Below are positions 1-64,000 of a DNA stretch of 64,000 nt, piece after piece. Position numbers and translations under genes: made by a program. Source of the DNA: Pseudomonas sp. R4-35-07. GTDB taxonomy: Bacteria; Pseudomonadota; Gammaproteobacteria; Pseudomonadales; Pseudomonadaceae. The DNA is taken from contig NZ_CP027732.1 of the NCBI RefSeq assembly GCF_003852235.1, positions 2,170,001-2,234,000 of the forward strand, written 5' to 3'. The notes beneath the pieces were generated by a model. It ran no database searches. It was not told where the DNA came from and worked only from the letters and a program-made list of their open reading frames with translations. Each line of letters opens with the position of its first letter. Positions within the stretch are counted from its first letter, which is position 1.

Positions 1-1890
1 ACTAACGATGTGTGCTGGCTCGATCAGCGGCACACTGGTGCTGCTGACACGGTCCTGTGAGGACGAGGTGAAGTCCGTGTTGGCCCCCGGATCGGAGGTG
101 TCGGTCGCACCCGAGACCAGGGTCTTGGTCAGCACATTAACCTTGGGCAACTGCTGGGTGAGCAGTTCCGCGGTCGCGGTTTCGCGTACCCGTAGCATCT
201 GTAGGGTGTTGAAATTGCCGACCACCTGGCCGGCCTTGGCGCGGTTGCCGATACGTGCTTCGATGTCGCTGAGGGTTTGGGTGTAGGCGGTTACCTGGAT
301 ACCGGCACCGCCCCCCTTGTTGATCAGCGGAATGAACTCATCGCCCATCAACTCGTTGAACTCATCGGCATGCAGGTTGATTGGCAGTTTGTCACCAGCG
401 TTGCCAGATTGAGGCAGCCCATGGTCAATGCCATGTTTGTAGATATGTCCCGCGACCGAGACCAAGTCGGCGAACATTGAATTGCCCACGGCGGCGGCCA
501 CTTCGGCATCAGTCAGCGCATCCAGGCCAACGTAGACGATGCCGCGTTTTCGGATGATCTGCATCCAGTCGAAGATCGGCCGCGGGTCATCCAGGTCGGT
601 GTAGTTGGGAGCCAGTAACTGAGCGGTCTTGCCGGTGGTGAGTTTCTCCAGCAGCGGCAGTAGCGAGGCCACGATTTTGTCGAAGTAAGTGCGGTCGTAG
701 CGCACCGCCGAACGCAGTCCGTCCATTACCGGATCAAATACACGCTTCACCGCCAGGTATTGCTCGATGGCCACCACCCGCTTTTCGCGTCCTATCATAT
801 GCCGGGGAATGTTCTTCTCTGTGAGCTTGCCTTCGAGCTGGACGATCACTTCCCACGCCTTCGGGTCGGTCTTGGCGAAAAACTGCTGGGCGTACTCGAT
901 GAACAGGGCGTCGATGTTAACCACATGTCGCTGGATCTGCAGGTAGTCCGGGCGCCGGCCCAGCTCGATCAGAGCGCGAGCTATGATGTTGACGAAACGC
1001 CAGGCGAACTCACGGAAGGCCGCCGAGTTGCCTTCACCGCTGAGCTGCCCGGCGATGCGCGACGCCACTTCCGAGATGCGCCCGAAACGTCCCACCGCGT
1101 TGTAGCGCGCGGAGATTTCTGGCCAGCCAAGATGGAAGACATAAAACTCTTTCTCCCGACCGGCGTGTTTGGCTTCGACGTACATGCGCTTGAGCAAGTC
1201 GGCATCGCCCTTCGGGTCGAAGACAATCACTACCTCATGTTCAACGCGGTGAATGTCTTGAGTGATGTATACCTCGGCGAGTCGCGTCTTGCCGACGCGG
1301 GTCGTGCCCAGCACCAGGGTGTGACCGACCCGTTCGCCCAGAGGTAGACTGACTTCCGTTTCATCGGGCTCGACCCCATGCAGCAGCGGTGAGCCTCCTA
1401 CCGGAGGTAAAGGGCGCAATGGATTGAAGGCACTGTCCCAGGCAGTGACACGGGCCAATGTCGAGAGCGGAAACGGTGCCTGCTCAAGGGACCGTTCGAG
1501 TCCACGGGCTAGGCGATAACGGGCTGGTTGGTCGACATAATGGGCGACCGCTGGATCCTGAGCCTCGACCAAGCGCTGGGTGTGCAGGCGCGTCCAGCGA
1601 AATCCTCTGCCCATAAACAGACGCTTGCGGCTGACCGGGATTTCCCCACTAGTCAGTTCGTATCGGGGCAGTCTGCGAATATTGCGCCGATAGCGCAGTA
1701 CCTCCCATGCTTGTCGCAGGCGTATCAGGCCGAATAGTGTATAGGCCAGCGCCGCAACCAGCCCGATCTCGGGTGACAGGGCCACAGCCCAGGGCGAGTA
1801 CACGCACAACACCGCGGCGGCGATGCAGATCGCTACGGTGTACAACTCCACCGCCGGTCGGAGCTTGGACTCCATCGCATGCTCGGCCAT
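1..1890 (-). CDS. traD: TraD-type conjugative coupling protein, partial
   Basis: Type IV coupling protein: an inner-membrane hexameric ATPase that brings the relaxosome to the type IV secretion channel. The reading frame is open for 630 codons from an ATG at 1890 to the window edge, so the C-terminus is missing. Two membrane segments are visible near residues 15-50. The Walker A motif is GTTRVGKT and is followed by VVIVFDPKGDAD, both typical of TraD/VirD4 proteins of GI-type ICEs. The start is 9 nt after the stop of the PFL_4695 gene, so the two are probably cotranscribed. The family is clear; the exact start is less certain because a second in-frame ATG lies five codons in. Confidence 0.9.
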   Translation of the reverse strand, partial: MAEHAMESKLRPAVELYTVAICIAAAVLCVYSPWAVALSPEIGLVAALAYTLFGLIRLRQAWEVLRYRRNIRRLPRYELTSGEIPVSRKRLFMGRGFRWTRLHTQRLVEAQDPAVAHYVDQPARYRLARGLERSLEQAPFPLSTLARVTAWDSAFNPLRPLPPVGGSPLLHGVEPDETEVSLPLGERVGHTLVLGTTRVGKTRLAEVYITQDIHRVEHEVVIVFDPKGDADLLKRMYVEAKHAGREKEFYVFHLGWPEISARYNAVGRFGRISEVASRIAGQLSGEGNSAAFREFAWRFVNIIARALIELGRRPDYLQIQRHVVNIDALFIEYAQQFFAKTDPKAWEVIVQLEGKLTEKNIPRHMIGREKRVVAIEQYLAVKRVFDPVMDGLRSAVRYDRTYFDKIVASLLPLLEKLTTGKTAQLLAPNYTDLDDPRPIFDWMQIIRKRGIVYVGLDALTDAEVAAAVGNSMFADLVSVAGHIYKHGIDHGLPQSGNAGDKLPINLHADEFNELMGDEFIPLINKGGGAGIQVTAYTQTLSDIEARIGNRAKAGQVVGNFNTLQMLRVRETATAELLTQQLPKVNVLTKTLVSGATDTSDPGANTDFTSSSQDRVSSTSVPLIEPAHIVS

Positions 1891-1899
1891 GACCTGGAC

Positions 1900-2415
1900 T
1901 CACTGTTCCAGTGAGGTGGCGGTGATCAAGACGGGGTAGTGCTCGATCTGCAAGCGGGTGGCGATGTCGTTACCGTTGACCGGCAGGATGGTGATGCCCG
2001 GCGCGGCGGCTCGAATCCGGGACAAAGCTTCGGTATCGGTTACTTCAACCGCTAGACCGGCTGCGCCCATTTCCTGCAGTTCAGGCGCGCGTTGACGCAA
2101 CCAAGCCAGTGAGTGGGTATCCTCACCCACCAGGAAAAATGGCCGTAAGCCTGGCATGTTTAGGGCGCGAGACGTGATTTGGCCGGGGCTCAAGTGAGCG
2201 CTGCGAACGGGTAATATCCAGGTTTCATCGGCAAACGTGGATAAGTCCGCATGCATGGCGCGACCAGGCTGGAGATTGTTGTTCATGGGCGGCCTGGCAA
2301 CTTGAAAATGGGGACGGTTGAAGCCGCCAAACTGGTCCTCTGCAACGGATTGTTTCGACTGGGCGAAAGCAGCCAAGAGCAGGGAGAAGTAATAGGTAAT
2401 AGGAATTCGTTTCAT
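1900..2415 (-). CDS. ICE protein, PFL_4695 family
   Basis: 171 aa exported protein of the PFL_4695 family (TIGR03765 as I recall it), found only in PFGI-1-like integrating conjugative elements and presumed to belong to the mating apparatus. It has an N-terminal signal peptide (MKRIPITYYFSLLLAAFAQS) and a C-terminal half containing RPFFLVGEDTHSLAWL and ILPVNGNDIATRLQIEHYPV. The biochemical role is unknown. The start overlaps the upstream transglycosylase stop by ATGA, and traD follows directly. Family identification rests on remembered sequence character and on position. Confidence 0.85.
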   Translation of the reverse strand: MKRIPITYYFSLLLAAFAQSKQSVAEDQFGGFNRPHFQVARPPMNNNLQPGRAMHADLSTFADETWILPVRSAHLSPGQITSRALNMPGLRPFFLVGEDTHSLAWLRQRAPELQEMGAAGLAVEVTDTEALSRIRAAAPGITILPVNGNDIATRLQIEHYPVLITATSLEQ

Positions 2416-2960
2416 GGTGGTGTGCCTTGTTCAGCGGAAGCTTGTAGCCGTGCGAGTTGCCGGGAGAATCCATCGCGGTAACGCGCTGCGGGTAAACCTC
2501 CCCTAGGGCGGTGATAACGCCCAGCGGCTGAAACCCAATCACCGGTGACCGCGTGATGCTCTTGCAGCAGGGCGGCAGTCACAGCCAGATTGCGGTAGGG
2601 TTCGAGAGCTTCGCAGGGACTGGAAAAACGTTGTCCGTGATAACCCAGGTTGGTTTGCCCAAGTCCGGCGTCGACCCGTTTAGCGTCATATTGTTTGAGC
2701 GCCTGGAGCAAGGCGTGACATGCGGCCTGGCGAGTGGCGAAACGGTAGGGTGTTCCGGCTATATTTAGGGTCCACGGCCACGGCAGCAGTCGACCACGGA
2801 CGCGAATACCGCTCTCCTGTAAGGCAATCGCGAACAACACCGTAGACGGGATGTCGGCATCATGCGCCGCCAGTTGATAAGCCGGAGGCGGAAGTTCGTC
2901 AGCCCGAACCGCGTGCACTGCCAGTTGGAGCGCAATAGCAATCAATCGAGACTTTGCCAT
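2412..2960 (-). CDS. Lytic transglycosylase-like protein of the conjugation module
   Basis: 182 aa. Probably cuts peptidoglycan in the periplasm so that the conjugation channel can be assembled. After a cleavable signal (residues 1-20) comes an SLT/lysozyme-like fold: IPSTVLFAIALQESGIRV carries the catalytic Glu in the usual 'ALxxQESG' setting, and GLGQTNLGYHG corresponds to the GxxQxN motif. Length is normal for ICE-borne transglycosylases. Its 5' end overlaps the TIGR03759 gene by 19 bp and its 3' end overlaps the PFL_4695 gene by ATGA. Confidence 0.88.
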   Translation of the reverse strand: MAKSRLIAIALQLAVHAVRADELPPPAYQLAAHDADIPSTVLFAIALQESGIRVRGRLLPWPWTLNIAGTPYRFATRQAACHALLQALKQYDAKRVDAGLGQTNLGYHGQRFSSPCEALEPYRNLAVTAALLQEHHAVTGDWVSAAGRYHRPRGGLPAARYRDGFSRQLARLQASAEQGTPP

Positions 2961-3661
2961 TGTCCATTCACCTGTTGAAATGTGACGGGTAATGGTCTTG
3001 GGGCGCCCAGGCTGAACCAGCGACCACGGTCATGGTTCAGGGTGATCTGCCGGCGTTGAACCTTGGCCGGATCAATGTCCGCTTGCCGAGCCCAGCTGCG
3101 GACGCGTTCATCCTCGCCTTGGCTGCCCACCAGGTAGATATCGAACGCCGTATCACTGCTTTGCAGACGCTGTGCTTCGGCGGTGCACGCAGAGCAGTGA
3201 TCTTCGACAAACAGAGCTCGGCGCGGCTCTACCGGTGAGCTAGACGAGGGCGGGGATGCCATACCCTGAACCGGCAACAGCCCCGGAAACAGCTTGGCCC
3301 AGGCCGCTGTGTAAGCGTTTTGGTAGGCCAATTCACGCTCGGCGCGCTTGGCTTCCAGTGCTACCTGTAATTCGGCATATCGCTGGCGCTCTTGGTCGGT
3401 CTTGGACTCAACCCCGAGGGCGGTTAACGGATCGAGGTTCGGGCTCCAGAAACCGCGTGGACCGGCTTGGATCTGTTCGAAGCGTGTCCATTCCTGCTCG
3501 GTCAGGCCCCAACTCGCTGCCTGTTCAGAGTCAGAGCGCCCCAAGGGCGCGACCTGCGTGTCCTGGTTCCTTGACGGTGTCGTGACGGGGTTGCCCATCG
3601 CAGCGCCTATGGCCAGTAGCGAAGCGAGACAGACGATGGGGAGTAGTGAGGCTCTGTTCAT
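2942..3661 (-). CDS. ICE protein, TIGR03759 family
   Basis: 239 aa exported protein of the TIGR03759 family of integrating conjugative elements. A signal peptide covers about residues 1-23. The middle section contains WGLTEQEWTRFEQIQAGPRG and SPNLDPLTALGVES, which mark the family, and the C-terminal domain has a CxxC pair in VEDHCSACTAEAQRL in a thioredoxin-like context, suggesting disulfide chemistry or a structural disulfide in the periplasm. Function is not established. It lies between the coiled-coil protein and the transglycosylase in the tra/pil gene order. Confidence 0.85.
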   Translation of the reverse strand: MNRASLLPIVCLASLLAIGAAMGNPVTTPSRNQDTQVAPLGRSDSEQAASWGLTEQEWTRFEQIQAGPRGFWSPNLDPLTALGVESKTDQERQRYAELQVALEAKRAERELAYQNAYTAAWAKLFPGLLPVQGMASPPSSSSPVEPRRALFVEDHCSACTAEAQRLQSSDTAFDIYLVGSQGEDERVRSWARQADIDPAKVQRRQITLNHDRGRWFSLGAPRPLPVTFQQVNGQWQSLD

Positions 3662-3670
3662 GATCGCTTC

Positions 3671-4342
3671 TCAAGGGAGTTGCACTGTCTGGTCTGGCTG
3701 AGCAGCCACTGCGAAGATGGCCGCCTCCGGCTCCAGCACTTTCAGTCGCCATGTGCCAAGCTGCTCGCCGGTGTGCAGCAACCGGGTATCGTTGAGCGAG
3801 CGACTATCAGGAGGCGCGACCGCCAGAAAGCGCTCGCCACCACGGGACTCGACACTCAACACTGAGAATGGCGGCGGGAGCGGTACAGACTTGGGGCGAG
3901 AGGTTTTCTTCGGTTTGGCCGGGGAAGATGTCGGTGGAGGAAGTGTTGGCTGTGGCTTGAGGTCCAGGAGTTGCTGCTCGACGTGCTCAAGTCGTGCGCG
4001 TAGCGCGTTCATGTCGGCTGTGGTGGCTCGGTCTGCCAGACCGTCGCGTAGCTCCTGTATCTCTTGTGCCCATTGATCCAACATAGGGCCGAGTGTGTTG
4101 GCCTGTTGTTCACCGGAATCCACCATCTGCTTCAGGTCCTTCAGTGCATGCTGCAGCTTCTCCTGCGCGTCTTTGAGATCGCTCGAATCACGTTGCAAGG
4201 TTTGCAGGATCTGTAGGTGTTGGGCGTTCGCATTTCCCAGCTCGGTCACGCGTTGATGCTGGTCATACAAACCACCACTCAGTCCGGAGACCGCCAGGCA
4301 AAGTAAGCCAACAATGATGGTTTGAAACGTCGAGGCTTTCAT
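3671..4342 (-). CDS. Inner-membrane coiled-coil protein of the ICE transfer module
   Basis: 223 aa; not assigned to a named family. One N-terminal membrane anchor (about residues 8-25), then a heptad-rich coiled coil (about 28-130), a proline/lysine-rich linker (about 131-160) that could span part of the periplasm, and a small C-terminal domain (FSVLSVESRGGERFLAV to the end). The layout recalls pilus alignment proteins of the PilN/O/P type, but no motif proves this. The ATG overlaps the pilL stop by ATGA, so translation is probably coupled to pilL. Confidence 0.75.
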   Translation of the reverse strand: MKASTFQTIIVGLLCLAVSGLSGGLYDQHQRVTELGNANAQHLQILQTLQRDSSDLKDAQEKLQHALKDLKQMVDSGEQQANTLGPMLDQWAQEIQELRDGLADRATTADMNALRARLEHVEQQLLDLKPQPTLPPPTSSPAKPKKTSRPKSVPLPPPFSVLSVESRGGERFLAVAPPDSRSLNDTRLLHTGEQLGTWRLKVLEPEAAIFAVAAQPDQTVQLP

Positions 4343-4881
4343 GGCCGTGCCTCCGTCTGATGGGACGAGTCTGGTTTAGCCGGCACGATGCCGACATCAG
4401 CTTTCTGCTGTTCGAAGCAGACCGAACGGCTGACCTCATTGGTCATGAGTTGCCAGGCGGAGCCAGCCAATACCTGTAGTGCGCTGCGTAACGGAACCGG
4501 GCCGAGCCGGTAATGGGCTGCAGGCAGAGGTCGAGTGAAAAGTGTCTTTACTGGTTCGGTGGCAGGGCAGAGCGAATAACCCGAGCGCTGCAGCGCGTAG
4601 TGCATCGCCTCCTGTACCGAGGGATTAAAGTTGGACGGTATGTTCACATCAATGATTTGAGCGAGAAGATCACGTTGCTCCGTGGTGGGCTCGGTGCTCA
4701 CCAGCGTATAGCGACCATAACGGATTTCCGCCGGATGGCTTGCTTCGGCTGGGCTCCTTGATAACTGGGTCCGATTGGAACCACTGTCGATCTTTGGATT
4801 AGTCGGCAATGGGGTGGGGATTTGCGCGCTGCAGGCACTCAAAAAACCCAGCAGGCAGACAGGCGTAAAAAAACGCTCCAT
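4339..4881 (-). CDS. pilL: PilL-like lipoprotein, PFGI-1 class
   Basis: 180 aa. PilL N-terminal-domain protein of GI-type ICEs (TIGR03748 as I recall it). The signal MERFFTPVCLLGFLSAC ends in a lipobox (LLGFLSAC/S), so it should be an outer-membrane lipoprotein. The core RYGRYTLVSTEPT, QRDLLAQIIDVNIP, VQEAMHYALQRSGY and HYRLGPVPLRSALQVLAGSAW is the secretin-associated fold typical of this class. It is the first gene after an intrinsic terminator-like hairpin whose 3' arm carries its own ribosome binding site, so expression may be controlled there. Confidence 0.88.
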   Translation of the reverse strand: MERFFTPVCLLGFLSACSAQIPTPLPTNPKIDSGSNRTQLSRSPAEASHPAEIRYGRYTLVSTEPTTEQRDLLAQIIDVNIPSNFNPSVQEAMHYALQRSGYSLCPATEPVKTLFTRPLPAAHYRLGPVPLRSALQVLAGSAWQLMTNEVSRSVCFEQQKADVGIVPAKPDSSHQTEARP

Positions 4882-4888
4882 GAAAAAA

Positions 4889-4926
4889 ACCTCATGTCAG
4901 ATTCAGTGCAGAACCTGACATGAGGT
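4889..4926 (-). terminator. Terminator-like hairpin overlapping the pilL ribosome binding site
   Basis: A perfect 12-bp inverted repeat (ACCTCATGTCAG at 4889-4900 and its complement at 4915-4926) encloses a 14-nt loop. Read on the minus strand, the 3' arm ends in GAGG and is followed at once by a run of T residues and then the pilL ATG. The same element therefore looks like an intrinsic terminator for the upstream gene and also contains the only Shine-Dalgarno-like sequence for pilL, 8 nt from its start. Confidence 0.8.
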
Positions 4927-4987
4927 GAAGGAGCGATTCAGTGAGAAAGTCGATTTATGGCGGGTCGTGTTAACGCTAAATGCGTTG

Positions 4988-5725
4988 CTATTCATCAAAA
5001 ATGGCGAGCGTGTCCAAGACGGCAGCGTCGGGGTCGAAAATCAACAAGCGCACATCCGCCAATGCCGCCAGATACAGTACGTTGACCAAGGCTGCCGGTG
5101 TACCGGCATCGAGTTGCTGTTGCCTCAGCGATGAGTAAGAACAGCCCTCGATTTTGACCAGGTTATCGTCGGTCCAGGGCGTGCCGATCAGCTTACACCC
5201 GACGCCATTGCAGTCCTTCAGGGCAAAGGGTTCGAACAGCAGACCGGATGGTCTGGAGTCGAAATTGCCAGCCCGGCGCTCCACGTAACGCAATGCTTCT
5301 TCAGTGAGGTGTGTGGTACTGATCTCCCAGATTCGACTGTAGTGTCCTGTCTCGAAGCTCAAGCGACGGATCACAGCTTCGGCATCTTCCAGGGAGTACA
5401 GATCGCCGACATGATGCCGCTCGTTGAGCATTTCTCCCATTACGGCGTAGATCACTTGGCGCACCAGTCCGGTGGACTGACAGCGTTCTTCCAACTCATC
5501 CGGAATGAATTGACCTTCGCTGATCAAGGCGAAATCTTCATTGAAGATGCAGAGGAACATCTGTAGTTCATCGTCGGGCAAATGGACCTGTGAGTAGTGC
5601 AGGGGGCGAAAGCAGGGAGGGTAGTTGTTTTCGTAGGTGATCAGTAGCAGCCGTTCGATATGAAGGTTGTCATAACCGCGAGCAAATGGGTTTGAAGCCG
5701 GGAGCAGGGCTAGGGTTTGGTTCAT
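4988..5725 (-). CDS. Conserved ICE hypothetical protein (possibly DUF5983-like)
   Basis: 245 aa soluble protein with no membrane segment or signal. The start at 5725 is chosen because GGAG lies 8 nt upstream; the longer frame adds 32 residues that read through the preceding intergenic hairpin. The ending ALADVRLLIFDPDAAVLDTL resembles what I recall of DUF5983 proteins of mobile elements, but this is uncertain. It stands alone between two hairpins (5753-5770 and 4889-4926), so it may be its own transcription unit. Function unknown. Confidence 0.75.
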   Translation of the reverse strand: MNQTLALLPASNPFARGYDNLHIERLLLITYENNYPPCFRPLHYSQVHLPDDELQMFLCIFNEDFALISEGQFIPDELEERCQSTGLVRQVIYAVMGEMLNERHHVGDLYSLEDAEAVIRRLSFETGHYSRIWEISTTHLTEEALRYVERRAGNFDSRPSGLLFEPFALKDCNGVGCKLIGTPWTDDNLVKIEGCSYSSLRQQQLDAGTPAALVNVLYLAALADVRLLIFDPDAAVLDTLAIFDE

Positions 5726-5752
5726 GAGGGTTCTCCAGAATTGAAATGAACA

Positions 5753-5770
5753 AGGCGCCCGTAGGCGCCT
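5753..5770 (-). terminator. Hairpin after radC
   Basis: A 7-bp GC-rich stem (AGGCGCC / GGCGCCT) with a 4-nt loop is followed on the minus strand by TTGTTCATTT. It lies in the short gap between radC and the next gene. The U-tract is imperfect, so it could be a weak terminator or attenuator. Confidence 0.55.
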
Positions 5771-5777
5771 GTGAGGG

Positions 5778-6272
5778 TTAAATCCAGCCGTATTCGGCAA
5801 GGGAGAGCGGGCGACCTTCACCCACGATGAAGTGATCCAGTACGCACACGTCGATCAATGCCAAGGCCTCTTTCAACCGTGCGGTCAAAACACGGTCCGC
5901 CTGGCTGGGCTCTGTGCACCCTGAGGGATGGTTGTGAACAAAAATGACGGCTGCAGCGTTATGCGCGAGGGAACGCTTAACGACTTGGCGGGGGTAAACG
6001 CTGGCGCCATCAATGCTGCCGTGAAAGAGGATTTCGAACGCCAGCACCCGGTGCTGGGCGTCAAAAAAAATCACACCAAAGACTTCATGGTCTTGTTGCG
6101 CAAGACGCAGTTTTAGGTAAGCCGCCACGGTGTCAGGCGACGTCAGGATAGGCCCGCGGGCGAAAAACCGACGATCCAGAATATGCAGCGCTTCGTCGAT
6201 CAGCTGGTTTTCTTGGACAATGCGATCAGCCTCGAAATCCGAGGTCTCAATCAGTGTGAGTTGGGGGCTCAT
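5778..6272 (-). CDS. radC: RadC-family JAB-domain protein
   Basis: 164 aa, the short RadC form found on ICEs and genomic islands. The JAMM metal-binding motif is present as HNHPSG followed by EPSQAD, with an upstream Glu in [10 protein letters not shown]. Chromosomal RadC was once linked to DNA repair; the mobile-element forms have no proven role and are thought to act in element maintenance or defence evasion. The protein starts at about the JAB domain and lacks the N-terminal helix-hairpin-helix section. Confidence 0.93.
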
Positions 6273-6371
6273 GGCGCTACCTCCGAAGGGAATAATCAGG
6301 GGTACACGCCCGAGGGGAGTGGTATCCCCAGGGTGGGTATGGAGTTGCAGGCGTTTGCAGGTGATGCAGGT

Positions 6372-6629
6372 TTACAGCCGATTGTATCGGTGGCGTTGAC
6401 CGTGCATAGGTGAACCACAACTGTCGCAAGGCAACGGAGAAAAGGCTCTTATGCCCCAGCCGGTTTCGGGATCGAAGTCGGCACTGATGGGCATTAAGCG
6501 AACCAGCCCACGATGTATCGCGGCGATGCGTTGTTCGATCTCATCTGGCGAGTGATACAGCGATAACGTGCTGTAGTCCTCGTAAGCCGCACCGAACAGG
6601 CAGTCGTCGCAAAGCCAGAAGCATTCCAT
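6372..6629 (-). CDS. Small conserved ICE protein with two Cys pairs
   Basis: 85 aa. CDDC near the N-terminus and CDSC near the C-terminus suggest a small zinc-bound or disulfide-linked fold. The ATG at 6629 is preceded by AGGAGAACC at good spacing; a longer upstream extension would run through the palindromic terminator at 6657-6678 and is not credible. Position between DUF3577 and radC is typical of hypothetical genes in this ICE family. Function unknown. Confidence 0.75.
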   Translation of the reverse strand: MECFWLCDDCLFGAAYEDYSTLSLYHSPDEIEQRIAAIHRGLVRLMPISADFDPETGWGIRAFSPLPCDSCGSPMHGQRHRYNRL

Positions 6630-6656
6630 ATTGGTTCTCCTGTGCTGTTTGAAGAA

Positions 6657-6678
6657 AAGGCGCTCGATCGAGCGCCTT
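6657..6678 (-). terminator. Intrinsic terminator after the DUF3577 gene
   Basis: A perfect 22-bp palindrome can fold as a 9-bp stem (AAGGCGCTC / GAGCGCCTT) with a GATC loop. On the minus strand it is followed by TTCTTC, directly downstream of the DUF3577 stop codon. Confidence 0.75.
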
Positions 6679-6699
6679 GATGTAAAAAGCGTGGATTGT

Positions 6700-7281
6700 T
6701 CAGGCGGACTGAACAGCACGTGTGGCGACACGGCGGGCCGTGGGGGGAGTGGTTGGAGATTCAGGTTCAATCCTGGGCTCTGTAGGGGTGTCGGTATCCT
6801 CAGCTTTGGCATCAGCCGACGTTGGAGAGGGTTCATTGATCGGCGCTGGCTCAGCAGGTGCTGTTGCTTCCTGCCTGGCGGGCGCTTTGTATTCGAACTT
6901 GCCATTGACCTTGATCCAGTCGATGAGCAGCAAACGACCTTTCAGACTGGCGCCCGGTTGGCCTTGTTTCGCGCCTTTCTCATAGAGAAATGGGTCGATC
7001 CACAGGTCACCAATACGGAACGACAGCAAGACCTTTTTCTCGGCCTTGACGGCGTCCATATAGAGACGAATCAAGCGGTCAGCTTCGCCACCAGCGACTT
7101 TGCAATCAAAGCGGGTGTACTCCACTGCATCGGAGGCACCATGCAAGGCTGCGATATCGCAGGCCATGAATGGCTGACCGCGGCGGACCTGTACTTCACG
7201 AACACGGTTGAGGTAGCCGATACCGACGGTGTGCAGGTTGAAGTAAGAGGTCGCTTCTTGGGATTGGTTGGCGTAGGCCAT
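6700..7281 (-). CDS. STY4534-family ICE replication protein (DUF3577)
   Basis: 193 aa. The N-terminal ~135 residues carry the DUF3577 signature YFNLHTVGIGYLNRVREV and the later SFRIGDLWIDPFLYEKG and GRLLLIDWIKVNG. The last ~60 residues are an acidic, proline-rich, low-complexity tail. DUF3577 proteins are conserved in ICEs and are called replication proteins, but the biochemistry is not established. The gene is preceded by a long structured leader and followed by a strong terminator, so it is probably monocistronic and regulated at the RNA level. Confidence 0.88.
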   Translation of the reverse strand: MAYANQSQEATSYFNLHTVGIGYLNRVREVQVRRGQPFMACDIAALHGASDAVEYTRFDCKVAGGEADRLIRLYMDAVKAEKKVLLSFRIGDLWIDPFLYEKGAKQGQPGASLKGRLLLIDWIKVNGKFEYKAPARQEATAPAEPAPINEPSPTSADAKAEDTDTPTEPRIEPESPTTPPTARRVATRAVQSA

Positions 7282-7548
7282 GGTGGTTCTCCAGTTTCAA
7301 GGGAAAACGGCGACGCACAGCCCCTGGCAGGGAAGTGAGCCCCGTCAGGGTGGGTAAGATGAAGGCGAGCGATGAACGACTCGCCACCGGCAAGCCGATG
7401 ACCATCAGAATGAAGCTTCTGGGTGAGTAGCTGTGCAGCAGAGGAGAGTCTGCAGTGGTAACCCGCAGGCATGGAGTAGTCGGCATTCATTACCGCTTAA
7501 GCGGCAACCGCGCGAGCTTCCGAACGCTGATCGCACTTGGGTAAACCA

Positions 7549-7611
7549 CCACGAACGTGGCGTAGCCTTGAAGGTTTTGGCTACCTGGGCTGTCAACGAC
7601 AGCGAACCACG
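7549..7611 (-). promoter_or_regulatory. Three-way-junction leader element upstream of DUF3577
   Basis: Read towards the DUF3577 gene, an outer helix (CGTGG / CCACG, 7607-7611 with 7556-7560) encloses two hairpins: GCTGTC / GACAGC around AAC (7589-7603) and GTAGCC / GGCTAC (7562-7584). A second CGTGG at 7549-7553 can pair with the same CCACG (7556-7560) as a tight hairpin, which would break the outer helix. Mutually exclusive pairing of this sort is what a riboswitch-like element uses. An RNA motif named for DUF3577 has been published as a computational prediction; whether this is that motif cannot be told here. Confidence 0.4.
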
Positions 7612-7706
7612 CCCTTTGTATAAGCCTGTCACCGGGGAGCGTCAAGACGCTACAACCCGATTTTTTAAGGCCGGAATACGGTGGTAGCCACTGGAGTTAA
7701 GAAAAT

Positions 7707-7743
7707 GAAAAAAAAGAAGAGTGGGCCTGGCGGTGTGCCAGGC
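7707..7743 (-). terminator. Possible intrinsic terminator
   Basis: A 7-bp stem GCCTGGC / GCCAGGC (7725-7743) with a 5-nt loop is followed on the minus strand, after CCCACTCTTC, by eight T residues. The distance between stem and T-run is longer than usual. It would end leftward transcripts coming from the 8-kb region before the DUF3577 leader. Confidence 0.5.
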
Positions 7744-7765
7744 GAGGAAGAGAAAAACCACCTTT

Positions 7766-8150
7766 GACGGTCTTACGCAGTCGACAAGCTCCTCGCAAAA
7801 CTTGGTTGAACTGCGCAATGATTCGCCAACCGACCCTTGTCGTGGCCTGGGTCGGAACATGCTGGCACGCATCCGCGCACAAAGGGTGCCCCTTGTTTCC
7901 CCGGTGGGCTCCGGGACTGAATACGATCGCCGAAGCGGATGACCGCTATTGCCGGGTAGAGGCAACAGTGGTCATCCGCCACCACAATCAGGTCGAGCAC
8001 AAAACGGGAACGAGATCCCGCAGAAGAGGAGGCTCCGAACTCCGGGAGTCCGACCGAGCTACCCGGAGCGTATCGGTCTTGGGTTGCTGTTAGCGATCAT
8101 CCGAAGGCACTACAGCAGACCGGGAAGGCTGACGTCAAGGCGTAATCGTC
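7766..8150 (-). ncRNA. Candidate structured RNA within the ICE
   Basis: A near-continuous 19-bp stem sits at the centre: GCGGATGACC (7935-7944) pairs with 7970-7979 and continues inward through TTGCC / GGCAA (7949-7953 with 7961-7965). Other hairpins flank it (CGGGA/TCCCG near 8006-8021; GACCGA/TCGGTC near 8051-8077). The outer ends can pair over 360 nt through TTACGC (7773-7778) and GCGTAA (8140-8145). A terminator-like hairpin lies just beyond on the minus strand. The strand is inferred from that hairpin; no promoter was identified. Confidence 0.3.
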
Positions 8151-8332
8151 CGACGAACACACCTTCTAGATCTCAACGCTAAGCGCAAGGGTTTCCGCGG
8201 AGTTTACCCGATAGCGTCCAGATCAGAAGCGCGAGGGGCAGATAGCCCCAGACTGACTGTCCATCCCTGCCTTGGCCATGATTTGCGCGCGCACCCCTGA
8301 GCCAGATCGCTGGCTACAACCTGATAGAAACC

Positions 8333-9247
8333 TCAGCGACTAGCTTTTAACGTTTCAAGCATCGCCTCGGCGGCCAGAGTGTGGACTTTGCGGGTCGGGT
8401 GCCATTCATCCCAGTAGTAGTGGGCATCTGGATTTTTACACACGGGCTTGACGGCCGGATAGGTGGCTTGGCACGGGGTATCCAGATCCTTAAAACCCGC
8501 AACATCGGGCGCCGCGCGAAGCTTGTCGCTGAAGGCCAGGTGGTCAAAGTAACTAATACTGACATGATGGGTTTTAGCCAGTGTTGTTAGCACGTTTGGC
8601 AGTTTTTGTTCGAGTATCTGTTGGTATTCTGTTGCGCTCTTGACTTGATTGCCCTGCACCACAGCCGGCACATGACTCAAATCTGTAGTTCCCACGACCA
8701 TCATGTGCTTGGCGCCTGCTGCAATCAGCGTCTCGGCGGCCCTCTGTATCTTCGCCACACTGTTCTGGCTTAACACGTCAATCGACTCTGGGTGCGAGAA
8801 GTCGGCCCATTCAAAAAAGTCGTTGGCTGAGATGAAAATGAAATAGAGCGAATTTGGATCCGCTTTGTGTGTTTTAGCGGCTTTCAGATGATCGGAGATT
8901 TGACCGAAAATCCCAGTGTCGCGATATTGCTCCATCCAGGCATAGTAGTTGCCGTTGCCGCTCTTGGCACCGCCAATCCCGTAGTCAGTCAAGGGGGTTT
9001 TCAAGGCGAGAGCCAAGTCCTCGACGGCGGTAGGGCCATTGCTCCAGCGCCCCTTCCAATACAACGCACCGGGTAACTCCTGCGCATCTTTGACCTTCTG
9101 CGTGGCCAATTGGCTAGTGAAGGTTTGACCCGCACCATTGTCAGAGTAGCTGTCACCGAAAGCATAGAGATGATCGTAGCTAGGGGCGCCAAAGGCGGTT
9201 GATGCAGTTAGTGTCAATAGAGCGGCTAAGCGAGCGCGTCGAGTCAT
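8333..9247 (-). CDS. Secreted GDSL/SGNH-family hydrolase
   Basis: 304 aa esterase or phospholipase-like enzyme. A signal peptide covers about residues 1-20. Block I is FGDSYSDNG with the nucleophile Ser33; block III is SANDFFEW; block V is DEWHPT with the catalytic Asp and His. This is the lipase/thermolabile-haemolysin branch of SGNH hydrolases, acting outside the cytoplasm. GGGAG precedes the ATG. It sits in the middle of ICE replication and transfer genes, between topB and the structured RNA region, and is the one clear cargo gene seen. The substrate is unknown. Confidence 0.88.
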   Translation of the reverse strand: MTRRARLAALLTLTASTAFGAPSYDHLYAFGDSYSDNGAGQTFTSQLATQKVKDAQELPGALYWKGRWSNGPTAVEDLALALKTPLTDYGIGGAKSGNGNYYAWMEQYRDTGIFGQISDHLKAAKTHKADPNSLYFIFISANDFFEWADFSHPESIDVLSQNSVAKIQRAAETLIAAGAKHMMVVGTTDLSHVPAVVQGNQVKSATEYQQILEQKLPNVLTTLAKTHHVSISYFDHLAFSDKLRAAPDVAGFKDLDTPCQATYPAVKPVCKNPDAHYYWDEWHPTRKVHTLAAEAMLETLKASR

Positions 9248-9480
9248 TGAAAGTCTCCCTGGTTATCGCCTCAGACTACCGGCGGCGACATTCTTTCCTT
9301 GCCACGGTTGCGACGTATGTTTAGCCATGTGCGCAAAGACTGTCCTGTTCGCGACTGGTGTTGGCGGGTAGCGACAAGGCTGTCTATCGGCTCAAAGAAG
9401 ATTCTGCTCACCTGAAAGCGTTTAATGAACTGGAGCAGATATGGGTTTCGACCGGCAATTCGCGTGATCAGTAAAGTGCG

Positions 9481-11448
9481 TTATGTACGACGCGTGCTTT
9501 TGCTGGTTGGCATTGTGCCCTTGCAGTCCGGATAGTCTGAGCATGACCAGAACGGCCCTGTTTTCCCTTTTCGCTTACACATGGAGGCGTTGCATATGGG
9601 GCAGGTTGGACCGGCTTCAACAGGCAACGCTAACGTAAGGGAGCTGCAATTTGCGATCAACTGTGCAATCCAACTCGCCTGCTTGGCGACGAACGCATCG
9701 AGGCTTAGACGTCCCGCCTCGATTTCATCCAGAGCCTGCTCCCAGATCGCGGTCATACCTGGATCCGTAACTGCAACGGGTACCGCCTCTATTAAGGTAT
9801 GGGCCGCGGCGGAGGCCATTAAGGTGCGTTTTTTCTTGAGCAAATATCCGCGATCAATCAACCCTTTGATAATCCCGGCGCGTGTAGCTTCAGTACCGAT
9901 ACCGGTGGTGTCCCGAAGTTTCTGTTTCAGGCGTGGGTCGCTGACCAGTTTGGCCACGTTTTTCATCGCTTTGATCAGATCGCCCTCGGTGAGAGGGTTG
10001 GGAGCGGCAGTGCGCATGGACTTGAGTTCGACATCGTCCACGGCGCACTGAGTCCCCTGCTGCAAGCCGGGTAAAACTTGGGATTTATGCGTCGGCTCAT
10101 TATCCTTGGGAGAGTCGGAGAGTATGCCTTTCCATCCCTGAACCAGTATCTGTTTGCCGACAGCGGTCAGCTGTTCTTCGCCACATTCCAGTTCGACTTG
10201 GGTTCGATCAAACTCATGATGCGGAAGAAACTGCGCAAGGTAGTGGCCACGGATAAGTTCGTAAACGTGGCGCTCGTGTTCCGACATTCGCGCAAGATTT
10301 GCCGGTTCGGTGGTAGGGATTATGGCGTGGTGAGCCGTGACCTTGGCATCGTTCCACGCTCGTGAGTGCAAGGATTGGTCTAGGTTTCCGAGCGCAGACT
10401 TTAGTGCGGGATCGGTTTGGCGCAGGGCATCGAATACTGTGCATACCTCGTTGAACATACTCTCTGGCAGATAGCGACAATCGCTGCGCGGATAGCTAGT
10501 GGCTTTATGGGTTTCATACAGGGATTGAGCGATGTTCAGGGTTTCCTGAGCGCCGAGTCCCAGTTTGCGTGAGCAGGCTTCTTGCAGAGTACTCAGGTCG
10601 AAGGGCAGGGGCGGCGCTTCCCGGAAATGCTCAGTTCGAAGAGAGAGTACTGTCGCGGTCTTGGTACCCGAAATTGCTTCGACGGTCTCACGGGCAAGCG
10701 CCTGTTGCAGGCAACGACCAGCATCATCTCGCGCGGAGTGGTGTGGTAGCCACGACGCGATGAATGGTTGCCCTTTTGAGGAAAGGTGCACATCCACTTC
10801 CCAGTAAGAAATTGAAACGAAGCTGGCAATCGCACGATCACGATCAACCACCAAACGTAACGTGGGTGTCTGGACACGTCCAACCGACAAGACACCGTCG
10901 TAACCCGCCCGCCGACCAAGAAGGGTAAACAAACGACTGAGGTTCATGCCGATCAGCCAGTCGGCACGGCTGCGGGCGAGGGCCGAGTGATAGAGCGGGA
11001 AGGTCTCCTGACCCGACTTCAGCGAGGTCAGCGCTTTGCGAATCGACGCCTCATTGAGTGCGGACAGCCAGAGGCGCTGAACAGGGCCTCGATATTGGCA
11101 GAGCTCCAGCAACTCGCGTGCAATCATCTCACCTTCGCGGTCGGCGTCGGTTGCGATGACAATGGTGGTAGCTTCGCTGAGCAGGCGTTTTATGATTTTG
11201 AACTGCGCGGCAGTCTTGGGTTTGACCTCCACTTGCCACTGCGCCGGAATGATCGGTAGATGATCCAACGACCAATTCTTGTACTGAGTGCCGTAGGCTT
11301 CAGGCGGGGCCGTCTCCAGTAGGTGGCCGATACACCATGTGACAGTTGTCTCGGGGCCGATCAGGCAACCATCACCGCGCCGAGTGGCTCCGATAACCTT
11401 GGCGATGTCACGACCCTGGGAAGGTTTCTCGCAGAGGAAGAGGCGCAT
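9481..11448 (-). CDS. topB: DNA topoisomerase III
   Basis: 655 aa type IA topoisomerase, the ICE-encoded copy (TopB/TraE-like). The N-terminal Toprim domain shows CEKPSQGRDIAKVIGA and the acidic ATDADREGEMIARELLE. The active-site Tyr is in ATSYPRSDCRYLPESM. The C-terminus has a four-cysteine zinc ribbon (CPIC... CSDYPDC). Length is normal. Type IA enzymes decatenate replication or transfer intermediates, which fits a self-transmissible element. It follows ssb after a 227-bp gap that contains a long hairpin. Confidence 0.96.
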   Translation of the reverse strand: MRLFLCEKPSQGRDIAKVIGATRRGDGCLIGPETTVTWCIGHLLETAPPEAYGTQYKNWSLDHLPIIPAQWQVEVKPKTAAQFKIIKRLLSEATTIVIATDADREGEMIARELLELCQYRGPVQRLWLSALNEASIRKALTSLKSGQETFPLYHSALARSRADWLIGMNLSRLFTLLGRRAGYDGVLSVGRVQTPTLRLVVDRDRAIASFVSISYWEVDVHLSSKGQPFIASWLPHHSARDDAGRCLQQALARETVEAISGTKTATVLSLRTEHFREAPPLPFDLSTLQEACSRKLGLGAQETLNIAQSLYETHKATSYPRSDCRYLPESMFNEVCTVFDALRQTDPALKSALGNLDQSLHSRAWNDAKVTAHHAIIPTTEPANLARMSEHERHVYELIRGHYLAQFLPHHEFDRTQVELECGEEQLTAVGKQILVQGWKGILSDSPKDNEPTHKSQVLPGLQQGTQCAVDDVELKSMRTAAPNPLTEGDLIKAMKNVAKLVSDPRLKQKLRDTTGIGTEATRAGIIKGLIDRGYLLKKKRTLMASAAAHTLIEAVPVAVTDPGMTAIWEQALDEIEAGRLSLDAFVAKQASWIAQLIANCSSLTLALPVEAGPTCPICNASMCKRKGKTGPFWSCSDYPDCKGTMPTSKSTRRT

Positions 11449-11502
11449 ATATCTACTCCGGATTGAGTTCGGAGCAGCGTTGTTCGAAGTAGCAGGGGCG
11501 AG

Positions 11503-11535
11503 ATATGAGAAACCTGAATGGCAGGTTCCTCATAT
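11503..11535. promoter_or_regulatory. Long imperfect inverted repeat upstream of topB
   Basis: ATATGAG and AACCTG (11503-11516) are complemented by CAGGTT and CTCATAT (11522-11535), with one mismatch and a 5-nt loop. There is no T-run on either side, so it looks more like an operator or RNA hairpin than a terminator. It lies 55 bp upstream of the topB start. Apart from it, the 11449-11675 gap shows no gene. Confidence 0.4.
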
Positions 11536-11675
11536 TAGTCGGTGAGGGCGGCCTTGAATGAGCTGAAGCTGCTACCTTATTGGAGCGTTCGTAGCTGGGT
11601 GGGGGGCTTCATGAGCCGCGAGCAATGGCAGGCCTGGAACTTCGCGCAAAGGCGCAATTTTTATGCCTGAAGTCG

Positions 11676-12131
11676 TCAGGCCTTAGGTGATTGCCCTCTG
11701 TGTTTCTTGGGTTTCGACGTCGGCGAGCTGGCCTGCTCAGCATTTTGAGCGGCCGTCGGTTCACTGGAGCGTTCCCGCATGACCACGCTTTGTACCCGGT
11801 GAGGCAGGATGCCGACTCGACGGGCCTCGATCTTGAAGGTCACCCGCGCATTGTCTTCGCTGTCCTCCCACTCATCGCGCACCGTACGACCTTCGACCAA
11901 CACGCGCATGCCTTTCTGGTACAGCGTGCTCCAGTGTTCAGCCTCACGGTGCCAGAGCTCAACCGGCGCCCAATAGCCGCCCCGATCTTCATAGCTGCCC
12001 TCGCGTGGGATGGGGTTGTCGAAGTACACATTCAGCCTTAGCAAGCGCCGTGGCTCGTCATTGCCTGAGGCGAACTCCTGGAACTCTGGCGCACTGCCGA
12101 TATTGCCTTCGCCGACGAAAAAAGTACTCAT
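11676..12131 (-). CDS. Single-stranded DNA-binding protein (ICE SSB-like)
   Basis: 151 aa. OB-fold core of an SSB: VGEGNIGSAPEFQEF, LRLNVYFDNP, WAPVELWHREAEHWSTLYQKGMRVLVEGRTVRDEWED. The C-terminal 35 residues are Ser/Pro/Lys-rich and lack the acidic 'DDDIPF'-type tip of housekeeping SSB, so partner binding may differ. Start at 12131 is supported by GGAGG at good spacing and by the ATGA overlap with DUF3158; the upstream extension lacks a site. Role: protects single strands during ICE replication and transfer. Confidence 0.85.
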   Translation of the reverse strand: MSTFFVGEGNIGSAPEFQEFASGNDEPRRLLRLNVYFDNPIPREGSYEDRGGYWAPVELWHREAEHWSTLYQKGMRVLVEGRTVRDEWEDSEDNARVTFKIEARRVGILPHRVQSVVMRERSSEPTAAQNAEQASSPTSKPKKHRGQSPKA

Positions 12132-12646
12132 CGTGTTGCCTCCACTGCGGGTGTGAACTGGCGCAGCAACTGTTCGGCACTGGCCATGTTGATCGCGCAG
12201 GTCGTAGCCTGGCGGTAGAGCGAATGCACCACACTCATCTGAAGGTTTAGTGCGATACGCGCGCATTCGAAACGGTGCAATTCATCTCGTACGATCTGCG
12301 GCAATGCTTTGTTGGAGATCTGACGTTCCCAAACCGCCACACCCATGCGAGCAAAATCACGGGTGCGCCAACGCAAAAATGTGGTGCCAGCACCGGTCTT
12401 CTGCAGTACCAATCGTATATCTAGTAGTGAATACGGCGGCTGCCCGGCTTGCTGCACCACAGCCTCCATCAGGCGACATAACTGCGCCTCGATTTCCCTC
12501 GCCACCTGCGCCAGGTGCTCCAACTCCCCCTTACCCTTAAAAGGTTTTAAAAGGCCTTTTAGGGAGGCAGCGTGTTCGAGCTGCCGGTAGGCATTCTGTG
12601 TCAACGCTTCGAAGGGCATTGGCTGAATCGGGATCATGGGATTCAT
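12128..12646 (-). CDS. DUF3158-family ICE protein
   Basis: 172 aa mostly helical protein of the DUF3158 family, found in ICEs of this class next to the SSB and PFL_4669 genes. Recognisable segments are FEALTQNAYRQLEHAASLKGLLKPFKGKG and the later FLRWRTRDFARMGVAVW. Function unknown; the conserved neighbourhood suggests DNA processing or replication. It overlaps both neighbours by ATGA, so translation is coupled. Confidence 0.82.
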   Translation of the reverse strand: MNPMIPIQPMPFEALTQNAYRQLEHAASLKGLLKPFKGKGELEHLAQVAREIEAQLCRLMEAVVQQAGQPPYSLLDIRLVLQKTGAGTTFLRWRTRDFARMGVAVWERQISNKALPQIVRDELHRFECARIALNLQMSVVHSLYRQATTCAINMASAEQLLRQFTPAVEATR

Positions 12647-13398
12647 ACATCAGCCTCCGACTCATCTACGCTCGCAGACGGACCGTCCACTACCTCTGCC
12701 AAAGCGTCAGCGTCATCCACTGCTACAGCACCACGGCGAATGATCGGCGGCGCAAACTGAGAACGGCGATGACCCTCAAGGATGTCCATCGGGGGCAATC
12801 CATACTTCTCCACGGCCGCCAGGGCGCGGGCATTATTTGCGGCCATATCATCGCGTGTGACGCCGGCATGTCGATAACGTTGCGCCTGACCGAACAGGCT
12901 GCGTAGCAGATGGGCGCCGTCGTCGATCCAGGCTTCCATGTCTCTTCGACCGATCAAGGCGGTGTGATGGGCGAGTAGGGTATGGCGTACCAGCGTGTCG
13001 TAGTCGGTTAGCAGGTAAACCGCCAGAAAACCCAGTTGGCTGCCGATATACAACGGCAAAGTCACAGGGTGGATGTTGAGGTTGTCCCCCATGTCGATCT
13101 GTGTTGGCAGGTCCTGTCTGATTCGGTCCAGCTGTTGGGTCAGTTCTCCCATCCCGGCCTTCGCCTGCATCAATTTTTCTTCGAGCTGCACGATGGCCCA
13201 ATCAGCATAGGGATCGTCCTGGGCGGCCGTTTGTTTGATCAGGTTGGTGACACTGATGTAACCGGCCATACCCATGATCGAGTGGACGCCTTCGCGTGCG
13301 GCTCGACCTTGCCAGATACGGGCTGCATGGTGGGTATGCAGGGTCAGGGTGATGCTGCTGCGCAATGAACCCAGATTGAGTTGATAGTGATCGGCCAT
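12643..13398 (-). CDS. ICE protein, PFL_4669 family
   Basis: 251 aa, PFL_4669 family (TIGR03761 as I recall it). Signature stretches are LGSLRSSITLTLHTHHAARIWQGR and GREGVHSIMGM-like text near the start, and PLYIGSQLGFLAVYLLTDYD in the middle. Start at 13398 is supported by GAGGA upstream; a longer frame adds 36 atypical residues. Function is unknown. The acidic C-terminus (VDESEADV) overlaps the DUF3158 start. Confidence 0.84.
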   Translation of the reverse strand: MADHYQLNLGSLRSSITLTLHTHHAARIWQGRAAREGVHSIMGMAGYISVTNLIKQTAAQDDPYADWAIVQLEEKLMQAKAGMGELTQQLDRIRQDLPTQIDMGDNLNIHPVTLPLYIGSQLGFLAVYLLTDYDTLVRHTLLAHHTALIGRRDMEAWIDDGAHLLRSLFGQAQRYRHAGVTRDDMAANNARALAAVEKYGLPPMDILEGHRRSQFAPPIIRRGAVAVDDADALAEVVDGPSASVDESEADV

Positions 13399-13616
13399 GG
13401 TGTTGTCCTCGCATAGGCTTGGACGGGAAGTTGCGACAGATGAGGGGCAAGGGCAGCCAAAAAGCTGAACGCGGTCTGTTCGGTTTGATGAGAAAGAGAA
13501 ATACATAACGTCTACGTTTAGTTGAGTACGTCCCGGTGTTCCTCTAAAAGCTCCATGGCCCGGTACGACATTTCGTAGACTGGAGCTCTATGGATTTGAT
13601 GCCACTGGCATCAACT

Positions 13617-14804
13617 CTACTGAGTTCCACCGCGTCCACGCAGTTGGCGCAGCTCATTCAGACACGCTTGGGCGAGGGCTGATGCGGGTTCGCCCTTTTT
13701 CCGAGTCGGCCGCGAGGGAGCGGATGGGGGCGGCTCTGCGACGGGTGACGGTTCGACCTGACTTGCCCAAGGACGAAAGTCGCCTTTCAGCGCACGCTGG
13801 ATCAGGCCCATCAGATAGGCCGCTGGCTTGCGGATACCGCCGGCCTTACAGCGTGCCCCCGCCTCGTTGAGCACAGCCTGCTGATCCGCTGGGTTAAGCT
13901 TGATCAGCGCCGCCGCGACGGCCTGACGTTCGCTGGGACTCAGGTGTAGCGCAGTGGGCCAGCGCAGGTTATCCACAGTAGAGGTCGCGCGCGGTACTGT
14001 ACATTTACTTTCTTTTAATACAGTACAGGCAGCGTTCGGATTCCGAACGGTGCTGGAAACGTTAGGGTTCAAGCCTGATTCGGAATCCGAACGAGAGCCT
14101 GCACGATTCCGAACGCGGTGATCTTCCCTCTGTTCGGAATCGTGGAGTGCATCACCGGGTGGCTGATCCAAGCCTTGCTGCGTCCACTGTTCGCCCCAGC
14201 TGTCGAGCCGCGTCGGTAACCGACCCTGATCGATATTCGTGTCCTGTCGGACCTCCTCCACAATGTGTTGAGCGACAATCCGCACCGCCTTCGTCGCATG
14301 ACCGAGGGCATGTCCGACCAGTTCTAGATAATCCTGATCCAGCTCCATGGCTTCGGCGGGGGTTAACGGCTCATCGTGCAGAACATACAAAGAACCTTGT
14401 AGCCGCCCGCTGATTTGATCGCGACCGCGGCTAACCAAGCTGAGCCAACGAGTGAGCCTGAGCATCGTCAACACGCGAGCAATGGTTTCACGCGAGGCTG
14501 ACGCACCGTAGGGCACGCTCGAGAGGTAAGGCTGCAAATCCTCATAGCGCGGCGTGACCACGCCCTGGCCTTGCAGCATGAGTCGAAATACCTGCCAGGC
14601 ATTTCGCTCCAATGGCGTCAGCCGATTGTCCAATAGCAGCCGACGTGGCACGACCTCGTGTGATTGGCCGCTAAACAGAAAGCCAGCCTGTAGAGCCTGG
14701 TTGGAGGGCTGTTCAGTGGTAGGGCGTGCTGGCCAGCGCTCATGCAGCTGCTGTGTGCATTGCTGCAGGACACGTTGCCAGCGACTGGCAGGACCAGCAT
14801 TCAT
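13617..14804 (-). CDS. STY4528-family pathogenicity-island replication protein
   Basis: 395 aa. The N-terminal half (about residues 30-170) is a winged-helix-type DNA-binding region: RRLLLDNRLTPLERNAWQVFRLML, then SRETIARVLTMLRLTRWLSLVSRGRDQ. A low-complexity linker (about 215-260) is encoded by DNA containing repeated TCCGAAC heptamers. The C-terminal region (HLSPSERQAVAAALIKLNP..., about 285-345) is helical. The ATG at 14804 overlaps the DUF2857 stop by ATGA; a TTG 33 nt upstream is less likely. The family is thought to start replication of genomic islands. Confidence 0.83.
   Translation of the reverse strand: MNAGPASRWQRVLQQCTQQLHERWPARPTTEQPSNQALQAGFLFSGQSHEVVPRRLLLDNRLTPLERNAWQVFRLMLQGQGVVTPRYEDLQPYLSSVPYGASASRETIARVLTMLRLTRWLSLVSRGRDQISGRLQGSLYVLHDEPLTPAEAMELDQDYLELVGHALGHATKAVRIVAQHIVEEVRQDTNIDQGRLPTRLDSWGEQWTQQGLDQPPGDALHDSEQREDHRVRNRAGSRSDSESGLNPNVSSTVRNPNAACTVLKESKCTVPRATSTVDNLRWPTALHLSPSERQAVAAALIKLNPADQQAVLNEAGARCKAGGIRKPAAYLMGLIQRALKGDFRPWASQVEPSPVAEPPPSAPSRPTRKKGEPASALAQACLNELRQLRGRGGTQ
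13994..14142. other. Candidate replication origin: iteron-like repeats beside an AT-rich block
   Basis: Six copies of the heptamer TCCGAAC or its complement lie within 110 bp: 14034-14040, 14042-14048, 14079-14085 (one mismatch), 14086-14092, 14108-14114 and 14132-14138. The last two form an 11-bp perfect inverted repeat, CGATTCCGAAC at 14104-14114 and 14132-14142. Next to them is an AT-rich stretch bounded by GTACTGTA (13994-14001) and TACAGTAC (14019-14026). Iterons beside an easily melted block, inside the initiator gene, are the arrangement known from lambda O and some plasmids. Confidence 0.4.
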
Positions 14805-15349
14805 GTTTTGTTGCTGTACTGGTCGATTTGCTGCCAAACGATGGTCAAGCTGATCTGCTGTTCTTCGGCAAGCATCATCATGGCGTCGAGTTTATCCTCG
14901 GTGCCGTCCTCTGTTCGTATTTGTCGCCAACGTTGCCACAACGCATGCTCCTGCGCTTCGCTTAAATGTTGGGGGCGGCCTTTACGGGTTTCTATCTTGA
15001 GTAGACGCCGGCGCATGGCTGTTTCCGAATGCGCCAAGCCAAAACACTGGTACATAATGGTGCTGCTGGCGCCGAGTTTGAGCGCTCGGTTGATCAACCG
15101 TTCGTTCTGTTCGTCGCGTTCAGCTTGTTCAATCAAACGATGCAGCACTGGCGAGTCAATCTTGACCTCAAGCCAAGGGACTGTGGCATGGGCCAGGCGC
15201 GATAACGTGGTCGGTGGTAAGGATTGCAGCACGAAGATGTCATCCTCACTGAGTCCAAGTGCCTTGCAGCGTTGCAGGTTGCCCAGGCGTAGTTCGTGCA
15301 GTACCTGGGTTAGCATGGCTTGATTGAGCATATTGAAGGACAGGTTCAT
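14801..15349 (-). CDS. DUF2857-family ICE protein
   Basis: 182 aa. DUF2857 protein, a small helical family confined to ICEs and genomic islands and usually found between ParB and the STY4528 replication gene, as here. Segments HELRLGNLQRCKALGLSEDD and LGASSTIMYQCFGLAHSETAMRRRLL suggest helix-turn-helix character in the second half. AGGAGCTGAG precedes the ATG. It overlaps both neighbours by ATGA. The exact role is unknown. Confidence 0.82.
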   Translation of the reverse strand: MNLSFNMLNQAMLTQVLHELRLGNLQRCKALGLSEDDIFVLQSLPPTTLSRLAHATVPWLEVKIDSPVLHRLIEQAERDEQNERLINRALKLGASSTIMYQCFGLAHSETAMRRRLLKIETRKGRPQHLSEAQEHALWQRWRQIRTEDGTEDKLDAMMMLAEEQQISLTIVWQQIDQYSNKT

Positions 15350-16932
15350 CTCAGCTCCTTCGGTAAGTTTTCTTCAGAGGTGAGCGTTAAGTCGATTAGT
15401 CTCCGGGCCAAGCGGATCAGGCGAAACAGTTTGATTAGCAGATTGTCAGGCAGTCGCTCCAGCCCCACGTCTGTGACTGGTCGATCTGGTAGAGGGAGTT
15501 GATAGACCCCTAACAACAGTTGCCCGAACAGTGCGGAAGGTATTTGCTTGCGATCTTCCCAGTTCACCTCGTCTTGAGCACGTAGCAGGGCCAGGAGCAT
15601 TAGGTGAACGCCGGTCGAGCGAGGCGCTGAAAGATCGAGTCGCTCAATGTCCAACGCGAAGCCCAAGCCAAGCTTTTGATCAATGATGCACTCGGCATCT
15701 CCGGCATAGGCCGCCATTTCACGAGCCAGTCCGGCAATGGCTAAACGCAGTTGCTCGGGGGTATCCATCAGTGGTTTGATGATCCAAAGGTCGTCGATTG
15801 GGCAGGTTTCGACTGGGGACGTCGTTTCGGTGGCTATCTCGCGATCGATTTGCTCACGAATCTGTTGAACGCGTGATCGAGGACTGGCCGCTGGTAAAGC
15901 ATTTGTTTCGGGTTCTGCGAGCAGTTCTTCTGAAATTGGCTCTATCCTGCTCTCGGCCTCGATTGATTTTGATTCCGCATCGGAGGAGGGCGGTTCTGCC
16001 GCGGCTTCATGCTCGCTTGGCGGATGACTGCTTTCTGAAGGCGTGGTGACGATAGCCCCAGGCGTGCGGGCGCCCCGTTGGGTATCGCTCAGCTCCAGGG
16101 CCAGCATACGGTAGGACTGTCCGAGCAAGCTGCTCATGCGTTCGAGCAGTTCGTCCTGGATCTGCTCAAGATCAAACGAGTCAGGATCACCATCGAAGTA
16201 GCCCATGGTTTCCAGCCAGAACTCTGCAAACGCAACTGTGGCAGTTGGATAACGGTTCCAGGTTCGTTCAGCCTGACTACGTAGACCGATCAGACGCTCT
16301 ATCTGAGGCTTACCCAATCCGGCATACAGAGTTTGTGGAATGGCGGGTAATAAGTGTTCGAGGGTGTCCAGCATGCGGCTGATATGCGACTGCGAAATCG
16401 GATAGCCTCCAGCGGCAAGGCGTCGAGCCAGCTCCCGTTGTGAGAGCTCTGGGCCATCCGACTCAAGCATGGTTTTGAGTTTGGCTACCGCCAGAGCCCG
16501 TTCGATGAACGTGAGTTGACCGTGCAGATCGCTTTCAGCCAAATGACCGAGTAGGGCGGTGATTTCATTGCTCCAAGGTCGGAACAGGCAGTGGATCCGA
16601 AAGAAACGCTCGTCGCGAGTTTCCTGCCACAGCTCGCCGAGAATTGCCAAGCGCGTATTACCGCCGTTGCGGATGATGAAAGAGGTTTCACCCGGCCGGC
16701 GGGTAATCGGTGGCGGTTGATCCAGCCCGCGTTCACGGATCGATGCCTTGATATCGTCATAAAGCGGGTTACGTATGAAGCGTGGGTTGTGTTCGTAGGG
16801 ACGTAACTGTTCCAGAGTGACCAACATGGGAGTGTCGATGACTGGATCGGACAGTCGCTCCAGTCCAGGACCTTGAGTGAAGTGGTCCTGGCGCAGCTTG
16901 TCGGTGATTTCCTCCTGACTGAGCTTCTTCAT
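15346..16932 (-). CDS. parB: ParB-family protein, PFGI-1 class
   Basis: 528 aa, longer than plasmid ParB (about 300 aa) but usual for the PFGI-1 class. The ParB N-terminal domain is seen in VTLEQLRPYEHNPRFIRNP, IKASIRERGLDQPPPITRR and FIIRNGGNTRLAILGEL. A central helix-turn-helix follows (SQRELARRLAAGGYPISQSHISRMLDTL). The middle (about 275-360) is acidic and low in complexity, and the C-terminal ~170 residues are family-specific. With ParA it should help keep the excised element stable. Confidence 0.9.
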   Translation of the reverse strand: MKKLSQEEITDKLRQDHFTQGPGLERLSDPVIDTPMLVTLEQLRPYEHNPRFIRNPLYDDIKASIRERGLDQPPPITRRPGETSFIIRNGGNTRLAILGELWQETRDERFFRIHCLFRPWSNEITALLGHLAESDLHGQLTFIERALAVAKLKTMLESDGPELSQRELARRLAAGGYPISQSHISRMLDTLEHLLPAIPQTLYAGLGKPQIERLIGLRSQAERTWNRYPTATVAFAEFWLETMGYFDGDPDSFDLEQIQDELLERMSSLLGQSYRMLALELSDTQRGARTPGAIVTTPSESSHPPSEHEAAAEPPSSDAESKSIEAESRIEPISEELLAEPETNALPAASPRSRVQQIREQIDREIATETTSPVETCPIDDLWIIKPLMDTPEQLRLAIAGLAREMAAYAGDAECIIDQKLGLGFALDIERLDLSAPRSTGVHLMLLALLRAQDEVNWEDRKQIPSALFGQLLLGVYQLPLPDRPVTDVGLERLPDNLLIKLFRLIRLARRLIDLTLTSEENLPKELR

Positions 16933-16946
16933 CGGAACCGCCTCGA

Positions 16947-17156
16947 TTAACGCCGGCTACGCAAATGGTCACCGACCTCGAATTTCACGATTTCGGCAGT
17001 CCCTGAACCTTCGAAATGTTGGGAGAGTTCTGCGAGGAACCACACCATGGCCGAGCGCCCCCCTTGCAAATGAAAAACCACGGTGCAGTACTCCTCGCAA
17101 GCCGCGTCGCTGGGTCGAATGGAAGGCTGAACAACGATAGGAAACTGATCCAACAT
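16947..17156 (-). CDS. Small conserved ICE protein
   Basis: 69 aa soluble protein (MLDQFPIVVQPSIRPSDAA...). The ATG at 17156 has AAGGAG at ideal spacing, and the gene lies between parA and parB, where these ICEs often carry a small unnamed gene. Its C-terminus (SQHFEGSGTAEIVKFEVGDH) has no motif I recognise. Function unknown. Confidence 0.65.
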   Translation of the reverse strand: MLDQFPIVVQPSIRPSDAACEEYCTVVFHLQGGRSAMVWFLAELSQHFEGSGTAEIVKFEVGDHLRSRR

Positions 17157-17240
17157 TAGAAAACTCCTTACCAAGCCCTGTTGGCTTCAAGGTCGATCAA
17201 ACAAAAGTAATTGGGTGAAATGCTGATTGGGCAATTTGTT

Positions 17241-18086
17241 TTATTGAGGTTCCGCACACCTCATTACCGATGAGATCGCTTCGCGCCATTCCGGAAATAA
17301 TTCGATGGCCAGCGCCTGCATGATTTCTAGCGCAGACTGCGAGCGTCGACGTTTACTCGACGGGCGTGTATCTATTCGGTGGACCGGTAAGCCGAGGGAG
17401 GCGGCATTGAGATAGGCCACTCGGTCCGGGATTACGGTGTCTAGCACCGAGATATTGGTAGCCTCTGCGAAAGTCTCGCGCAGGCTTCGGATGATCATCC
17501 GGGTGTCCACTCGATTGACGTTTACCTGGTTCAGTAAGAGCCGTAAGGGCGGCGGGTCGATGCCCAGGTGGCGAAACGGCTCGAGCTCACTCAATAGCTT
17601 CAAGGTGCCACGGCGCATTTCGCGGGCAGCGAGCATTTCTGGCGTGATGGGAGAGAGGGCGAGATCGGAGGCCAGGATGGCCATCTCCAGCAGTACACTG
17701 CGTGCTCCCTGAGTATCGATCAAAAGCAGGTCATAATTGAGACACAACTCGTTGAGCAAATTGTGCAGGCGTAGTCGTCCGTCAGGGGCATGCAGCAACA
17801 AGGTGCTCAGTCGACCTTGATCGTCGTTGGAGAAAATCAGGTCGAGACCGACGACTGCAGTCCTAGATATTATTCGCTCAGGTATTGTTAGCTTGAGTGC
17901 AATGAGTTCGTACGCACCTGCATGAGCTTTTTGGCTCAATGAGTAATAACTGGATAGGGTGGGTTGGCTATCTAGATCCAACAGCAGAACGCGCAAGCCA
18001 GCATCGGCCAACAGACCACCGAGATTGGCCGCTACTGTCGTTTTACCTACCCCGCCCTTAGTGGAAACCACCGATATCACGTGCAT
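17241..18086 (-). CDS. parA: ParA-family partition ATPase (Soj-like)
   Basis: 281 aa. Deviant Walker A box KGGVGKTT begins at residue 10, followed by the Walker A' segment LLLDLDSQPTLSSYYS and the Walker B-like DLLLIDTQGARSVL. ATP-driven partition or maintenance of the excised ICE. The start at 18086 is preceded by AGGAGTGAGGGG, which overlaps the end of the AlpA gene; the 22-residue extension upstream is not supported. In pKLC102/PAPI-1-type elements the soj gene lies near one end of the island, as it does here. Confidence 0.93.
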   Translation of the reverse strand: MHVISVVSTKGGVGKTTVAANLGGLLADAGLRVLLLDLDSQPTLSSYYSLSQKAHAGAYELIALKLTIPERIISRTAVVGLDLIFSNDDQGRLSTLLLHAPDGRLRLHNLLNELCLNYDLLLIDTQGARSVLLEMAILASDLALSPITPEMLAAREMRRGTLKLLSELEPFRHLGIDPPPLRLLLNQVNVNRVDTRMIIRSLRETFAEATNISVLDTVIPDRVAYLNAASLGLPVHRIDTRPSSKRRRSQSALEIMQALAIELFPEWREAISSVMRCAEPQ

Positions 18087-18090
18087 CCCC

Positions 18091-18315
18091 TCACTCCTGT
18101 TGCGAAAGGCGTTCTGCAATCCAGTGCTCGATTTCCAGTGAGTCCCAGCCAACTGCGCGCAGTCCGATACGCTTCGCCCGCGGAAACTTGCCTTCCTTCA
18201 TCAGGTTGTAAATGTGCGCACGTTTGAAGCCGGTTTTTTGTTCAACCTCATCACGTCGCATGATGTGGCGTTGGGGTTGAGGTGCTTCAACTGAGGTGAC
18301 AGATTGGTTGGACAT
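18091..18315 (-). CDS. AlpA-family DNA-binding regulator
   Basis: 74 aa. Excisionase/MerR-like winged helix of the AlpA family: IMRRDEVEQKTGFKRAHIYNLMKEGKFPRAKRI followed by VGWDSLEIEHWIAERL. Such proteins activate integrase or excision genes of phage-like islands. Start 18315 is chosen because AGGAGTGACTAGC precedes it; an ATG 45 nt upstream has no ribosome binding site. It lies 4 bp before parA, so the two are one operon. Confidence 0.88.
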   Translation of the reverse strand: MSNQSVTSVEAPQPQRHIMRRDEVEQKTGFKRAHIYNLMKEGKFPRAKRIGLRAVGWDSLEIEHWIAERLSQQE

Positions 18316-18430
18316 GCTAGTCACTCCTGGCGCCGATTGGCGCGTGGTGGGAAGTGACATGGATTGAATCGCACAAGGCGGGATGAGTCATTGCATTGCA
18401 ATCAAGCCTATTGCAACGCAATTGACTGGA

Positions 18431-19180
18431 TCAGTTGTTTTTTTTGAGGCTACGATTGGCCACGGCAAACTTTTCATCCAGCGTGCGCTTGCTGAGGCCG
18501 GGCACATCTTTGTGACGAGCGACAATGGCATCAACGATGGCTGCTTGATTCGTGAATACCGAAAGAGGTTTTCCGGCGGGCGAATGGTCCAAGAGAAGGC
18601 TGACCAATGCCCCAATGATGTTGTGATAGGTCAGTTCGCTGCGCTCGCTGAGTTGACCATTCGTTTTGGCCAAGGCTTTGAGATCATCTCTCTCAAGTCC
18701 AATCGACTGGAGTTCTCCCAAGATTTCTTGAATGAGCTGCTGTTGCGCTTTGAACGCTCTCGATAACTCATCTCGATCTGCTTTCAACGAGAGAAAAGTT
18801 CCGAGGCTCACCTTTGCAGGTGCATCCTCACCGGACTCGAATAAAAAACTGGGCTTATGGTCGGGATAATGAATCTCCATCCAACGGCGTAAGTCTGAAT
18901 GGCGGATGGTAAGCTGATAGGGCTCTACATAGCTTCCCAAAGGAACAGAAATGCCGAGGCAACCATAAGGCAGTTCTCCATTTCGTAAAGCATCACCGAT
19001 CTTTTCTACGGCTGCCTGAAGACTTGGCCATCGACAAAACAGCTGAGGCAGGTTATTTGGCTGCAGCCAAGCGGCTTTCAATATTTCAGACTCATGATGA
19101 ATAAGATTACACCAGCGCAGAGCCGCTTCTATGGGCCTATAGAAGAGCTTGGTTTGCGGATTAGAAAAGTTAGTAGGCAT
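18431..19180 (-). CDS. Conserved ICE-end hypothetical protein
   Basis: 249 aa soluble protein, the outermost gene seen at this end of the ICE. The N-terminal part (FYRPIEAALRWCNLIHHESEIL) and the C-terminal GALVSLLLDHSPAGKP, QAAIVDAIVARHKDVPGLSKRTLDEKFA resemble a small helical DNA-binding or regulatory protein, with a coiled-coil segment near residues 130-165. I do not recognise a named family. GGAGG lies 11 nt before the ATG. Its position before alpA-parA suggests it is first in that operon. Confidence 0.72.
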   Translation of the reverse strand: MPTNFSNPQTKLFYRPIEAALRWCNLIHHESEILKAAWLQPNNLPQLFCRWPSLQAAVEKIGDALRNGELPYGCLGISVPLGSYVEPYQLTIRHSDLRRWMEIHYPDHKPSFLFESGEDAPAKVSLGTFLSLKADRDELSRAFKAQQQLIQEILGELQSIGLERDDLKALAKTNGQLSERSELTYHNIIGALVSLLLDHSPAGKPLSVFTNQAAIVDAIVARHKDVPGLSKRTLDEKFAVANRSLKKNN

Positions 19181-19497
19181 CTACTGGTAGACCTCCATTT
19201 CTGGATGGATGGGCCTCCCGTAGTACCTTCTTACATCGCGAACCTGCTAATAGCTGATTTGCAGCGACGGATTCACTCAAGTTGACTCGGTGAGGTCATT
19301 CCATTTGACTGATTATATTGCCGGCGCAGTTTTTATATCCCGATTTGAAAGTATAAGTTAGTTGGAACAGTTGCAGCGAGGATGTCTTATGCGCTACACC
19401 TCGGCCGATATCTAAGGGCACCGACCGGTAGCAACTGTTATTACATGCTCTACAGGGGGGTGGCGCATCCTGTGCTTGCATCGAGAAGGTTATTAAT
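19181..19497. other. Gene-free junction between the ICE and the chromosome
   Basis: No gene is visible. The minus-strand ICE genes end on the left and chromosomal metabolism begins on the right, so the attachment site probably lies here or very near. No tRNA or tRNA 3' end is recognisable. A 9-bp inverted repeat, AACAGTTGC (19366-19374) and GCAACTGTT (19431-19439), flanks a smaller hairpin (CGAGG 19377-19381 / CCTCG 19399-19403). This part is distinctly more AT-rich than either side. Confidence 0.4.
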
Positions 19498-20061
19498 TCA
19501 TAGCATGCGGCGCAACACATTGTTACGAGGGTCGCGGTCGAAGAGTCGGTGCTTGAGCGCACCCGCGATATGCAGCACGATCAACACCAGCAAGGTATAG
19601 GCCAGTACCTTGTGTAGCCATTGGAACACGACAAACCAATCGTCATTCTTTGTCAGCAGCTCCGGCAGGTTCACACCGAAAAAGAATACCCCGTCGCTCA
19701 TGGTGTAGGTGCTTGACATCGAGTACCCCATCAACGGGACGGCCACGATCAGCACGTACATGGAGCGTTGTACAAACCGTGAGAGGAAACGCTCATGCGC
19801 CGCCAGTGTTTGCGGTGGCTGCGGAAGGGCGGGGGTGCGAACACGCAAGGCGATCTGTACTAACACCAGCAGAAACGCCAGCACGCCGAACGATTTGTGC
19901 CACGGGTAGTAGAGCGTGTATTTACTCACGACTTCATCATCGAGCCCGGTCATGTGCCAGCCGGCCCAGAGCAGCCCGGCTATGACGACGGCACGCACCC
20001 AGTGCAGGATGCGCAGGGACACGGGATACCGATCGATTGCCGTTTGTGTTTGGTTGTTCAT
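19498..20061 (-). CDS. Cytochrome b561 family protein
   Basis: 187 aa, four membrane helices. Di-haem b-type cytochrome of the prokaryotic cytochrome b561 family; candidate haem-ligand histidines are in RILHWVRAVV, YYPWHKSFG and the final pair QWLHKVLAYTL and VLHIAGALKH. It can pass electrons between quinone and a periplasmic or soluble partner. Start 20061 is preceded by GAAGAGA. It is the third gene after the aminotransferase and aldehyde dehydrogenase, 98 bp downstream, which is unusual company for this family. Confidence 0.9.
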   Translation of the reverse strand: MNNQTQTAIDRYPVSLRILHWVRAVVIAGLLWAGWHMTGLDDEVVSKYTLYYPWHKSFGVLAFLLVLVQIALRVRTPALPQPPQTLAAHERFLSRFVQRSMYVLIVAVPLMGYSMSSTYTMSDGVFFFGVNLPELLTKNDDWFVVFQWLHKVLAYTLLVLIVLHIAGALKHRLFDRDPRNNVLRRML

Positions 20062-20159
20062 CGCAGTCTCTTCATTGATCATCAAGGCGTTGAAAACGCA
20101 CGATTGAATGCCACCCTCCGCGGCCATGGCCGCGAGGATGGCAAGTGCAGTGACTGCTC

Positions 20160-21656
20160 TCAGGCAGGCAGCAGCACGGTGATCACTTTCTCCTCGGTGT
20201 AGACCAGCGCGCCGCTCAGCCCGCCTTCGCGGCCGATGCCGCTGGCCTTGACGCCGCCCCACGGCAGGTTGGCGTCCAGCGGGCTCCAGCAGTTGACGCC
20301 GATGGCGCCGACCTTTACCGCTGCGGCCACGCGGTGCGCGCGCGCTAGGTCGGTGGTCCACACCGTGGCGGCCAGGCCGTAGGCGGAGTCGTTAGCCAGT
20401 GCCACGGCTTCTTCTTCGCTGTCGAAGGTGATCACCGTGCCGACAGGGCCGAAGATCTCGTCCTGGGCGATCGTCATGTCATTGCGGGCATTGGCGAAAA
20501 TCGTTGGGCGTACGAACCAGCCCTGGTTAGGGGTGGATACGCCGCCGGCCAGCAGCGAGGCGCCTTGGTCGATACCGAGCTGGATGTAACGGTTGACGCG
20601 ATCAAATTGCGCTTTCTTGGCCACCGGCCCCATCTGCACGTCAGGCTGGCGAGGATCGCCGACCTTGACCGCGCGCGCGGCGTCGGCCAGTGCACCAGCG
20701 AATCTCTCGGCGAGGCTGCGCTGGACCAGGATGCGCGAGCCGGCTGCACAGATCTGCCCCTGGTTGGCGAACAGGCCCAGGGTGCAGCCGAACAGCGCCT
20801 CATCGAAAGGCGCATCGTCGAACACGATCTGCGGGCTTTTGCCGCCCAGTTCGAGTGCCACACGCTTGAACAGCACACCCGCGGTGCGCTGGATCTCACG
20901 CCCAGCCTCGGGGCTGCCGGTGAAACTGATCTTGGCCACATGCGGGTGTTCGCATAAGGCGCGGCCTACCTGGGCACCGTAACCGGTGACTACGTTAATC
21001 ACGCCGTCAGGAAATCCCGCTTCCTGCGCCAGCGCCGCCAGATGCAGGGCCGATTGCGGGGTTTCTTCCGAAGGTTTGATAACCACGGTGCAGCCCGCCG
21101 ACAGCAATGCGGCGAGCTTCCACACGGTGATCATCAGCGGTGAGTTCCACGGCACGATGGCGCCCACGACTCCCACTGGCTCGCGTACGGTGTACGAGAG
21201 GGTCTTGCGACCGAAGTAGCCGCCGGTGGGAATGGTGCGTCCTTCAAGCTGGTTGGCCCAGCCGGCGGCGGCGCGCAGGTTGGCGATAGCGTTGGGCAGG
21301 TCCATCCGGCGCGGTTCGAGCGGTGAACGGCCGATGGCGTCGGCGTCCATGTCGGCCAGTGATTCGCTGTCGCGCTCCACCAGGTCAGCGAGTTTCGATA
21401 ACAGCCGGCCGCGCTGGGCGCCGTCAAGCCGGCTCCAGGCGCCACCTTCCAGCTGGGCGCGCGCCGCTGTCACGGCCCGGTCCACATCCTCGGCGGTGCC
21501 GCTTGCGCAACTGCCGTACACCTGTTCGGTCACGGGATTGATAAGGGGGATGCGCGCGCCGTCGCTGGCTTCGAAGGGCGCGCCCTGGATAAAGTGGTTC
21601 AGGTGCTGAGTCATGTGGATGTCCATGCGTGATTGTTCGGAGGTGACACGCCTCAT
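20160..21656 (-). CDS. NAD(P)-dependent aldehyde dehydrogenase
   Basis: 498 aa ALDH superfamily enzyme that oxidises an aldehyde to an acid. Catalytic Cys is in FANQGQICAAGSRI and the general-base Glu in VALELGGKSPQ; IVPWNSPL and FTGSPEAG are the cofactor-binding segments. The ATG at 21656 overlaps the aminotransferase stop by ATGA; later starts at MDIH or MTQH are possible because none has a strong ribosome binding site. With the aminotransferase it would convert an omega-amino compound to its acid by way of a semialdehyde. Confidence 0.92.
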   Translation of the reverse strand: MRRVTSEQSRMDIHMTQHLNHFIQGAPFEASDGARIPLINPVTEQVYGSCASGTAEDVDRAVTAARAQLEGGAWSRLDGAQRGRLLSKLADLVERDSESLADMDADAIGRSPLEPRRMDLPNAIANLRAAAGWANQLEGRTIPTGGYFGRKTLSYTVREPVGVVGAIVPWNSPLMITVWKLAALLSAGCTVVIKPSEETPQSALHLAALAQEAGFPDGVINVVTGYGAQVGRALCEHPHVAKISFTGSPEAGREIQRTAGVLFKRVALELGGKSPQIVFDDAPFDEALFGCTLGLFANQGQICAAGSRILVQRSLAERFAGALADAARAVKVGDPRQPDVQMGPVAKKAQFDRVNRYIQLGIDQGASLLAGGVSTPNQGWFVRPTIFANARNDMTIAQDEIFGPVGTVITFDSEEEAVALANDSAYGLAATVWTTDLARAHRVAAAVKVGAIGVNCWSPLDANLPWGGVKASGIGREGGLSGALVYTEEKVITVLLPA

Positions 21657-23029
21657 GCCTTGAGGGAAGCCAGCGCATCACCAAAGATGTCCAATGCCTT
21701 GAAGAACAGCGAGCGTGTGATCGTCAGCGAGGGCATCACACGCATCACGTTGCTGTAGCGCCCGCAAGGGATCATCAGTACGCCATGGTTCATCAGGTAG
21801 CCCATGAGTTGGCCAATCTTGGCGCCCTCGAGCGGTGTCTTGGTGGCGGCGTCTTCCACCAGCTCGATACCGATCATCAAACCGCGGCCGCGGACTTCGC
21901 CAACGAACGGGCTGTTGAACCCACGGATACGTTCCTGCGCTTCCAGCCCCAGGGTGTGGGCGCGATCGAGCAGACCGAGTTCCGGGTCCTGCAAGATACT
22001 GATATTGGTCAACGCCACGGCCGCAGACAACGAGTTGGCGGCGAAGGTATTAGGCATCGAGCCGTCGGGAATCTGGGCGGCGAGGTCCGAACGCATGATC
22101 AACCCGGCCATTGGCAAGTCGCTGCCAATGCCCTTGCCGAAGGTCAGCATGTCGGGTTTCACACCGGAGTGTTCGACCGCCCACATCTTGCCGGTGCGGC
22201 CCGCACCGGACTGTACTTCGTCAACGATCAGCAACGCGCCGGCGCGGTCGCAGGCCTTGCGCAACAGTTGCAGGAACTCGGGGGAGGGCGGCACGTAGCC
22301 GCCTTCGCCCTGCACCGGTTCCACAATCACCGCGGCCACGTCATCGGCGGCGGTGTAAGGACTGTTCAGCAGGTAGTCCACATAGTCGCCAGCAATTTGC
22401 TCGGCACTTTTTTGCCTGGTGTCGAAGGGAAAGCGGTAGGCGTATGGGTAGGGCGCGTGAATCACGCCGCCCATCATCGGGCCGTAGCCCTTGCGGTAGG
22501 CTGTGCCGGTGGTCAGGGCGCCGGAGGCGTTCCACACGCCGTGGTAGCCGCCGTGGAAGGCGAGGATCTGGTGGCGCCCGGTAATGCGTTTGGCGAACTT
22601 GATCGCAGCTTCCAGCGCATCGCTGCCGCTTTGCGTGAAGAACGTGATGCAGTCGCCGCGCAGGCCGTCGGGCGCGATCTCGGACATCTTGGCGGCCAGT
22701 TCGGTGCGGCGGGTGCTGTTGATTTCCAGGGCATGCATCAGCACTTCGGACTGTTCGCGGATGGCTTGCACGACTTTCGGGTGGCAACGACCGACGCTGC
22801 TGACGCCTACGCCCGCAGACAGGTCGATGAAGGTGTTGCCGTCGGGATCCTTGAAGGTCGCGCCGAACGCGCGGTCCATGGCGATAGGCATGCGGCCGCC
22901 GCCACGCGCCATTGATTCGGTGCTCGCCGACAACGCCAGGGCCTCGCGGGTCAGGGGGCCGGGCAGGGTGCTGGAAATAATTCGCGGGGCATCCGCGAAG
23001 TGCAGGGATTCTAGTTTGGACTCGATCAT
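21653..23029 (-). CDS. Class III PLP-dependent aminotransferase
   Basis: 458 aa GabT/omega-transaminase family enzyme (fold type I). The PLP lysine is in LTFGKGIGSDLP, preceded by LLIVDEVQSGAGRTGKMWA; FHGGYHGVWNASGAL and FFTQSGSDALEAAIKFA bind the cofactor phosphate. It moves an amino group from an omega-amine or omega-amino acid to a keto acid, giving the aldehyde for the next enzyme. First gene of a three-gene operon divergent from the AraC gene. The substrate cannot be told from sequence. Confidence 0.93.
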   Translation of the reverse strand: MIESKLESLHFADAPRIISSTLPGPLTREALALSASTESMARGGGRMPIAMDRAFGATFKDPDGNTFIDLSAGVGVSSVGRCHPKVVQAIREQSEVLMHALEINSTRRTELAAKMSEIAPDGLRGDCITFFTQSGSDALEAAIKFAKRITGRHQILAFHGGYHGVWNASGALTTGTAYRKGYGPMMGGVIHAPYPYAYRFPFDTRQKSAEQIAGDYVDYLLNSPYTAADDVAAVIVEPVQGEGGYVPPSPEFLQLLRKACDRAGALLIVDEVQSGAGRTGKMWAVEHSGVKPDMLTFGKGIGSDLPMAGLIMRSDLAAQIPDGSMPNTFAANSLSAAVALTNISILQDPELGLLDRAHTLGLEAQERIRGFNSPFVGEVRGRGLMIGIELVEDAATKTPLEGAKIGQLMGYLMNHGVLMIPCGRYSNVMRVMPSLTITRSLFFKALDIFGDALASLKA

Positions 23030-23088
23030 GACGCACTCTCTGGGGTAGCGGTTTCAGTGTGTGGATCATTCTCATGGAGTGTCCTTGA

Positions 23089-23122
23089 CCGTTAGCCCGA
23101 ATCGGCAAATAGATGAATCGGC
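23089..23122. promoter_or_regulatory. Candidate regulator site in the aminotransferase-araC divergent region
   Basis: CCGTTAGCCCGAATCGG at 23089-23105 matches 15 of 17 bases of a motif in the 28-kb permease/efflux intergenic region. A second partial copy, GAATCGGC, follows 16 bp later (23099-23106 and 23115-23122), making a direct repeat of the kind AraC proteins bind. It lies between the divergent operon and the AraC start. Confidence 0.5.
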
Positions 23123-23241
23123 CGTCCGCAGTTTTCGACAAAGGGGATTTGAGAAGAAATTTCGCGGGATTTGAACTTTGTGCGAATATCGCAAAGGAAT
23201 GCGAACTAAAAACAAAAATTGGCAGAGGCTTTTCGCACATC

Positions 23242-24204
23242 ATGAGAAACCACCACATAAGCCATTTTCGTGATATCCATGCCCATGCGGCCACCGTTCA
23301 GGAGTGGAACCAGGATTACAGCCAGTTAACCGCCGGTCTGGCCGAAAGTTCGCTGATGCAGCTGACCACTGCGCGTTGCCACGTTTTCCGCGAGCAGATC
23401 AACCAGCGGGTGGTGCAGCGCGGTGTGGCGCCGCGCGGCAAGATGTGCTTCGCCGTGCCGATCAGCGTGCCGGGTTCGACGCGCATGCAGGGGCGCGAAG
23501 TGGATGACAGCAGCCTGTTCTTTCTGCAGGGGGGCGAGGAGTTCATGTTCCATATGCCGATGGGCATGGAGCTGCTGTCCATCACTTTCGAACGCGATTG
23601 GTTCGAACAGGCGCTGGCGCAGACGGCGTCGGCCAGTGAGATCACTCGGTTGCTGCGCCAGCCAGTGATCCGAGTGTCCGCCCAGCGCTTCACCCAGGCT
23701 CGGCTTCGATTGCTCGCGATGCTTTCCCTGGCTGAGATCGATGACGAACTCGACAGCGTGCGCGAGCAGGGGCTGGAACGGGCCTTGCTCGGTGAGTTGT
23801 TGCAATTGCTTACCGACCCGGCCTGTGACAAGCAGCAACGCAGTCCGAGTTCCACGCGCAGCTTCATTGTCGAGAAATGCCACCGGCTGACGACTGCCGA
23901 AATGATCAACGTGCCCAGCGTTAACGAGTTGTGCCAACGCCTGCAGGTAAGTCGGCGCACCGTGCAAAACAGTTTCCGCTCGGTAGCCGAGACCACGCCG
24001 CTGAACTACTTGCGCTCGGTCCGGCTCAACGGTGTGCGCCGCACCCTGATGTGTACCCTCGCGTCCCACCTTTCGATTGGTGATGTCGCCGCTCAATGGG
24101 GTTTCTACCACCTCAGCCATTTTGCCGAAGAGTACCAGACGCTGTTTGCAGAGTTGCCGTCCCACACTCCTCGCGCTGCCATCCCCGTCTGCGCGCGCGC
24201 CTGA
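23242..24204 (+). CDS. AraC-family transcriptional regulator
   Basis: 320 aa. The C-terminal ~100 residues hold the double helix-turn-helix of AraC proteins: VNELCQRLQVSRRTVQNSFRSV and SIGDVAAQWGFYHLSHFAEEYQTLFAELPS. The N-terminal domain is the kind that detects an amine or other effector; it is clearly similar to the AraC protein at 42.3 kb (both have VQEWNQDYSQL / IQGWQQVYDQL and RVVQ followed by G). Start at 23242 is chosen by alignment to that paralogue; an upstream ATG at 23113 would add 43 residues. Probably controls the divergent operon. Confidence 0.88.
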   Translation: MRNHHISHFRDIHAHAATVQEWNQDYSQLTAGLAESSLMQLTTARCHVFREQINQRVVQRGVAPRGKMCFAVPISVPGSTRMQGREVDDSSLFFLQGGEEFMFHMPMGMELLSITFERDWFEQALAQTASASEITRLLRQPVIRVSAQRFTQARLRLLAMLSLAEIDDELDSVREQGLERALLGELLQLLTDPACDKQQRSPSSTRSFIVEKCHRLTTAEMINVPSVNELCQRLQVSRRTVQNSFRSVAETTPLNYLRSVRLNGVRRTLMCTLASHLSIGDVAAQWGFYHLSHFAEEYQTLFAELPSHTPRAAIPVCARA

Positions 24205-24270
24205 ACACCAGCGCGGCGGTGGAGCTGAGCGTACGCCTGGCCGCGCAGTGCGGTCGATGCCCGCTACGTT

Positions 24271-26409
24271 CTAGGCGCGGAACTGGTCCATCAGTTTCAT
24301 TTGCTGGTTGGCCCGTTCGTTGAGCTGACTGCTGATCTGCGCCGACTCGGCGGCCTGTTCAGTCAGTGTCTCGGTCACGCCGCGGATGGTCGAGACGTTG
24401 CGATTGACCTCCTCGGCCACCGCGCTCTGCTCTTCCGCCGCGCTTGCAATCTGCAGGTTCATGTCATTGATGACCGTAACCGCGTTGCTGATTTTACCGA
24501 GCGCCTCCACGGCCTGATGGATCTGGCTGGCGTTGCTCTGGGCTTGAGTCTGGCTTGAGTGCATGGTTGCCACTACGCCACGCGTACTGGTCTGGATACG
24601 CTCAATCACCAAACGGATTTCCTCTACCGAATCCTGAGTTCGCTTGGCAAGGTTGCGTACTTCGTCGGCAACCACCGCAAAACCCCGGCCGCTTTCCCCG
24701 GCCCGTGCGGCCTCGATCGCGGCGTTGAGGGCGAGCAGATTGGTCTGTTCGGCGATGCTACGGATCACTTCCAGCACCGAGCCGATCTGTTCGCTGTTGA
24801 TCGCCAGAGCTTCGACTTCAGTTACGGCCTTGCTGACATCACTGGCCAGCGCGTTGATGTCACGGGTGCTTCGCTCAATGATGGTTATGCCTTCTTTGGA
24901 CGCCTGGTCTGCGCCCCGGGCCGCCAGGGCTGCGTTTGACGCGCTGTTGGCGACTTCGTGCGCAGTAGCGCTCATTTCGTGGGAAGCGGTTGCCAATTGA
25001 TCAATCTCGCGAAATTGTACCTGCATCCCTTCGCTGGTCTGGCGCGCGATTTCCGAAGACTGGTCGGCGGTGCCGCGCGCTGCGGTGATGCTCTGCTTGA
25101 GCTGCGCGATGGTGGGTTGCAGTTTGTCGAGAAACCGGTTGAACCAGTTCACCAGTTCGCCCAGTTCATCTTTCTTGCGGTAATCCAACCGCTGGGTCAG
25201 GTCGCCGTCGCCGCTGGCAATCGCCTTGAGCATTCGAGCGACACTGTTGATGGGGCGTGTCACACCGGAGGCGGTGAACCAGATTAGTAGCAGGCCCAAC
25301 AACCCTGCGCCGATGGCGACCAGCAGCGACTCCAGTATGTCGCGGGTTTGCGTCTGGTCAAGCAAGGCCTGAAGCTTCATTGAGTCCGCCAGCAGGACGC
25401 CCTTCGGCAGGTCGATAGCCACTCCCCACGCCGCCGCTTCGGGCATTGGCGCAACGGGGTAGACAGCGCGAATCAGGTCATCACGTGCCAGCACTACCGG
25501 CTTTTGTTGTTTCAATGCGGTGAGCACTGCTTTGCCATCCTCTGCCGAAGGAACGCTGATGTTTTTTCCGATCTGACTCGCGTCCGCGCTGTAAGCGGCA
25601 AGTACACCACTGTCGGAAACAATCAGCATGCGCCCTGAACCGTTGAACAGCGTACGCTGAGCATCGCTGGCGGCAGCTTGCAGAGCGCCGAGCGCGAGAT
25701 CGACCCCAAGGGTGCCGACGACCTTGCCATCGGCGATCAGGGGCATCGACAGCGTGGTCATCAGTTGAACCTGTCCGGCCTGGGTGTCGGCATAAGGGGC
25801 CATCAGGCAAGTGCTTCGGGTATCTCGTGGGCAGGTGTACCAACTGTTATAAGGCGTGCCGCTGATGCTCAGTTCGGTTTTCTGCAAGTCGCTTTCAGGG
25901 ATCAGGATATTCATCGCTTCGCCTGCGCCGCGATTCCAGGCGCTGGCAAACCGTCCATCTTCGTTGGAGGCGCGTGCGGCGTCGTTGGCGAACTCACGGT
26001 CTTTTCCATCCAGCGCATCAGGTTCGTAAACCAGCCAAAGCCCTAGAACCTGCGGATTGCGTTCGAACGTCGTCTTGAGCGCCAGGTTAAGTTCCTCACG
26101 CAATGTAGCGGCCGCCAACCCCCGCTGGGCGGCCATGGTGCGTAAGTTGGCCGCCTGGTCGGAAAAAGCGCTGATGATCTGCAGGCTATTGCCGAAGACT
26201 CTTTGCAGGTTCGTTGCCTGCTCCGCGGCCCTGGCCAGCAGCAGGGTTTCGCCGCTTTCGGTCAGCATCCTGCTGCTCGAGGTGCTGATCAACCGGTTGT
26301 TCTGGTTACCCTGATAGAGGTTCATGCCGACGATCAGGCCGATCACGCCAAGCAGGCACAAACCGGACAAGAGGACGATTTTCAAGCGGATGGAAAGGGC
26401 GTCGAGCAT
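24271..26409 (-). CDS. Methyl-accepting chemotaxis protein
   Basis: 712 aa membrane chemoreceptor. TM1 is at about residues 11-32, a large periplasmic dCache-type sensor runs to about 355, TM2 at about 360-385, then HAMP (about 385-440) and a long cytoplasmic signalling hairpin with the conserved [24 protein letters not shown]. No CheR-tethering pentapeptide is seen at the C-terminus. dCache receptors often bind amino acids, amines or carboxylates, which fits the neighbouring transport and catabolic genes. Convergent with the AraC gene. Confidence 0.94.
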
Positions 26410-26511
26410 TTGGCTATCTCACAGGTGAACAGCGTGTTGATCGATCATCGGTTGGTTTGGGACCACCGACTTTTTATTGGATGTGTCACTACATCGGCTG
26501 CTGTCACCTAT

Positions 26512-28011
26512 TCATGACAACAGTTTACGTGGCCTGACCAGCAGCGCTGCCATTAGCAACAATGCCGCACAGGCCGCCAGCACGGCGACGAAACCTGCGT
26601 CGAACGCCGCACGGGCTAACTCGGTCAGCATCGTGACGTGTTCGGGCGAAGACGTCGCGGCAACCACCAGCGCATCGTCGAGGCTCTCGAAGATCATGGG
26701 ATTCAGGGCCAGCCATGGCGCAATCGTCTGGCTCGCCGAGTACGTGTAGATTGCCGATAACAGGCTGCCCGCCAGCGTCACGCCCGCGGCGCCGCCCAGT
26801 TCAAAGGATACTTCCTCAAGGGAGGCGGCCATGCCGGCTTTGTCGGCGGGCACGCTGAGCATGATCGTGCTGGACGCTGCGGTCAGCGCTGCGCCCATCG
26901 TAAAGCCCAGCAGCGCAAGGCTGACGATCTGCACTGGCGCTGCGGCGTTGTGCGCCAGCAAATAGGTGAGCATCGCAGCGGCTGAGAGCAGCAGCGTCCA
27001 GAACAGCATACGCTGCTCTCCCAGGCGCGGCAGGTAATGCCCGGCAAGCGGTCCGGCGACGAACGAACCCAGCGGCAGCGGCAGGATGAACAGCGCCGCC
27101 TCCAGCGGCGACAGGCCCAGCACCAGTTGCAGGCGCTGGCTGAATACCAGTTCCATGCCGATCAAGGCGGCGGCTGATACCACTGCTGAAATCACTGCAT
27201 TTCTGAAGCCTGACGCGCGGAACAGCGTCAGATCAAGCATCGGCTGATCGGCACGCCGCTGACGTCGAATGAAAAGCGTCAGAAATAACGTGCCCAAGAC
27301 GAGCGCAATCAGCATGGCTTCGAAGGAGGGGTGCCGTTTACCCAGTTCCTTGACCGCATAAGCTACGCTGATCAAGCCGATCATGACCTGCAGCGAACCC
27401 AGCCAGTCCCAGCGTCTTTGCGCATTCCCCGGGTGATCGGGAATCACTGTCGCTGCGAGCAGCAGAGCCAGCAGCACAATCGGTACATTGATGAGAAACA
27501 CCGAGCCCCACCAGAAATGCTCCAGCAAAAGCCCACCCACTACGGGGCCGAATGCGGCGCCCCCGGAGGCTACTGAGGCCCAGATACCGAACGCCATGGC
27601 TTGCTCGCGCGGGTCGGTAAACGTCAAACGCACCAGCGCCAACGTAGCGGGCATCATCATCGCTGCGCCGACCGCGAGGAAACCACGGGCGCCGATCAAT
27701 ACGCTGGCCGACGGCGAGAATGCAGCGATCAGCGAGAACAGGCCGAAAACGCCCAGGCCACCGATAAACAGGCGTTTGTGCCCAAGGCGGTCCCCGAGGG
27801 TGCCCATGCCCAACAACAGTCCGGCGGCGACCAGCGCGTAGATATTAATGATCCAGAGCTTTTGTGACGCCGTGGCCCCTAGCTCTCGTGTCAGTGTGGG
27901 CAAGGCGGTATACAGCACCGTCATGTCAATGACGATAAGCAGTAATGCGCTGGAGATTATGGCCAGTATCAGCCAGCGGCGCTTGGAGTCAGTAAAGGGC
28001 ATGGCTGGCAT
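26512..28011 (-). CDS. DHA2-family MFS drug/proton antiporter
   Basis: 499 aa with 14 predicted membrane helices, the DHA2 (SmvA/EmrB-like) branch. Motif A is LGDRLGHKRLFIGGL and the antiporter motif C region is ASVASGGAAFGPVVGGLLLEHFWW. It exports toxic cations or other small molecules. The gene is divergent from the APC permease, and a near-perfect 18-bp inverted repeat separates them, so both may answer to one regulator. Confidence 0.92.
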   Translation of the reverse strand: MPAMPFTDSKRRWLILAIISSALLLIVIDMTVLYTALPTLTRELGATASQKLWIINIYALVAAGLLLGMGTLGDRLGHKRLFIGGLGVFGLFSLIAAFSPSASVLIGARGFLAVGAAMMMPATLALVRLTFTDPREQAMAFGIWASVASGGAAFGPVVGGLLLEHFWWGSVFLINVPIVLLALLLAATVIPDHPGNAQRRWDWLGSLQVMIGLISVAYAVKELGKRHPSFEAMLIALVLGTLFLTLFIRRQRRADQPMLDLTLFRASGFRNAVISAVVSAAALIGMELVFSQRLQLVLGLSPLEAALFILPLPLGSFVAGPLAGHYLPRLGEQRMLFWTLLLSAAAMLTYLLAHNAAAPVQIVSLALLGFTMGAALTAASSTIMLSVPADKAGMAASLEEVSFELGGAAGVTLAGSLLSAIYTYSASQTIAPWLALNPMIFESLDDALVVAATSSPEHVTMLTELARAAFDAGFVAVLAACAALLLMAALLVRPRKLLS

Positions 28012-28056
28012 CCAGAATAGGGGGCTGGACCTAGCATGCCTGAATGCAGAGGGGCT

Positions 28057-28137
28057 CCGTTATCCCAAATCGGTCCTGAAGGCCGGTATCTGTCGGTCTG
28101 ATGTGACACCGGCGATGTTACCGATTTGGGATAGCGG
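28057..28137. promoter_or_regulatory. 18-bp inverted repeat between efflux and permease genes
   Basis: CCGTTATCCCAAATCGGT (28057-28074) is repeated in inverted form as ACCGATTTGGGATAGCGG (28120-28137), 17 of 18 bases complementary, centre to centre 63 bp. It lies in the 254-bp region between the divergent DHA2 and APC genes. A 15/17 match occurs in front of the AraC gene at 23.09 kb. It is most likely a transcription factor operator; too widely spaced for a terminator. Confidence 0.6.
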
Positions 28138-28265
28138 GTTGTTCGTGGGGGGGCATAGCATCGAATACAGCGTGCAATCCCAAAAACAAAAGCGCTACCT
28201 GGTACCGATAGCGCCTTGATCGGACCTACACCACAGCGACTGCCTCATACAATAAGGTTAAGAAC

Positions 28266-29714
28266 ATGAGTCTATCTATCCCGGTCAACAGCTCCACGGA
28301 GCTCAAGCGTGGCGCCTTGGGTGTCGGCTTTATCATCTTCTTCGTGATTTCGGCGGCGAGTCCGCTCAGCGTCATCGCAGGAGGATTCCCGATTGGCATC
28401 ATGCTGGGCAATGGTGCCGGTACCCCGGCGTTGTTGTTGCTCGCCTTGCTGGTGCTGGTGGCGTTCTCGGTCGGCTACACCACCATGGCTCGCCACGTCA
28501 CCAACGCCGGTGGTTTCTACGCCTTTACCTCGCGTGGCTTGGGTGGCCTGGCCGGAGGGGCGGCGGGTGTGCTGGCGATGTTTGCCTATAACATCCTGCA
28601 AGTTGGCCTCTATGGCATGTTCGGTGGTGTGGTCAGTGGCACCATGGAGAGCGTGTACGGCTTGGTGTTGCCCTGGTGGTCCTACTCGCTGATGGCGATG
28701 GTCAGCATCGCGATCCTCGGCTATCGCAAGATCGATCTGTCGGCCCGCGTATTGTCGGTGGTGGTGATTGCCGAATACCTGGCGATCCTGACCCTGGATG
28801 TCGCGATTCTCAAGACCGGCGGCGACAGCGGTGTCAATCTCGACTCCTTCACCAGCCGGCACGTGTTCAGCGGTACTCCGTCGATCGGCCTGCTGTTCTG
28901 CTTCGCGGCCTTTATCGGCTTCGAGGCCACTACGATTTACGGCGAAGAAGCGAAAAACCCACACCGCACCATTCCGATTGCCACCTACAGCTCCGTGCTG
29001 CTGATCGGCGGGTTCTACGCGCTGTCAGTCTGGTCGATGGTGGTGGGCGTAGGATCGGATAAAATCGTGCCGATGCTGCAAGCCTTGCAGGACCCGACCA
29101 CCTTCATCTACGGCATGTCGGACCACTTTGTCGGCCCCTATCTGACGCAAATTATCCGCGTGCTGTTCATGGTCAGCATCTACGCCGGGCTGCTGGCGTT
29201 TCATAACGCCGCGGCACGCTATTTCTACGCCATCGGCCGGGACGGTCTGCTGCACAGTTTGCTGGGTACCACCCACCGTGTGCACCAAAGCCCGCATATG
29301 GGTTCGGCGTTGCAAAGTCTGATCGCCGCAGTCGTGGTGCTGATCTTCGCCGCCATGGATGCGGATCCGATCCTGCAACTGTTCGCCTGGTTCTCCAACC
29401 TCGCCACGCTGTGCGTCATTTTGCTCATGGCGATGACTTCGATCTCGGTGTGTGTGTATTTCCACCGGCATCCCGAACTCAACGTCGGCATCTGGCGGGG
29501 GCGTATTCTGCCGATTTTCTCCTGCCTGGCCTTGCTGATGGTGCTGGTGCTGGCGGTGGTGCATTTCGATGTGCTTACCGGCGCGAGCCAGCTCTTGTCC
29601 TACGCCTTATGCGCAGTCATTCCAGCGGCGCTGCTGGGCGGGGTTTTTCTCGCCGCGCGACTGCGCAAGGTATCGCCGCAGCGTTTTCTGGCGCTGGGCA
29701 GCCACAAACTCTGA
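28266..29714 (+). CDS. APC-family amino acid/amine permease
   Basis: 482 aa with 12 membrane helices. The APC signature is in the first helix (FFVISAASPLSVIAGGFPIGIMLGNGAG) and GFEATTIYGEEAKNPHRTIP is the conserved cytoplasmic loop. It takes up an amino acid or polyamine-like compound by proton or cation symport. AAGG precedes the ATG. It is followed by an aldehyde dehydrogenase and an outer-membrane channel in the same direction, so the three genes together could import and oxidise the same substrate. Confidence 0.92.
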   Translation: MSLSIPVNSSTELKRGALGVGFIIFFVISAASPLSVIAGGFPIGIMLGNGAGTPALLLLALLVLVAFSVGYTTMARHVTNAGGFYAFTSRGLGGLAGGAAGVLAMFAYNILQVGLYGMFGGVVSGTMESVYGLVLPWWSYSLMAMVSIAILGYRKIDLSARVLSVVVIAEYLAILTLDVAILKTGGDSGVNLDSFTSRHVFSGTPSIGLLFCFAAFIGFEATTIYGEEAKNPHRTIPIATYSSVLLIGGFYALSVWSMVVGVGSDKIVPMLQALQDPTTFIYGMSDHFVGPYLTQIIRVLFMVSIYAGLLAFHNAAARYFYAIGRDGLLHSLLGTTHRVHQSPHMGSALQSLIAAVVVLIFAAMDADPILQLFAWFSNLATLCVILLMAMTSISVCVYFHRHPELNVGIWRGRILPIFSCLALLMVLVLAVVHFDVLTGASQLLSYALCAVIPAALLGGVFLAARLRKVSPQRFLALGSHKL

Positions 29715-29811
29715 GGCATTGAGCGATACCGTCTCACTGCACCTTGCACACTATAGACTGTTCGCTTGCCGGTGTCCGGCAAGGCTCGCCAGCGTTAAAG
29801 GAAGATGACAC

Positions 29812-31233
29812 ATGCACCACTACAAGATGCTTATCAATGGGGTTCAGGTTGCCGGTGAAAACGGACAGTTCGAGGTGATCAATCCGGCCACCGGCGCCGC
29901 ATTTGCCCAATGCCCGGCCGGCTCGCTGGCTCAACTGGACGATGCGGTGGCCGCCGCCCAGGCGGCTTTCAAGGAATGGCGTCATGTTTCGCATGCTCAG
30001 CGCTGCGAGCGTCTGTTGGCGATTGCCGAGGATATCGAGCAGGGCGCCGATGAGTTGGCCCGGTTGATCGTGCGCGAACAAGGTAAGCCGCTGGAGCTGG
30101 CATTTTCCGAAGTCATGGGCGCCGCCGCCTGGACCCGCTATGCCGCCGAACAGCAGATTGGCGTGGAACTGGTGGAAGAAACCCCGACCCAGCGCATTGA
30201 GCTGCACCGCAAACCCTTGGGTGTGGTGGCTTCCATCACTCCGTGGAACTGGCCGTTCATGATCGCCGTGTGGCACATCATGCCGGCACTGCGCGCCGGC
30301 AACTGCGTGATCAGCAAACCGTCGAGCCTGACGCCGCTGAGCACCCTGCGCCTGGTGGAAATCATTGCGCGGCATGTGCCCAACGGTGTGATCAACTGCG
30401 TGACCGGCGAGCAGGGGTTCGGCAGTGCGATCACCTCGCACCCGGGGATCCAGAAAATTGTCTTCACCGGTTCCACCGCCACCGGCCAGAGCGTAATGCG
30501 CGGCGCGGCCACCAATCTCAAGCGCCTGACCCTTGAACTGGGCGGCAACGACGCCGCGATCGTATTGCCCAGCACCCCGGTGGAGGAGGTGGCCGAGGAG
30601 ATTTTTCAGGCCGCCTTCCTCAACATGGGCCAGACCTGCGCTGCGCTCAAGCGTTTGTACATTCACGAATCCCAGTACCAGGCCTTTGCCGATGCGCTCA
30701 CGCTAATTGCTGAACGCCAGGTGGTGGGTGATGGCTTGGAGCCCGGCGTCAACTTTGGGCCGGTGCAGAACCTCGATCAATTGCAACTGGTTGAAGCCTT
30801 GGTCGCCGATGCACGGGCCCAGGGCGCACGGGTGTTGTGCGGCGGCGCACGTCTGGACCGTCCTGGGTTCTTTTATCCGCCTACGTTGGTCGCGGATGTG
30901 ACCGACGGCCAGCGTCTGGTGGACGAGGAGCAATTCGGACCAGTGCTGCCGCTGATCGCTTACAGCGACGTCGAGGATGTGCTGCGCCGTGCCAACGCCG
31001 GTGACATGGGCCTGGGCGGCTCGGTATGGGGACCGGAAGTCGAACAGGCCCAGGCCTTGGCCAGTCGCTTGGAAAGCGGCGTGGCCTGGGTCAACTGCCA
31101 CGCCCGGATCCAACCGAACACGCCGTTCGGCGGCAGCAAGATGTCCGGCTTCGGCGTCGAGTTCGGCCTTGAAGGTCTGTTGGAGTTCACCGGCCAGCAG
31201 TTGCTGTTCGTCAATAAGCGCGCGGGCGAGTAA
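29812..31233 (+). CDS. NAD(P)-dependent aldehyde dehydrogenase
   Basis: 473 aa ALDH. Catalytic Cys is in FLNMGQTCAALKRLYI and Glu in LTLELGGNDAAIVL; ITPWNWPFM and FTGSTATGQ are cofactor segments. The Asn after ELGG (usual Lys) and 'AALKR' after the catalytic Cys mark a subfamily different from the ALDH genes at 20.2 and 35.3 kb. GGAAG precedes the ATG. Substrate unknown; the permease upstream suggests an amine-derived aldehyde. Confidence 0.92.
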   Translation: MHHYKMLINGVQVAGENGQFEVINPATGAAFAQCPAGSLAQLDDAVAAAQAAFKEWRHVSHAQRCERLLAIAEDIEQGADELARLIVREQGKPLELAFSEVMGAAAWTRYAAEQQIGVELVEETPTQRIELHRKPLGVVASITPWNWPFMIAVWHIMPALRAGNCVISKPSSLTPLSTLRLVEIIARHVPNGVINCVTGEQGFGSAITSHPGIQKIVFTGSTATGQSVMRGAATNLKRLTLELGGNDAAIVLPSTPVEEVAEEIFQAAFLNMGQTCAALKRLYIHESQYQAFADALTLIAERQVVGDGLEPGVNFGPVQNLDQLQLVEALVADARAQGARVLCGGARLDRPGFFYPPTLVADVTDGQRLVDEEQFGPVLPLIAYSDVEDVLRRANAGDMGLGGSVWGPEVEQAQALASRLESGVAWVNCHARIQPNTPFGGSKMSGFGVEFGLEGLLEFTGQQLLFVNKRAGE

Positions 31234-31325
31234 CGCCTCGGCGAACCTGGCGCAGCGCGGCTGCGCCCCTGTTATGCCAATTACCTGAGACAGCCTTTAA
31301 AGGCGCACTTCAAGGAGCTTCGATC

Positions 31326-32648
31326 ATGCGGTATCCCTCCACTTCATTTCTCAACGGTACATTGGCCTGTACCCTGACGCTCTGCGCCATCAGCCAGGCC
31401 CAGGCCTACGAGCTGTACAGCGATGAGAGCCGCCATTTCAACGCAGACATGACCGCCGTATTCGGTATGTTCAACAGCCGCAAGAACTATGACGGCACGT
31501 CGGGTGGCTCAACCTGGCGCGAAGGCTTTATCAAATACGGCTTGAGCGGCGACCAGTCCCTGGCGGGCAACGGCACCGCCTATGGTGCGTTCGCCCTGCT
31601 CAGCTCCGCCACTTGGGGCGACGGCGACCCGGCCGGCAACACTCTGGGCACCGAACGCACCACCAAAATCGAAGACGCTTACCTAGGGTGGCGCTCCGGC
31701 GATCTGTTCCCGGCATTGGGCCAGGACGGTGTGGATATTTCCGGTGGGCGCCAAGTGGTCAAGCTCGGCAGTGGCTTCCTGATCAACGACGACGGGCCGA
31801 ACCTGGGCAAGGGCCCGGCCGATGGCAAGCTGAACCGGGGCGGTGCTTACTACCTGGCGGCGCGCCATGCTTTCGATCAGACCGCGTTCCTGCGCTTGGG
31901 CGGCAAGGATGGCCTGCATGGCAGCCTGTTGTGGCTCAAGTCCGACAACCGCGCCCAGGCTGAAACCGAAGTGGCCGCCGGTACGCTCGATTACACCACC
32001 AAGCCCGGCACCCTGGGGTTGACCTGGGTGCGTGGCATTGATGTGAATGATCGCTGGGCGAGTGATTTTCAGCGCCAGCGCAAGGGTATGAATATCTATA
32101 GCGTGCGCGGCGAAGGCGATGCGGGCCTGCCGAACGTCAGCCTGGCATTCGAATACGCCTGGCAGGACAAAGACAGCGGACCGGAAAAAGCCTGGTACGG
32201 CGAAGCCGGTTATACCTTTGCCGATGTGGCCTGGGCACCGAAGGTTACCTATCGTTATGCCCGCTATTCACAAAAATGGGATTCGCTGTTTACAGGTCTG
32301 AGCTCCGGCTACGGCACCTGGCTGCAAGGCGAAGTCGCCGGCAACTATGCCGGGCCGTTCAACAGCAACACGCGCATCCAGCATGTGGGTCTCAAAGCCA
32401 CGCCGCTGGAAAACCTGACCCTGGGTGCGTTGTACTTCGACTTCGACACGCTGCGCAAAAGCGATGCGCTGAATCTCAGTGCGCGGGAGCTGGACCTGTA
32501 CGCCGAGTGGGCCGTCAACCCACACTTGATCATCACGCCGCTGATCGGTCTCTACAAGCCAAAACAGGACTCCACTACGGGCGGAAACCAGGCTGTCGGC
32601 AATGGCACCAACCTATACAGCCAGGTGACCGTCGCCGTACCGTTCTGA
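31326..32648 (+). CDS. Outer-membrane beta-barrel channel
   Basis: 440 aa. A signal peptide (about residues 1-27, ending SQAQA) is followed by alternating amphipathic strands and a terminal Phe (VTVAVPF), the outer-membrane insertion signal. Sequence features (DGDPAGNTLGTERTTKIEDAYLGWRSGD, GGRQVVKLGSGFLI) are like alginate-export/AlgE-type or related substrate-specific channels rather than OprD. It probably lets the substrate of the upstream genes through the outer membrane. AAGGAG precedes the ATG. Confidence 0.82.
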   Translation: MRYPSTSFLNGTLACTLTLCAISQAQAYELYSDESRHFNADMTAVFGMFNSRKNYDGTSGGSTWREGFIKYGLSGDQSLAGNGTAYGAFALLSSATWGDGDPAGNTLGTERTTKIEDAYLGWRSGDLFPALGQDGVDISGGRQVVKLGSGFLINDDGPNLGKGPADGKLNRGGAYYLAARHAFDQTAFLRLGGKDGLHGSLLWLKSDNRAQAETEVAAGTLDYTTKPGTLGLTWVRGIDVNDRWASDFQRQRKGMNIYSVRGEGDAGLPNVSLAFEYAWQDKDSGPEKAWYGEAGYTFADVAWAPKVTYRYARYSQKWDSLFTGLSSGYGTWLQGEVAGNYAGPFNSNTRIQHVGLKATPLENLTLGALYFDFDTLRKSDALNLSARELDLYAEWAVNPHLIITPLIGLYKPKQDSTTGGNQAVGNGTNLYSQVTVAVPF

Positions 32649-32674
32649 TCCACCCTGGCTGTCGCGCCTCAACT

Positions 32675-33433
32675 TCAGGGCGCGGCGGCGCCCGGCTGAT
32701 TGCGCATGTTCTCGGCAATCCGTCGCGTGGTGTCCATCACCATCTCGATCACGGTTTCCTGGCGCAGCAGCCTGAAGCTTTGAGTACTGCCGACGGCGGA
32801 TAAGCTGCCCACCACTTCGTCCATATCCGGCTGGATGATCGGCGCCGCGATGCCGGTCAGGCCCAGGTTGAGTTCATCGTGGGTCAGGCAATAGCCGTCC
32901 TTGCGAATCTTCTTCGTGGCCTTTGCAAAGCTTGCCCAGTCAAAGGCACTTTCCGGGTCGCCGGCCATATGTTCTTCGAACAGGCGTTGCAAGCGCCGAC
33001 CTTTCTGATAGGCGATTAACACCTTGGATTGCGCACCGCGAAAAAACGGCAGCGGGTGCCCGCGCCCGAAGGAGAAGTGGTAAGTGTCAGTCGGTTCGGC
33101 GATGTAGGTGTTGATGATGCGCCCGTCATAGAAAACGCTGGCGAACACCGCAAGGCCGGTCTGCGTCGACAGTTCATGCATCAGTTCGCGCCCGGCGAGA
33201 AGGATGGGGTCGTACTGGCGCATCATCCAGTCCAGCTCGATCACGCGGGGCCCCAGGCCGTAACTGCCGGCGTCCACGCGCGTCAGCAGCCCGGCGTCAC
33301 ACAGGTCCTTGACGTAGCGATACGCCGTGGCGCGCGACAGGCTCATGCGCTCGGCGATGGTGTCCGGGTCGATCTTCAACGTCTGTGGACCGAACAGGTC
33401 CAGGACACTCAACAACTTACTCAGACTGCTCAT
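32675..33433 (-). CDS. IclR-family transcriptional regulator
   Basis: 252 aa. N-terminal winged helix (LLSVLDLFGPQTLKIDPDTIAERMSLSRATAYRYVKDLCDAGLL) and C-terminal IclR effector domain with FFRGAQSKVLIAY and LNLGLTGIAAPI. Divergent from the nine-gene operon that starts at 33725, so it is the likely local regulator, usually as repressor or effector-dependent activator. Convergent with the channel gene. The 290-bp region upstream holds a REP pair and nested inverted repeats. Confidence 0.92.
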   Translation of the reverse strand: MSSLSKLLSVLDLFGPQTLKIDPDTIAERMSLSRATAYRYVKDLCDAGLLTRVDAGSYGLGPRVIELDWMMRQYDPILLAGRELMHELSTQTGLAVFASVFYDGRIINTYIAEPTDTYHFSFGRGHPLPFFRGAQSKVLIAYQKGRRLQRLFEEHMAGDPESAFDWASFAKATKKIRKDGYCLTHDELNLGLTGIAAPIIQPDMDEVVGSLSAVGSTQSFRLLRQETVIEMVMDTTRRIAENMRNQPGAAAP

Positions 33434-33496
33434 TTCGTTCCTAGAGAAGGGGAGGCGTGCGGGTAAGCACTATAGGCGAAAACGCCCCAGATCCAA

Positions 33497-33585
33497 TGTG
33501 GAGCGGGGCTTGCTCGCGAAAACGGTACTTCAGTGACGGCTGTGTGGACTGACATGCCGCTTTCGCGAGCAAGCCCGCCCCCACA
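33497..33585. repeat. REP pair (REPIN)
   Basis: Two inverted copies of a Pseudomonas REP element: GCTTGCTCGCGAA at 33508-33520 and TTCGCGAGCAAGC from 33562, with flanking GTGGAGCGGGG and GCCCGCCCCCACA. The arms enclose about 40 bp. This REP type is common in fluorescens-group genomes between genes and is spread by a RAYT transposase encoded elsewhere. Confidence 0.88.
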
Positions 33586-33623
33586 CGTCATCACTCTATA
33601 TTGAGAACGTATTAATTGCATAT

Positions 33624-33659
33624 AATCTCAAAATAAGAGATTTAACTTAAATTAAATCT
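33624..33659. promoter_or_regulatory. Candidate IclR operator and promoter region
   Basis: Two overlapping inverted repeats sit in an AT-rich block 65-100 bp before the ThDP gene: AATCTC / GAGATT (33624-33629 with 33637-33642) and AGATTTA / TAAATCT (33638-33644 with 33653-33659). The place between the divergent IclR gene and its presumed target is typical of an IclR operator. Confidence 0.5.
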
Positions 33660-33724
33660 TGTTATGAGTGTCTTTATATGTGATAAATCTCATCAAAGAA
33701 AACGCTCAAGTGAGAGGGCTGACA

Positions 33725-35266
33725 ATGAATGGCGCACAACTAATAGTGAATGCGGCAGCGGCAAGTGGTATCGAATACTGCTTCGCCAACCCGGGAACCA
33801 CCGAGATTCCGCTGGTGGCCGCCATGGCCAGTGCACCCGCCCTCAAGCCGGTGTTGTCGTTGTTCGAAGGGGTGTGCACCGGCGCGGCGGACGGTTACGG
33901 TCGTATCGCCGGCAAACCGGCAATGACCCTGACGCACCTGGGCCCGGGCTTTGCCAACGGCATCGCCAACCTGCACAACGCACGGCGCGCCAACACGCCC
34001 ATCGTCAATGTGATCGGCGACCACGCGTCATGGCACGTCAATTACGACCCGCCTTTGGCCAGCGACATCCAGGCCCTGGCCGGTACTGTTTCCGGTTGGG
34101 TACGCACCTCGCGCACCGCGTCCGGTGTGGGCGAGGACTTGCAGGAAGCCATGCGCGCCGCCTGGCAAGCCAAAGGCCAGATCGCCAGCTTGATCCTGCC
34201 CATGGACCTGCAATCCAATACGGCGACCCACAATGGGCAGTTCAGCCCGCTACGTGCGCCGGTCCGGCGCTTTGCCGGCGACCGTATCGAAGCCGTGGCC
34301 CAGGCGCTGCGCGATGGCCAGCGCCTGGTCTTCATCGTCGGTGACCAAGGCTTGTCAGTGGCCGGCCTGGAAGCGGCGGGGCGCCTGGCGCAACTGCCCG
34401 GCGTGCGGATGTTTGCCGAGACTTTCCCGCGCCTGAGCTACCGCGGCGGCGGCTTGCCCGACCTGGATCGCTTGCCGTATTTCCCGGAAGTGGCAATTGA
34501 GATCCTCGAGCAATACGACAAGGTTGTGTGCGCCGGTGTCGTGGAGCCCATCAGTTATTTCGGCTACGAAGGTATTCCGTCACGGTTGGCTGAGCGTGAG
34601 CGTCTGCTGTCGCTGGCCGAAGTGGGCGACGATGTGGCCGGGGCGCTGACCGCGCTGGCCGATGCGCTGGATGCGCCGGCCTATGTACCGACGCCGCAGG
34701 ACATCCAGCTGCCGCCGGGCGAGGCGGCTTTGAGCCCGCAGTCGGTGGGGCAAGTGTTGGCCGCCGCGCTGCCGGACGACTGCATTGTCTCGGTGGAGGG
34801 CGGCACCTGCGGCTATCCGTTTTTCACCGCTTCTGCCCGTGCCGCGCGGCACCGTGTATTGACCAATACCGGTGGCGCCATCGGCCAGGGCATTCCGGTG
34901 GGTTTTGGCGCCGCACTGGCCGAGCCTGGCAACCGGGTGTTTTGCCTGCAATCGGACGGCAGCGCCCAGTACACCATTCAGACCCTGTGGAGCATCGCCC
35001 GCGAGCAATTGCCGGTGGTGATCCTGATTGCCGCCAACCACCGCTACGCGATCCTGCAGAACGAACTGCGCCGTTTCGGCATGACCGAGCTCGACCCGCA
35101 GGCGCTCAAGCTGACCGTACTCGACAGTCCGCGTATCGATTGGAAGGCCCTGGCCAAAGGGTATGGCGTGCCGTCCTGCACCGTACACACCAACGCCGAA
35201 TTGCAACGGGCGCTGGCCAACGCCGCCGCCAATGCCGGGCCTTGCCTGATCGAAATGGCGCTGTGA
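33725..35266 (+). CDS. ThDP-dependent enzyme, acetolactate synthase large subunit-like
   Basis: 513 aa, three-domain thiamine diphosphate enzyme. Glu49 in SLFEGVCTGAADGYGRIAGKPA is the residue that activates the cofactor. The cofactor pyrophosphate motif, usually GDG...NN, reads SDGSAQYTIQTLW ... ANHRY. The family includes acetolactate synthase, benzoylformate decarboxylase and related C-C lyases; no IlvN-type small subunit is nearby, so a catabolic 2-keto acid decarboxylase or carboligase is more likely than valine synthesis. Start 33725 has GAGAGGG upstream. First gene of the operon. Confidence 0.88.
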   Translation: MNGAQLIVNAAAASGIEYCFANPGTTEIPLVAAMASAPALKPVLSLFEGVCTGAADGYGRIAGKPAMTLTHLGPGFANGIANLHNARRANTPIVNVIGDHASWHVNYDPPLASDIQALAGTVSGWVRTSRTASGVGEDLQEAMRAAWQAKGQIASLILPMDLQSNTATHNGQFSPLRAPVRRFAGDRIEAVAQALRDGQRLVFIVGDQGLSVAGLEAAGRLAQLPGVRMFAETFPRLSYRGGGLPDLDRLPYFPEVAIEILEQYDKVVCAGVVEPISYFGYEGIPSRLAERERLLSLAEVGDDVAGALTALADALDAPAYVPTPQDIQLPPGEAALSPQSVGQVLAAALPDDCIVSVEGGTCGYPFFTASARAARHRVLTNTGGAIGQGIPVGFGAALAEPGNRVFCLQSDGSAQYTIQTLWSIAREQLPVVILIAANHRYAILQNELRRFGMTELDPQALKLTVLDSPRIDWKALAKGYGVPSCTVHTNAELQRALANAAANAGPCLIEMAL

Positions 35267-35277
35267 AGGAGTCGACC

Positions 35278-36768
35278 ATGAACCTGCTCCAATTATTGCC
35301 TGCCGTCCAGGCGTTCCTGGACCAGCCCGGCCGCCTGTTTATCGGCGGTACCTGGCAGGACGCCGCCGGCGGTCGTCGCTTTGCCGTGGAAAATCCGGCC
35401 ACTGAACAGACCCTGACTGAAGTCGCCCAGGGCGATGAGCGCGATGTGAATGCGGCCGTGGCAGCTGCCCGCGCAGCCTTCACCGGCGCCTGGGCCTTGC
35501 AGTCACCGGCGCAGCGCGGTTTGTTGCTGTTTCGCCTCGCCGATCTGTTGGACCAGCACCGCGAGGAGCTGGCGCAACTGATCACCCTGGAGAACGGCAA
35601 GCCGATCGCCAATGCGCGCGGTGAAGCGGCCAGCGCGGCGAACATCATTCGCTACTTCGCCGGCTGGCCCACCAAGATCGAAGGCAGCACGCTGCCCGTC
35701 TCGCCGGCCAGCGGCGCGCCGATGCTCAACTACACCCTGCGCGAGCCGGTGGGCGTGTGTGCGCTGATCGTGCCGTGGAACTTCCCGTTGACCATGTGCG
35801 TGTGGAAGCTCGGTCCGGCGCTGGCCACCGGTTGCGTGGCGGTGCTCAAGCCCGCCGAGCAGACGCCGCTGGTGGCGATTCGTCTGGTGCAACTGATTGA
35901 AGCGGCAGGCTTCCCGGCGGGCGTGGTCAACCTGATCACCGGCCTGGGCGTCGACACCGGCGCGCCACTGGCGCAGCACCCGGACGTCGACAAGATCGCC
36001 TTCACCGGCTCGACCCAGGTCGGTCGGCTGATCGCCCAGGCCGCCACCGGCAACATGAAAAAGGTGTCCCTGGAGCTGGGCGGCAAATCGCCGAACATCA
36101 TCTTGCCCGACGCCGACATCGTGCGCGCCGCCAAGGGCGCCGCCGATGGGATTTTCTACAACCAGGGCCAGGTGTGCACGGCCGGTTCACGCCTGTATGT
36201 GCATGCCAGTGTGCTTGATCAGGTGCTCGAAGAACTGCAGCGTCATGCCGCCGCCCACGTACTCGGCGATGGCCTGGACCCGGCCAGCAGCATGGGCCCG
36301 CTGGTGTCCGCGCGGCAATTGAACACCGTCAAGGGTTACCTCCAGCGGGGCCAGGAAGAGGGCGCCGAACTGATCTGCGGCGGCGGCCGTCCCGAACACC
36401 TGGAGCGTGGTCACTTCATTGCTCCGAGCGTGTTTTTGGACCGCGCCGAGCGCGCCTGCGTGGCCCGCGAAGAAATCTTCGGCCCGGTGCTGACCGTGAT
36501 GGCCTGGACCGAAATCGACGAACTGGTGCTGCGCGCCAACGACTCGCCCTATGGCCTTGCCGCCGGCCTGTGGACCCGCGACCTGCGCTCGGCGCACCGC
36601 GTGGCCGCGCAGCTCAAGGCCGGCTCGGTATGGATCAATTGTTGGAACGTGGTCGATCCGGCCTCGCCGTTCGGCGGCTACAAGCAATCCGGCTGGGGCC
36701 GGGAAATGGGCAAGAACGTGATCGACGCCTACACCGAGACCAAAAGCGTCTTCGTCGATCTCGCCTGA
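35278..36768 (+). CDS. NAD(P)-dependent aldehyde dehydrogenase
   Basis: 496 aa ALDH with the complete motif set: IVPWNFPLTMCVWKLGPAL, FTGSTQVG, LELGGKSPN (Glu) and NQGQVCTAGSRL (Cys). It starts 11 bp after the ThDP gene, behind AAGGAG. A ThDP decarboxylase followed by an ALDH is the classic way to turn a 2-keto acid into the one-carbon-shorter acid (as in mandelate pathways). The actual substrate is unknown. The frame stays open upstream into the ThDP gene but the ATG with its ribosome binding site is clear. Confidence 0.93.
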   Translation: MNLLQLLPAVQAFLDQPGRLFIGGTWQDAAGGRRFAVENPATEQTLTEVAQGDERDVNAAVAAARAAFTGAWALQSPAQRGLLLFRLADLLDQHREELAQLITLENGKPIANARGEAASAANIIRYFAGWPTKIEGSTLPVSPASGAPMLNYTLREPVGVCALIVPWNFPLTMCVWKLGPALATGCVAVLKPAEQTPLVAIRLVQLIEAAGFPAGVVNLITGLGVDTGAPLAQHPDVDKIAFTGSTQVGRLIAQAATGNMKKVSLELGGKSPNIILPDADIVRAAKGAADGIFYNQGQVCTAGSRLYVHASVLDQVLEELQRHAAAHVLGDGLDPASSMGPLVSARQLNTVKGYLQRGQEEGAELICGGGRPEHLERGHFIAPSVFLDRAERACVAREEIFGPVLTVMAWTEIDELVLRANDSPYGLAAGLWTRDLRSAHRVAAQLKAGSVWINCWNVVDPASPFGGYKQSGWGREMGKNVIDAYTETKSVFVDLA

Positions 36769-36795
36769 ATCGAACAATCACAAGAGGAAATGGCA

Positions 36796-37590
36796 ATGGA
36801 TCTGGAATTGAAAGGCCGTGTGGCAATTGTGACCGGCGGCGGCATGGGCATCGGCAAGGAAGTCGCACGTTTTCTGTCCGAGGAAGGTTGCAAGGTGGTG
36901 ATCTGCGCGCGGCGCATGGCGTTCCTGCAACTGGCTGCCGAAGAGATCACGGCACAGACCGGTAATGAAGTGCTGCCGCTGTTCTGTGACACCAATGACA
37001 TGAAGGCCGTGTCGGAGATGGTCGATGCGGCGTACAAGCATTTCGGCCGCATCGACATCCTCGTCAACGGTGCTGCCGCGCCGTCTGGTGTGGTACGCAA
37101 TGACATCGAGCACGCCGGCGACGAGGAGTTGCTGTCGGACCTCAACACCAAGGTGATCGGCTACTTCCGTTGCGCCAAGGCCGTGACCCCGCACATGAAG
37201 GCTGCCGGCTTCGGTCGCATCATCAACATCGGCGGGCTCACCGGGCGCAGCAGCAAAGTGCTCTCGGGCATGCGCAACCTGGCGATTGCCCACATGACCA
37301 AAACCCTGTCCGACCAGCTCGGTCCGTCGGGCATCACGGTCAACCTGATTCACCCCGGCGTGGTGGATACCCCGCATATCCAGGAGCTGTACGAGCGCGA
37401 AGCGGTCAAGCAAGGCAAGACCGCGGAACAGGTTGAACAGGCCTACATCGACGCGACGCCGATTCGCCGCACCCTGGCACCGATCGAAATGGGCTGGCTG
37501 ATCGGCTTCCTGGCGTCGCCGAAGGCTGGCGCGGTAACCGGTGAGTCCATCGGCATCGACGGTGGTTTGACCCGTGGCATCTATATCTGA
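36796..37590 (+). CDS. SDR-fold protein lacking the catalytic triad
   Basis: 264 aa short-chain dehydrogenase/reductase fold. The cofactor glycine motif TGGGMGIG (residues 13-20) and the NGAA segment (91-94) are intact. The catalytic residues are not: the usual Ser is Gly (INIGGLTG), and the YxxxK positions read S157 and N161 in SGMRNLAIAHMTK. It may bind NAD(P) without standard reduction or use another mechanism. Start 36796 is preferred over 36790 because AGAGG is then 8 nt away. Fourteen bases further on the propeller gene follows. Confidence 0.88.
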   Translation: MDLELKGRVAIVTGGGMGIGKEVARFLSEEGCKVVICARRMAFLQLAAEEITAQTGNEVLPLFCDTNDMKAVSEMVDAAYKHFGRIDILVNGAAAPSGVVRNDIEHAGDEELLSDLNTKVIGYFRCAKAVTPHMKAAGFGRIINIGGLTGRSSKVLSGMRNLAIAHMTKTLSDQLGPSGITVNLIHPGVVDTPHIQELYEREAVKQGKTAEQVEQAYIDATPIRRTLAPIEMGWLIGFLASPKAGAVTGESIGIDGGLTRGIYI

Positions 37591-37602
37591 GGAGTATCAG
37601 AG

Positions 37603-38643
37603 ATGAGTAACGGAACCCTTTTAGTCGCCACCGTCGGGCAGGCGGTGATTCGCAGTGCCGACGATGGCAAGACCTGGCATCGTCTGGGCCTGGGGCAAGA
37701 CCTGGAATTCGACGCGATCACCCGCTCCTTGAGCGTGCATCCCGACACGCCCGAGCGAATCTATGCCGGCACCGACGTGGGCTTGTGTGTCAGCCACGAC
37801 ACCGGTGGGCACTGGCAGCGCGTCGATTCGCCGTTCAACGGCGAGACGGTGTGGAAGGTCGCGGTGGACCCGCAGGATGCCCAGCGGATCTTTGTCGGTA
37901 CCGGTGCGCCCTCGCGCGCTGTGCTGTGGCGCACCCTGGACGGCGGCCTGAGCTGGGATCGCGCGCCGGTGGAGATCCCGGAATTCTGCGACGGCGTCAG
38001 TCGCCCACGTTTGCTGGCCTTCGCCTACGACCCCACCGACCGCAATCAGGTGTGGTTCGGCCTGGAGGAGGGTGGGCTGTTCCATTCCCGCGACGGTGGC
38101 GACAGCTGGACTCGGGTTGATGACCGCCTGCTGTGGGACTTCAACTCGGATATCCACAACATCCTGGTGCTGCCCAACCATGGCGAAAAAGTCATCGTGG
38201 TGGTGTGCGTCAACGCGGTCTACCGCAGCCTTGATGAAGGCTTGACCTGGACCGGCATTGTTGGCCGGGAAGCGTTCGGCCTGTACTACATACGCGCCAT
38301 GAACGCGCCGCCGGGCACCGAGGACACGCTGTACCTGAGCATTTCCGACGGCACTCCCGGCACCACCAGCAAAATCCTGATTTCCCGTAACGCCGCCCTC
38401 AGTTGGGAGGTATTGCCGCTGCCGCAGCAACCCAACTCCTGCGTCTGGGCCATTGCCTTCAACCCGGCCAACCCGCGCCAGATCGTGGCGGGCACCAAGT
38501 ATGGGCACTTGTTCACTTCTGACAATGGCGGGGACGGCTGGCAGAAGCACTGGCGTGAATTCAGTGAGATCGCGGATGTGCTCTGGACGCCTGCCGTGGC
38601 GCAGATCAAGGCCGGGCATCAATCCATCGTCAAGAAAAACTGA
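37603..38643 (+). CDS. BNR/VPS10-type beta-propeller protein
   Basis: 346 aa without signal peptide, so cytosolic. At least five 'sialidase' Asp-box-like repeats are visible: SADDGKTW, SHDTGGHW, TLDGGLSW, SRDGGDSW, SLDEGLTW and SDNGGDGW. Each closes a blade, giving a six- or seven-bladed propeller. No sialidase catalytic residues are recognised. Related repeat proteins act as assembly factors, lactonases or binding scaffolds. Its conserved-looking place in an operon of metabolic enzymes suggests a catalytic or scaffold role in the pathway. Confidence 0.82.
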   Translation: MSNGTLLVATVGQAVIRSADDGKTWHRLGLGQDLEFDAITRSLSVHPDTPERIYAGTDVGLCVSHDTGGHWQRVDSPFNGETVWKVAVDPQDAQRIFVGTGAPSRAVLWRTLDGGLSWDRAPVEIPEFCDGVSRPRLLAFAYDPTDRNQVWFGLEEGGLFHSRDGGDSWTRVDDRLLWDFNSDIHNILVLPNHGEKVIVVVCVNAVYRSLDEGLTWTGIVGREAFGLYYIRAMNAPPGTEDTLYLSISDGTPGTTSKILISRNAALSWEVLPLPQQPNSCVWAIAFNPANPRQIVAGTKYGHLFTSDNGGDGWQKHWREFSEIADVLWTPAVAQIKAGHQSIVKKN

Positions 38644-38654
38644 GGAAATCGGTG

Positions 38655-39122
38655 ATGAAAGTCAAAATCCTTCGGACTCACTTATCGCTATTTGTGAGTG
38701 ATCCTGATGTGTCGGCGCGCTGGTATGCCGACATCCTGGGCATGCACGAAAGTGCCCGGGGCGAAAGCTGGGTCATGATGGCGTTTGGCACCAAACATCA
38801 CGACATCGCCTTGATTCGTGCAGAACCGGGCGCCCATCAGGGCGGCCTGGGCCTGCAGCACTACGGATTGGAAATCGAAGGTGACATGACCACCTTGCGC
38901 CAGCTCTACGGCATGTTGCTGAAGAAGGGGGTGGAGGTGGTGAAAATTACCGATCATGAAATCGGCAACGGCCTGTATTTCAACGACCCCGATTGCAATC
39001 GCATGGAATTCTTTCTCGAGACAGAGCATGACGATGCGTGCGGCAAGGCCCGCTTCAAGGCCGCCCGTGCGCCGAGTCGCAACATCACGCTTGACCCCCT
39101 TGACCCCCTTGACCCGATTTGA
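38655..39122 (+). CDS. VOC-family metalloprotein (dioxygenase/glyoxalase-like)
   Basis: 155 aa single vicinal-oxygen-chelate protein. Candidate metal ligands His9 (RTHLSLFV), His69 (LQHYGLEI) and Glu118 (NRMEFFLE) form the 2-His-1-carboxylate set seen in type I extradiol dioxygenases and glyoxalases. In an operon with a flavin hydroxylase and an MhpD-like enzyme, ring cleavage is the attractive role, but isomerase or lyase activity is equally possible. GAGGA precedes ATG 38655. The last residues, LDPLDPLDPI, come from a 9-bp tandem repeat. Confidence 0.87.
   Translation: MKVKILRTHLSLFVSDPDVSARWYADILGMHESARGESWVMMAFGTKHHDIALIRAEPGAHQGGLGLQHYGLEIEGDMTTLRQLYGMLLKKGVEVVKITDHEIGNGLYFNDPDCNRMEFFLETEHDDACGKARFKAARAPSRNITLDPLDPLDPI
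39090..39116 (+). repeat. 9-bp tandem repeat at the end of the VOC gene
   Basis: Three units of CTTGACCCC (the third ends in G) lie in frame just before the VOC stop codon and encode a repeated Leu-Asp-Pro tail. Copy number could vary by slippage between strains. Confidence 0.85.
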
Positions 39123-39137
39123 ACCGAGGTTCACCTG

Positions 39138-39740
39138 ATGAAAACCGCGAATTTTGCCAGCTATCACATCCGCAAATGGTACAGCTTCATCGAAGAAACC
39201 CTGGCCAACGAAAGTGGCCAACTGGCCGATGGCGAGCCGCTGTTCAAATACGCCGTGGCTGCCGTGATCGCCAACCCTTATGCCGGGCGCTACAGCGAGG
39301 ACCTCTCGCAATTGACTGAGCCGTCGCCGCTGCTGGGCGAAGAGTTCGGCCGGCGCATCAAGGCATTGGCCGGCGCACATGAAATTGTCAGCTATGGCAA
39401 GGCCATCCTGGTGGGCAGCGCGGGAGAATACGAGCACGGCAACGCGTTCCTCACCAACCCGGCCGCCGATCCGATCCGCGTCGCCCTGGGCGGTGGCAAG
39501 TCGTGGGTGCCCTCGACCGGCAAACGCGGCGGGCCGGGTTCGACCATCGACGTACCGCTGGCCCACAAAGACGCGCTGTACGTGCGTTCGCATTACGACA
39601 GCTTCTCCCTGACGTTCGGTGACGGCCCTTCGGCTGATGAGGTAGTGGTGATTTGGGCGTTCGCCACCCGCGGCCGTTTGCATGCGCGGTTGGGCGGCCT
39701 GAAGGCCGAGGATGTAAAAGGTATTGACGGGCTGCACTGA
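39138..39740 (+). CDS. Amino acid synthesis family protein (AA_synth, DUF1185)
   Basis: 200 aa. The text SAGEYEHGNAFLTNPAADPIR, WVPSTGKRGGPGSTIDVPLAHKDALYVRSHYD and ADEVVVIWAFATRGRLHARLGG matches what I recall of the PF06684 'AA_synth' family. Members have no settled biochemical activity. They occur beside flavin monooxygenases and hydrolases in catabolic clusters, as here. Fifteen bases after the VOC gene; clearly part of the same operon. Confidence 0.82.
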   Translation: MKTANFASYHIRKWYSFIEETLANESGQLADGEPLFKYAVAAVIANPYAGRYSEDLSQLTEPSPLLGEEFGRRIKALAGAHEIVSYGKAILVGSAGEYEHGNAFLTNPAADPIRVALGGGKSWVPSTGKRGGPGSTIDVPLAHKDALYVRSHYDSFSLTFGDGPSADEVVVIWAFATRGRLHARLGGLKAEDVKGIDGLH

Positions 39741-39800
39741 TAAAGGCGCAGCATCAAGCAGTATTGGATCAAAACCACAACAAGAAAGCGGTGAATAGCG

Positions 39801-41408
39801 ATGAAGCAGGAGAAGACCCAGGTTGTCATCGTGGGCGGTGGCCCCAATGGCATCACGGCCGCGCACTATATGGGAATGTACGGTATCGACTGCATCGTCC
39901 TTGAACTGGCCGACGGCATCCTGCCTTATCCCCGTGCCGTGGGCATGGACGATGAGGCATTGCGTGTGTTGCAGGGCATCGGTATCGCCGAACTGGCGGT
40001 ACGCGACATGATTTGCGATGTGCCGCTGCGCTACTACAACGCGCGCGGCGTGTGTTTCGCCGAGGTCAAGCCAAGTGCTGCCCACTACGGCTGGCCGATG
40101 CGCAATATTTTCATGCAGCAACTGCTCGAAGGCACCTTGCGTGAGCATCTCGGGCAGCGCGCCAGCGTCGAGTTGCGCCAGGGCCACGAACTGCTCGAAC
40201 TTGCGCAGGACGATCAGGGCGTGACCCTGCAGGTGCGCGGTGCCGACGGCGAGACCTACCAGCTTCAAGCCGACTACGTGATCGGTGCCGACGGCGGTCG
40301 CTCCACGGTGCGTAAAAAACTCGGTATCGAACTGCTGGGGCTGACCCATCCACGCAAATGGGTGGTGGTCGATACAGCCAACGACACGCTGGACGCACCC
40401 TACACCGCGTTGCATGCCGATCCGCAGCGGCCTTTCGTGTGCATCTATTTGCCGTACCAGCAGCGGCGCTGGGAATTCATGCTGATGGAGGGCGAGGACG
40501 AAGCGAAAATGTGCGAAGAGGCAACGATTCGCAAGCTGATCCACGGGCATATCGGCGATGCCGTAAACGACCTCAATGTCATTCGCATTCGTGCCTATAC
40601 CCACCACTCGCGCGTCGCGGCGCGCTTTGTCGAAGGGCGTGTGGCGCTGGTGGGTGATGCGGCGCATATTTCTCCGCCCTGGGCCGGGCAAGGCCTTAAT
40701 TCCGGCCTGCGCGATGTGGCCAACGTGGCCTGGAAGCTCGCGGCGATTATCCAGGGGCGTGCGGCGCCCTCGATCCTGGCCAGTTACGACCAGGAACGCC
40801 GTGGTCACGCCACTGAACTGGTAGCCCTGGCCGACAATATGGGCGCCGTCCTTGGCTTGACCAACCCGCTGATGGCAGGCGTGCGCGACTGGCTGTTCCA
40901 GGCAGTCAACAGCGTCGACAACCTGCGTTCGCACTTGCTGGAGTTCAAGTTCAAACCCAAGGCGACCATCACCAAAGGGCTGGTCTATCACGAGCGGGCC
41001 GAATTGCGTGAGGATGATCTAGTCGGGCAACTGTTCATCCAACCGAATATCGAAGATGCGCAAGGTCAGCGCCGGCGCCTGGACGAAGTCCTCGGCAACA
41101 GCTATGCCGTGCTGGGTTACCGCGTGAATCCGCGCGAGCACCTCAGCGAACCGATGGCGGATTATTGGGCACGTTGGGGCACCTGTTTCATCCAGGTCAA
41201 CCGGTCGCGCAGCGGCGTGGGCCGAAACCAGCCGTTGACGGCCAGCGACGCCGTGAGTGTGGAGGACGTGGATAACCGCCTGGGCGAATGGTTCTCCAAG
41301 GTGCGTGACTGCATCGTGGTGGTGCGTCCGGACCGATTTGTCGCGGCGATTACCACTCCGGAGCGGCTTGATGGCGTACTGCGCAAACTGGCGGAGCAAC
41401 TTTCATGA
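39801..41408 (+). CDS. FAD-dependent aromatic hydroxylase, MhpA-like
   Basis: 535 aa flavoprotein monooxygenase of the para-hydroxybenzoate hydroxylase class, closest in layout to MhpA (3-(3-hydroxyphenyl)propionate hydroxylase). Motifs: VVIVGGGPNGITAAHYMG (FAD, residues 8-25), DYVIGADGGRSTVRKKLGIE (NAD(P)H/FAD), and VALVGDAAHISPPWAGQGLNSGLRD. The C-terminal ~150 residues are the thioredoxin-like extension. Hydroxylates a phenolic or heteroaromatic ring using NAD(P)H and O2. This is the strongest hint that the operon handles an aromatic compound. Confidence 0.9.
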   Translation: MKQEKTQVVIVGGGPNGITAAHYMGMYGIDCIVLELADGILPYPRAVGMDDEALRVLQGIGIAELAVRDMICDVPLRYYNARGVCFAEVKPSAAHYGWPMRNIFMQQLLEGTLREHLGQRASVELRQGHELLELAQDDQGVTLQVRGADGETYQLQADYVIGADGGRSTVRKKLGIELLGLTHPRKWVVVDTANDTLDAPYTALHADPQRPFVCIYLPYQQRRWEFMLMEGEDEAKMCEEATIRKLIHGHIGDAVNDLNVIRIRAYTHHSRVAARFVEGRVALVGDAAHISPPWAGQGLNSGLRDVANVAWKLAAIIQGRAAPSILASYDQERRGHATELVALADNMGAVLGLTNPLMAGVRDWLFQAVNSVDNLRSHLLEFKFKPKATITKGLVYHERAELREDDLVGQLFIQPNIEDAQGQRRRLDEVLGNSYAVLGYRVNPREHLSEPMADYWARWGTCFIQVNRSRSGVGRNQPLTASDAVSVEDVDNRLGEWFSKVRDCIVVVRPDRFVAAITTPERLDGVLRKLAEQLS

Positions 41409-42184
41409 GTGGCGCCAACGCACTGCTCGGCCAACTGTACGAGGCCTGGCGCACCGCCCAGCCCATTGCACCGTTGCCGCCCGAGGCGCTGGACCGGCTG
41501 GAAGGCTACGGTCTGCAGCTTCAGGGGCTGGCACGGCGCCAGGCCGGCGGCGAGCGGCTGAGCGGTTGGAAGGTCGCCTTTGCAGGCCGCGCGGCGCAAG
41601 CGCGCTTTGGCCTCGACGAGCCGGTGTATGGCGGCCTCACGGCGGTCATGGAGGTCGAGCCGGGCAGCACGGTGTCATTTGAGCGGTTGATTCAGCCCAA
41701 GCTTGAGGTCGAACTGGCGTTTGTGTTCGGGCGCACGCTGGTAGCGGGCGACTACGGGGATGAGGAGATTCTGGCGGCCATCGCCGAGGTGGCGCCGGCG
41801 TTCGAGATCGCCGACTGTCGCTGGCAGGGCTGGCATTTCGGGCTTGGCGCGTTCCTGGCCGATAACGCCGCCGCGGCACTGTACTGTGTAGGGCAGCCTG
41901 TGCCGTTCGATCCTGTCCGGCATGCGTGCGTGGCGTATCACTTGGAGCATGAGGGTGTGTATCTGGGCAGCGGCGATACCCAGGACCGAGAAGACAGCCC
42001 CCTGTTCAACCTGTGCTGGCTGGTGCGGCGCTTGCTGGCCGATGGTCATCGCGTAGAGGCCGGGCAGGTGGTGCTTTCCGGTGCGCTACTGGCGCCGATG
42101 GATATTCACCCAGGCACTTATCATCTGCACATGCTTGGCACGGAACTGGCTTTGGTTTTCCAGGCGGACGTTGCGCCTGTGTAA
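41405..42184 (+). CDS. 2-keto-4-pentenoate hydratase/FAA-hydrolase family, MhpD-like
   Basis: 259 aa. The FAH/MhpD fold is shown by LSGWKVAFAGRAAQARFGLDEPVYG, LIQPKLEVELAFVFGR (metal-binding Glu pair), EVAPAFEIADCRW and the late GQVVLSGALLAPMDIHPG. Such enzymes hydrate or split products of meta ring cleavage. It overlaps the hydroxylase gene by ATGA, so both steps are made together. Last gene of the operon; the AraC gene begins 75 bp later. Confidence 0.9.
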   Translation: MSGANALLGQLYEAWRTAQPIAPLPPEALDRLEGYGLQLQGLARRQAGGERLSGWKVAFAGRAAQARFGLDEPVYGGLTAVMEVEPGSTVSFERLIQPKLEVELAFVFGRTLVAGDYGDEEILAAIAEVAPAFEIADCRWQGWHFGLGAFLADNAAAALYCVGQPVPFDPVRHACVAYHLEHEGVYLGSGDTQDREDSPLFNLCWLVRRLLADGHRVEAGQVVLSGALLAPMDIHPGTYHLHMLGTELALVFQADVAPV

Positions 42185-42259
42185 CGCCAACCGATGTCAC
42201 GGATGACTGAGCCACCTTCAGGCCAAAAGCAAGAACCCGGCCGCCGAGGAATGACGAAT

Positions 42260-43201
42260 ATGCTCGCTGAAGTCCGAACCTTCAATGACTCTCAACAGCA
42301 CGCCGGCTCGATCCAGGGTTGGCAGCAGGTCTATGACCAGCTCGGTCGCGGCTGCCTGACCAGTGAGCTGCGGCAACTGACCGGTGATCGCTTCCAGATC
42401 TTCCAGGAGGTGCTGGACAAGCGGGTGGTGCAGCATGGCCGTTCGCCCCAGGGCCGCTTGTGCGCAGCCATGTCACTGGGCAACCCTCCGGTGGTCCAGG
42501 GGCAACGGGTAAGCGCGCAAAGCGTGGTGCTGCTGCGTGATGCCGAAGAGTTCGTGCTGCATGCGCCGCAAGGCACGCATTTTTTTGCATTCAACGTCGA
42601 TGCCGTGCGTTTCGCCAAACTGGCGGCTTTCGAGTTATCCAATGATCAGCTCAAGCGTTTGACCAGCGTGCCCGCGCTTAACGTGGATGAACCGTCACTG
42701 CTGCGCATTCGTCAGCGCATTCACCTATTGTTTCGTCACTTTCTGGAACACGCGGACGCCATCAGCCCGGCGTCGGAAAAAATCCTGGAAGATGAGCTGC
42801 TCGGTGCGTTCCTCGATCTGTTCACCCACGCAGGCGACGAAGTGCGTGGCCGGCGTGGCAATTTCGCGGTCAGCGCCTATTTGGTCAGACGCAGCCAGGA
42901 ATTGATCATTGCTAGTGGCGATACCCCGCTGAGCATCCTGGACCTTTGCGAGCAGTTGCGCGTCAGTCGCAGAACCCTGCAGAACAGTTTTCAGGCAGTG
43001 ACCGGTATGCGGCCAGTAGAGTACTTGCGCAATTTGCGTCTCAACGCGGTCAGGCGACGCCTGATCGCAACCTGCCCGAGCAAGAAAAACGTCGGTGAAA
43101 TCGCCGTGGCCATGGGTTTTTTTCACCTGAGCCATTTCGCCACGCATTACCGCGAGCTGTTCGGCGAATCGCCGTCGGAAACGCGCAGGTCACCGCGCTG
43201 A
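42260..43201 (+). CDS. AraC-family transcriptional regulator
   Basis: 313 aa. C-terminal AraC DNA-binding domain: ILDLCEQLRVSRRTLQNSFQAVTGMRPVEYLRNLRLNAVRRRL and VGEIAVAMGFFHLSHFATHYRELFGESPS. The N-terminal effector domain is similar along its length to the AraC protein at 23.2 kb. Start 42260 is chosen because GAGGA ends 9 nt upstream; ATG 42251 directly abuts it. It lies after the catabolic operon in the same direction and ends 12 bp inside the convergent membrane-protein gene. Confidence 0.88.
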   Translation: MLAEVRTFNDSQQHAGSIQGWQQVYDQLGRGCLTSELRQLTGDRFQIFQEVLDKRVVQHGRSPQGRLCAAMSLGNPPVVQGQRVSAQSVVLLRDAEEFVLHAPQGTHFFAFNVDAVRFAKLAAFELSNDQLKRLTSVPALNVDEPSLLRIRQRIHLLFRHFLEHADAISPASEKILEDELLGAFLDLFTHAGDEVRGRRGNFAVSAYLVRRSQELIIASGDTPLSILDLCEQLRVSRRTLQNSFQAVTGMRPVEYLRNLRLNAVRRRLIATCPSKKNVGEIAVAMGFFHLSHFATHYRELFGESPSETRRSPR

Positions 43202-44110
43202 ATCCGCCAGGCCTGGGTCCACCCGCTTGCCGATGTCCTTGAGCCGCGCCAGTTGGTCGATCATCGAAGGCGCTTCATCCAGGCAACTGACGAAGGTCCA
43301 CAGGTAGGTCATCACCGCGTAGATATGCCCGGCTTTCACCGCTGGCGCCAAGGCCAGTTGGGTGATCGCGACCACGAACAGCAGCGCCGCCAGAATGCCA
43401 ATGGACAGGAACGCCACTGCTTCACGGTCCGATAGCCCGATGCGCAGCCGCGACAGCACCTGATAGTGGCGGTGCAAGGTATGCGCCCCGACCGTTTCCA
43501 CCAGGCCGATTTCCTTTTCCAGCCGATTGTTCAAGCGCTCATGCAAGCGTTGGTTGCGCCGCGCGAAGCCCGGCATGAGCGTGACGCATAGCAGCAACGC
43601 CAGCAGACAGGCCAGGCCGACCCAGGGCTCGATCACCAACAGCATGCCCGCCGCCCCGACGATCGACACCAGCGCGGTGGCGATTGTCGGCACGTGCTTT
43701 TCAAAAAAGTCGACGAAGTCGCGCGCCAGCACCACCCGCGCCGCCGCCTTGGAGGTGCTGTGGCGTTGCAGGCGCTGGTTGAGAATTACCGGTACCGCAA
43801 GGTCGGCGTAGATGCGCGTAAAGGTGCGCGTATCCAGCGCCCGCCGCGCCGCGCCAACCACCCAGAAGCCCAATACCACGGCGGCATACCACAATGCACT
43901 GGCGGCATCGCCGCGGATGATCGAGTCCACGGCAAACCCGGCGAACAGCGGGTAGGCCAGCAGCAGCGCATTTTCCAGTGCGACCAACGATAAGGTGCCG
44001 AACAATTTACCGGGATAGGCCCTGGCGATGGCCTTGAGGGTCTGGCTGGCAGATTGCTGTCCCAGTTTTTTACTTTCTTCGAGCAGAATCGGCGGTGTTA
44101 CGGATGCCAT
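43190..44110 (-). CDS. ABC transporter six-TM domain protein without ATPase
   Basis: 306 aa membrane protein with about six helices, matching the type 1 ABC exporter membrane domain (ABC_membrane_3-like): ALENALLLAYPLFAGFAVDSII, RRALDTRTFTRIYADLAVPVI, VLARDFVDFFEKHVPTI, GLVETVGAHTLHRHYQVLSRLRI. There is no nucleotide-binding domain in it or beside it. The known six-TM-only proteins of this kind have no proven function. Start at 44110 follows the family N-terminus; the upstream extension is not credible. Confidence 0.85.
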   Translation of the reverse strand: MASVTPPILLEESKKLGQQSASQTLKAIARAYPGKLFGTLSLVALENALLLAYPLFAGFAVDSIIRGDAASALWYAAVVLGFWVVGAARRALDTRTFTRIYADLAVPVILNQRLQRHSTSKAAARVVLARDFVDFFEKHVPTIATALVSIVGAAGMLLVIEPWVGLACLLALLLCVTLMPGFARRNQRLHERLNNRLEKEIGLVETVGAHTLHRHYQVLSRLRIGLSDREAVAFLSIGILAALLFVVAITQLALAPAVKAGHIYAVMTYLWTFVSCLDEAPSMIDQLARLKDIGKRVDPGLADSAR

Positions 44111-44460
44111 GGTGCACCTGTGTCGCGCGTTGCGCGTTGATGAAAGTCGCGGGAGATGCCGAGCCGATGACGCGCTTCGTCGGTCATCAACAACAGATCG
44201 ATCTGGACTTCTTCGATGATGATTTCCAGGGTGATCAGGATGCAGATGGTCGGCGCTGTCAGCAGCCAGTGATAATAGGATTGGGTTATCAGCGATGCAC
44301 ATACGCCCAACAGCCACAGGGCCAAGACACAAGAAGGCGCGTACTTTTGCAGGGGAATACAGAAGCGCTGCACCTTTTTGAGTTTGAATGTGTAGAGCGT
44401 CAGTGACGCTTCCAGTTGTTTAAGGGCGATAGGCATCCGCGCTGAATGCAGTGTCGGCAT
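44098..44460 (-). CDS. Small hypothetical membrane protein
   Basis: 120 aa. Two adjacent hydrophobic segments (CVLALWLLGVCASLITQ and HWLLTAPTICILITLEIII) follow a basic N-terminal region (LTLYTFKLKKVQRFCIPLQKY). It overlaps the six-TM protein gene by 13 bp, so the two are probably translated together. I do not recognise a family. The start is uncertain; 44460 and 44436 are both possible and neither has a strong ribosome binding site. Confidence 0.6.
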   Translation of the reverse strand: MPTLHSARMPIALKQLEASLTLYTFKLKKVQRFCIPLQKYAPSCVLALWLLGVCASLITQSYYHWLLTAPTICILITLEIIIEEVQIDLLLMTDEARHRLGISRDFHQRATRDTGAPWHP

Positions 44461-44502
44461 AACAGTTATCCACGTTGGAACGTTAAACAAGGGTGCCAGG
44501 CA

Positions 44503-44712
44503 TTACACGGTGTGGCTGATCGCTGCCCGGCGTTCAAGGCCTGGCAGCGTTTGATTGAGCCAGGCGAGATTGACTGCTTCGACTTCCATCCATTCACCTC
44601 TGTTGGGGATTTCTTCGCAACTCATGAATGCGATACAACGTCCTTGTAGGTCCAGTAAGGCAAAGTGGCGATATTTAATTGCTCTTTTGAATAAAGAGAT
44701 ACGGAGACGCAT
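44503..44712 (-). CDS. Small hypothetical protein
   Basis: 69 aa soluble protein (MRLRISLFKRAIKYRHFALLD...). AAGGTG lies 6 nt before the ATG. The text ALLDLQGRCIAFMSCEEIPNRGEWMEVEAVNLAWLNQTLPG reads like a real folded protein, perhaps a small OB-like or regulator fold. It lies between the membrane-protein pair and the sensor kinase, all on the minus strand. Function unknown. Confidence 0.55.
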   Translation of the reverse strand: MRLRISLFKRAIKYRHFALLDLQGRCIAFMSCEEIPNRGEWMEVEAVNLAWLNQTLPGLERRAAISHTV

Positions 44713-44760
44713 GCCATCACCTTGGTGGGTGTTAATAGAGCAAACTTCGCTTCAAGGTTG

Positions 44761-45852
44761 TCAGGGTTCGATATTCAAAAGGGTTGCCGTTGGCCAACTG
44801 AGTTCAAATAAAGTGCCGCCATTTACAAGTGTTCGACAGGCCACGGCGCCGCCATGGGCCAGCGCGATCGAACGCACCACGGCCAGGCCCAGGCCACTGC
44901 CGCCCTGGGCGCGGGAACGCGAACTGTCGCCACGCTGAAACGCATCGAAAATAAGGGCGGCGAACGGCTCGTCGACACCCGGACCCTCATCCGCGACCCT
45001 CAGGAAATTGCCGCGCTCGTCACTGCCGAGCTGAACGCTGACGTTGCCCGGCGTGGCATGCCGGCGGATGTTGTCCAGCAGTGCCAGCAAGGCCTGGCGG
45101 ATGCGGGCGGGATCGCAGTGCACGGGGCCCTTGCGCAGGTCCAGCAGCAGGACGAAACCGGCACTGTTCAGGCTGGGTTCGAACAACCGCGCTTCGGCCT
45201 CCAGCGCGTCGGCCAGCTCGACATGCTTGATTTCCAGCTTCAGGTAGCCGTTATCCCCCATGCCCACCACGCGCAGATCTTCAACCAGGCGCGTCAACCC
45301 TTCGACCTGGCTGAGGAGACTATAGAACTGCGAAGTGTCAGGCTTGAATACACCCTCGGCCAGGCCTTGCAGACGGCCGCGCAGGATGGTCAGCGGGGTG
45401 CGCAGTTCATGGGCAATCGCGGCGTTCCAGAAGGCTTGTTCTTCGGCCATGCGTTTCAATCGGTTCGCCATGCTATTGAAGTCATTCACCAGGCGGGCAG
45501 CTTCGCCCGGAGAAACGTCTGGCGCCACTGCCCGTGCATCCAGGTCGCCGTCGGCCAGGCTGCGCAGACTGGCCGCCACCGAGTTCAGCGGCATGAGAAT
45601 GCGTCGGGACAATTTGACGGCCACCGCCACGCCGACGCCCAGGCTGACGCAGGTAATCAAGCTCATCCAGGCCCATTCTACGCCACTGGGCAACCATTCA
45701 TCCGCCTCCAGCTCCAGCTGCGTCGGGGGCGACAGGGTCCAAAGCAATGCATAGAACACATAGGTGCCGACGACCGCGAGTGCGATTACACACAGCACCA
45801 CGGCGGTCATCGACAAGATGATCTGCCGGCTCATGCTGTTGCTGACGTTCAT
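44761..45852 (-). CDS. Sensor histidine kinase, AdeS/BaeS-like
   Basis: 363 aa. TM1 at about residues 11-38 and TM2 at about 60-80 enclose a very short periplasmic loop. HAMP follows (about 82-135). The H-box AIAHELRTPLTILRGRLQG has the phospho-accepting His148; the N-box is LLALLDNIRRHATPG, and the G-boxes are DEGPGVDEP and GGSGLGLAVVRSIA. The H-box text is of the AdeS/BaeS type, which usually controls efflux pumps or envelope stress. It overlaps the response regulator gene by ATGA. Confidence 0.92.
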   Translation of the reverse strand: MNVSNSMSRQIILSMTAVVLCVIALAVVGTYVFYALLWTLSPPTQLELEADEWLPSGVEWAWMSLITCVSLGVGVAVAVKLSRRILMPLNSVAASLRSLADGDLDARAVAPDVSPGEAARLVNDFNSMANRLKRMAEEQAFWNAAIAHELRTPLTILRGRLQGLAEGVFKPDTSQFYSLLSQVEGLTRLVEDLRVVGMGDNGYLKLEIKHVELADALEAEARLFEPSLNSAGFVLLLDLRKGPVHCDPARIRQALLALLDNIRRHATPGNVSVQLGSDERGNFLRVADEGPGVDEPFAALIFDAFQRGDSSRSRAQGGSGLGLAVVRSIALAHGGAVACRTLVNGGTLFELSWPTATLLNIEP

Positions 45853-46577
45853 GCCTGGCTCCCGAACCGGTAGCCGACGCCCCGGATGCTGGCCGGCACG
45901 CCGCGCATGCCGAGGTCTTCGATCTTGCGGCGCAATTTGCTGATATGGCTGTCGACCGTACGCTCCAGGCTGTCGCTCTCAGGTGAGCAGAGCACCAGCA
46001 GTTCGGCGCGGCTGAACACTCGACGCGGCGACTTTGCCAACTGCGCGAGCAACCTGAATTCGGTCACCGTCAGTTGCAACGGCTGTTTTTGCGTGCCGAT
46101 GCGCACGCTTACCTCATGGTTGTCGATGTCGATCTCGAATGGGCCGACGCGCAGCACACTGTGGCCGCTGCCATGTCCCTGATCGGCGCATCGGCGCAGT
46201 ACTGCCTGGACCCTGGCGATGACCTCCGCCGGGTTGAAGGGTTTGACGATGTAGTCATCGGCGCCTATGCGCAGCCCCATGAGCTTGTCCATGTCCTGAT
46301 CCTGGGCCGTCAGCATGATCACCGGCGTGTTGCCGCGATGACGAACTTCCGCCAGCACCATCCAGCCGTCCAGCTTCGGCATCAGCACATCGAGCAGCAC
46401 CAGATCGGGCTTGAGCGCCTGATGCAGCTCAAGCGCGCGCCGCCCGTCCTGCGCATGCACGGTTTTAAAGCCGGCGCGCTTGAGATAGGCCGCGAGGATA
46501 TCGGCAATCTCCGGCTCGTCTTCGGCGATCAGGATCAGCGCCTGGTTGGCGCTCGATGCAAGGGATGATTCAGTCAT
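45849..46577 (-). CDS. OmpR-family response regulator, AdeR/BaeR-like
   Basis: 242 aa. Receiver domain with ILIAEDEPEIADIL, phospho-accepting Asp63 (LVLLDVLMPKLDGW) and Lys112 (DDYIVKPF); C-terminal winged helix with LTVTEFRLLAQLAKSPRRVFSRAELL and RTVDSHISKLRRKIED. Partner of the kinase that follows. Targets cannot be seen; the six-TM protein and small genes downstream on the same strand are candidates. Confidence 0.93.
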   Translation of the reverse strand: MTESSLASSANQALILIAEDEPEIADILAAYLKRAGFKTVHAQDGRRALELHQALKPDLVLLDVLMPKLDGWMVLAEVRHRGNTPVIMLTAQDQDMDKLMGLRIGADDYIVKPFNPAEVIARVQAVLRRCADQGHGSGHSVLRVGPFEIDIDNHEVSVRIGTQKQPLQLTVTEFRLLAQLAKSPRRVFSRAELLVLCSPESDSLERTVDSHISKLRRKIEDLGMRGVPASIRGVGYRFGSQA

Positions 46578-46746
46578 GGTCTGCTCGGTCGATGTGCTAT
46601 GCCGTGGCTCAATGCTGCAACGGTGCGCAGTTTTTCAGCAACGGATTGGATGATGCCTCATCAGCATGCACGTTCAGCGTAGGGTTTATGGAGAAATGAT
46701 GGAGACCGAAACTTAATTTCCCGGCGAGGGAAGGGAGGGCGGGGTT

Positions 46747-47577
46747 TCAGGCGAAGCTGATGCGCTCGTTATAGGCGTTTCGCAGCATTGTGCGTTGGTA
46801 TTCGCAGGGCGTTGTACTGACCAGTTTCTTGAAGTCGCGCAGGAAGTGCGACTGATCGGAAAAGCCCAGGTCCAGGGCGAGTTCCGAAAACGATACATCG
46901 TGCTGGGTATTCAGGGTTTCCAGAGCCGCCTGGCAGCGGATGATCCGGCAGAAGGTCTTGGGTGACAGGCCAGTGTCCTGGCTGAACTGGCGATGAATGC
47001 TACGGCTGGTGTAGCCACTGAGGTGTTCAAGCTGTTGGATGCGCAGGTCGCCGCGGTGGGCGAGCGCCTGTTGAATGACCATGGCCGTCAGCTTTGAGGT
47101 CCTGCCCATCAAGCGCGGGATCAGGTAGTCGTTGAACAGCTTCATTTGCTCCTGCAACTGCGGGGCCTGGACGATGCTCTCGAAAATGCGCTGGGCAAAT
47201 GCAGACACTTCCAGCAGGTCCCATTCCTGTTCGGTCAGGTCCTCGGCCAAGACGTTGATGAAACCCGGAATCACCCCCGGCGAAAAGCGCACGCCGAAGT
47301 AATGATGACCCTGCAGCAACTGGACCCGCTGCGCCTCCAACGGCGTGCCACAAATCCTCACGGTGGGGCGCGTGGCATCACAGTCGAACACGATGTCCAC
47401 ACAGCCATCCGGGACCGCCAGCAGGTCGGCCGAGTCGGCAACGTCAAAGGCATAGAAATGCGAAATCGCCGGGTGATCGGAAGGCACTACCGAATACCGC
47501 GATGAGTTGAGCACGAACCAGGGTTGTTCGTACGCGGTGTGGTGCCGCAGCGTCGGCGCGCACAGGTTGACCATCAT
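46747..47577 (-). CDS. AraC-family regulator with DUF6597-like N-terminus
   Basis: 276 aa. N-terminal domain ADLLAVPDGCVDIVFDCDATRPTVRICGTPLEAQRVQ and FGVRFSPGVIPGFI is the DUF6597 type; the C-terminal helix-turn-helix pair is RIQQLEHLSGYTSRSIHRQFSQDTGLSPKTFCRI and SFSELALDLGFSDQSHFLRDFKKLVSTTPCEYQR. The start at 47577 has AAGGTGC upstream. Divergent from the amine-oxidation operon at 47760, so it is its likely activator. Confidence 0.9.
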   Translation of the reverse strand: MMVNLCAPTLRHHTAYEQPWFVLNSSRYSVVPSDHPAISHFYAFDVADSADLLAVPDGCVDIVFDCDATRPTVRICGTPLEAQRVQLLQGHHYFGVRFSPGVIPGFINVLAEDLTEQEWDLLEVSAFAQRIFESIVQAPQLQEQMKLFNDYLIPRLMGRTSKLTAMVIQQALAHRGDLRIQQLEHLSGYTSRSIHRQFSQDTGLSPKTFCRIIRCQAALETLNTQHDVSFSELALDLGFSDQSHFLRDFKKLVSTTPCEYQRTMLRNAYNERISFA

Positions 47578-47652
47578 AGCACCTTCAAGTGGAGACATCC
47601 GGGAATAATCACGCATTTATCGCGCCAGTACGTGCGCGCGGAATGCACCGTG

Positions 47653-47757
47653 ATGTCCGAAATTTACAATACCGCCGAAATTCGCCCGCTGATACTCAAG
47701 GTCGATAGCGTGGGAGCAGCGCCTACCGCAGCGATATTACCTCCAGTCCGAGAATAA
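47653..47757 (+). CDS. Possible 34-aa leader ORF
   Basis: A short frame starting ATG at 47653 (MSEIYNTAEIRPLILKVDSV...) ends with TAA at 47755-47757, only 2 nt before the ATG of the ornithine-cyclodeaminase-like gene and in another frame. GGAA lies upstream. The close stop-start spacing suggests translational coupling or a leader peptide. It could also be a chance frame in a 5' UTR. Confidence 0.35.
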   Translation: MSEIYNTAEIRPLILKVDSVGAAPTAAILPPVRE

Positions 47758-47759
47758 TT

Positions 47760-48899
47760 ATGTCCATTACTAAAAAAATAGACTTCATCTACCTGTCCGA
47801 GCAGGACATGATCCGCGCTGGCGTGACCGACATGCTCGCCTGTGTGAACACCATGGAAGAGATGTTCGGCCTGCTGTATAGCGGCGACTATCGCATGGCC
47901 GGGCCGAACAATGATTCCCACGGCGCCATTGTGATATTCCCGAAGGATTCGCCGTTCCCGAACATGCCCAAGCCCACCGCTGACCGGCGCATGATGGCGA
48001 TGCCGGCCTACCTGGGCGGCAATTTCTGCACTGCGGGCGTCAAATGGTACGGCTCCAATATTGCCAACCGCGAAAAAGGCCTGCCCCGCTCGATTCTGAT
48101 GTTCACCCTCAACGACCCCGACACCGGCGCGCCGCTGGCGCATATGTCCGCCAACCTGCTGTCGGCCTATCGCACCGGCGCGATCCCCGGCGTGGGCGCG
48201 CGGCACCTGGCCCGCAAGGATTCAACGGTGGTCGGTCTGCTCGGCCCGGGTGTGATGGGCAAGACCACGCTCGCCGCATTCATCGCCGTTTGCCCGCAAA
48301 TCGATACGTTAAAGATCAAGGGCCGAGGCGAGAAAAGCCTGAACGATTTTATCGCCTGGGTGAAGGAAACCTACCCCCAGGTAACCACGATTAAAGTGGT
48401 CGATAGCCTCGAAGAAGTGGTCCGTGATTCCGACCTTGTTACTTATTGTAGCTCCGGTAAGACGGGCGACCCCTCAATCTACCCAATCGTTAAACGCGAG
48501 TGGGTCAAACCGGGGGCCTTCATGGCGATGCCGGCATCCTGCTCCCTGGATGAAGGGATGGAGCGTGCCGACGTGCGCAAGGTGCTGGACAACACCGGCC
48601 TCTACGAAGCCTGGTTCGAAGAATTGCCCAAGCCTGCCCACCACTGCGTGCCGGTGATCGGGGTGCGTTTCATGGACATGATCGCCGAAGGCACGATGCA
48701 ACCCGAACAGCTTGAAGACATCGGCAAGATCATTGCCGGCGATGCCCCAGGGCGCAGGAACGATGAAGAAATCATCATCATGTCGGTCGGCGGCATGCCC
48801 GTGGAAGACGTGGCCTGGGGCACCGTGGTGTACCGCAATGCAATCGAAAGAGGCATCGGCGTGAAACTGAATCTGTGGGAAACCCCGGAGCTGCGCTGA
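47760..48899 (+). CDS. Ornithine cyclodeaminase/mu-crystallin family protein ('tyramine oxidase subunit B'-type)
   Basis: 379 aa NAD(P)-binding protein of the OCD/mu-crystallin family. Features: SEQDMIRAGVTDMLACVNTMEEMFG, GGNFCTAGVKWYGSNIANREKGLPRSILMFTLNDPDTGAPLAHM, the Rossmann segment VGLLGPGVMGKTTLAAF and LVTYCSSGKTGDPSIYPIVKREWVKPG. Large members like this carry the label tyramine oxidase subunit B in public annotation, as I recall. It probably acts on an imine or amino acid together with the flavoenzyme two genes downstream. Confidence 0.85.
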   Translation: MSITKKIDFIYLSEQDMIRAGVTDMLACVNTMEEMFGLLYSGDYRMAGPNNDSHGAIVIFPKDSPFPNMPKPTADRRMMAMPAYLGGNFCTAGVKWYGSNIANREKGLPRSILMFTLNDPDTGAPLAHMSANLLSAYRTGAIPGVGARHLARKDSTVVGLLGPGVMGKTTLAAFIAVCPQIDTLKIKGRGEKSLNDFIAWVKETYPQVTTIKVVDSLEEVVRDSDLVTYCSSGKTGDPSIYPIVKREWVKPGAFMAMPASCSLDEGMERADVRKVLDNTGLYEAWFEELPKPAHHCVPVIGVRFMDMIAEGTMQPEQLEDIGKIIAGDAPGRRNDEEIIIMSVGGMPVEDVAWGTVVYRNAIERGIGVKLNLWETPELR

Positions 48900-48932
48900 G
48901 CCATTTCCTATACAACTGAAGAGACCTTCGAC

Positions 48933-49355
48933 ATGACAAAAATCATCAAGCTCAAGACCGGTTCCCCGTTTGAAGACCAAGCCAGCTATTCGCGCCTGGT
49001 GGTGGTGGACAACTGGATCTATGTTTCCAACACCGCCGGCCGTAACCCTCAAACCAAATTGATCCCGGAAGACGTCCTCGAGCAGGCGCACCAGGTCTTC
49101 GCCAACATCGAAACCGCGCTGGCCGCCGTCGATGCCAGCCTGGCCGATGTGGTGTGCTCGCGCGTGTTCATCCAAGACCCCAAGGATGTGCCGGCGGTGA
49201 TGGCCTTGATCGGCGAGAAGTTTCGCGGCGTCGATCCGGCCAGCACCGTTACGTGCCCGCCGCTGGGCTCGACGGTCTACAAGGTGGAATTGGAAGTGAC
49301 GGCTTATCGCAACGCTTCCAAGGCGCAAGTCGACGTCATTCGCCTGTCGCAGTAA
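48933..49355 (+). CDS. Rid-family (YjgF/YER057c) protein lacking the RidA arginine
   Basis: 140 aa trimeric chorismate-mutase-like Rid fold: LVVVDNWIYVSNTAGRNP, DVLEQAHQVFANIETALAAVDASLADVVCSRVFIQD, VKIEL-like end YKVELEVTAYRNA. In RidA the imine-binding Arg lies in 'PARS'; here the same place reads PAST (VDPASTVTCPPLGS), so classical 2-iminoacid deaminase activity is doubtful. It is most likely a Rid subfamily with another role in the amine pathway. Second gene of the operon. Confidence 0.88.
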   Translation: MTKIIKLKTGSPFEDQASYSRLVVVDNWIYVSNTAGRNPQTKLIPEDVLEQAHQVFANIETALAAVDASLADVVCSRVFIQDPKDVPAVMALIGEKFRGVDPASTVTCPPLGSTVYKVELEVTAYRNASKAQVDVIRLSQ

Positions 49356-49413
49356 CCCGTTACGTGGCTGTGCGCGTGCGCGGCTGACCTTAATTGCTTA
49401 TCGAGTCTTGATC

Positions 49414-50706
49414 ATGGCCCCGACGATTGCGCCCGTGGATACGTCCACCGTGTTTCCCACTGCGACCTGCGTCGTCATTATCGGCGGCGGCATCATCGGC
49501 TTGACGGCTGCACTGACGCTGGCCGAACGCAATATTCCGGTGGTGGTGCTGGAAAAAGGCCGTATTGCCGGCGAGCAGTCCTCGCGAAACCTGGGCTGGG
49601 TGCGCAAGACCAGCCGGCACGCGCACGATATACCGCTGGCCCTGGCCGCAGACCGCTTGTGGGCGCAAATGCCCGAGCGGGTGGGCGCGGATGTGGGCTA
49701 TCGGCAAGAAGGCATCATGTTTGTCGCCCGCAACGACACGCAAATGGCCATGCATGAAGGTTGGCTCAAGTCGGTCGAGCATCTGTCCCTTGATTCTCGA
49801 TTGCTGAGCAAACGCGAGATCGAACAATTGGTGCCGGGCGGCGAGGGCGACTGGGCCGGCGGGATCTACACGCCGTCCGACGCGCGTGCGGAGCCGACCC
49901 TGGCCAGCAGTGCGATTGCCAAGGCGGCCATGGCCCTGGGCGTGGTGATCATCGAGCAATGTGCGGTGCGTACGCTGCAGATGTCTGCCGGCAAAGTCAG
50001 TGGCGTGGTTACTGAAAAAGGCGAGATCCGCTGCGATCAGGTATTGCTCGCCGGCGGTATGTGGTCGCGGCGTTTTTTGGGCAACCTCGGTGTGTCCTTG
50101 CCGACGCTGGCCTTGACCTGCTCGGTGTTGCGTACCCATCCGATGCAGGGCCCTACTGAAATTGCCGTGGGCGCGCCGGACTTTTCGTTTCGCAAACACA
50201 AGGACGGCGGCTTCATCATTACCCAGCGTGGCAAGCTGGACGCCTTCCTGACCCTCGATCACCTGTTGCTTGCCAAGCAATACATGCCGCAATTTCGTGC
50301 GCAGCGCAGCGTGTTGAACGTGTCGCTGGGCAAGTATTTTTTCAACGACCTGGCGCTGCCCCGGCGTTGGTCGGCCGACAGCATCAGCCCGTTCGAGCGT
50401 GTACGCACGCAAGACCCCGCCGCCAACCCGCGGCTGAACAATGATGCGATGAACAACCTCAAGGCGGCCTGGCCGGTATTCGAGCAAGCCCGGATCGCTC
50501 AAGCCTGGGCAGGCACCATCGATGTGACCCCGGATTCCAACCCGGTAATAGGCCCGGTCGCGCAAATTCCCGGCCTGACCGTGGCCACCGGTTTTTCCGG
50601 GCACGGCTTTGGTACTTCACCGGCGGCGGGTCACCTGGCGGCGGATATTGTCAGCGGGCACGCGCCCATCATCGATCCCAGCCCTTATCGCTTCGATCGT
50701 TTCTAA
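49414..50706 (+). CDS. FAD-dependent amine/D-amino acid oxidoreductase (DAO family)
   Basis: 430 aa. FAD-binding CVVIIGGGIIGLTAALTLAERNIPVVVLEKGRIAGEQSSRNLGW near the N-terminus; the DAO family end motif is GPVAQIPGLTVATGFSGHGFGTSPAAGHLAADIV. SSRN is at the place where related enzymes hold the flavin. It should oxidise a C-N bond to an imine, feeding electrons to a quinone or O2. The ATG at 49414 has only a weak GAG upstream. The hydrolase gene follows after 34 bp. Confidence 0.9.
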   Translation: MAPTIAPVDTSTVFPTATCVVIIGGGIIGLTAALTLAERNIPVVVLEKGRIAGEQSSRNLGWVRKTSRHAHDIPLALAADRLWAQMPERVGADVGYRQEGIMFVARNDTQMAMHEGWLKSVEHLSLDSRLLSKREIEQLVPGGEGDWAGGIYTPSDARAEPTLASSAIAKAAMALGVVIIEQCAVRTLQMSAGKVSGVVTEKGEIRCDQVLLAGGMWSRRFLGNLGVSLPTLALTCSVLRTHPMQGPTEIAVGAPDFSFRKHKDGGFIITQRGKLDAFLTLDHLLLAKQYMPQFRAQRSVLNVSLGKYFFNDLALPRRWSADSISPFERVRTQDPAANPRLNNDAMNNLKAAWPVFEQARIAQAWAGTIDVTPDSNPVIGPVAQIPGLTVATGFSGHGFGTSPAAGHLAADIVSGHAPIIDPSPYRFDRF

Positions 50707-50740
50707 GTCGATCCAGGCCCTGCACTCACGGAGCAAAATC

Positions 50741-51586
50741 ATGTCCCCAGACAGCCGCTTTTTCACCAATCGCGCCGGCTTGCGTTTGCATTTTTTACGT
50801 TGGGGCGACCCGAGCGGCGTGCCGCTGGTGCTGTTGCATGGCTTGCGCGCCTATGCACAGACCTGGGAGTCGTTGGTCGAGGCGTTGGGGGGTGGTTATT
50901 GCATCTACGCCCTCGACCAGCGCGGTCGCGGGCTGAGTGACTGGGCCCCGGCCGCGAGCTACCACACGCAGTCTTATGTTGAGGATCTTGAGGACCTGAT
51001 CGCCCATGTGGATCTGCAGCGTTTTGTCTTGCTGGGGCACTCATTGGGTGGGGCTAACGCTCTCGAGTATGCGCGGCAACATCCGGGTCGTTTGGATGGC
51101 TTAATCATCGAGGACATTGGCCCCGGCTCCTCAAGCCAAGGCGATGGCGCTGCGCGTATTCGCCGCGAGATGGGCCAGACGCCGTTGCACTTCGACAGTT
51201 GGGAGGCGGCCCGCGCATTCTGGAAGGCTTCACGCCCGGGCTTATCGGAGCAGGGCCTAGCGTCGAGGCTGACATATTCGATGCAAAAGTGTGACGGCGT
51301 GATTGCCTGGCGCCATGATCAGCAGGGGATCGCCGAGGCACGGCTGAGTATCGAACCGACGGATTTGTGGCCAGCGGTGCGCGCGCTGGATTGCCCAAGC
51401 TTGTTCATTCGCGGCAGCTGCTCGGACTTTCTGCCCCCCACGGCGCTGCAGGCGATGAGGGCCAGCAACTCGCACGTGCGGACGGTGGAGGTCGCCGACG
51501 CCAGTCACTATGTTCACGACGATCAAGGTGCTGTATTCAATGCGCTAGTTGCAGACTTTCTTGCAAGCCTTGCGCGCTCCGAATGA
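50741..51586 (+). CDS. Alpha/beta-fold hydrolase
   Basis: 281 aa. Nucleophile elbow GHSLGGANALEYA (Ser in LLGHSLGG), oxyanion region LVLLHGLRAYAQTW, and the catalytic His in VADASHYVHDDQ. Related to esterases and C-C or amide hydrolases. GGAG precedes the ATG. It is in the amine-oxidation operon; the Bcr/CflA gene overlaps its stop by ATGA. The substrate is unknown. Confidence 0.9.
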   Translation: MSPDSRFFTNRAGLRLHFLRWGDPSGVPLVLLHGLRAYAQTWESLVEALGGGYCIYALDQRGRGLSDWAPAASYHTQSYVEDLEDLIAHVDLQRFVLLGHSLGGANALEYARQHPGRLDGLIIEDIGPGSSSQGDGAARIRREMGQTPLHFDSWEAARAFWKASRPGLSEQGLASRLTYSMQKCDGVIAWRHDQQGIAEARLSIEPTDLWPAVRALDCPSLFIRGSCSDFLPPTALQAMRASNSHVRTVEVADASHYVHDDQGAVFNALVADFLASLARSE

Positions 51587-52863
51587 AGCCCACTTTGCGC
51601 TTGGTTGCTCTGCTGGCCTCGCTGACGGCCTTCGTGCCTTTTTCTATCGATACCTACCTGCCCAGCCTGCCGCGGATTGCTGTTGAACTGTCGAGCAGCA
51701 CTGCTCACGTGCAATATACGATTAGCATTTTCCTCGCTGGCTTGTGCCTGGGCATGTTGTTTTATGGTCCGCTGTCGGACCGCTATGGGCGGCGCCCGTT
51801 GCTGCTGGGAAGCCTGGTGCTGTACGGTCTGGCGACGCTGGGTTGCCTGTTTGCTGCAAACATCGAGCAACTCATCGCCTGGCGCTTTATCCAGGCGCTT
51901 GGCGGGGCCGGTGCAATGGTGCTGGCCAGGACTGTGGCCAGAGATCTGTACGGCCTGGCGCAGGCCGCGAAGGTGCTGTCCTGGATGCAAATGCTGACGA
52001 TGATGGCGACGCTGGTCGCACCAATGGTCGGCACCTGGCTGGTACTGATCGATGGTTGGCGCACCATATTCGCCGTGCTATTCCTACTATGTGGGCTGTG
52101 CCTGCTGATGGTCAGCGTGGGCTTAGAAGAGAGCCTGTCGCCGCAGGCTCGAAGCACCTCTGTGAAAGCGGCGTTTGCGGCCTATCCGAGTATTCTCCGT
52201 CAACCCCGGGCAGTGGCATTGATCCTATGTATGTCACTGACGTTTGGCGGTGTGTTCGCCTTTATCACCGCTTCGCCCTTTGTGTACGTGGAGTACTTCG
52301 GTGTGTCGCCGCGCACGTTCAGTGCGCTGTTTGGCCTAAATATTTTAGGCATCATCATGGTGAGCTTTATCAATGCCCACTGGGTCAATCGCCTGGGGCC
52401 ACCACGTATGCTGGGGTTTGGCGCAGTTGTGGCGGGTGGAGCGGGGCTAGCGTTAATGGTCGCGGGATACACGCAGTGGGTCGGCCTGACCAGTATCGTG
52501 TTGTGCCTAATGCTGTACATGGGTGTCACCGGGTTGCTGGGGGCCAATTGCACGGCAAGCCTGATGAATATGTTCCCGACGCAGGCGGGGGCAAGCGTCG
52601 CACTGGGGATCTCAATGCAGTTCGCCTTCGGGGGGCTGGCGAGCCTGTGGGTCAGCCGCATAGCGGACGGCACGCCATGGCCGATGTGCCTGGTGGTGGG
52701 CTGTTGCGGGCTTGGCTGCCTTTTGGCATACGGCATTGCGCGGTGCGCGCCGGCGATGCCTGCTGACGCCGCATACCCGTTATCTGATCGTTATTGCCGA
52801 GATTGCACGGACGAAACCCGGTGCGTTGCTCATCAACACCGCGCACGTCCCGTTGGTGAATGA
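51583..52863 (+). CDS. Bcr/CflA-family MFS efflux transporter with aberrant C-terminus
   Basis: 426 aa. DHA1 (Bcr/CflA) exporter with 12 helices: LTAFVPFSIDTYLPSLPRIA, motif A GPLSDRYGRRPLLLGSLVLY and LGGAGAMVLARTVARDL are diagnostic. Homology should end near CLLAYGIARCA (about residue 387). The last ~40 residues (PADAAYPLSDRYCRDCTDE...) are Cys- and Arg-rich and come from out-of-frame reading of a 2-hydroxyacid dehydrogenase fragment, so the native end has been lost at a deletion junction. The transporter itself may still be active. Confidence 0.85.
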   Translation: MKPTLRLVALLASLTAFVPFSIDTYLPSLPRIAVELSSSTAHVQYTISIFLAGLCLGMLFYGPLSDRYGRRPLLLGSLVLYGLATLGCLFAANIEQLIAWRFIQALGGAGAMVLARTVARDLYGLAQAAKVLSWMQMLTMMATLVAPMVGTWLVLIDGWRTIFAVLFLLCGLCLLMVSVGLEESLSPQARSTSVKAAFAAYPSILRQPRAVALILCMSLTFGGVFAFITASPFVYVEYFGVSPRTFSALFGLNILGIIMVSFINAHWVNRLGPPRMLGFGAVVAGGAGLALMVAGYTQWVGLTSIVLCLMLYMGVTGLLGANCTASLMNMFPTQAGASVALGISMQFAFGGLASLWVSRIADGTPWPMCLVVGCCGLGCLLAYGIARCAPAMPADAAYPLSDRYCRDCTDETRCVAHQHRARPVGE

Positions 52864-52890
52864 CAACGCGGTGTCCGACGGCCTTGCAGC
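52757..52890 (+). pseudogene. Fragment of a D-2-hydroxyacid dehydrogenase gene
   Basis: A plus-strand frame different from the Bcr/CflA frame reads LTPHTRYLIVIAEIARTKPGALLINTAHVPLVND, plainly part of the NAD-binding domain of a phosphoglycerate-dehydrogenase-like protein ('LTPxTRxLI', 'MKPGALLINTARG'). About 45 residues survive, without start, catalytic domain or stop. It merges on the left with the pump gene and on the right with the truncated MFS gene. Both ends look like deletion points. Confidence 0.75.
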
Positions 52891-53803
52891 TGCCAGCGAT
52901 TGCGCCTACCACGTAGGGCAGGGCGACGACAAAACCCAGAGCTCCACTGGAGATGCCCAGGCTTTTGATGATTTGCGGGAGCCAGATACCGATACCGACC
53001 GAGCCCACGATGCAGCAGAAGTTAATGGCCGCGAGCGTGAATACTTTCGGATTGGTCAGGGCTGCCCGCAACGTGTTGCCATGGGAGGCGCCAATTGCTT
53101 TTTGCTCTTCAGACAGGCGATTGTTGAGCCAGGTTTTTTCGCGATCCGATAACCACCGAGCCTTCAAGGGAGTGTCTACCAGCAAAAAGAGGCACGCGAT
53201 GCCCAGAAGTACAGCGGGCAGCGCTTCGGTAATGAGCAGTAGCTGCCAGTTCTGTAACCCCAAAACGCCGTGTTGTTCGAGCAACCAACCCGACAGCGGT
53301 GAACCGACGATGTTCGCCACTGGTATGCCGAGCAGGAATGCGGCGGTCGCCTTGGCGCGCCACTTACCCGGGAACCAGTAGGTGAAGTACAGATAAACCC
53401 CTGGGGTGAATCCGGCCTCGGCAACCCCCAGCAGGAAGCGTGCAATGCTGAAGCTGATTGGGCCGGTAGCGAACGCCGTAGCCATGGAAATGAGGCCCCA
53501 GGTAATCATGATGCGAGCAATCCATATCCGCGCGCCAAAGCGTTGCATCAGGAGGTTGCTGGGGATTTCAAAAATGAAATAGCCAAAGAAGAATAGACCG
53601 GCGGCCCATCCAAACATCGTTGCGGTCAGCCCTAGATCCTTGTTCATGCTGATCGCCGCGAACCCTACGTTTGTGCGGTCGAGATAGCTGATGACATAGC
53701 AGATAAAAATGAACGGAACGACGCGCCACAGGATGCGGCGCATCAGGCGCTCACCCTCGGCGTCATCAAGCGGCGCAGAGTTGCTCTGATTGTCGTAAGT
53801 CAT
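52890..53803 (-). pseudogene. Truncated MFS transporter (anion:cation symporter type)
   Basis: About 305 codons of an ACS-family MFS protein start at ATG 53803: ILWRVVPFIFICYVISYLDRTNVGFAAI, ARIWIARIMITWGLIS, FLLGVAEAGFTPGVYLYFTYWFPGKWRAKA. This is close to the intact 442-aa transporter at 62.2 kb. Homology stops after GALGFVVALPYVVGAIAG (eighth helix). From there the frame runs antisense through the dehydrogenase fragment and into the pump gene to 52652, giving about 80 unrelated residues. The last four helices are gone, so transport is unlikely. Confidence 0.78.
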
Positions 53804-53847
53804 GTTGTCACGTCTCTTATAGTTGTTGTGTGAACTGCACTGCGGAT

Positions 53848-54768
53848 TCAGGCATGGGAGTACATCGGCAATCCGGGTGCGGCGGTTTCGACTTGCAGAA
53901 TGCTCCCGGTTTCGGACTCGACAATGAACAGCGTCTGACCGTCCTCGCCACCAAACGCCAGGTTGGTATTGCTGATGCCCGCGCAAGAAACGATGCGTTG
54001 CAGCGGTTCTGCCACTTTCGAAAGTTTCCAGACGGAACCGAAGCCCGTGTGCGCAATGTAGAGATTGCTTTCTGCATCAAGCGCCAGCCCATCGGGGCCG
54101 CCGAGGCCTCCGTGCAACTGGGCGAAGCCCCCGACCTTGCCAACGATTGATCCGTTGCCAAGCGGGATACGCCAAATCTGTTGGGCGCGAGTGACTGCAA
54201 TCAGCAGGTGATTCAGGTTGGGGTCGTAGACGATGCCGTTGGGGCTCGGGACGGTATTGAGCAGGCAAGTCAGGTTGCCATTGATGTCGAGTTTGTAAAC
54301 CCGACCGCTCGCATCCTGCAGGCCGGTTTGGCCTTGATCGGTGAAGTACAGGTCACCATTCGGCGCGAAGACGAGGTCATTCACGCCCTTGAACCCTTCG
54401 GACCCCGCCGACGCCAGAAATGGCTGAATATCGCCGGTTGTCGGATCGAGCACCATGATCCCGTGCTTGTAATCCGTGATGAAGATGCGCCCGTCCTGGT
54501 GGATTTTCAGGCCGTTCGGCCACCCGTCATAAGTGCATACCAGTTCCCATTCGCCGAGAGGGGAAACCCTGAAGATGCGCCCGTTGGGGATATCGGTCAC
54601 ATACAGGCGACCTTCTCGATCAAACGACGGCCCTTCCAGAAACGAATCTATTGCTCGACCTTGGCGGTTGGCATTCGCCCAGGCCGAGGGACGTGCGTTG
54701 CGAAAGTGGTCCGGCAGACGCGTGAACACGCTGGTCTGGAGGGTCGGTGGGGCGGCAAAAAAACTCAT
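53848..54768 (-). CDS. SMP-30/gluconolactonase/LRE family lactonase
   Basis: 306 aa six-bladed propeller hydrolase. The metal-binding set is visible: Glu in LEGPSFDREGRLYVTDI, Asn in GVNDLVFAPNGDLYFTD and Asp in GPDGLALDAESNLYIA, with the NG segment PNGIVYDPNLNHLLI. It opens a lactone ring of a sugar or other carboxylic acid. No signal peptide. It lies downstream of the broken MFS gene's start and is divergent from the ABC transporter operon, with which it likely shares a pathway. Confidence 0.9.
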   Translation of the reverse strand: MSFFAAPPTLQTSVFTRLPDHFRNARPSAWANANRQGRAIDSFLEGPSFDREGRLYVTDIPNGRIFRVSPLGEWELVCTYDGWPNGLKIHQDGRIFITDYKHGIMVLDPTTGDIQPFLASAGSEGFKGVNDLVFAPNGDLYFTDQGQTGLQDASGRVYKLDINGNLTCLLNTVPSPNGIVYDPNLNHLLIAVTRAQQIWRIPLGNGSIVGKVGGFAQLHGGLGGPDGLALDAESNLYIAHTGFGSVWKLSKVAEPLQRIVSCAGISNTNLAFGGEDGQTLFIVESETGSILQVETAAPGLPMYSHA

Positions 54769-54869
54769 TTTCGCTCCTGGCGGCGGGATGGGCGTGGTCG
54801 CCCATGAATTGTTATTAATCTTGTTTAATGCAATGTCGTTTCAAAATAAAACAATTTCTGACGAAAGGC

Positions 54870-54903
54870 GATCTGTCTATGTCTAAAAAATAGAATTTAG
54901 ATC
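54870..54903. promoter_or_regulatory. Candidate operator between lactonase and ABC transporter genes
   Basis: In an AT-rich divergent intergenic region, TCTAAA (54882-54887) and TTTAGA (54896-54901) form an inverted repeat, inside a wider pair GATCT / AGATC. An IclR-family gene at 60.5 kb could be the regulator. The match is short and AT-rich, so chance is possible. Confidence 0.3.
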
Positions 54904-54996
54904 AGGTAAATCCACGAGCTTGACGACGAGTTCGCTTTGTGTGCCATATAAAAAGAAATGGCATTTCAAAAAAACAAAAATAATGAGGTCGTCCGT

Positions 54997-56028
54997 ATGC
55001 TCCGTTCGTTCCGGAAAAAGGGTTGTCGCCCTGCGTTATCCGCTTGCTTCGCCTCCATCACTTGCGCGCTTTTAGCTGGCCCCGCATGCGCTCAAACCGA
55101 GCAGGATAAAGTCACGCTCGCCATCCAGTACGGCTATGCCTACCTCCCGGTCACGGTCGCCGACAAGCTGGGTATGTTCCAGGCCCATGCCAAAGCCCAT
55201 GGTCAAGCGCAAACCACCTTTGAAATCAAACGCATCAGCGGTTCGCCAGCTATCAATGATGCCTTGCTCAGCGGCAATGTGGACATCGGAGGTTATGGCC
55301 TTTCAGGGACTCTGGTGGCTTGGAGCAAGACCCGTACTTCACTGGATGTCCGCGTGCTCTGTGGCCTTGTGGCGGGTGACAACGGTCTTTTCGTCAATGA
55401 TCCTTCTATCAAGTCCATTGCGGACTTCAAGCCCGACGACAAGATCGCGGTCAGCTCTCCAAGCGGTCAGCAGGCACTGTTGCTGCAAATGGCTGCGGAG
55501 CGCCAATTCGGCCCCGATGGGGTGCACCGATTGGACAACCTCATGGTAAGTCTGCCGCATCCCGATGCGACCTCGAGCTTGCTTAATAGAACAGGGGTCA
55601 AGGCTTACATCGGGCCAAACCCTTATAGCTATCAGCTTTCCCAGGACCCGCGTGTCAGCAAGCTTTTCGACTTTTCCACCGAACTGAACCTGCAAATGAC
55701 CAGTGGCGTGCTGACCAGCACCGGGCGTTTCGTCAAGAAAAACCCAGAGCTTAGCGCTGCGGTAGTGGCCGCCATCAGCGAGGCCAACGATTACATCCGT
55801 AAAGAGCCGCGTAAGGCCGCAGAACTGTTTTTAGCCAGTGAGTCTTCAAGTCTTTCAGTTGACCAAGTGGAGGCGATGCTGCGTCAAGTGAGTGGCGAGT
55901 GGTCGGTGCAACCTCACGGCGTCATGGCGCTGGCAGACTTCATGGTGCGTTCGGGGGCGCTCAAAACCGCTCCAAGTGACTGGCGACAGGTGTTCTTCGC
56001 GCCAGTATCCGAAGGGGAGGGTAGCTGA
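54997..56028 (+). CDS. ABC transporter substrate-binding protein (NMT1/SsuA-like)
   Basis: 343 aa. A signal peptide (MLRSFRKKGCRPALSACFAS ... GPACAQ) is followed by a periplasmic binding protein fold: LAIQYGYAYLPVTVADKLGMFQAHAKAHG, SPAINDALLSGNVDIGGYG and GPNPYSYQLSQDPRVSKL. This class brings sulfonates, nitrate, thiamine precursors or aromatic acids to its permease. Start 54997 is chosen for TGAGG at 7-nt spacing and a normal signal peptide; 54958 is possible. First gene of a transport operon. Confidence 0.9.
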   Translation: MLRSFRKKGCRPALSACFASITCALLAGPACAQTEQDKVTLAIQYGYAYLPVTVADKLGMFQAHAKAHGQAQTTFEIKRISGSPAINDALLSGNVDIGGYGLSGTLVAWSKTRTSLDVRVLCGLVAGDNGLFVNDPSIKSIADFKPDDKIAVSSPSGQQALLLQMAAERQFGPDGVHRLDNLMVSLPHPDATSSLLNRTGVKAYIGPNPYSYQLSQDPRVSKLFDFSTELNLQMTSGVLTSTGRFVKKNPELSAAVVAAISEANDYIRKEPRKAAELFLASESSSLSVDQVEAMLRQVSGEWSVQPHGVMALADFMVRSGALKTAPSDWRQVFFAPVSEGEGS

Positions 56029-56029
56029 T

Positions 56030-56842
56030 ATGGGGGCTCTCTCATCCCTTTCTCGTCCTGAGGTCGCGACCCGCGCGCTGCTCACCGTCGAGAACGTAAC
56101 GTTGCAGTACAAGACGCGCGAACAGTTGATCACGGCTACTCATGGGGTATCTTTTAATGTGCAGCGCAATGATCGTTTTGTGCTGCTGGGACCGTCGGGT
56201 TGCGGTAAGTCGAGCCTGCTCAAGAGTGTGGGTGGGTTCATCGAGCCCGCCGCCGGGCAGATCTGCCTGGAGGGACAGGTTGTGCGCGAACCCGGTCCGG
56301 ATCGGATGATGGTGTTTCAAGAGTTCGATCAACTGATGCCATGGAAGACCGTTCTTGACAACATCATGTTCCCGCTTCGGGTATCCGGCCGCTTTCCACG
56401 CAATGAGATTGTCGAGCGCGCCACGCGTGCAGCCATAAAGGTGGGGCTTGAAAAATTCAAGGATGCCTACCCGCATCAGCTCTCCGGAGGCATGAAGCAG
56501 CGTGTGGCTATTGCCCGAGCCCTGGCGATGGAGCCCGCCGTCTTGTTGATGGACGAGCCGTTTGCAGCGCTTGATGCGCTCACTCGACGGCGCATGCAGG
56601 AGGAACTCTTGGCGTTATGGGAGCAGGCGCCCTTCACGCTGATGTTCGTTACCCATTCCATTGACGAGGCCATCGTGCTGGGTTCGCGGATTCTAGTGCT
56701 GACCCCGCATCCCGGACAGGTGCGTGCCGAGCTCGACGCAAGTGCATTCGGCTTTGCCGAGCAGGGGTCGCCAGCCTTCGGGGCATTTCAGCAGCGTATC
56801 AATCGAATGCTCTTTGGTCACAGCGAGACTGCTCATGAATAA
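56030..56842 (+). CDS. ABC transporter ATPase (SsuB/TauB/NrtD-like)
   Basis: 270 aa nucleotide-binding subunit. Walker A LLGPSGCGKSS, Q-loop MMVFQEFDQLMPWKTV, signature HQLSGGMKQRVAIARAL, Walker B VLLMDEPFAALDALTR and switch His in MFVTHSIDEA. It powers the uptake system. The ATG lies next to the binding-protein stop, behind GGGGAGGG, and its end overlaps the permease start by 8 bp. Confidence 0.94.
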   Translation: MGALSSLSRPEVATRALLTVENVTLQYKTREQLITATHGVSFNVQRNDRFVLLGPSGCGKSSLLKSVGGFIEPAAGQICLEGQVVREPGPDRMMVFQEFDQLMPWKTVLDNIMFPLRVSGRFPRNEIVERATRAAIKVGLEKFKDAYPHQLSGGMKQRVAIARALAMEPAVLLMDEPFAALDALTRRRMQEELLALWEQAPFTLMFVTHSIDEAIVLGSRILVLTPHPGQVRAELDASAFGFAEQGSPAFGAFQQRINRMLFGHSETAHE

Positions 56843-57707
56843 GCAAGTGATTCAAGCACGTCCAGATATCGAGTATGCCCCTGTCAGAACCGGACAGGTC
56901 GGTGATATTGCCCGTCGCCTGGGGCTGGTGGAGCGTCTTTACGCCAATGCTGGCGTGCGACGATCACTGGTATTGGTGGTGCTGGCGTTGATTTGGGAGG
57001 TCTATGCACGCTACCTGGGTAATTCCCTCATGTTTCCTACATTCAGCGAGACCGCTGTCGCAATGGCGCAGGATTTGGCCAGTGGGGTGTTGCCCTTGGC
57101 GGTGGCCAGTTCGCTCAAAGTACTGTTGATCAGCTACGCATTGGCTATTGCGCTGGCTGCTGTGCTCACCACATTGGCGGTCTCGACTCGGCTGGGTACT
57201 GACGTGCTGGCGACATTGACGGCCATGTTCAACCCTTTGCCAGCCATCGCCATTCTTCCATTGGCCATGCTGTGGTTTGGCCTGGGGATTCAAAGCTTGA
57301 TGTTGGTGATCGTCCACTCCGTTCTCTGGGCCGTCTCACTCAATACGTATTCGGGGTTTCAGTCGGTGAGTCAAACGCAGCGCATGGCTGGGCGAAATTA
57401 CGGTCTGCGTGGTCTGGGCCTTGTCCTCAGGATTCTGATTCCCGCGGCCGTACCTTCAATCCTTGCAGGCTTGAAGATTGGTTGGGCGTTTGCCTGGCGT
57501 ACGCTGATTGCCGCGGAATTGGTGTTTGGTGTGTCGGGCAATTCAGGCGGGTTGGGCTGGTATGTTTTCCAGCATCGCAATGCATTGGAAACCCCCAACG
57601 TATTCGCGGGTTTACTGATGGTGATTGTCATCGGCCTAGTGGTTGAAGGGTTGGTGTTCCGCAGTATCGAAGTCCTCACCGTGCGTCGTTGGGGCATGCA
57701 GGGCTAA
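56835..57707 (+). CDS. ABC transporter permease (SsuC-like)
   Basis: 290 aa with six membrane helices. The cytoplasmic EAA loop that touches the ATPase is RNYGLRGLGLVLRILIPAAVPSILAGLKIGWAFAWRTLIAAELV, the typical form for the nitrate/sulfonate/taurine group. The start overlaps the ATPase gene and has no clear ribosome binding site, so translation is coupled. With the binding protein and ATPase it makes a complete importer. Confidence 0.93.
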   Translation: MNKQVIQARPDIEYAPVRTGQVGDIARRLGLVERLYANAGVRRSLVLVVLALIWEVYARYLGNSLMFPTFSETAVAMAQDLASGVLPLAVASSLKVLLISYALAIALAAVLTTLAVSTRLGTDVLATLTAMFNPLPAIAILPLAMLWFGLGIQSLMLVIVHSVLWAVSLNTYSGFQSVSQTQRMAGRNYGLRGLGLVLRILIPAAVPSILAGLKIGWAFAWRTLIAAELVFGVSGNSGGLGWYVFQHRNALETPNVFAGLLMVIVIGLVVEGLVFRSIEVLTVRRWGMQG

Positions 57708-57771
57708 TCAACAATAACGCCATAATAATTAACTCCGGGCGTCCACCAGGCGCTCGTTGGGAGCATTTGCC

Positions 57772-59088
57772 TTGAAAACCGTAATCACCTTCTCTCGACT
57801 GACGGTAGCCTTGTGTTGGGGTCTTGTTGGCGTGCATGCACATGCTGACTTTCTTAGAGATAGTCACGCCGATATGTCAATGCGTAACTTTTACTTCAAC
57901 AGCGACAACCGGGACGGACCGGCCAAGCCTTCCATGATTGAGGAATGGGCCCAGGGCTTTCTGCTTGACTATCGCTCCGGTTACACACCTGGCGTTGTAG
58001 GGTTCGGTGTGGATGCCATGGGTATGCTCGGCATTACATTGGATAGCGGGCGTGGGCGTCATCCGGGCAGTTCGATGATTCCGTCCGATGGCGACGGGGC
58101 TGTAAATGAGTGGAGTCGGTTTGGCGCGACGGCCAAGTTGAAAATGAGCGAAACCGAGCTTCGGTATGGTCAGTTGATGCCAAAGATTCCGGTCCTTGTG
58201 GCGTCGGACGGCCGTCTGTTGCCGCAAACGTTCCAGGGCGTACAGATACAGTCCAGGGAGCTCAAGGACTTCACATTGATGGGTGGCGCGCTGGATCGTG
58301 CAACGGGGCGAGCCCCTACTGACCGCACCGGGCTGGCTGTGAGTGGGGGTACCCAGCAAAGCAACCGTTTTTACTTCGCCGGGGTCGATTATCGCGTTGA
58401 TAAATCGCTCACGCTCCAGTACTACACCGGGCAGCTCGAGGACTATTACACGCAGAATTTTCTGGGGCTCAACCACAGTTGGAGTCTTGGCGATGTGGGT
58501 TCCCTGGCCACTGACCTGCGCTATTTCCGTACTCGCTCCGACGGGGCCAATGGCACCGCTGCCGGCCGCTCTCAAGGCTACGTGACCAGTGGCTACACGG
58601 CGGATGGGGACGGCGAGGTTGATAACAGTTTGTGGAGCGCGGCACTCACCTATCGCCTGGGTGGCCACGCTGTAACGCTGGGCTATCAGGATGTATCCGA
58701 TAACAGCAATTTCGTTCAGATAAACCAGGGTTCCATCGATAAAGGCGCGGGAGGCAGCAGCCTGTATCTGTGGACCGACAAAATGCTGCTCAGTTTTACG
58801 CGTGCGGGTGAGCGCACCGGATTTGCGCAATACGCTTACGACTTTGCGGCTGCTGGTGTTCCAGGACTTAAAGCCTCTGTGATGTACCTCAAGGGGGACC
58901 ATATTCAAACCGGAAGTGGAGCGGAGCAGTCAGAGTGGGAGCGAGACGTGTCGCTGGACTATGTTGTACAGACGGGCACCTTCAAAGGGGTCGGGTTCGC
59001 CTGGCGCAACGGTATGGCGCGCAGCGAGGCCGCGCGTAATGGTGATCAGAATCGCCTGATCGTCAACTACACACTGCCGTTATTCTAA
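57772..59088 (+). CDS. OprD-family outer-membrane porin
   Basis: 438 aa. Signal peptide KTVITFSRLTVALCWGLVG ... HAHA then DFLRDSHADMSMRNFYFN, the classic start of a mature OprD-type channel; the end IVNYTLPLF has the terminal Phe. These 18-strand porins take up basic amino acids or small carboxylates. The start is TTG at 57772: GGGAG lies 8 nt upstream and no ATG gives a proper signal peptide. It follows the ABC importer, so uptake across both membranes is encoded together. Confidence 0.92.
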   Translation: MKTVITFSRLTVALCWGLVGVHAHADFLRDSHADMSMRNFYFNSDNRDGPAKPSMIEEWAQGFLLDYRSGYTPGVVGFGVDAMGMLGITLDSGRGRHPGSSMIPSDGDGAVNEWSRFGATAKLKMSETELRYGQLMPKIPVLVASDGRLLPQTFQGVQIQSRELKDFTLMGGALDRATGRAPTDRTGLAVSGGTQQSNRFYFAGVDYRVDKSLTLQYYTGQLEDYYTQNFLGLNHSWSLGDVGSLATDLRYFRTRSDGANGTAAGRSQGYVTSGYTADGDGEVDNSLWSAALTYRLGGHAVTLGYQDVSDNSNFVQINQGSIDKGAGGSSLYLWTDKMLLSFTRAGERTGFAQYAYDFAAAGVPGLKASVMYLKGDHIQTGSGAEQSEWERDVSLDYVVQTGTFKGVGFAWRNGMARSEAARNGDQNRLIVNYTLPLF

Positions 59089-59109
59089 ACGTCCAGTCCT
59101 GGAGTGATC

Positions 59110-60135
59110 ATGCAATCTCCCCATGCACCTGTACGACCGGATTGGCTTGCGCGGGTGCAAGAACCTATCCTCGACCCTGCTCGTTCTATTGTCGATGCGC
59201 ACCATCATTTGTGGGAACGACCTGGGCAGCGATACTTGGCCGAAGACTATTTGGCCGATGTAACCGGCGGACATCGAGTGGTTGCGTCGGTTTACATTCA
59301 GTGTCGTTCGATGCTGTCCGTCGATGACGCTGAACCTGTTCAGACTTTGGGTGAGGTCGAGTACGCCAATGGCGTTGCGGCGCACAGTGCGAGTGGGCTG
59401 ATGGGGGATTTACGCATGTGTGCAGCCATTGTCGGCGGTGCAAATCTTTTATTGGGTGATGATGTCGCGCCAGTCCTGGAGCTGATGCGGCACAGAGCAG
59501 GAAATCGATTCCGGGGTATACGCAATACCACCGCCTGGCATGCTGATCAGCGGCTTGTATCGAACCCGAAACCTGCGCCTCCCGGCTTGCTGCAAGTGCC
59601 GGCGTTTCGGCGGGGAGCCGCTCATTTGGCGCGACACGGTCTCAGCCTCGATGTATGGGCTTATCACACTCAGTTGGACGAGGTCGTAGAGTTGGCGAAG
59701 GCTTTCCCTGAACTCATCATTGTTGTGGATCACTTGGGCGGGCCGTTGGGCGCGGGCCCCTATGCTGGAAGACGGGATGAGGTCTTTGTTCATTGGGCTT
59801 CTATGCTGGTGCGGCTGGCGCGGTATCCGAACATAAGGATGAAACTCGGCGGTCTGGGCATGAGAGTGGCAGGTTTCGATCTGGATGCGCAGCTTGATCC
59901 TCCTGGCTCCTCTGAGCTTGCCCAACTCTGGAGACCCTACCTGATGCATGCGATCGAAACGTTCGGTGTCGAGCGCTGCATGTTCGAAAGCAATTTTCCG
60001 GTGGATAAAGGGATGTTCAGCTACCTTGTGTTGTGGAATGCCTTTAAGCGAGTGGTTTTCGACTTCACTGACGACCAGAAGGACAGGTTGTTCAGTGGAA
60101 CGGCTGGCGAGGTGTACCTGGGGGAGGGCAACTGA
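59110..60135 (+). CDS. COG3618-type amidohydrolase/lactonase, cytosolic
   Basis: 341 aa TIM-barrel hydrolase of the amidohydrolase_2 group (2-pyrone-4,6-dicarboxylate lactonase, L-fuconolactonase and relatives). HxH motif in VDAHHHLWE, later His in VVDHLGGPLG and the acidic residue in FESNFPVDKGMFSY. No signal peptide. GGAG precedes ATG 59110. It lies 21 bp after the porin gene. It probably hydrolyses a lactone imported by the upstream system; the substrate cannot be told. Confidence 0.88.
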   Translation: MQSPHAPVRPDWLARVQEPILDPARSIVDAHHHLWERPGQRYLAEDYLADVTGGHRVVASVYIQCRSMLSVDDAEPVQTLGEVEYANGVAAHSASGLMGDLRMCAAIVGGANLLLGDDVAPVLELMRHRAGNRFRGIRNTTAWHADQRLVSNPKPAPPGLLQVPAFRRGAAHLARHGLSLDVWAYHTQLDEVVELAKAFPELIIVVDHLGGPLGAGPYAGRRDEVFVHWASMLVRLARYPNIRMKLGGLGMRVAGFDLDAQLDPPGSSELAQLWRPYLMHAIETFGVERCMFESNFPVDKGMFSYLVLWNAFKRVVFDFTDDQKDRLFSGTAGEVYLGEGN

Positions 60136-60464
60136 CGGCGGTATTCCAACTAAACGCTCGGTCATGCGTCCGCGACGCTTCACCATCGCACCGATGACGA
60201 AGATCAACCTGGCCCACGCATCACGGCATAGGTATTTACACAGCGTTCAAAGGCTGGAAAATCCCTCTGTGGTCAGCGGAAGGCCCCGCAGAAGTGCGGT
60301 GATCAGCAGCAGGGTGTTCTCCCCAAACGACTATTCCAGTACGACCAAACCCACCCTTGGCTACGCAATAGTCACGGGGATGGCGAGGAGACTATCGTTG
60401 TAAGATAATGGATTTTCCTGCCCTGACAGTTTTTCAGACGGGCCCAGCAATAGAGGTATATTCG
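60136..60464 (+). other. Intergenic region before the IclR gene
   Basis: About 330 bases without a credible gene. Short open frames here have no recognisable family. No strong terminator or inverted repeat was seen. A GAGGT ribosome binding site for the IclR gene lies at the right end. Confidence 0.5.
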
Positions 60465-61196
60465 ATGGTAAAGGCGCGGCCGCGTCCAGCGGTGAACGGT
60501 GTGGCTTCGGCTGACCGAGTCTTGACCGTTCTGTCTGCATTTCGAATCGGCGATTCTGCGTTGAGTCTGGTTGAGCTGGTGGCACGAACGGGGCTCATCA
60601 AGAGCACGATCATGCGCTTGATGGTTTCGCTTGAAAACCAAGGCTACATCACGCGGATGACCGACGGGCGTTATCAGTTGGCCAGCGAGGTCATGAGGCT
60701 TAACGCGGTGTATCAGGAGTCGCTTGATCTTGAGCGTCATGTGATGCCGCGACTGCTGCACCTCTCCGGTCAAACGGGTGAGACCGTTTCTTTCTATGTT
60801 CGCCATGGCGCCTATCGGATGTGTCAGTACCGCGTGAATTCTTCACATCGCCTGCGACTCAATATGCAGCCTGGCGATATGCGTCCCATGGACGAGGCAG
60901 CTGGAGCCCAGGCGTTGCGGGCACCTTTTCATGTCGGCATTGCACTGGAAAAGCCTTACTATTCTCGCGGTGCGACGGATCCGCATGCGTCCTCTATCGC
61001 GCTGCCGATCTACGGGGGGCAGCAAGAGTTGATGGGCGCGCTCGTCATATCAGGGCCTGCCAGCCGACTGACAGAGGAGTGCGCCGATAACTTGAAGGAC
61101 ATTTTCTTCGAGGCTGCGCGCGACCTGATGCGCAGCCTGGGGCTAAAGCCGGCGGACGGCCAAACCGCCGGAGTGGAGTCAGAAGCCGTAAAGTGA
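60465..61196 (+). CDS. IclR-family transcriptional regulator
   Basis: 243 aa. Winged helix ASADRVLTVLSAFRIGDSALSLVELVARTGLIKSTIMRLMVSLENQGYI and an effector domain with VRHGAYRMCQYRVNSSHRLR and SSIALPIYGGQQELMGAL. The usual 'G-AxGKA' segment reads MDEAAGAQAL. Start 60465 has AGAGG at 8 nt; 60408 would add 19 residues. Likely regulator of the surrounding transport and lactonase genes. Its 3' end overlaps the convergent amidohydrolase gene by 18 bp. Confidence 0.9.
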   Translation: MVKARPRPAVNGVASADRVLTVLSAFRIGDSALSLVELVARTGLIKSTIMRLMVSLENQGYITRMTDGRYQLASEVMRLNAVYQESLDLERHVMPRLLHLSGQTGETVSFYVRHGAYRMCQYRVNSSHRLRLNMQPGDMRPMDEAAGAQALRAPFHVGIALEKPYYSRGATDPHASSIALPIYGGQQELMGALVISGPASRLTEECADNLKDIFFEAARDLMRSLGLKPADGQTAGVESEAVK

Positions 61197-62096
61197 GGTG
61201 GGGTTGTCGCGCAGAATCAATTCGCGTGTACCTGCGTCCGGAGCCCAGAACGCCAACAGATCCAGGATATTAGCGTCATCAGGTTTCTGGTCTATTGCAA
61301 GTGTCGGGTGGGGCCAGTCGCTCCCCCACAGCATACGTTCGGCGTTATGCTTGATCAGCGCGCTGGCTACCTTGCTGACGTCTTCATACCTCGGCGCCCC
61401 TGTCTTTGAACGCAAGTAAGGGGCGGACAGTTTGACCCAGGTTTTTTCATTATTCAGCAGCCGGGTGATCGAGGCGAAGGCGGCAGAGTTCAGTCCATCC
61501 GGTTGTGGCACATGTCCCATGTGATCGATGACCACCTTTGCCGCAAGCTTCGCCAATCGGGGCTCCAGATCGACCAGAAGCGGGCCGGGTGCAATCTGAA
61601 CGTTCCAGCCCAGTTCATTCACGCGCAAGGCAAGCGATTCCAGGTCATTAAGTGCCGCACCGCCAACACTAAGATTAAACCGTATGCCGCGCACGCCGGC
61701 GCTGTCCAGGCGCGCCAACTCCCTGTCGGTGATTGAGCCATCGACAACCGCGACCCCGCGTGCATCGCCGCGGCTGCGAAGCAACCCATCGAGCAAAATG
61801 CGGTTGTCGGTGCCATACGTGGATGGCGTTACGATAACCATCCTTTTCATGCCCAGGCGTTTTTGCAGTTGACGATAATCTTCCAGTGAAGCATCGGGCG
61901 GGAACAAGGTTGCATTGGGTGCAGTGGGATAGTGGCCGTCATACAGGTGCATGTGGCAATCCACGCTGCCGGCCGGTGGCGTAAGCTTCGGCCTTTCATC
62001 CCCTTGGCTGAAAGGAACGTTTGCAAAAGCGCCCATGGACGCAGCAGCGCCCAGTGCACTGCCTGCTTGCAGAAAGCGGCGACGAGATAGAAGCAT
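61179..62096 (-). CDS. COG3618-type amidohydrolase with Tat signal
   Basis: 305 aa. The start MLLSRRRFLQAGSALGAAAS is a twin-arginine signal, so this enzyme is folded in the cytoplasm and exported. The mature part has the amidohydrolase_2 motifs VDCHMHLYDG, VVIDHMGHVPQP and LWGSDWPHPT. Same family as the cytosolic enzyme at 59.1 kb. It probably opens a lactone in the periplasm before uptake. The MFS transporter gene lies upstream on the same strand. Confidence 0.9.
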   Translation of the reverse strand: MLLSRRRFLQAGSALGAAASMGAFANVPFSQGDERPKLTPPAGSVDCHMHLYDGHYPTAPNATLFPPDASLEDYRQLQKRLGMKRMVIVTPSTYGTDNRILLDGLLRSRGDARGVAVVDGSITDRELARLDSAGVRGIRFNLSVGGAALNDLESLALRVNELGWNVQIAPGPLLVDLEPRLAKLAAKVVIDHMGHVPQPDGLNSAAFASITRLLNNEKTWVKLSAPYLRSKTGAPRYEDVSKVASALIKHNAERMLWGSDWPHPTLAIDQKPDDANILDLLAFWAPDAGTRELILRDNPTSLYGF

Positions 62097-62183
62097 CGCA
62101 AAACCTCTTGTTATTATTTTTACATCGCGATACCAACGCTCCGATAGGGAAGCGCTGGCATCGTAGCCTTGATTAAGAAGTAT

Positions 62184-63512
62184 CTACTTGGCGATCATGG
62201 ACGCGCCCAGCTCGGCTTGTTCGCGCTGACGCTTGCGACCGACCACCAAAACCATGACTCCGGCCAATGTGCAGAGGGCTGCCAGCGGCATGAGCGCCAG
62301 GGCATAACTGCCGGTTGCATCGTGGATCGCACCGTAGGCATTCACCATCAGGCCGCCACCGATCAGGTTGGCCATCGCGCCGACTGCCGCGAGCCCTGCG
62401 GCGGCGGTGGAGGATGACAGCCAGCCGGAAACCAGTGCCCAGAATGGGCCTTTCATTGAGTATGCCCCGACCAGAACCATGGTGAGCATAATGACGGTCG
62501 CGATCAGCGAGGAGGTGAACAGCGTCATGAGCAACCCAGCCGCGATCAGCAACAAGGTCGTTGCCGTGTGCCAGCGACGTTCCCCGGTGCGATCGGAACT
62601 GCGTCCCCAAAAGATCATGAGTACCGAGGCGATGCCATAGGGAATGGCGTTCACCAGGCCAATCTCCAGGGAACTCAACCCGAAGGTCTTGAGCAGCTGA
62701 GGGGCCCATACGCTCATGGTGCTGCCAGCGGCGGACGCGCCCGAGTAAATCAGTGCGAGCACCCAGATGTCTTTATGGCGCAGCAGCTTCCACAAGGAGA
62801 TATGCCCGATTGCAGTTTTTTTCGAGGCTTCTTCAGCCAGGCGTTTAGCCAACCAGCTACGCTGTTCATCAGTGAGCCACTTGGCTTGCTCGGGGCGATC
62901 CGTCAGCACAAACAGGCAGGCAAGTCCCAGCAATACAGCGGGTATGCCTTCTAGAATGAATAGCCAGTGCCACTCGCGCATCCCCATCCAGCCATCCAGG
63001 CTGAGCAAAAGGCCGGACAGTGGCGAGCCAATGAAGTTGGCCGCAGGAATAGCCACCATGAAGATCGCGACCATCCGTGCACGATAAGCGGAGGGCAGCC
63101 AGTAGGTGAGGTAAAGAAGTACGCCAGGGAAGAAGCCCGCCTCGGCGGCGCCGAGCAGAAATCGCATCACATACAGCGAATGGGCGCCCTGCACGAACGC
63201 TGTACCCGCAGAGATGAGCCCCCACGTGATCATGATCCTGGCGATCCAGATACGCGCGCCATATTTTTGCATGGCCAGGTTACTGGGTACTTCGAGGAGG
63301 AAATAAGCAACGAAGAACAAGCTGCTCGCGAAACCAAAAACTTTCGCCGTCAGGCCCAGGTCTCCGTTCATCTGCAGCGAAGCCATGCCGATATTGCCGC
63401 GGTCTATGATCGCGATCAAATAGCAGATGATCAGGAAGGGCAGGATTCGCCAGGCGACCCTGTGCATCGTACTGCGCTCTAGCTCGCTTATGGGGGACGT
63501 TGCTGTAGTCAT
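62184..63512 (-). CDS. MFS transporter, anion:cation symporter (ACS) family
   Basis: 442 aa with 12 helices, the ACS branch that takes up organic acids such as phthalate, 4-hydroxyphenylacetate, glucarate or tartrate. RILPFLIICYLIAIIDRGNIGMASLQM and ARIWIARIMITWGLIS ... FLLGAAEAGFFPGVLLYLTYWLP are family hallmarks. It is intact, unlike its relative at 52.9 kb. It lies between the partial 2-hydroxyacid dehydrogenase and the Tat amidohydrolase on the same strand. Confidence 0.92.
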   Translation of the reverse strand: MTTATSPISELERSTMHRVAWRILPFLIICYLIAIIDRGNIGMASLQMNGDLGLTAKVFGFASSLFFVAYFLLEVPSNLAMQKYGARIWIARIMITWGLISAGTAFVQGAHSLYVMRFLLGAAEAGFFPGVLLYLTYWLPSAYRARMVAIFMVAIPAANFIGSPLSGLLLSLDGWMGMREWHWLFILEGIPAVLLGLACLFVLTDRPEQAKWLTDEQRSWLAKRLAEEASKKTAIGHISLWKLLRHKDIWVLALIYSGASAAGSTMSVWAPQLLKTFGLSSLEIGLVNAIPYGIASVLMIFWGRSSDRTGERRWHTATTLLLIAAGLLMTLFTSSLIATVIMLTMVLVGAYSMKGPFWALVSGWLSSSTAAAGLAAVGAMANLIGGGLMVNAYGAIHDATGSYALALMPLAALCTLAGVMVLVVGRKRQREQAELGASMIAK

Positions 63513-63591
63513 GAGGCTCTCCGATTGTTATTTTTTCTGGAGTGTCGCGTTTCATTTTGAGGTTCCCGTTTTTCAGGGAAGACAGTGGGGA

Positions 63592-64000
63592 TCACTCCAC
63601 AGCTGAACAGACATCGAATAGGTGTCGGTTGACAACGCAGCGAGGATCCAGAGCCTTGCCCGCCCACACATCGAAAATCTGTTGAAGCGCAACGAGGCCT
63701 ACGCGGTCGCGTGCCTCGGAGGTATTTGCGCCGACGTGTGGCGTGGCCACGAGTGTCGGCAGGCCCCAGAGTGGGCTGTCGGCAGGGGGCGGCTCCGGAT
63801 TGAAGGTGTCCAGGCCGGCGCCGGCTATCTTGCGTTCGCTCAATGCCTTGACCAGTGCCCCGGTATCAATCAACTCGCCCCGGGCGGTGTTGATCAGGAT
63901 GCTGCCCGGGCGCATGCGCGCCAGCTGTGCAGCCCCGATCAGATTGTGGCTGGAGTCGGTCAGAGGGCAATGCAGGCTGATGATATCGCTCTCGGCCAGG
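63592..64000 (-). CDS. D-isomer-specific 2-hydroxyacid dehydrogenase, partial
   Basis: The last 135 codons of a phosphoglycerate-dehydrogenase-like enzyme; the start lies beyond the right edge. NAD-domain text: SDIISLHCPLTDSSHNLI, MRPGSILINTARGELID, then the catalytic Glu region LDTFNPEPPPADSPLW and the catalytic His in VATPHVGANTSEA. It reversibly oxidises a 2-hydroxy acid to a 2-keto acid. With the lactonases and transporter it suggests breakdown of a hydroxy acid. Confidence 0.9.
   Translation of the reverse strand, partial: LAESDIISLHCPLTDSSHNLIGAAQLARMRPGSILINTARGELIDTGALVKALSERKIAGAGLDTFNPEPPPADSPLWGLPTLVATPHVGANTSEARDRVGLVALQQIFDVWAGKALDPRCVVNRHLFDVCSAVE

Follow-up and report, generated by a model that had tools for sequence, protein, structure and literature searches.

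We identified a conserved set of catabolic genes in Pseudomonas sp. R4-35-07 which, we hold with moderate confidence, encodes a dispersed pathway for an aromatic acid that proceeds via ring hydroxylation and ring cleavage and is fed by an amine in this lineage. The analysed stretch of DNA (64,000 nucleotides, hereafter the window) contained eight catabolic genes and an AraC gene, all on the + strand (33725-43201) with gaps of no more than 60 bp. The widest gap (60 bp) lay between the AA_synth and MhpA-like genes, the MhpA-like and MhpD-like genes overlapped by 4 bases, and an IclR gene was located upstream on the opposite strand. ORF coordinates and strands agreed with the first-pass annotation, which had described a co-directional nine-gene operon lying behind an IclR gene and having an AraC gene at its end. 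The features of this region were:

32675..33433, - strand: IclR-family regulator, divergent from the operon (Pfam, NCBIfam)
33624..33642, no strand: palindrome AATCTC-N7-GAGATT, candidate IclR operator (conserved upstream sites)
33725..35266, + strand: ThDP-dependent enzyme (NCBIfam PRK07586); nearest solved structures are benzoylformate decarboxylases
35272..36768, + strand: aldehyde dehydrogenase (ALDH); closest solved structure is phenylacetaldehyde dehydrogenase
36790..37590, + strand: SDR dehydrogenase (Pfam, NCBIfam)
37603..38643, + strand: BNR-type beta-propeller without assigned role; closest solved structure 3b7f
38652..39122, + strand: single-domain VOC protein, putative extradiol-type dioxygenase (invariant H10/H70/E119 and H50/H102/Y109)
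39138..39740, + strand: AA_synth (PF06684, earlier DUF1185; Pfam)
39801..41408, + strand: MhpA-like FAD aromatic hydroxylase (Pfam, NCBIfam)
41405..42184, + strand: hydratase-like protein of the MhpD/FAA-hydrolase superfamily, non-core (matches below cut-offs; locus survey)
42194..43201, + strand: AraC regulator, EutR/AndR-like (models below cut-offs)

The ThDP gene was taken to start at the ATG at 33725; its listed ORF begins further upstream, at a GTG at 33668. Counting IclR and AraC, nine of ten proteins had a Pfam domain above cut-off. AA_synth scored 214 bits with PF06684 (Pfam gathering score 27) and the MhpA-like protein 773 bits with NCBIfam NF004831 (cut-off 546). The exception to the Pfam result was the MhpD-like protein, which reached 19.5 bits in Pfam (cut-off 23.9) and whose best NCBIfam model was 2-oxopent-4-enoate hydratase (116 versus 409 bits).

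We further checked the occurrence of this gene set around the best 80 of 179 AA_synth relatives, kept by score. The ThDP, SDR, propeller, VOC, AA_synth and MhpA-like genes occurred in the same order and on the same strand in 74 of these 80 loci, which exceeds chance, so the arrangement is not specific for this strain. Organisms with the cluster included Pseudomonas, Burkholderia, marine gammaproteobacteria and Streptomyces. The six exceptions were three contig ends (L011, L030, L073), a partial duplicate (L058), a locus with only the propeller, AA_synth and hydrolase (L059) and one with AA_synth within a different aromatic cluster (L060). A Novosphingobium locus (L136), which counts against the proposed pathway, had most of the set but lacked an MhpA-like match in the 12 kb around its AA_synth gene. 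The MhpD-like gene, previously counted as core, is not: 25 of the 74 order-keeping loci (best 80 of 179 relatives) had no match. The propeller and AA_synth are conserved parts whose role is without assignment, in line with the earlier view of them as new parts, and their functions could be approached through this locus. No literature description of the operon or its substrate was recognised among the matches listed, as expected for the undescribed route that had been suggested; for a locus common to soil, plant-associated and marine bacteria and Streptomyces, this points to a common natural compound of unknown fate.

An IclR relative was found in 62 of the 74 order-keeping loci (best 80 of 179 relatives). 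The palindrome scored 9 or 10 of 10 at the best site in 26 of 44 orthologous upstream stretches versus 42 of 4400 Markov-shuffled controls, and IclR may control the operon through it.

Across 31 VOC sequences, H10, H50, H70, H102, Y109 and E119 are invariant. We take H10/H70/E119 to be a 2-His-1-Glu metal site and H50/H102/Y109 to be the catalytic His/His/Tyr. H50, H70, H102, Y109 and E119 aligned with the second domain of catechol 2,3-dioxygenase 5zsz, a weak match (6.4 bits, i-Evalue 78) that alone is not significant. The VOC chain has 156 residues versus the approximately 300-residue two-domain chain of type I extradiol dioxygenases; single-domain members of this type exist. Judged from these residues, the VOC protein is likely an extradiol-type dioxygenase responsible for ring opening, the role already proposed for it.

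An alpha/beta hydrolase gene was present between AA_synth and the MhpA-like gene in 63 of the 77 loci having both neighbours (best 80 of 179). In the window it lay outside the operon, behind an operon of OCD (cyclodeaminase-like), RidA and FAD-oxidase genes. This second operon and additional genes considered in the window were:

19498..20061, - strand: cytochrome b561-like protein, third gene of the AmT3 module (start and name by eye from the ORF translation)
20160..21656, - strand: ALDH20 aldehyde dehydrogenase (nearest phenylacetaldehyde dehydrogenase models, below cut-off)
21653..23029, - strand: AmT3 class-III aminotransferase, co-occurring with the operon
23113..24204, + strand: AraC regulator, EutR-like (below cut-off), divergent from AmT3 (model matches)
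28266..29714, + strand: APC amino-acid/amine permease, probable uptake (relatives)
29812..31233, + strand: ALDHup aldehyde dehydrogenase, also near the operon in several marine genomes
31326..32648, + strand: outer-membrane porin-like protein (Pfam Alginate_exp, 25.6 bits versus cut-off 25.2)
46747..47616, - strand: AraC-type regulator, divergent from the second operon; relatives adjoin that operon in other genomes
47760..48899, + strand: OCD, ornithine cyclodeaminase/mu-crystallin-like (NCBIfam NF004848 'tyramine oxidase subunit B', 722 bits, curated cut-off 362)
48933..49355, + strand: RidA-family protein (TIGR00004, below cut-off)
49408..50706, + strand: DAO, FAD-dependent amino-acid-oxidase-like (ThiO/SoxB-type models, below cut-offs)
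50744..51586, + strand: alpha/beta hydrolase, counterpart of the in-operon hydrolase elsewhere (sequence relatives, locus survey)

Among 149 Pseudomonas genomes, VOC (E 1e-20) and hydrolase (E 1e-60) were detected in an identical set of 17, with a single hydrolase match in each. The hydrolase was in the operon in nine of them and behind OCD in eight, including the window; in P. marginalis OCD is located ~130 kb away on the same contig and the hydrolase adjoins it. The hydrolase is a core gene of the pathway, and it changed position between the two operons, the direction of the move being a matter of interpretation. The eight genes regarded earlier as a full set are accordingly incomplete: the hydrolase is absent from the window's operon, and amine genes co-occur with it.

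AmT3 was present in 16 of the 17 VOC-bearing Pseudomonas genomes versus none of the 132 others, and was on another contig in three of the 16. OCD occurred in 12 of 17 versus 9 of 132, these nine having OCD without the operon. The PRK07481 aminotransferase was present in 8 of the 17 and in 5 of the 132, and all 17 genomes carry OCD or PRK07481. Because the 17 genomes are related, the p-values of these co-occurrences overstate independence. Relatives of the b561-like protein (56-57% identity) were found near AmT3 and ALDH20, and copies of ALDH20 (76-79%) near the cluster, in three Burkholderiales, and APC permease relatives (45-91%) in six other loci. Of 22 other genomes with the cluster, 19 lacked an AmT3 match at E 1e-90. 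Among 28 cluster-bearing genomes, a strong OCD match was limited to 10; 15 (including P. corrugata, P. brassicacearum, P. citronellolis, P. otitidis, Burkholderia and Streptomyces) had only weak relatives, and three, both Acinetobacter among them, had none. Amine feeding is therefore lineage-specific at best, and AmT3 and OCD could serve unrelated amines. The two hydrolase positions and the co-occurring aminotransferase narrow the substrate search to amine-derived aromatics. The aromatic keto or hydroxy acid proposed at first thus stands in part: the core operon may take such an acid, but in this lineage the route appears to begin with an amine.

In the proposed pathway, the core (ThDP enzyme, SDR, propeller, VOC, AA_synth, hydrolase and MhpA-like protein, usually with at least one aldehyde dehydrogenase) would degrade an aromatic acid. 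The MhpA-like flavoprotein would hydroxylate the ring, which VOC, acting as an extradiol-type dioxygenase, would then open; the product of ring fission would be cleaved by the hydrolase. Together, SDR, ThDP enzyme and aldehyde dehydrogenase may convert a hydroxy- or keto-acid piece to an aldehyde that is then oxidised to an acid. This could take place before ring cleavage, on a mandelate-like side chain, or after it, where the three would stand in for an absent aldolase. In this lineage, an amine would be taken up by the APC permease and deaminated by AmT3 or the OCD/RidA/DAO operon, and the product oxidised to the acid by ALDH20 or ALDHup. Tentatively, this may represent a new aerobic ring-cleavage pathway, distributed from Proteobacteria to Streptomyces, with a single-domain extradiol dioxygenase, exchangeable amine-deaminating modules, and a ThDP decarboxylase and ALDH, aided by a cytosolic BNR propeller and AA_synth, replacing the hydratase/aldolase ending. 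A hydroxylated aryl-ethylamine or aryl-ethanolamine (tyramine or octopamine type) is a somewhat more speculative guess at the substrate.

The ThDP enzyme and ALDH, whose closest structures are benzoylformate decarboxylases and phenylacetaldehyde dehydrogenase, might instead serve a mandelate-type route, in which an aromatic keto or hydroxy acid is imported as such and amine genes are coincidental in the same genomes. TRAP-type and (by eye) TctABC-type transporters, typical of organic acids, adjoin marine copies, and the two Acinetobacter genomes have the operon without an OCD or AmT3 match. However, this is unlikely given the hydrolase within the OCD operon in eight of 17 genomes and the distribution of AmT3. 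The ThDP protein passed PRK07586 and scored 669 bits with NF005760 'acetolactate synthase large subunit' (cut-off 363) and 179 with the benzoylformate decarboxylase model NF005485 (equivalog cut-off 493); NCBIfam names are annotations, not functional tests. At what we take to be the catalytic Ser/His/His of benzoylformate decarboxylase, one His is kept, Thr replaces Ser, and Phe occupies the second-His site, where the aligned chains shown have Tyr; the Thr and Phe replacements also count against the amine-fed pathway that we prefer.

Vitamin B6 and trigonelline degradation provide a model for a pyridine-type route, in which a hydroxypyridine-like ring would be opened by the flavoprotein and succinic semialdehyde, liberated by the hydrolase, would pass to an SSADH-like enzyme. 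The hydrolase matched 3kxp, alpha-(N-acetylaminomethylene)succinic acid hydrolase (E 1.2e-20), and in loci of Oceanospirillales, Acinetobacter and Burkholderiales an SSADH-like gene comes after MhpA. In addition, according to the available text of PMC7913881, the AA_synth relative TgnF of Acinetobacter baylyi, an HcdD homologue cited there as acting with the succinic-semialdehyde oxidising TgnE of the trigonelline (tgn) pathway, reportedly stimulates that oxidation. We consider this route less likely still: 3bwx and 7c4d score better than 3kxp, no SSADH-like gene is present within the window's operon, and the VOC residues align, albeit weakly, with catechol 2,3-dioxygenase.

A further candidate is a meta pathway of the homoprotocatechuate type, in which other enzymes would replace some of the usual ones in the breakdown of tyramine or dopamine. 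The MhpD-like protein scored 105 bits with the HpaH model (below its 352 cut-off), hpa-like genes (by eye) end ~9 kb from the ThDP gene in Marinomonas piezotolerans, and several loci have the SSADH-like gene. However, neither HpaI (TIGR02311, E 1e-80) nor MhpE (TIGR03217, E 1e-100) had a match in the host genome, which also argues against the ordinary mhp lower route. HpaI matched in 10 of the 17 VOC-bearing genomes (nine above the family cut-off) and MhpE in 2 of 17 versus 42 of 132 others; five of the 17 had neither at these thresholds. As this pathway also leaves the ThDP enzyme, SDR, propeller and AA_synth without explanation, it is improbable. Equally improbable is an operon without ring cleavage, with VOC as an isomerase or lyase modifying a non-aromatic or polyketide-like compound: the top structural matches of the VOC model were integron-cassette and fosfomycin-resistance proteins (FosA/FosB) of the same fold and the Pfam domain search found no LigB-type or two-domain dioxygenase in the operon, but H50/H102/Y109 are invariant beside the presumed metal triad and the MhpA-like protein exceeds its NCBIfam cut-off.

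Compared with known systems, our preferred reading of an amine-fed ring-cleavage pathway shares with the mandelate pathway a ThDP enzyme followed by an aromatic-type ALDH, but its ThDP protein fails the benzoylformate decarboxylase cut-off and ring genes share the operon. The mhp pathway for 3-(3-hydroxyphenyl)propionate likewise has MhpA, hydratase and alpha/beta-hydrolase counterparts, whereas the operon lacks an MhpB-type dioxygenase and the host an MhpE match at E 1e-100. The tgn ring-opening enzymes are of a different kind from the operon's. The available text on the hcd cluster for 7-hydroxycoumarin in Pseudomonas mandelii 7HK4 describes one induced locus with HcdA hydroxylase, HcdB dioxygenase, HcdC putative hydrolase and AA_synth-family HcdD, the route being drawn to succinate and hydroxy-oxo-pentenoate (PMC7913881). 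By description alone, this combination of hydroxylase, dioxygenase, hydrolase and AA_synth resembles our operon, although that text makes no mention of thiamine and names no propeller, SDR or amine genes (PMC7913881). Finally, the OCD, RidA and FAD-oxidase genes resemble the tyramine oxidase module as named in NF004848, with OCD above cut-off, but the window's OCD operon also holds the alpha/beta hydrolase of the pathway.

ORF and domain searches placed the eight enzyme-like genes and the AraC gene on the + strand of the 5.84 Mb Pseudomonas chromosome where the first-pass annotation had them, and the ATG at 33725 that it took as the ThDP start was also the most likely start. The genes are spaced by gaps of 60 bp or less, with one 4-base overlap, and a divergent IclR gene lies upstream. 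The window features discussed below are:

20160-21656, - strand, aldehyde dehydrogenase (ALDH20)
21653-23029, - strand, class-III aminotransferase (AmT3)
29812-31233, + strand, aldehyde dehydrogenase (ALDHup)
32675-33433, - strand, IclR gene
33625-33641, palindrome ATCTCA-N5-TGAGAT, with one mismatch
33725-43201, + strand, operon of ThDP, ALDH, SDR, propeller, VOC, AA_synth (PF06684), MhpA-like, MhpD-like and AraC genes
47760-51586, + strand, second operon of ornithine-cyclodeaminase-like (OCD), RidA, amino-acid-oxidase-like (DAO) and alpha/beta hydrolase genes, the hydrolase at about 50744-51586

The AA_synth protein was searched against the genome_contigs collection (84,980 species), and the best 80 loci of 179 relatives were retained, a sample that rests on this one query protein. 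The gene order, which had been proposed for checking in other genomes, recurred: the ThDP, SDR, propeller, VOC, AA_synth and MhpA-like genes kept order and strand in 74 of these best 80 loci of 179, which rules out a strain-specific or chance cluster. Hosts included Pseudomonas, Acinetobacter, Marinomonas, Vibrio, Nitrincola, Burkholderia, Pandoraea and Streptomyces, and the lowest identities across the 74 loci ran from 47% (propeller, MhpA-like) up to 66% (AA_synth). ALDH was present between the ThDP and SDR genes in 58/74 loci (the 16 loci lacking it there were all betaproteobacterial), an MhpD-like match downstream of MhpA in 49/74, and an IclR relative in 62/74; in high-GC loci, each gene was called as the longest ORF, and some of these calls are shadow ORFs. 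The exceptions to the conserved order were:

L011, L030 and L073: contig ends
L058: order blurred by a partial duplicate
L059: propeller, AA_synth and hydrolase only
L060: AA_synth within another aromatic cluster

The duplicate in L058 (Marinobacterium ramblicola, 15190-18402) is a second, partial operon copy with propeller, VOC and MhpA-like genes directly behind the first. In the Sphingomonadaceae locus L060 (1855-12746), AA_synth at 72% identity lies among genes that by eye resemble a C-C hydrolase, a two-domain dioxygenase, a Rieske oxygenase, two carboxymuconolactone decarboxylases and UbiX.

The operon as first delimited was not the complete set. An alpha/beta hydrolase of ~280 residues occurred between AA_synth and MhpA-like in 63/77 loci holding both neighbours. 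The other 14 are relatives of the window's species, in which these two genes are 64-163 bp apart; five of these loci (L015-L019) show the hydrolase at a position farther downstream. A single strong homolog (67% identity) is present in the window genome, as the last gene of the second operon. Of 149 Pseudomonas genomes, 17 had VOC (E 1e-20), and exactly these also had the hydrolase (E 1e-60), with one match each (Fisher p ~1e-22; the genomes are related and p-values are uncorrected for kinship). It adjoined VOC in nine of these and lay behind OCD in eight, including the window genome; in P. marginalis, the contig with the operon also carries OCD, roughly 130 kb away and with the hydrolase beside it. 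Because of this co-occurrence and the two positions, the hydrolase belongs to the pathway, and the locus is larger than the first-pass interval.

The gene behind which the hydrolase lies in those eight genomes also showed a biased distribution. With 722 bits, OCD passed the 362-bit cut-off of the NCBIfam model 'tyramine oxidase subunit B'; the identity of the neighbouring DAO protein likewise rests on NCBIfam models. OCD was present in 12/17 VOC-bearing compared with 9/132 other Pseudomonas genomes, AmT3 in 16/17 compared with 0/132, and a second aminotransferase (PRK07481), near the ALDHup or porin gene in several loci, in 8/17 compared with 5/132. Each of the 17 VOC-bearing genomes had at least one of OCD and the PRK07481 aminotransferase. 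In the window, AmT3 has ALDH20, a b561-type cytochrome and an EutR-like AraC gene as neighbours; among its 16 carriers it was on another contig in three and 772 kb away in one. Elsewhere the association was weaker: of 28 cluster-bearing genomes, 10 had a strong OCD match, 15 a weak one and 3 none. For AmT3, 3 of 22 cluster-bearing genomes gave a match; all three are Burkholderiales and have it on the contig that carries the cluster, close to relatives of ALDH20 and b561. Two Acinetobacter genomes with the operon had neither an OCD nor an AmT3 match, and in P. citronellolis, outside the 149-genome sample, the operon was present, OCD relatives were all weak and AmT3 had no match. We conclude that the core operon acts on an acid, with amine feeders added by lineage. 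In the window's lineage the operon is linked to amine breakdown, with reactions predicted from sequence. As for the substrate, polyamine degradation was suggested by upstream genes in Burkholderia pyrrocinia; it was discarded as a candidate, since by eye these genes were not recognised upstream in Burkholderia L066. Gene evidence singled out none of histamine, tryptamine, vitamin B6, mycosporine-like or flavonoid substrates.

Several other features were seen around these modules. Locus L131 (12599-14919) has a gene that by eye resembles a kinase beside a PRK06148-type aminotransferase (below cut-off), next to a tyramine-oxidase-like module; the pair recalls amino-alcohol phospholyase systems. 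In L143-L147 (Burkholderiales), ALDH20 and AmT3 are separated by genes for DUF1329-, DUF1302- and MMPL/RND-exporter-like proteins (by eye), which might transport the substrate. The window itself has ParA-, ParB-, topoisomerase III- and single-strand-binding-protein-like genes (by eye) at 8333-19180 (- strand), which suggests an integrated conjugative element whose end lies immediately next to the AmT3 module. At 53848-62096, an SMP-30-like gene, an NMT1-type binding protein with ABC transporter parts, an OprD porin, two Amidohydro_2 proteins and an IclR gene form a possible second catabolic locus.

The palindrome lies 99 bp upstream of the ThDP gene. For 44 of the 48 loci L006-L053 (L009, L011, L030 and L041 left out), the best palindrome score in the orthologous upstream stretch was at least 8/10 in 42/44 and at least 9 in 26/44. 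Markov-shuffled versions of the same stretches reached 8 in 548/4400 and 9 in 42/4400, and random, less AT-rich stretches of the loci reached 8 in 119/2200. Of the 42 sites, 23 were at -97 to -104, 17 at -32 to -48 and 2 elsewhere. Exact palindromes were scarce in the fetched loci (7/147 for one form, 3/147 for the other); Pseudomaricurvus had a second exact copy between the IclR gene and ALDHup. No convincing second copy was found in the window, where one two-mismatch match (26972, in an MFS gene) was at chance level. Because the upstream stretches are related, the counts are support rather than proof, and we infer from sequence a candidate IclR operator. An imperfect inverted repeat in the same intergenic region (33500-33585, GCGGGGCTTGCTCGCGAAA / TTTCGCGAGCAAGCCCG), REP-like by eye, had unconserved columns among the aligned orthologous stretches.

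VOC had been proposed as the ring-opening step. Residues H10, H50, H70, H102, Y109 and E119 were kept in 31 aligned sequences, and the second domain of catechol 2,3-dioxygenase 5zsz has His, His, His, Tyr and Glu opposite H50-E119, although this stretch scores only 6.4 bits; we presume catalytic roles for the aligned residues. The AlphaFold model (pLDDT 88) has a VOC fold. Its top structural matches were integron-cassette and fosfomycin-resistance proteins; VOC-type homogentisate dioxygenase 9u42 ranked 10 and homoprotocatechuate 2,3-dioxygenases appeared from rank 40. Residues and model favour a dioxygenase, short of proof. The closest solved structures to the ThDP protein are benzoylformate decarboxylases; it misses that family's cut-off and differs at two residues that we take to be catalytic. 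The propeller model (pLDDT 89) is nearest to 3b7f, a 'putative glycosyl hydrolase', and AA_synth has the relatives 2qtp and 3byq. A second PF06684 gene is present in the window's own genome (G000:C1:2491830-2492360, 238 bits), adjoined by a weak alpha/beta hydrolase relative at 2490966.

The lower pathway was compared with the mhp and hpa pathways and their aldolases MhpE and HpaI. No HpaI match (E 1e-80) or 4-hydroxy-2-oxovalerate aldolase match (E 1e-100) was found in the own genome, which argues against the ordinary endings as sole lower route here, although diverged sub-threshold aldolases are possible. HpaI was present in 10 of the 17 VOC-bearing genomes and the other aldolase in 2. Since 5/17 (G000, G029, G034, G149 and G175) had neither at these thresholds, an ordinary hydratase-aldolase ending is not obligatory. 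SDR, ThDP enzyme and ALDH might instead complete breakdown of the ring-fission product, or the route might end via hydrolysis, as drawn for the 7-hydroxycoumarin (hcd) cluster of Pseudomonas mandelii 7HK4.

The locus is a real and widespread catabolic cluster; its general kind is known, its enzyme set unusual. No description of it was recognised among the matches listed from open-access papers (subscription papers mostly fell outside this scope); the locus is apparently undescribed, although an earlier description is possible. For the AA_synth family, the structure study suggested a role in amino-acid metabolism on the basis of fold and genome context (PMC2954203). The 7-hydroxycoumarin study (PMC7913881) places HcdD, an AA_synth family member, in an induced locus for aromatic catabolism; it also cites TgnF of the trigonelline pathway as stimulating succinic semialdehyde oxidation, an effect that it did not reproduce with HcdD.
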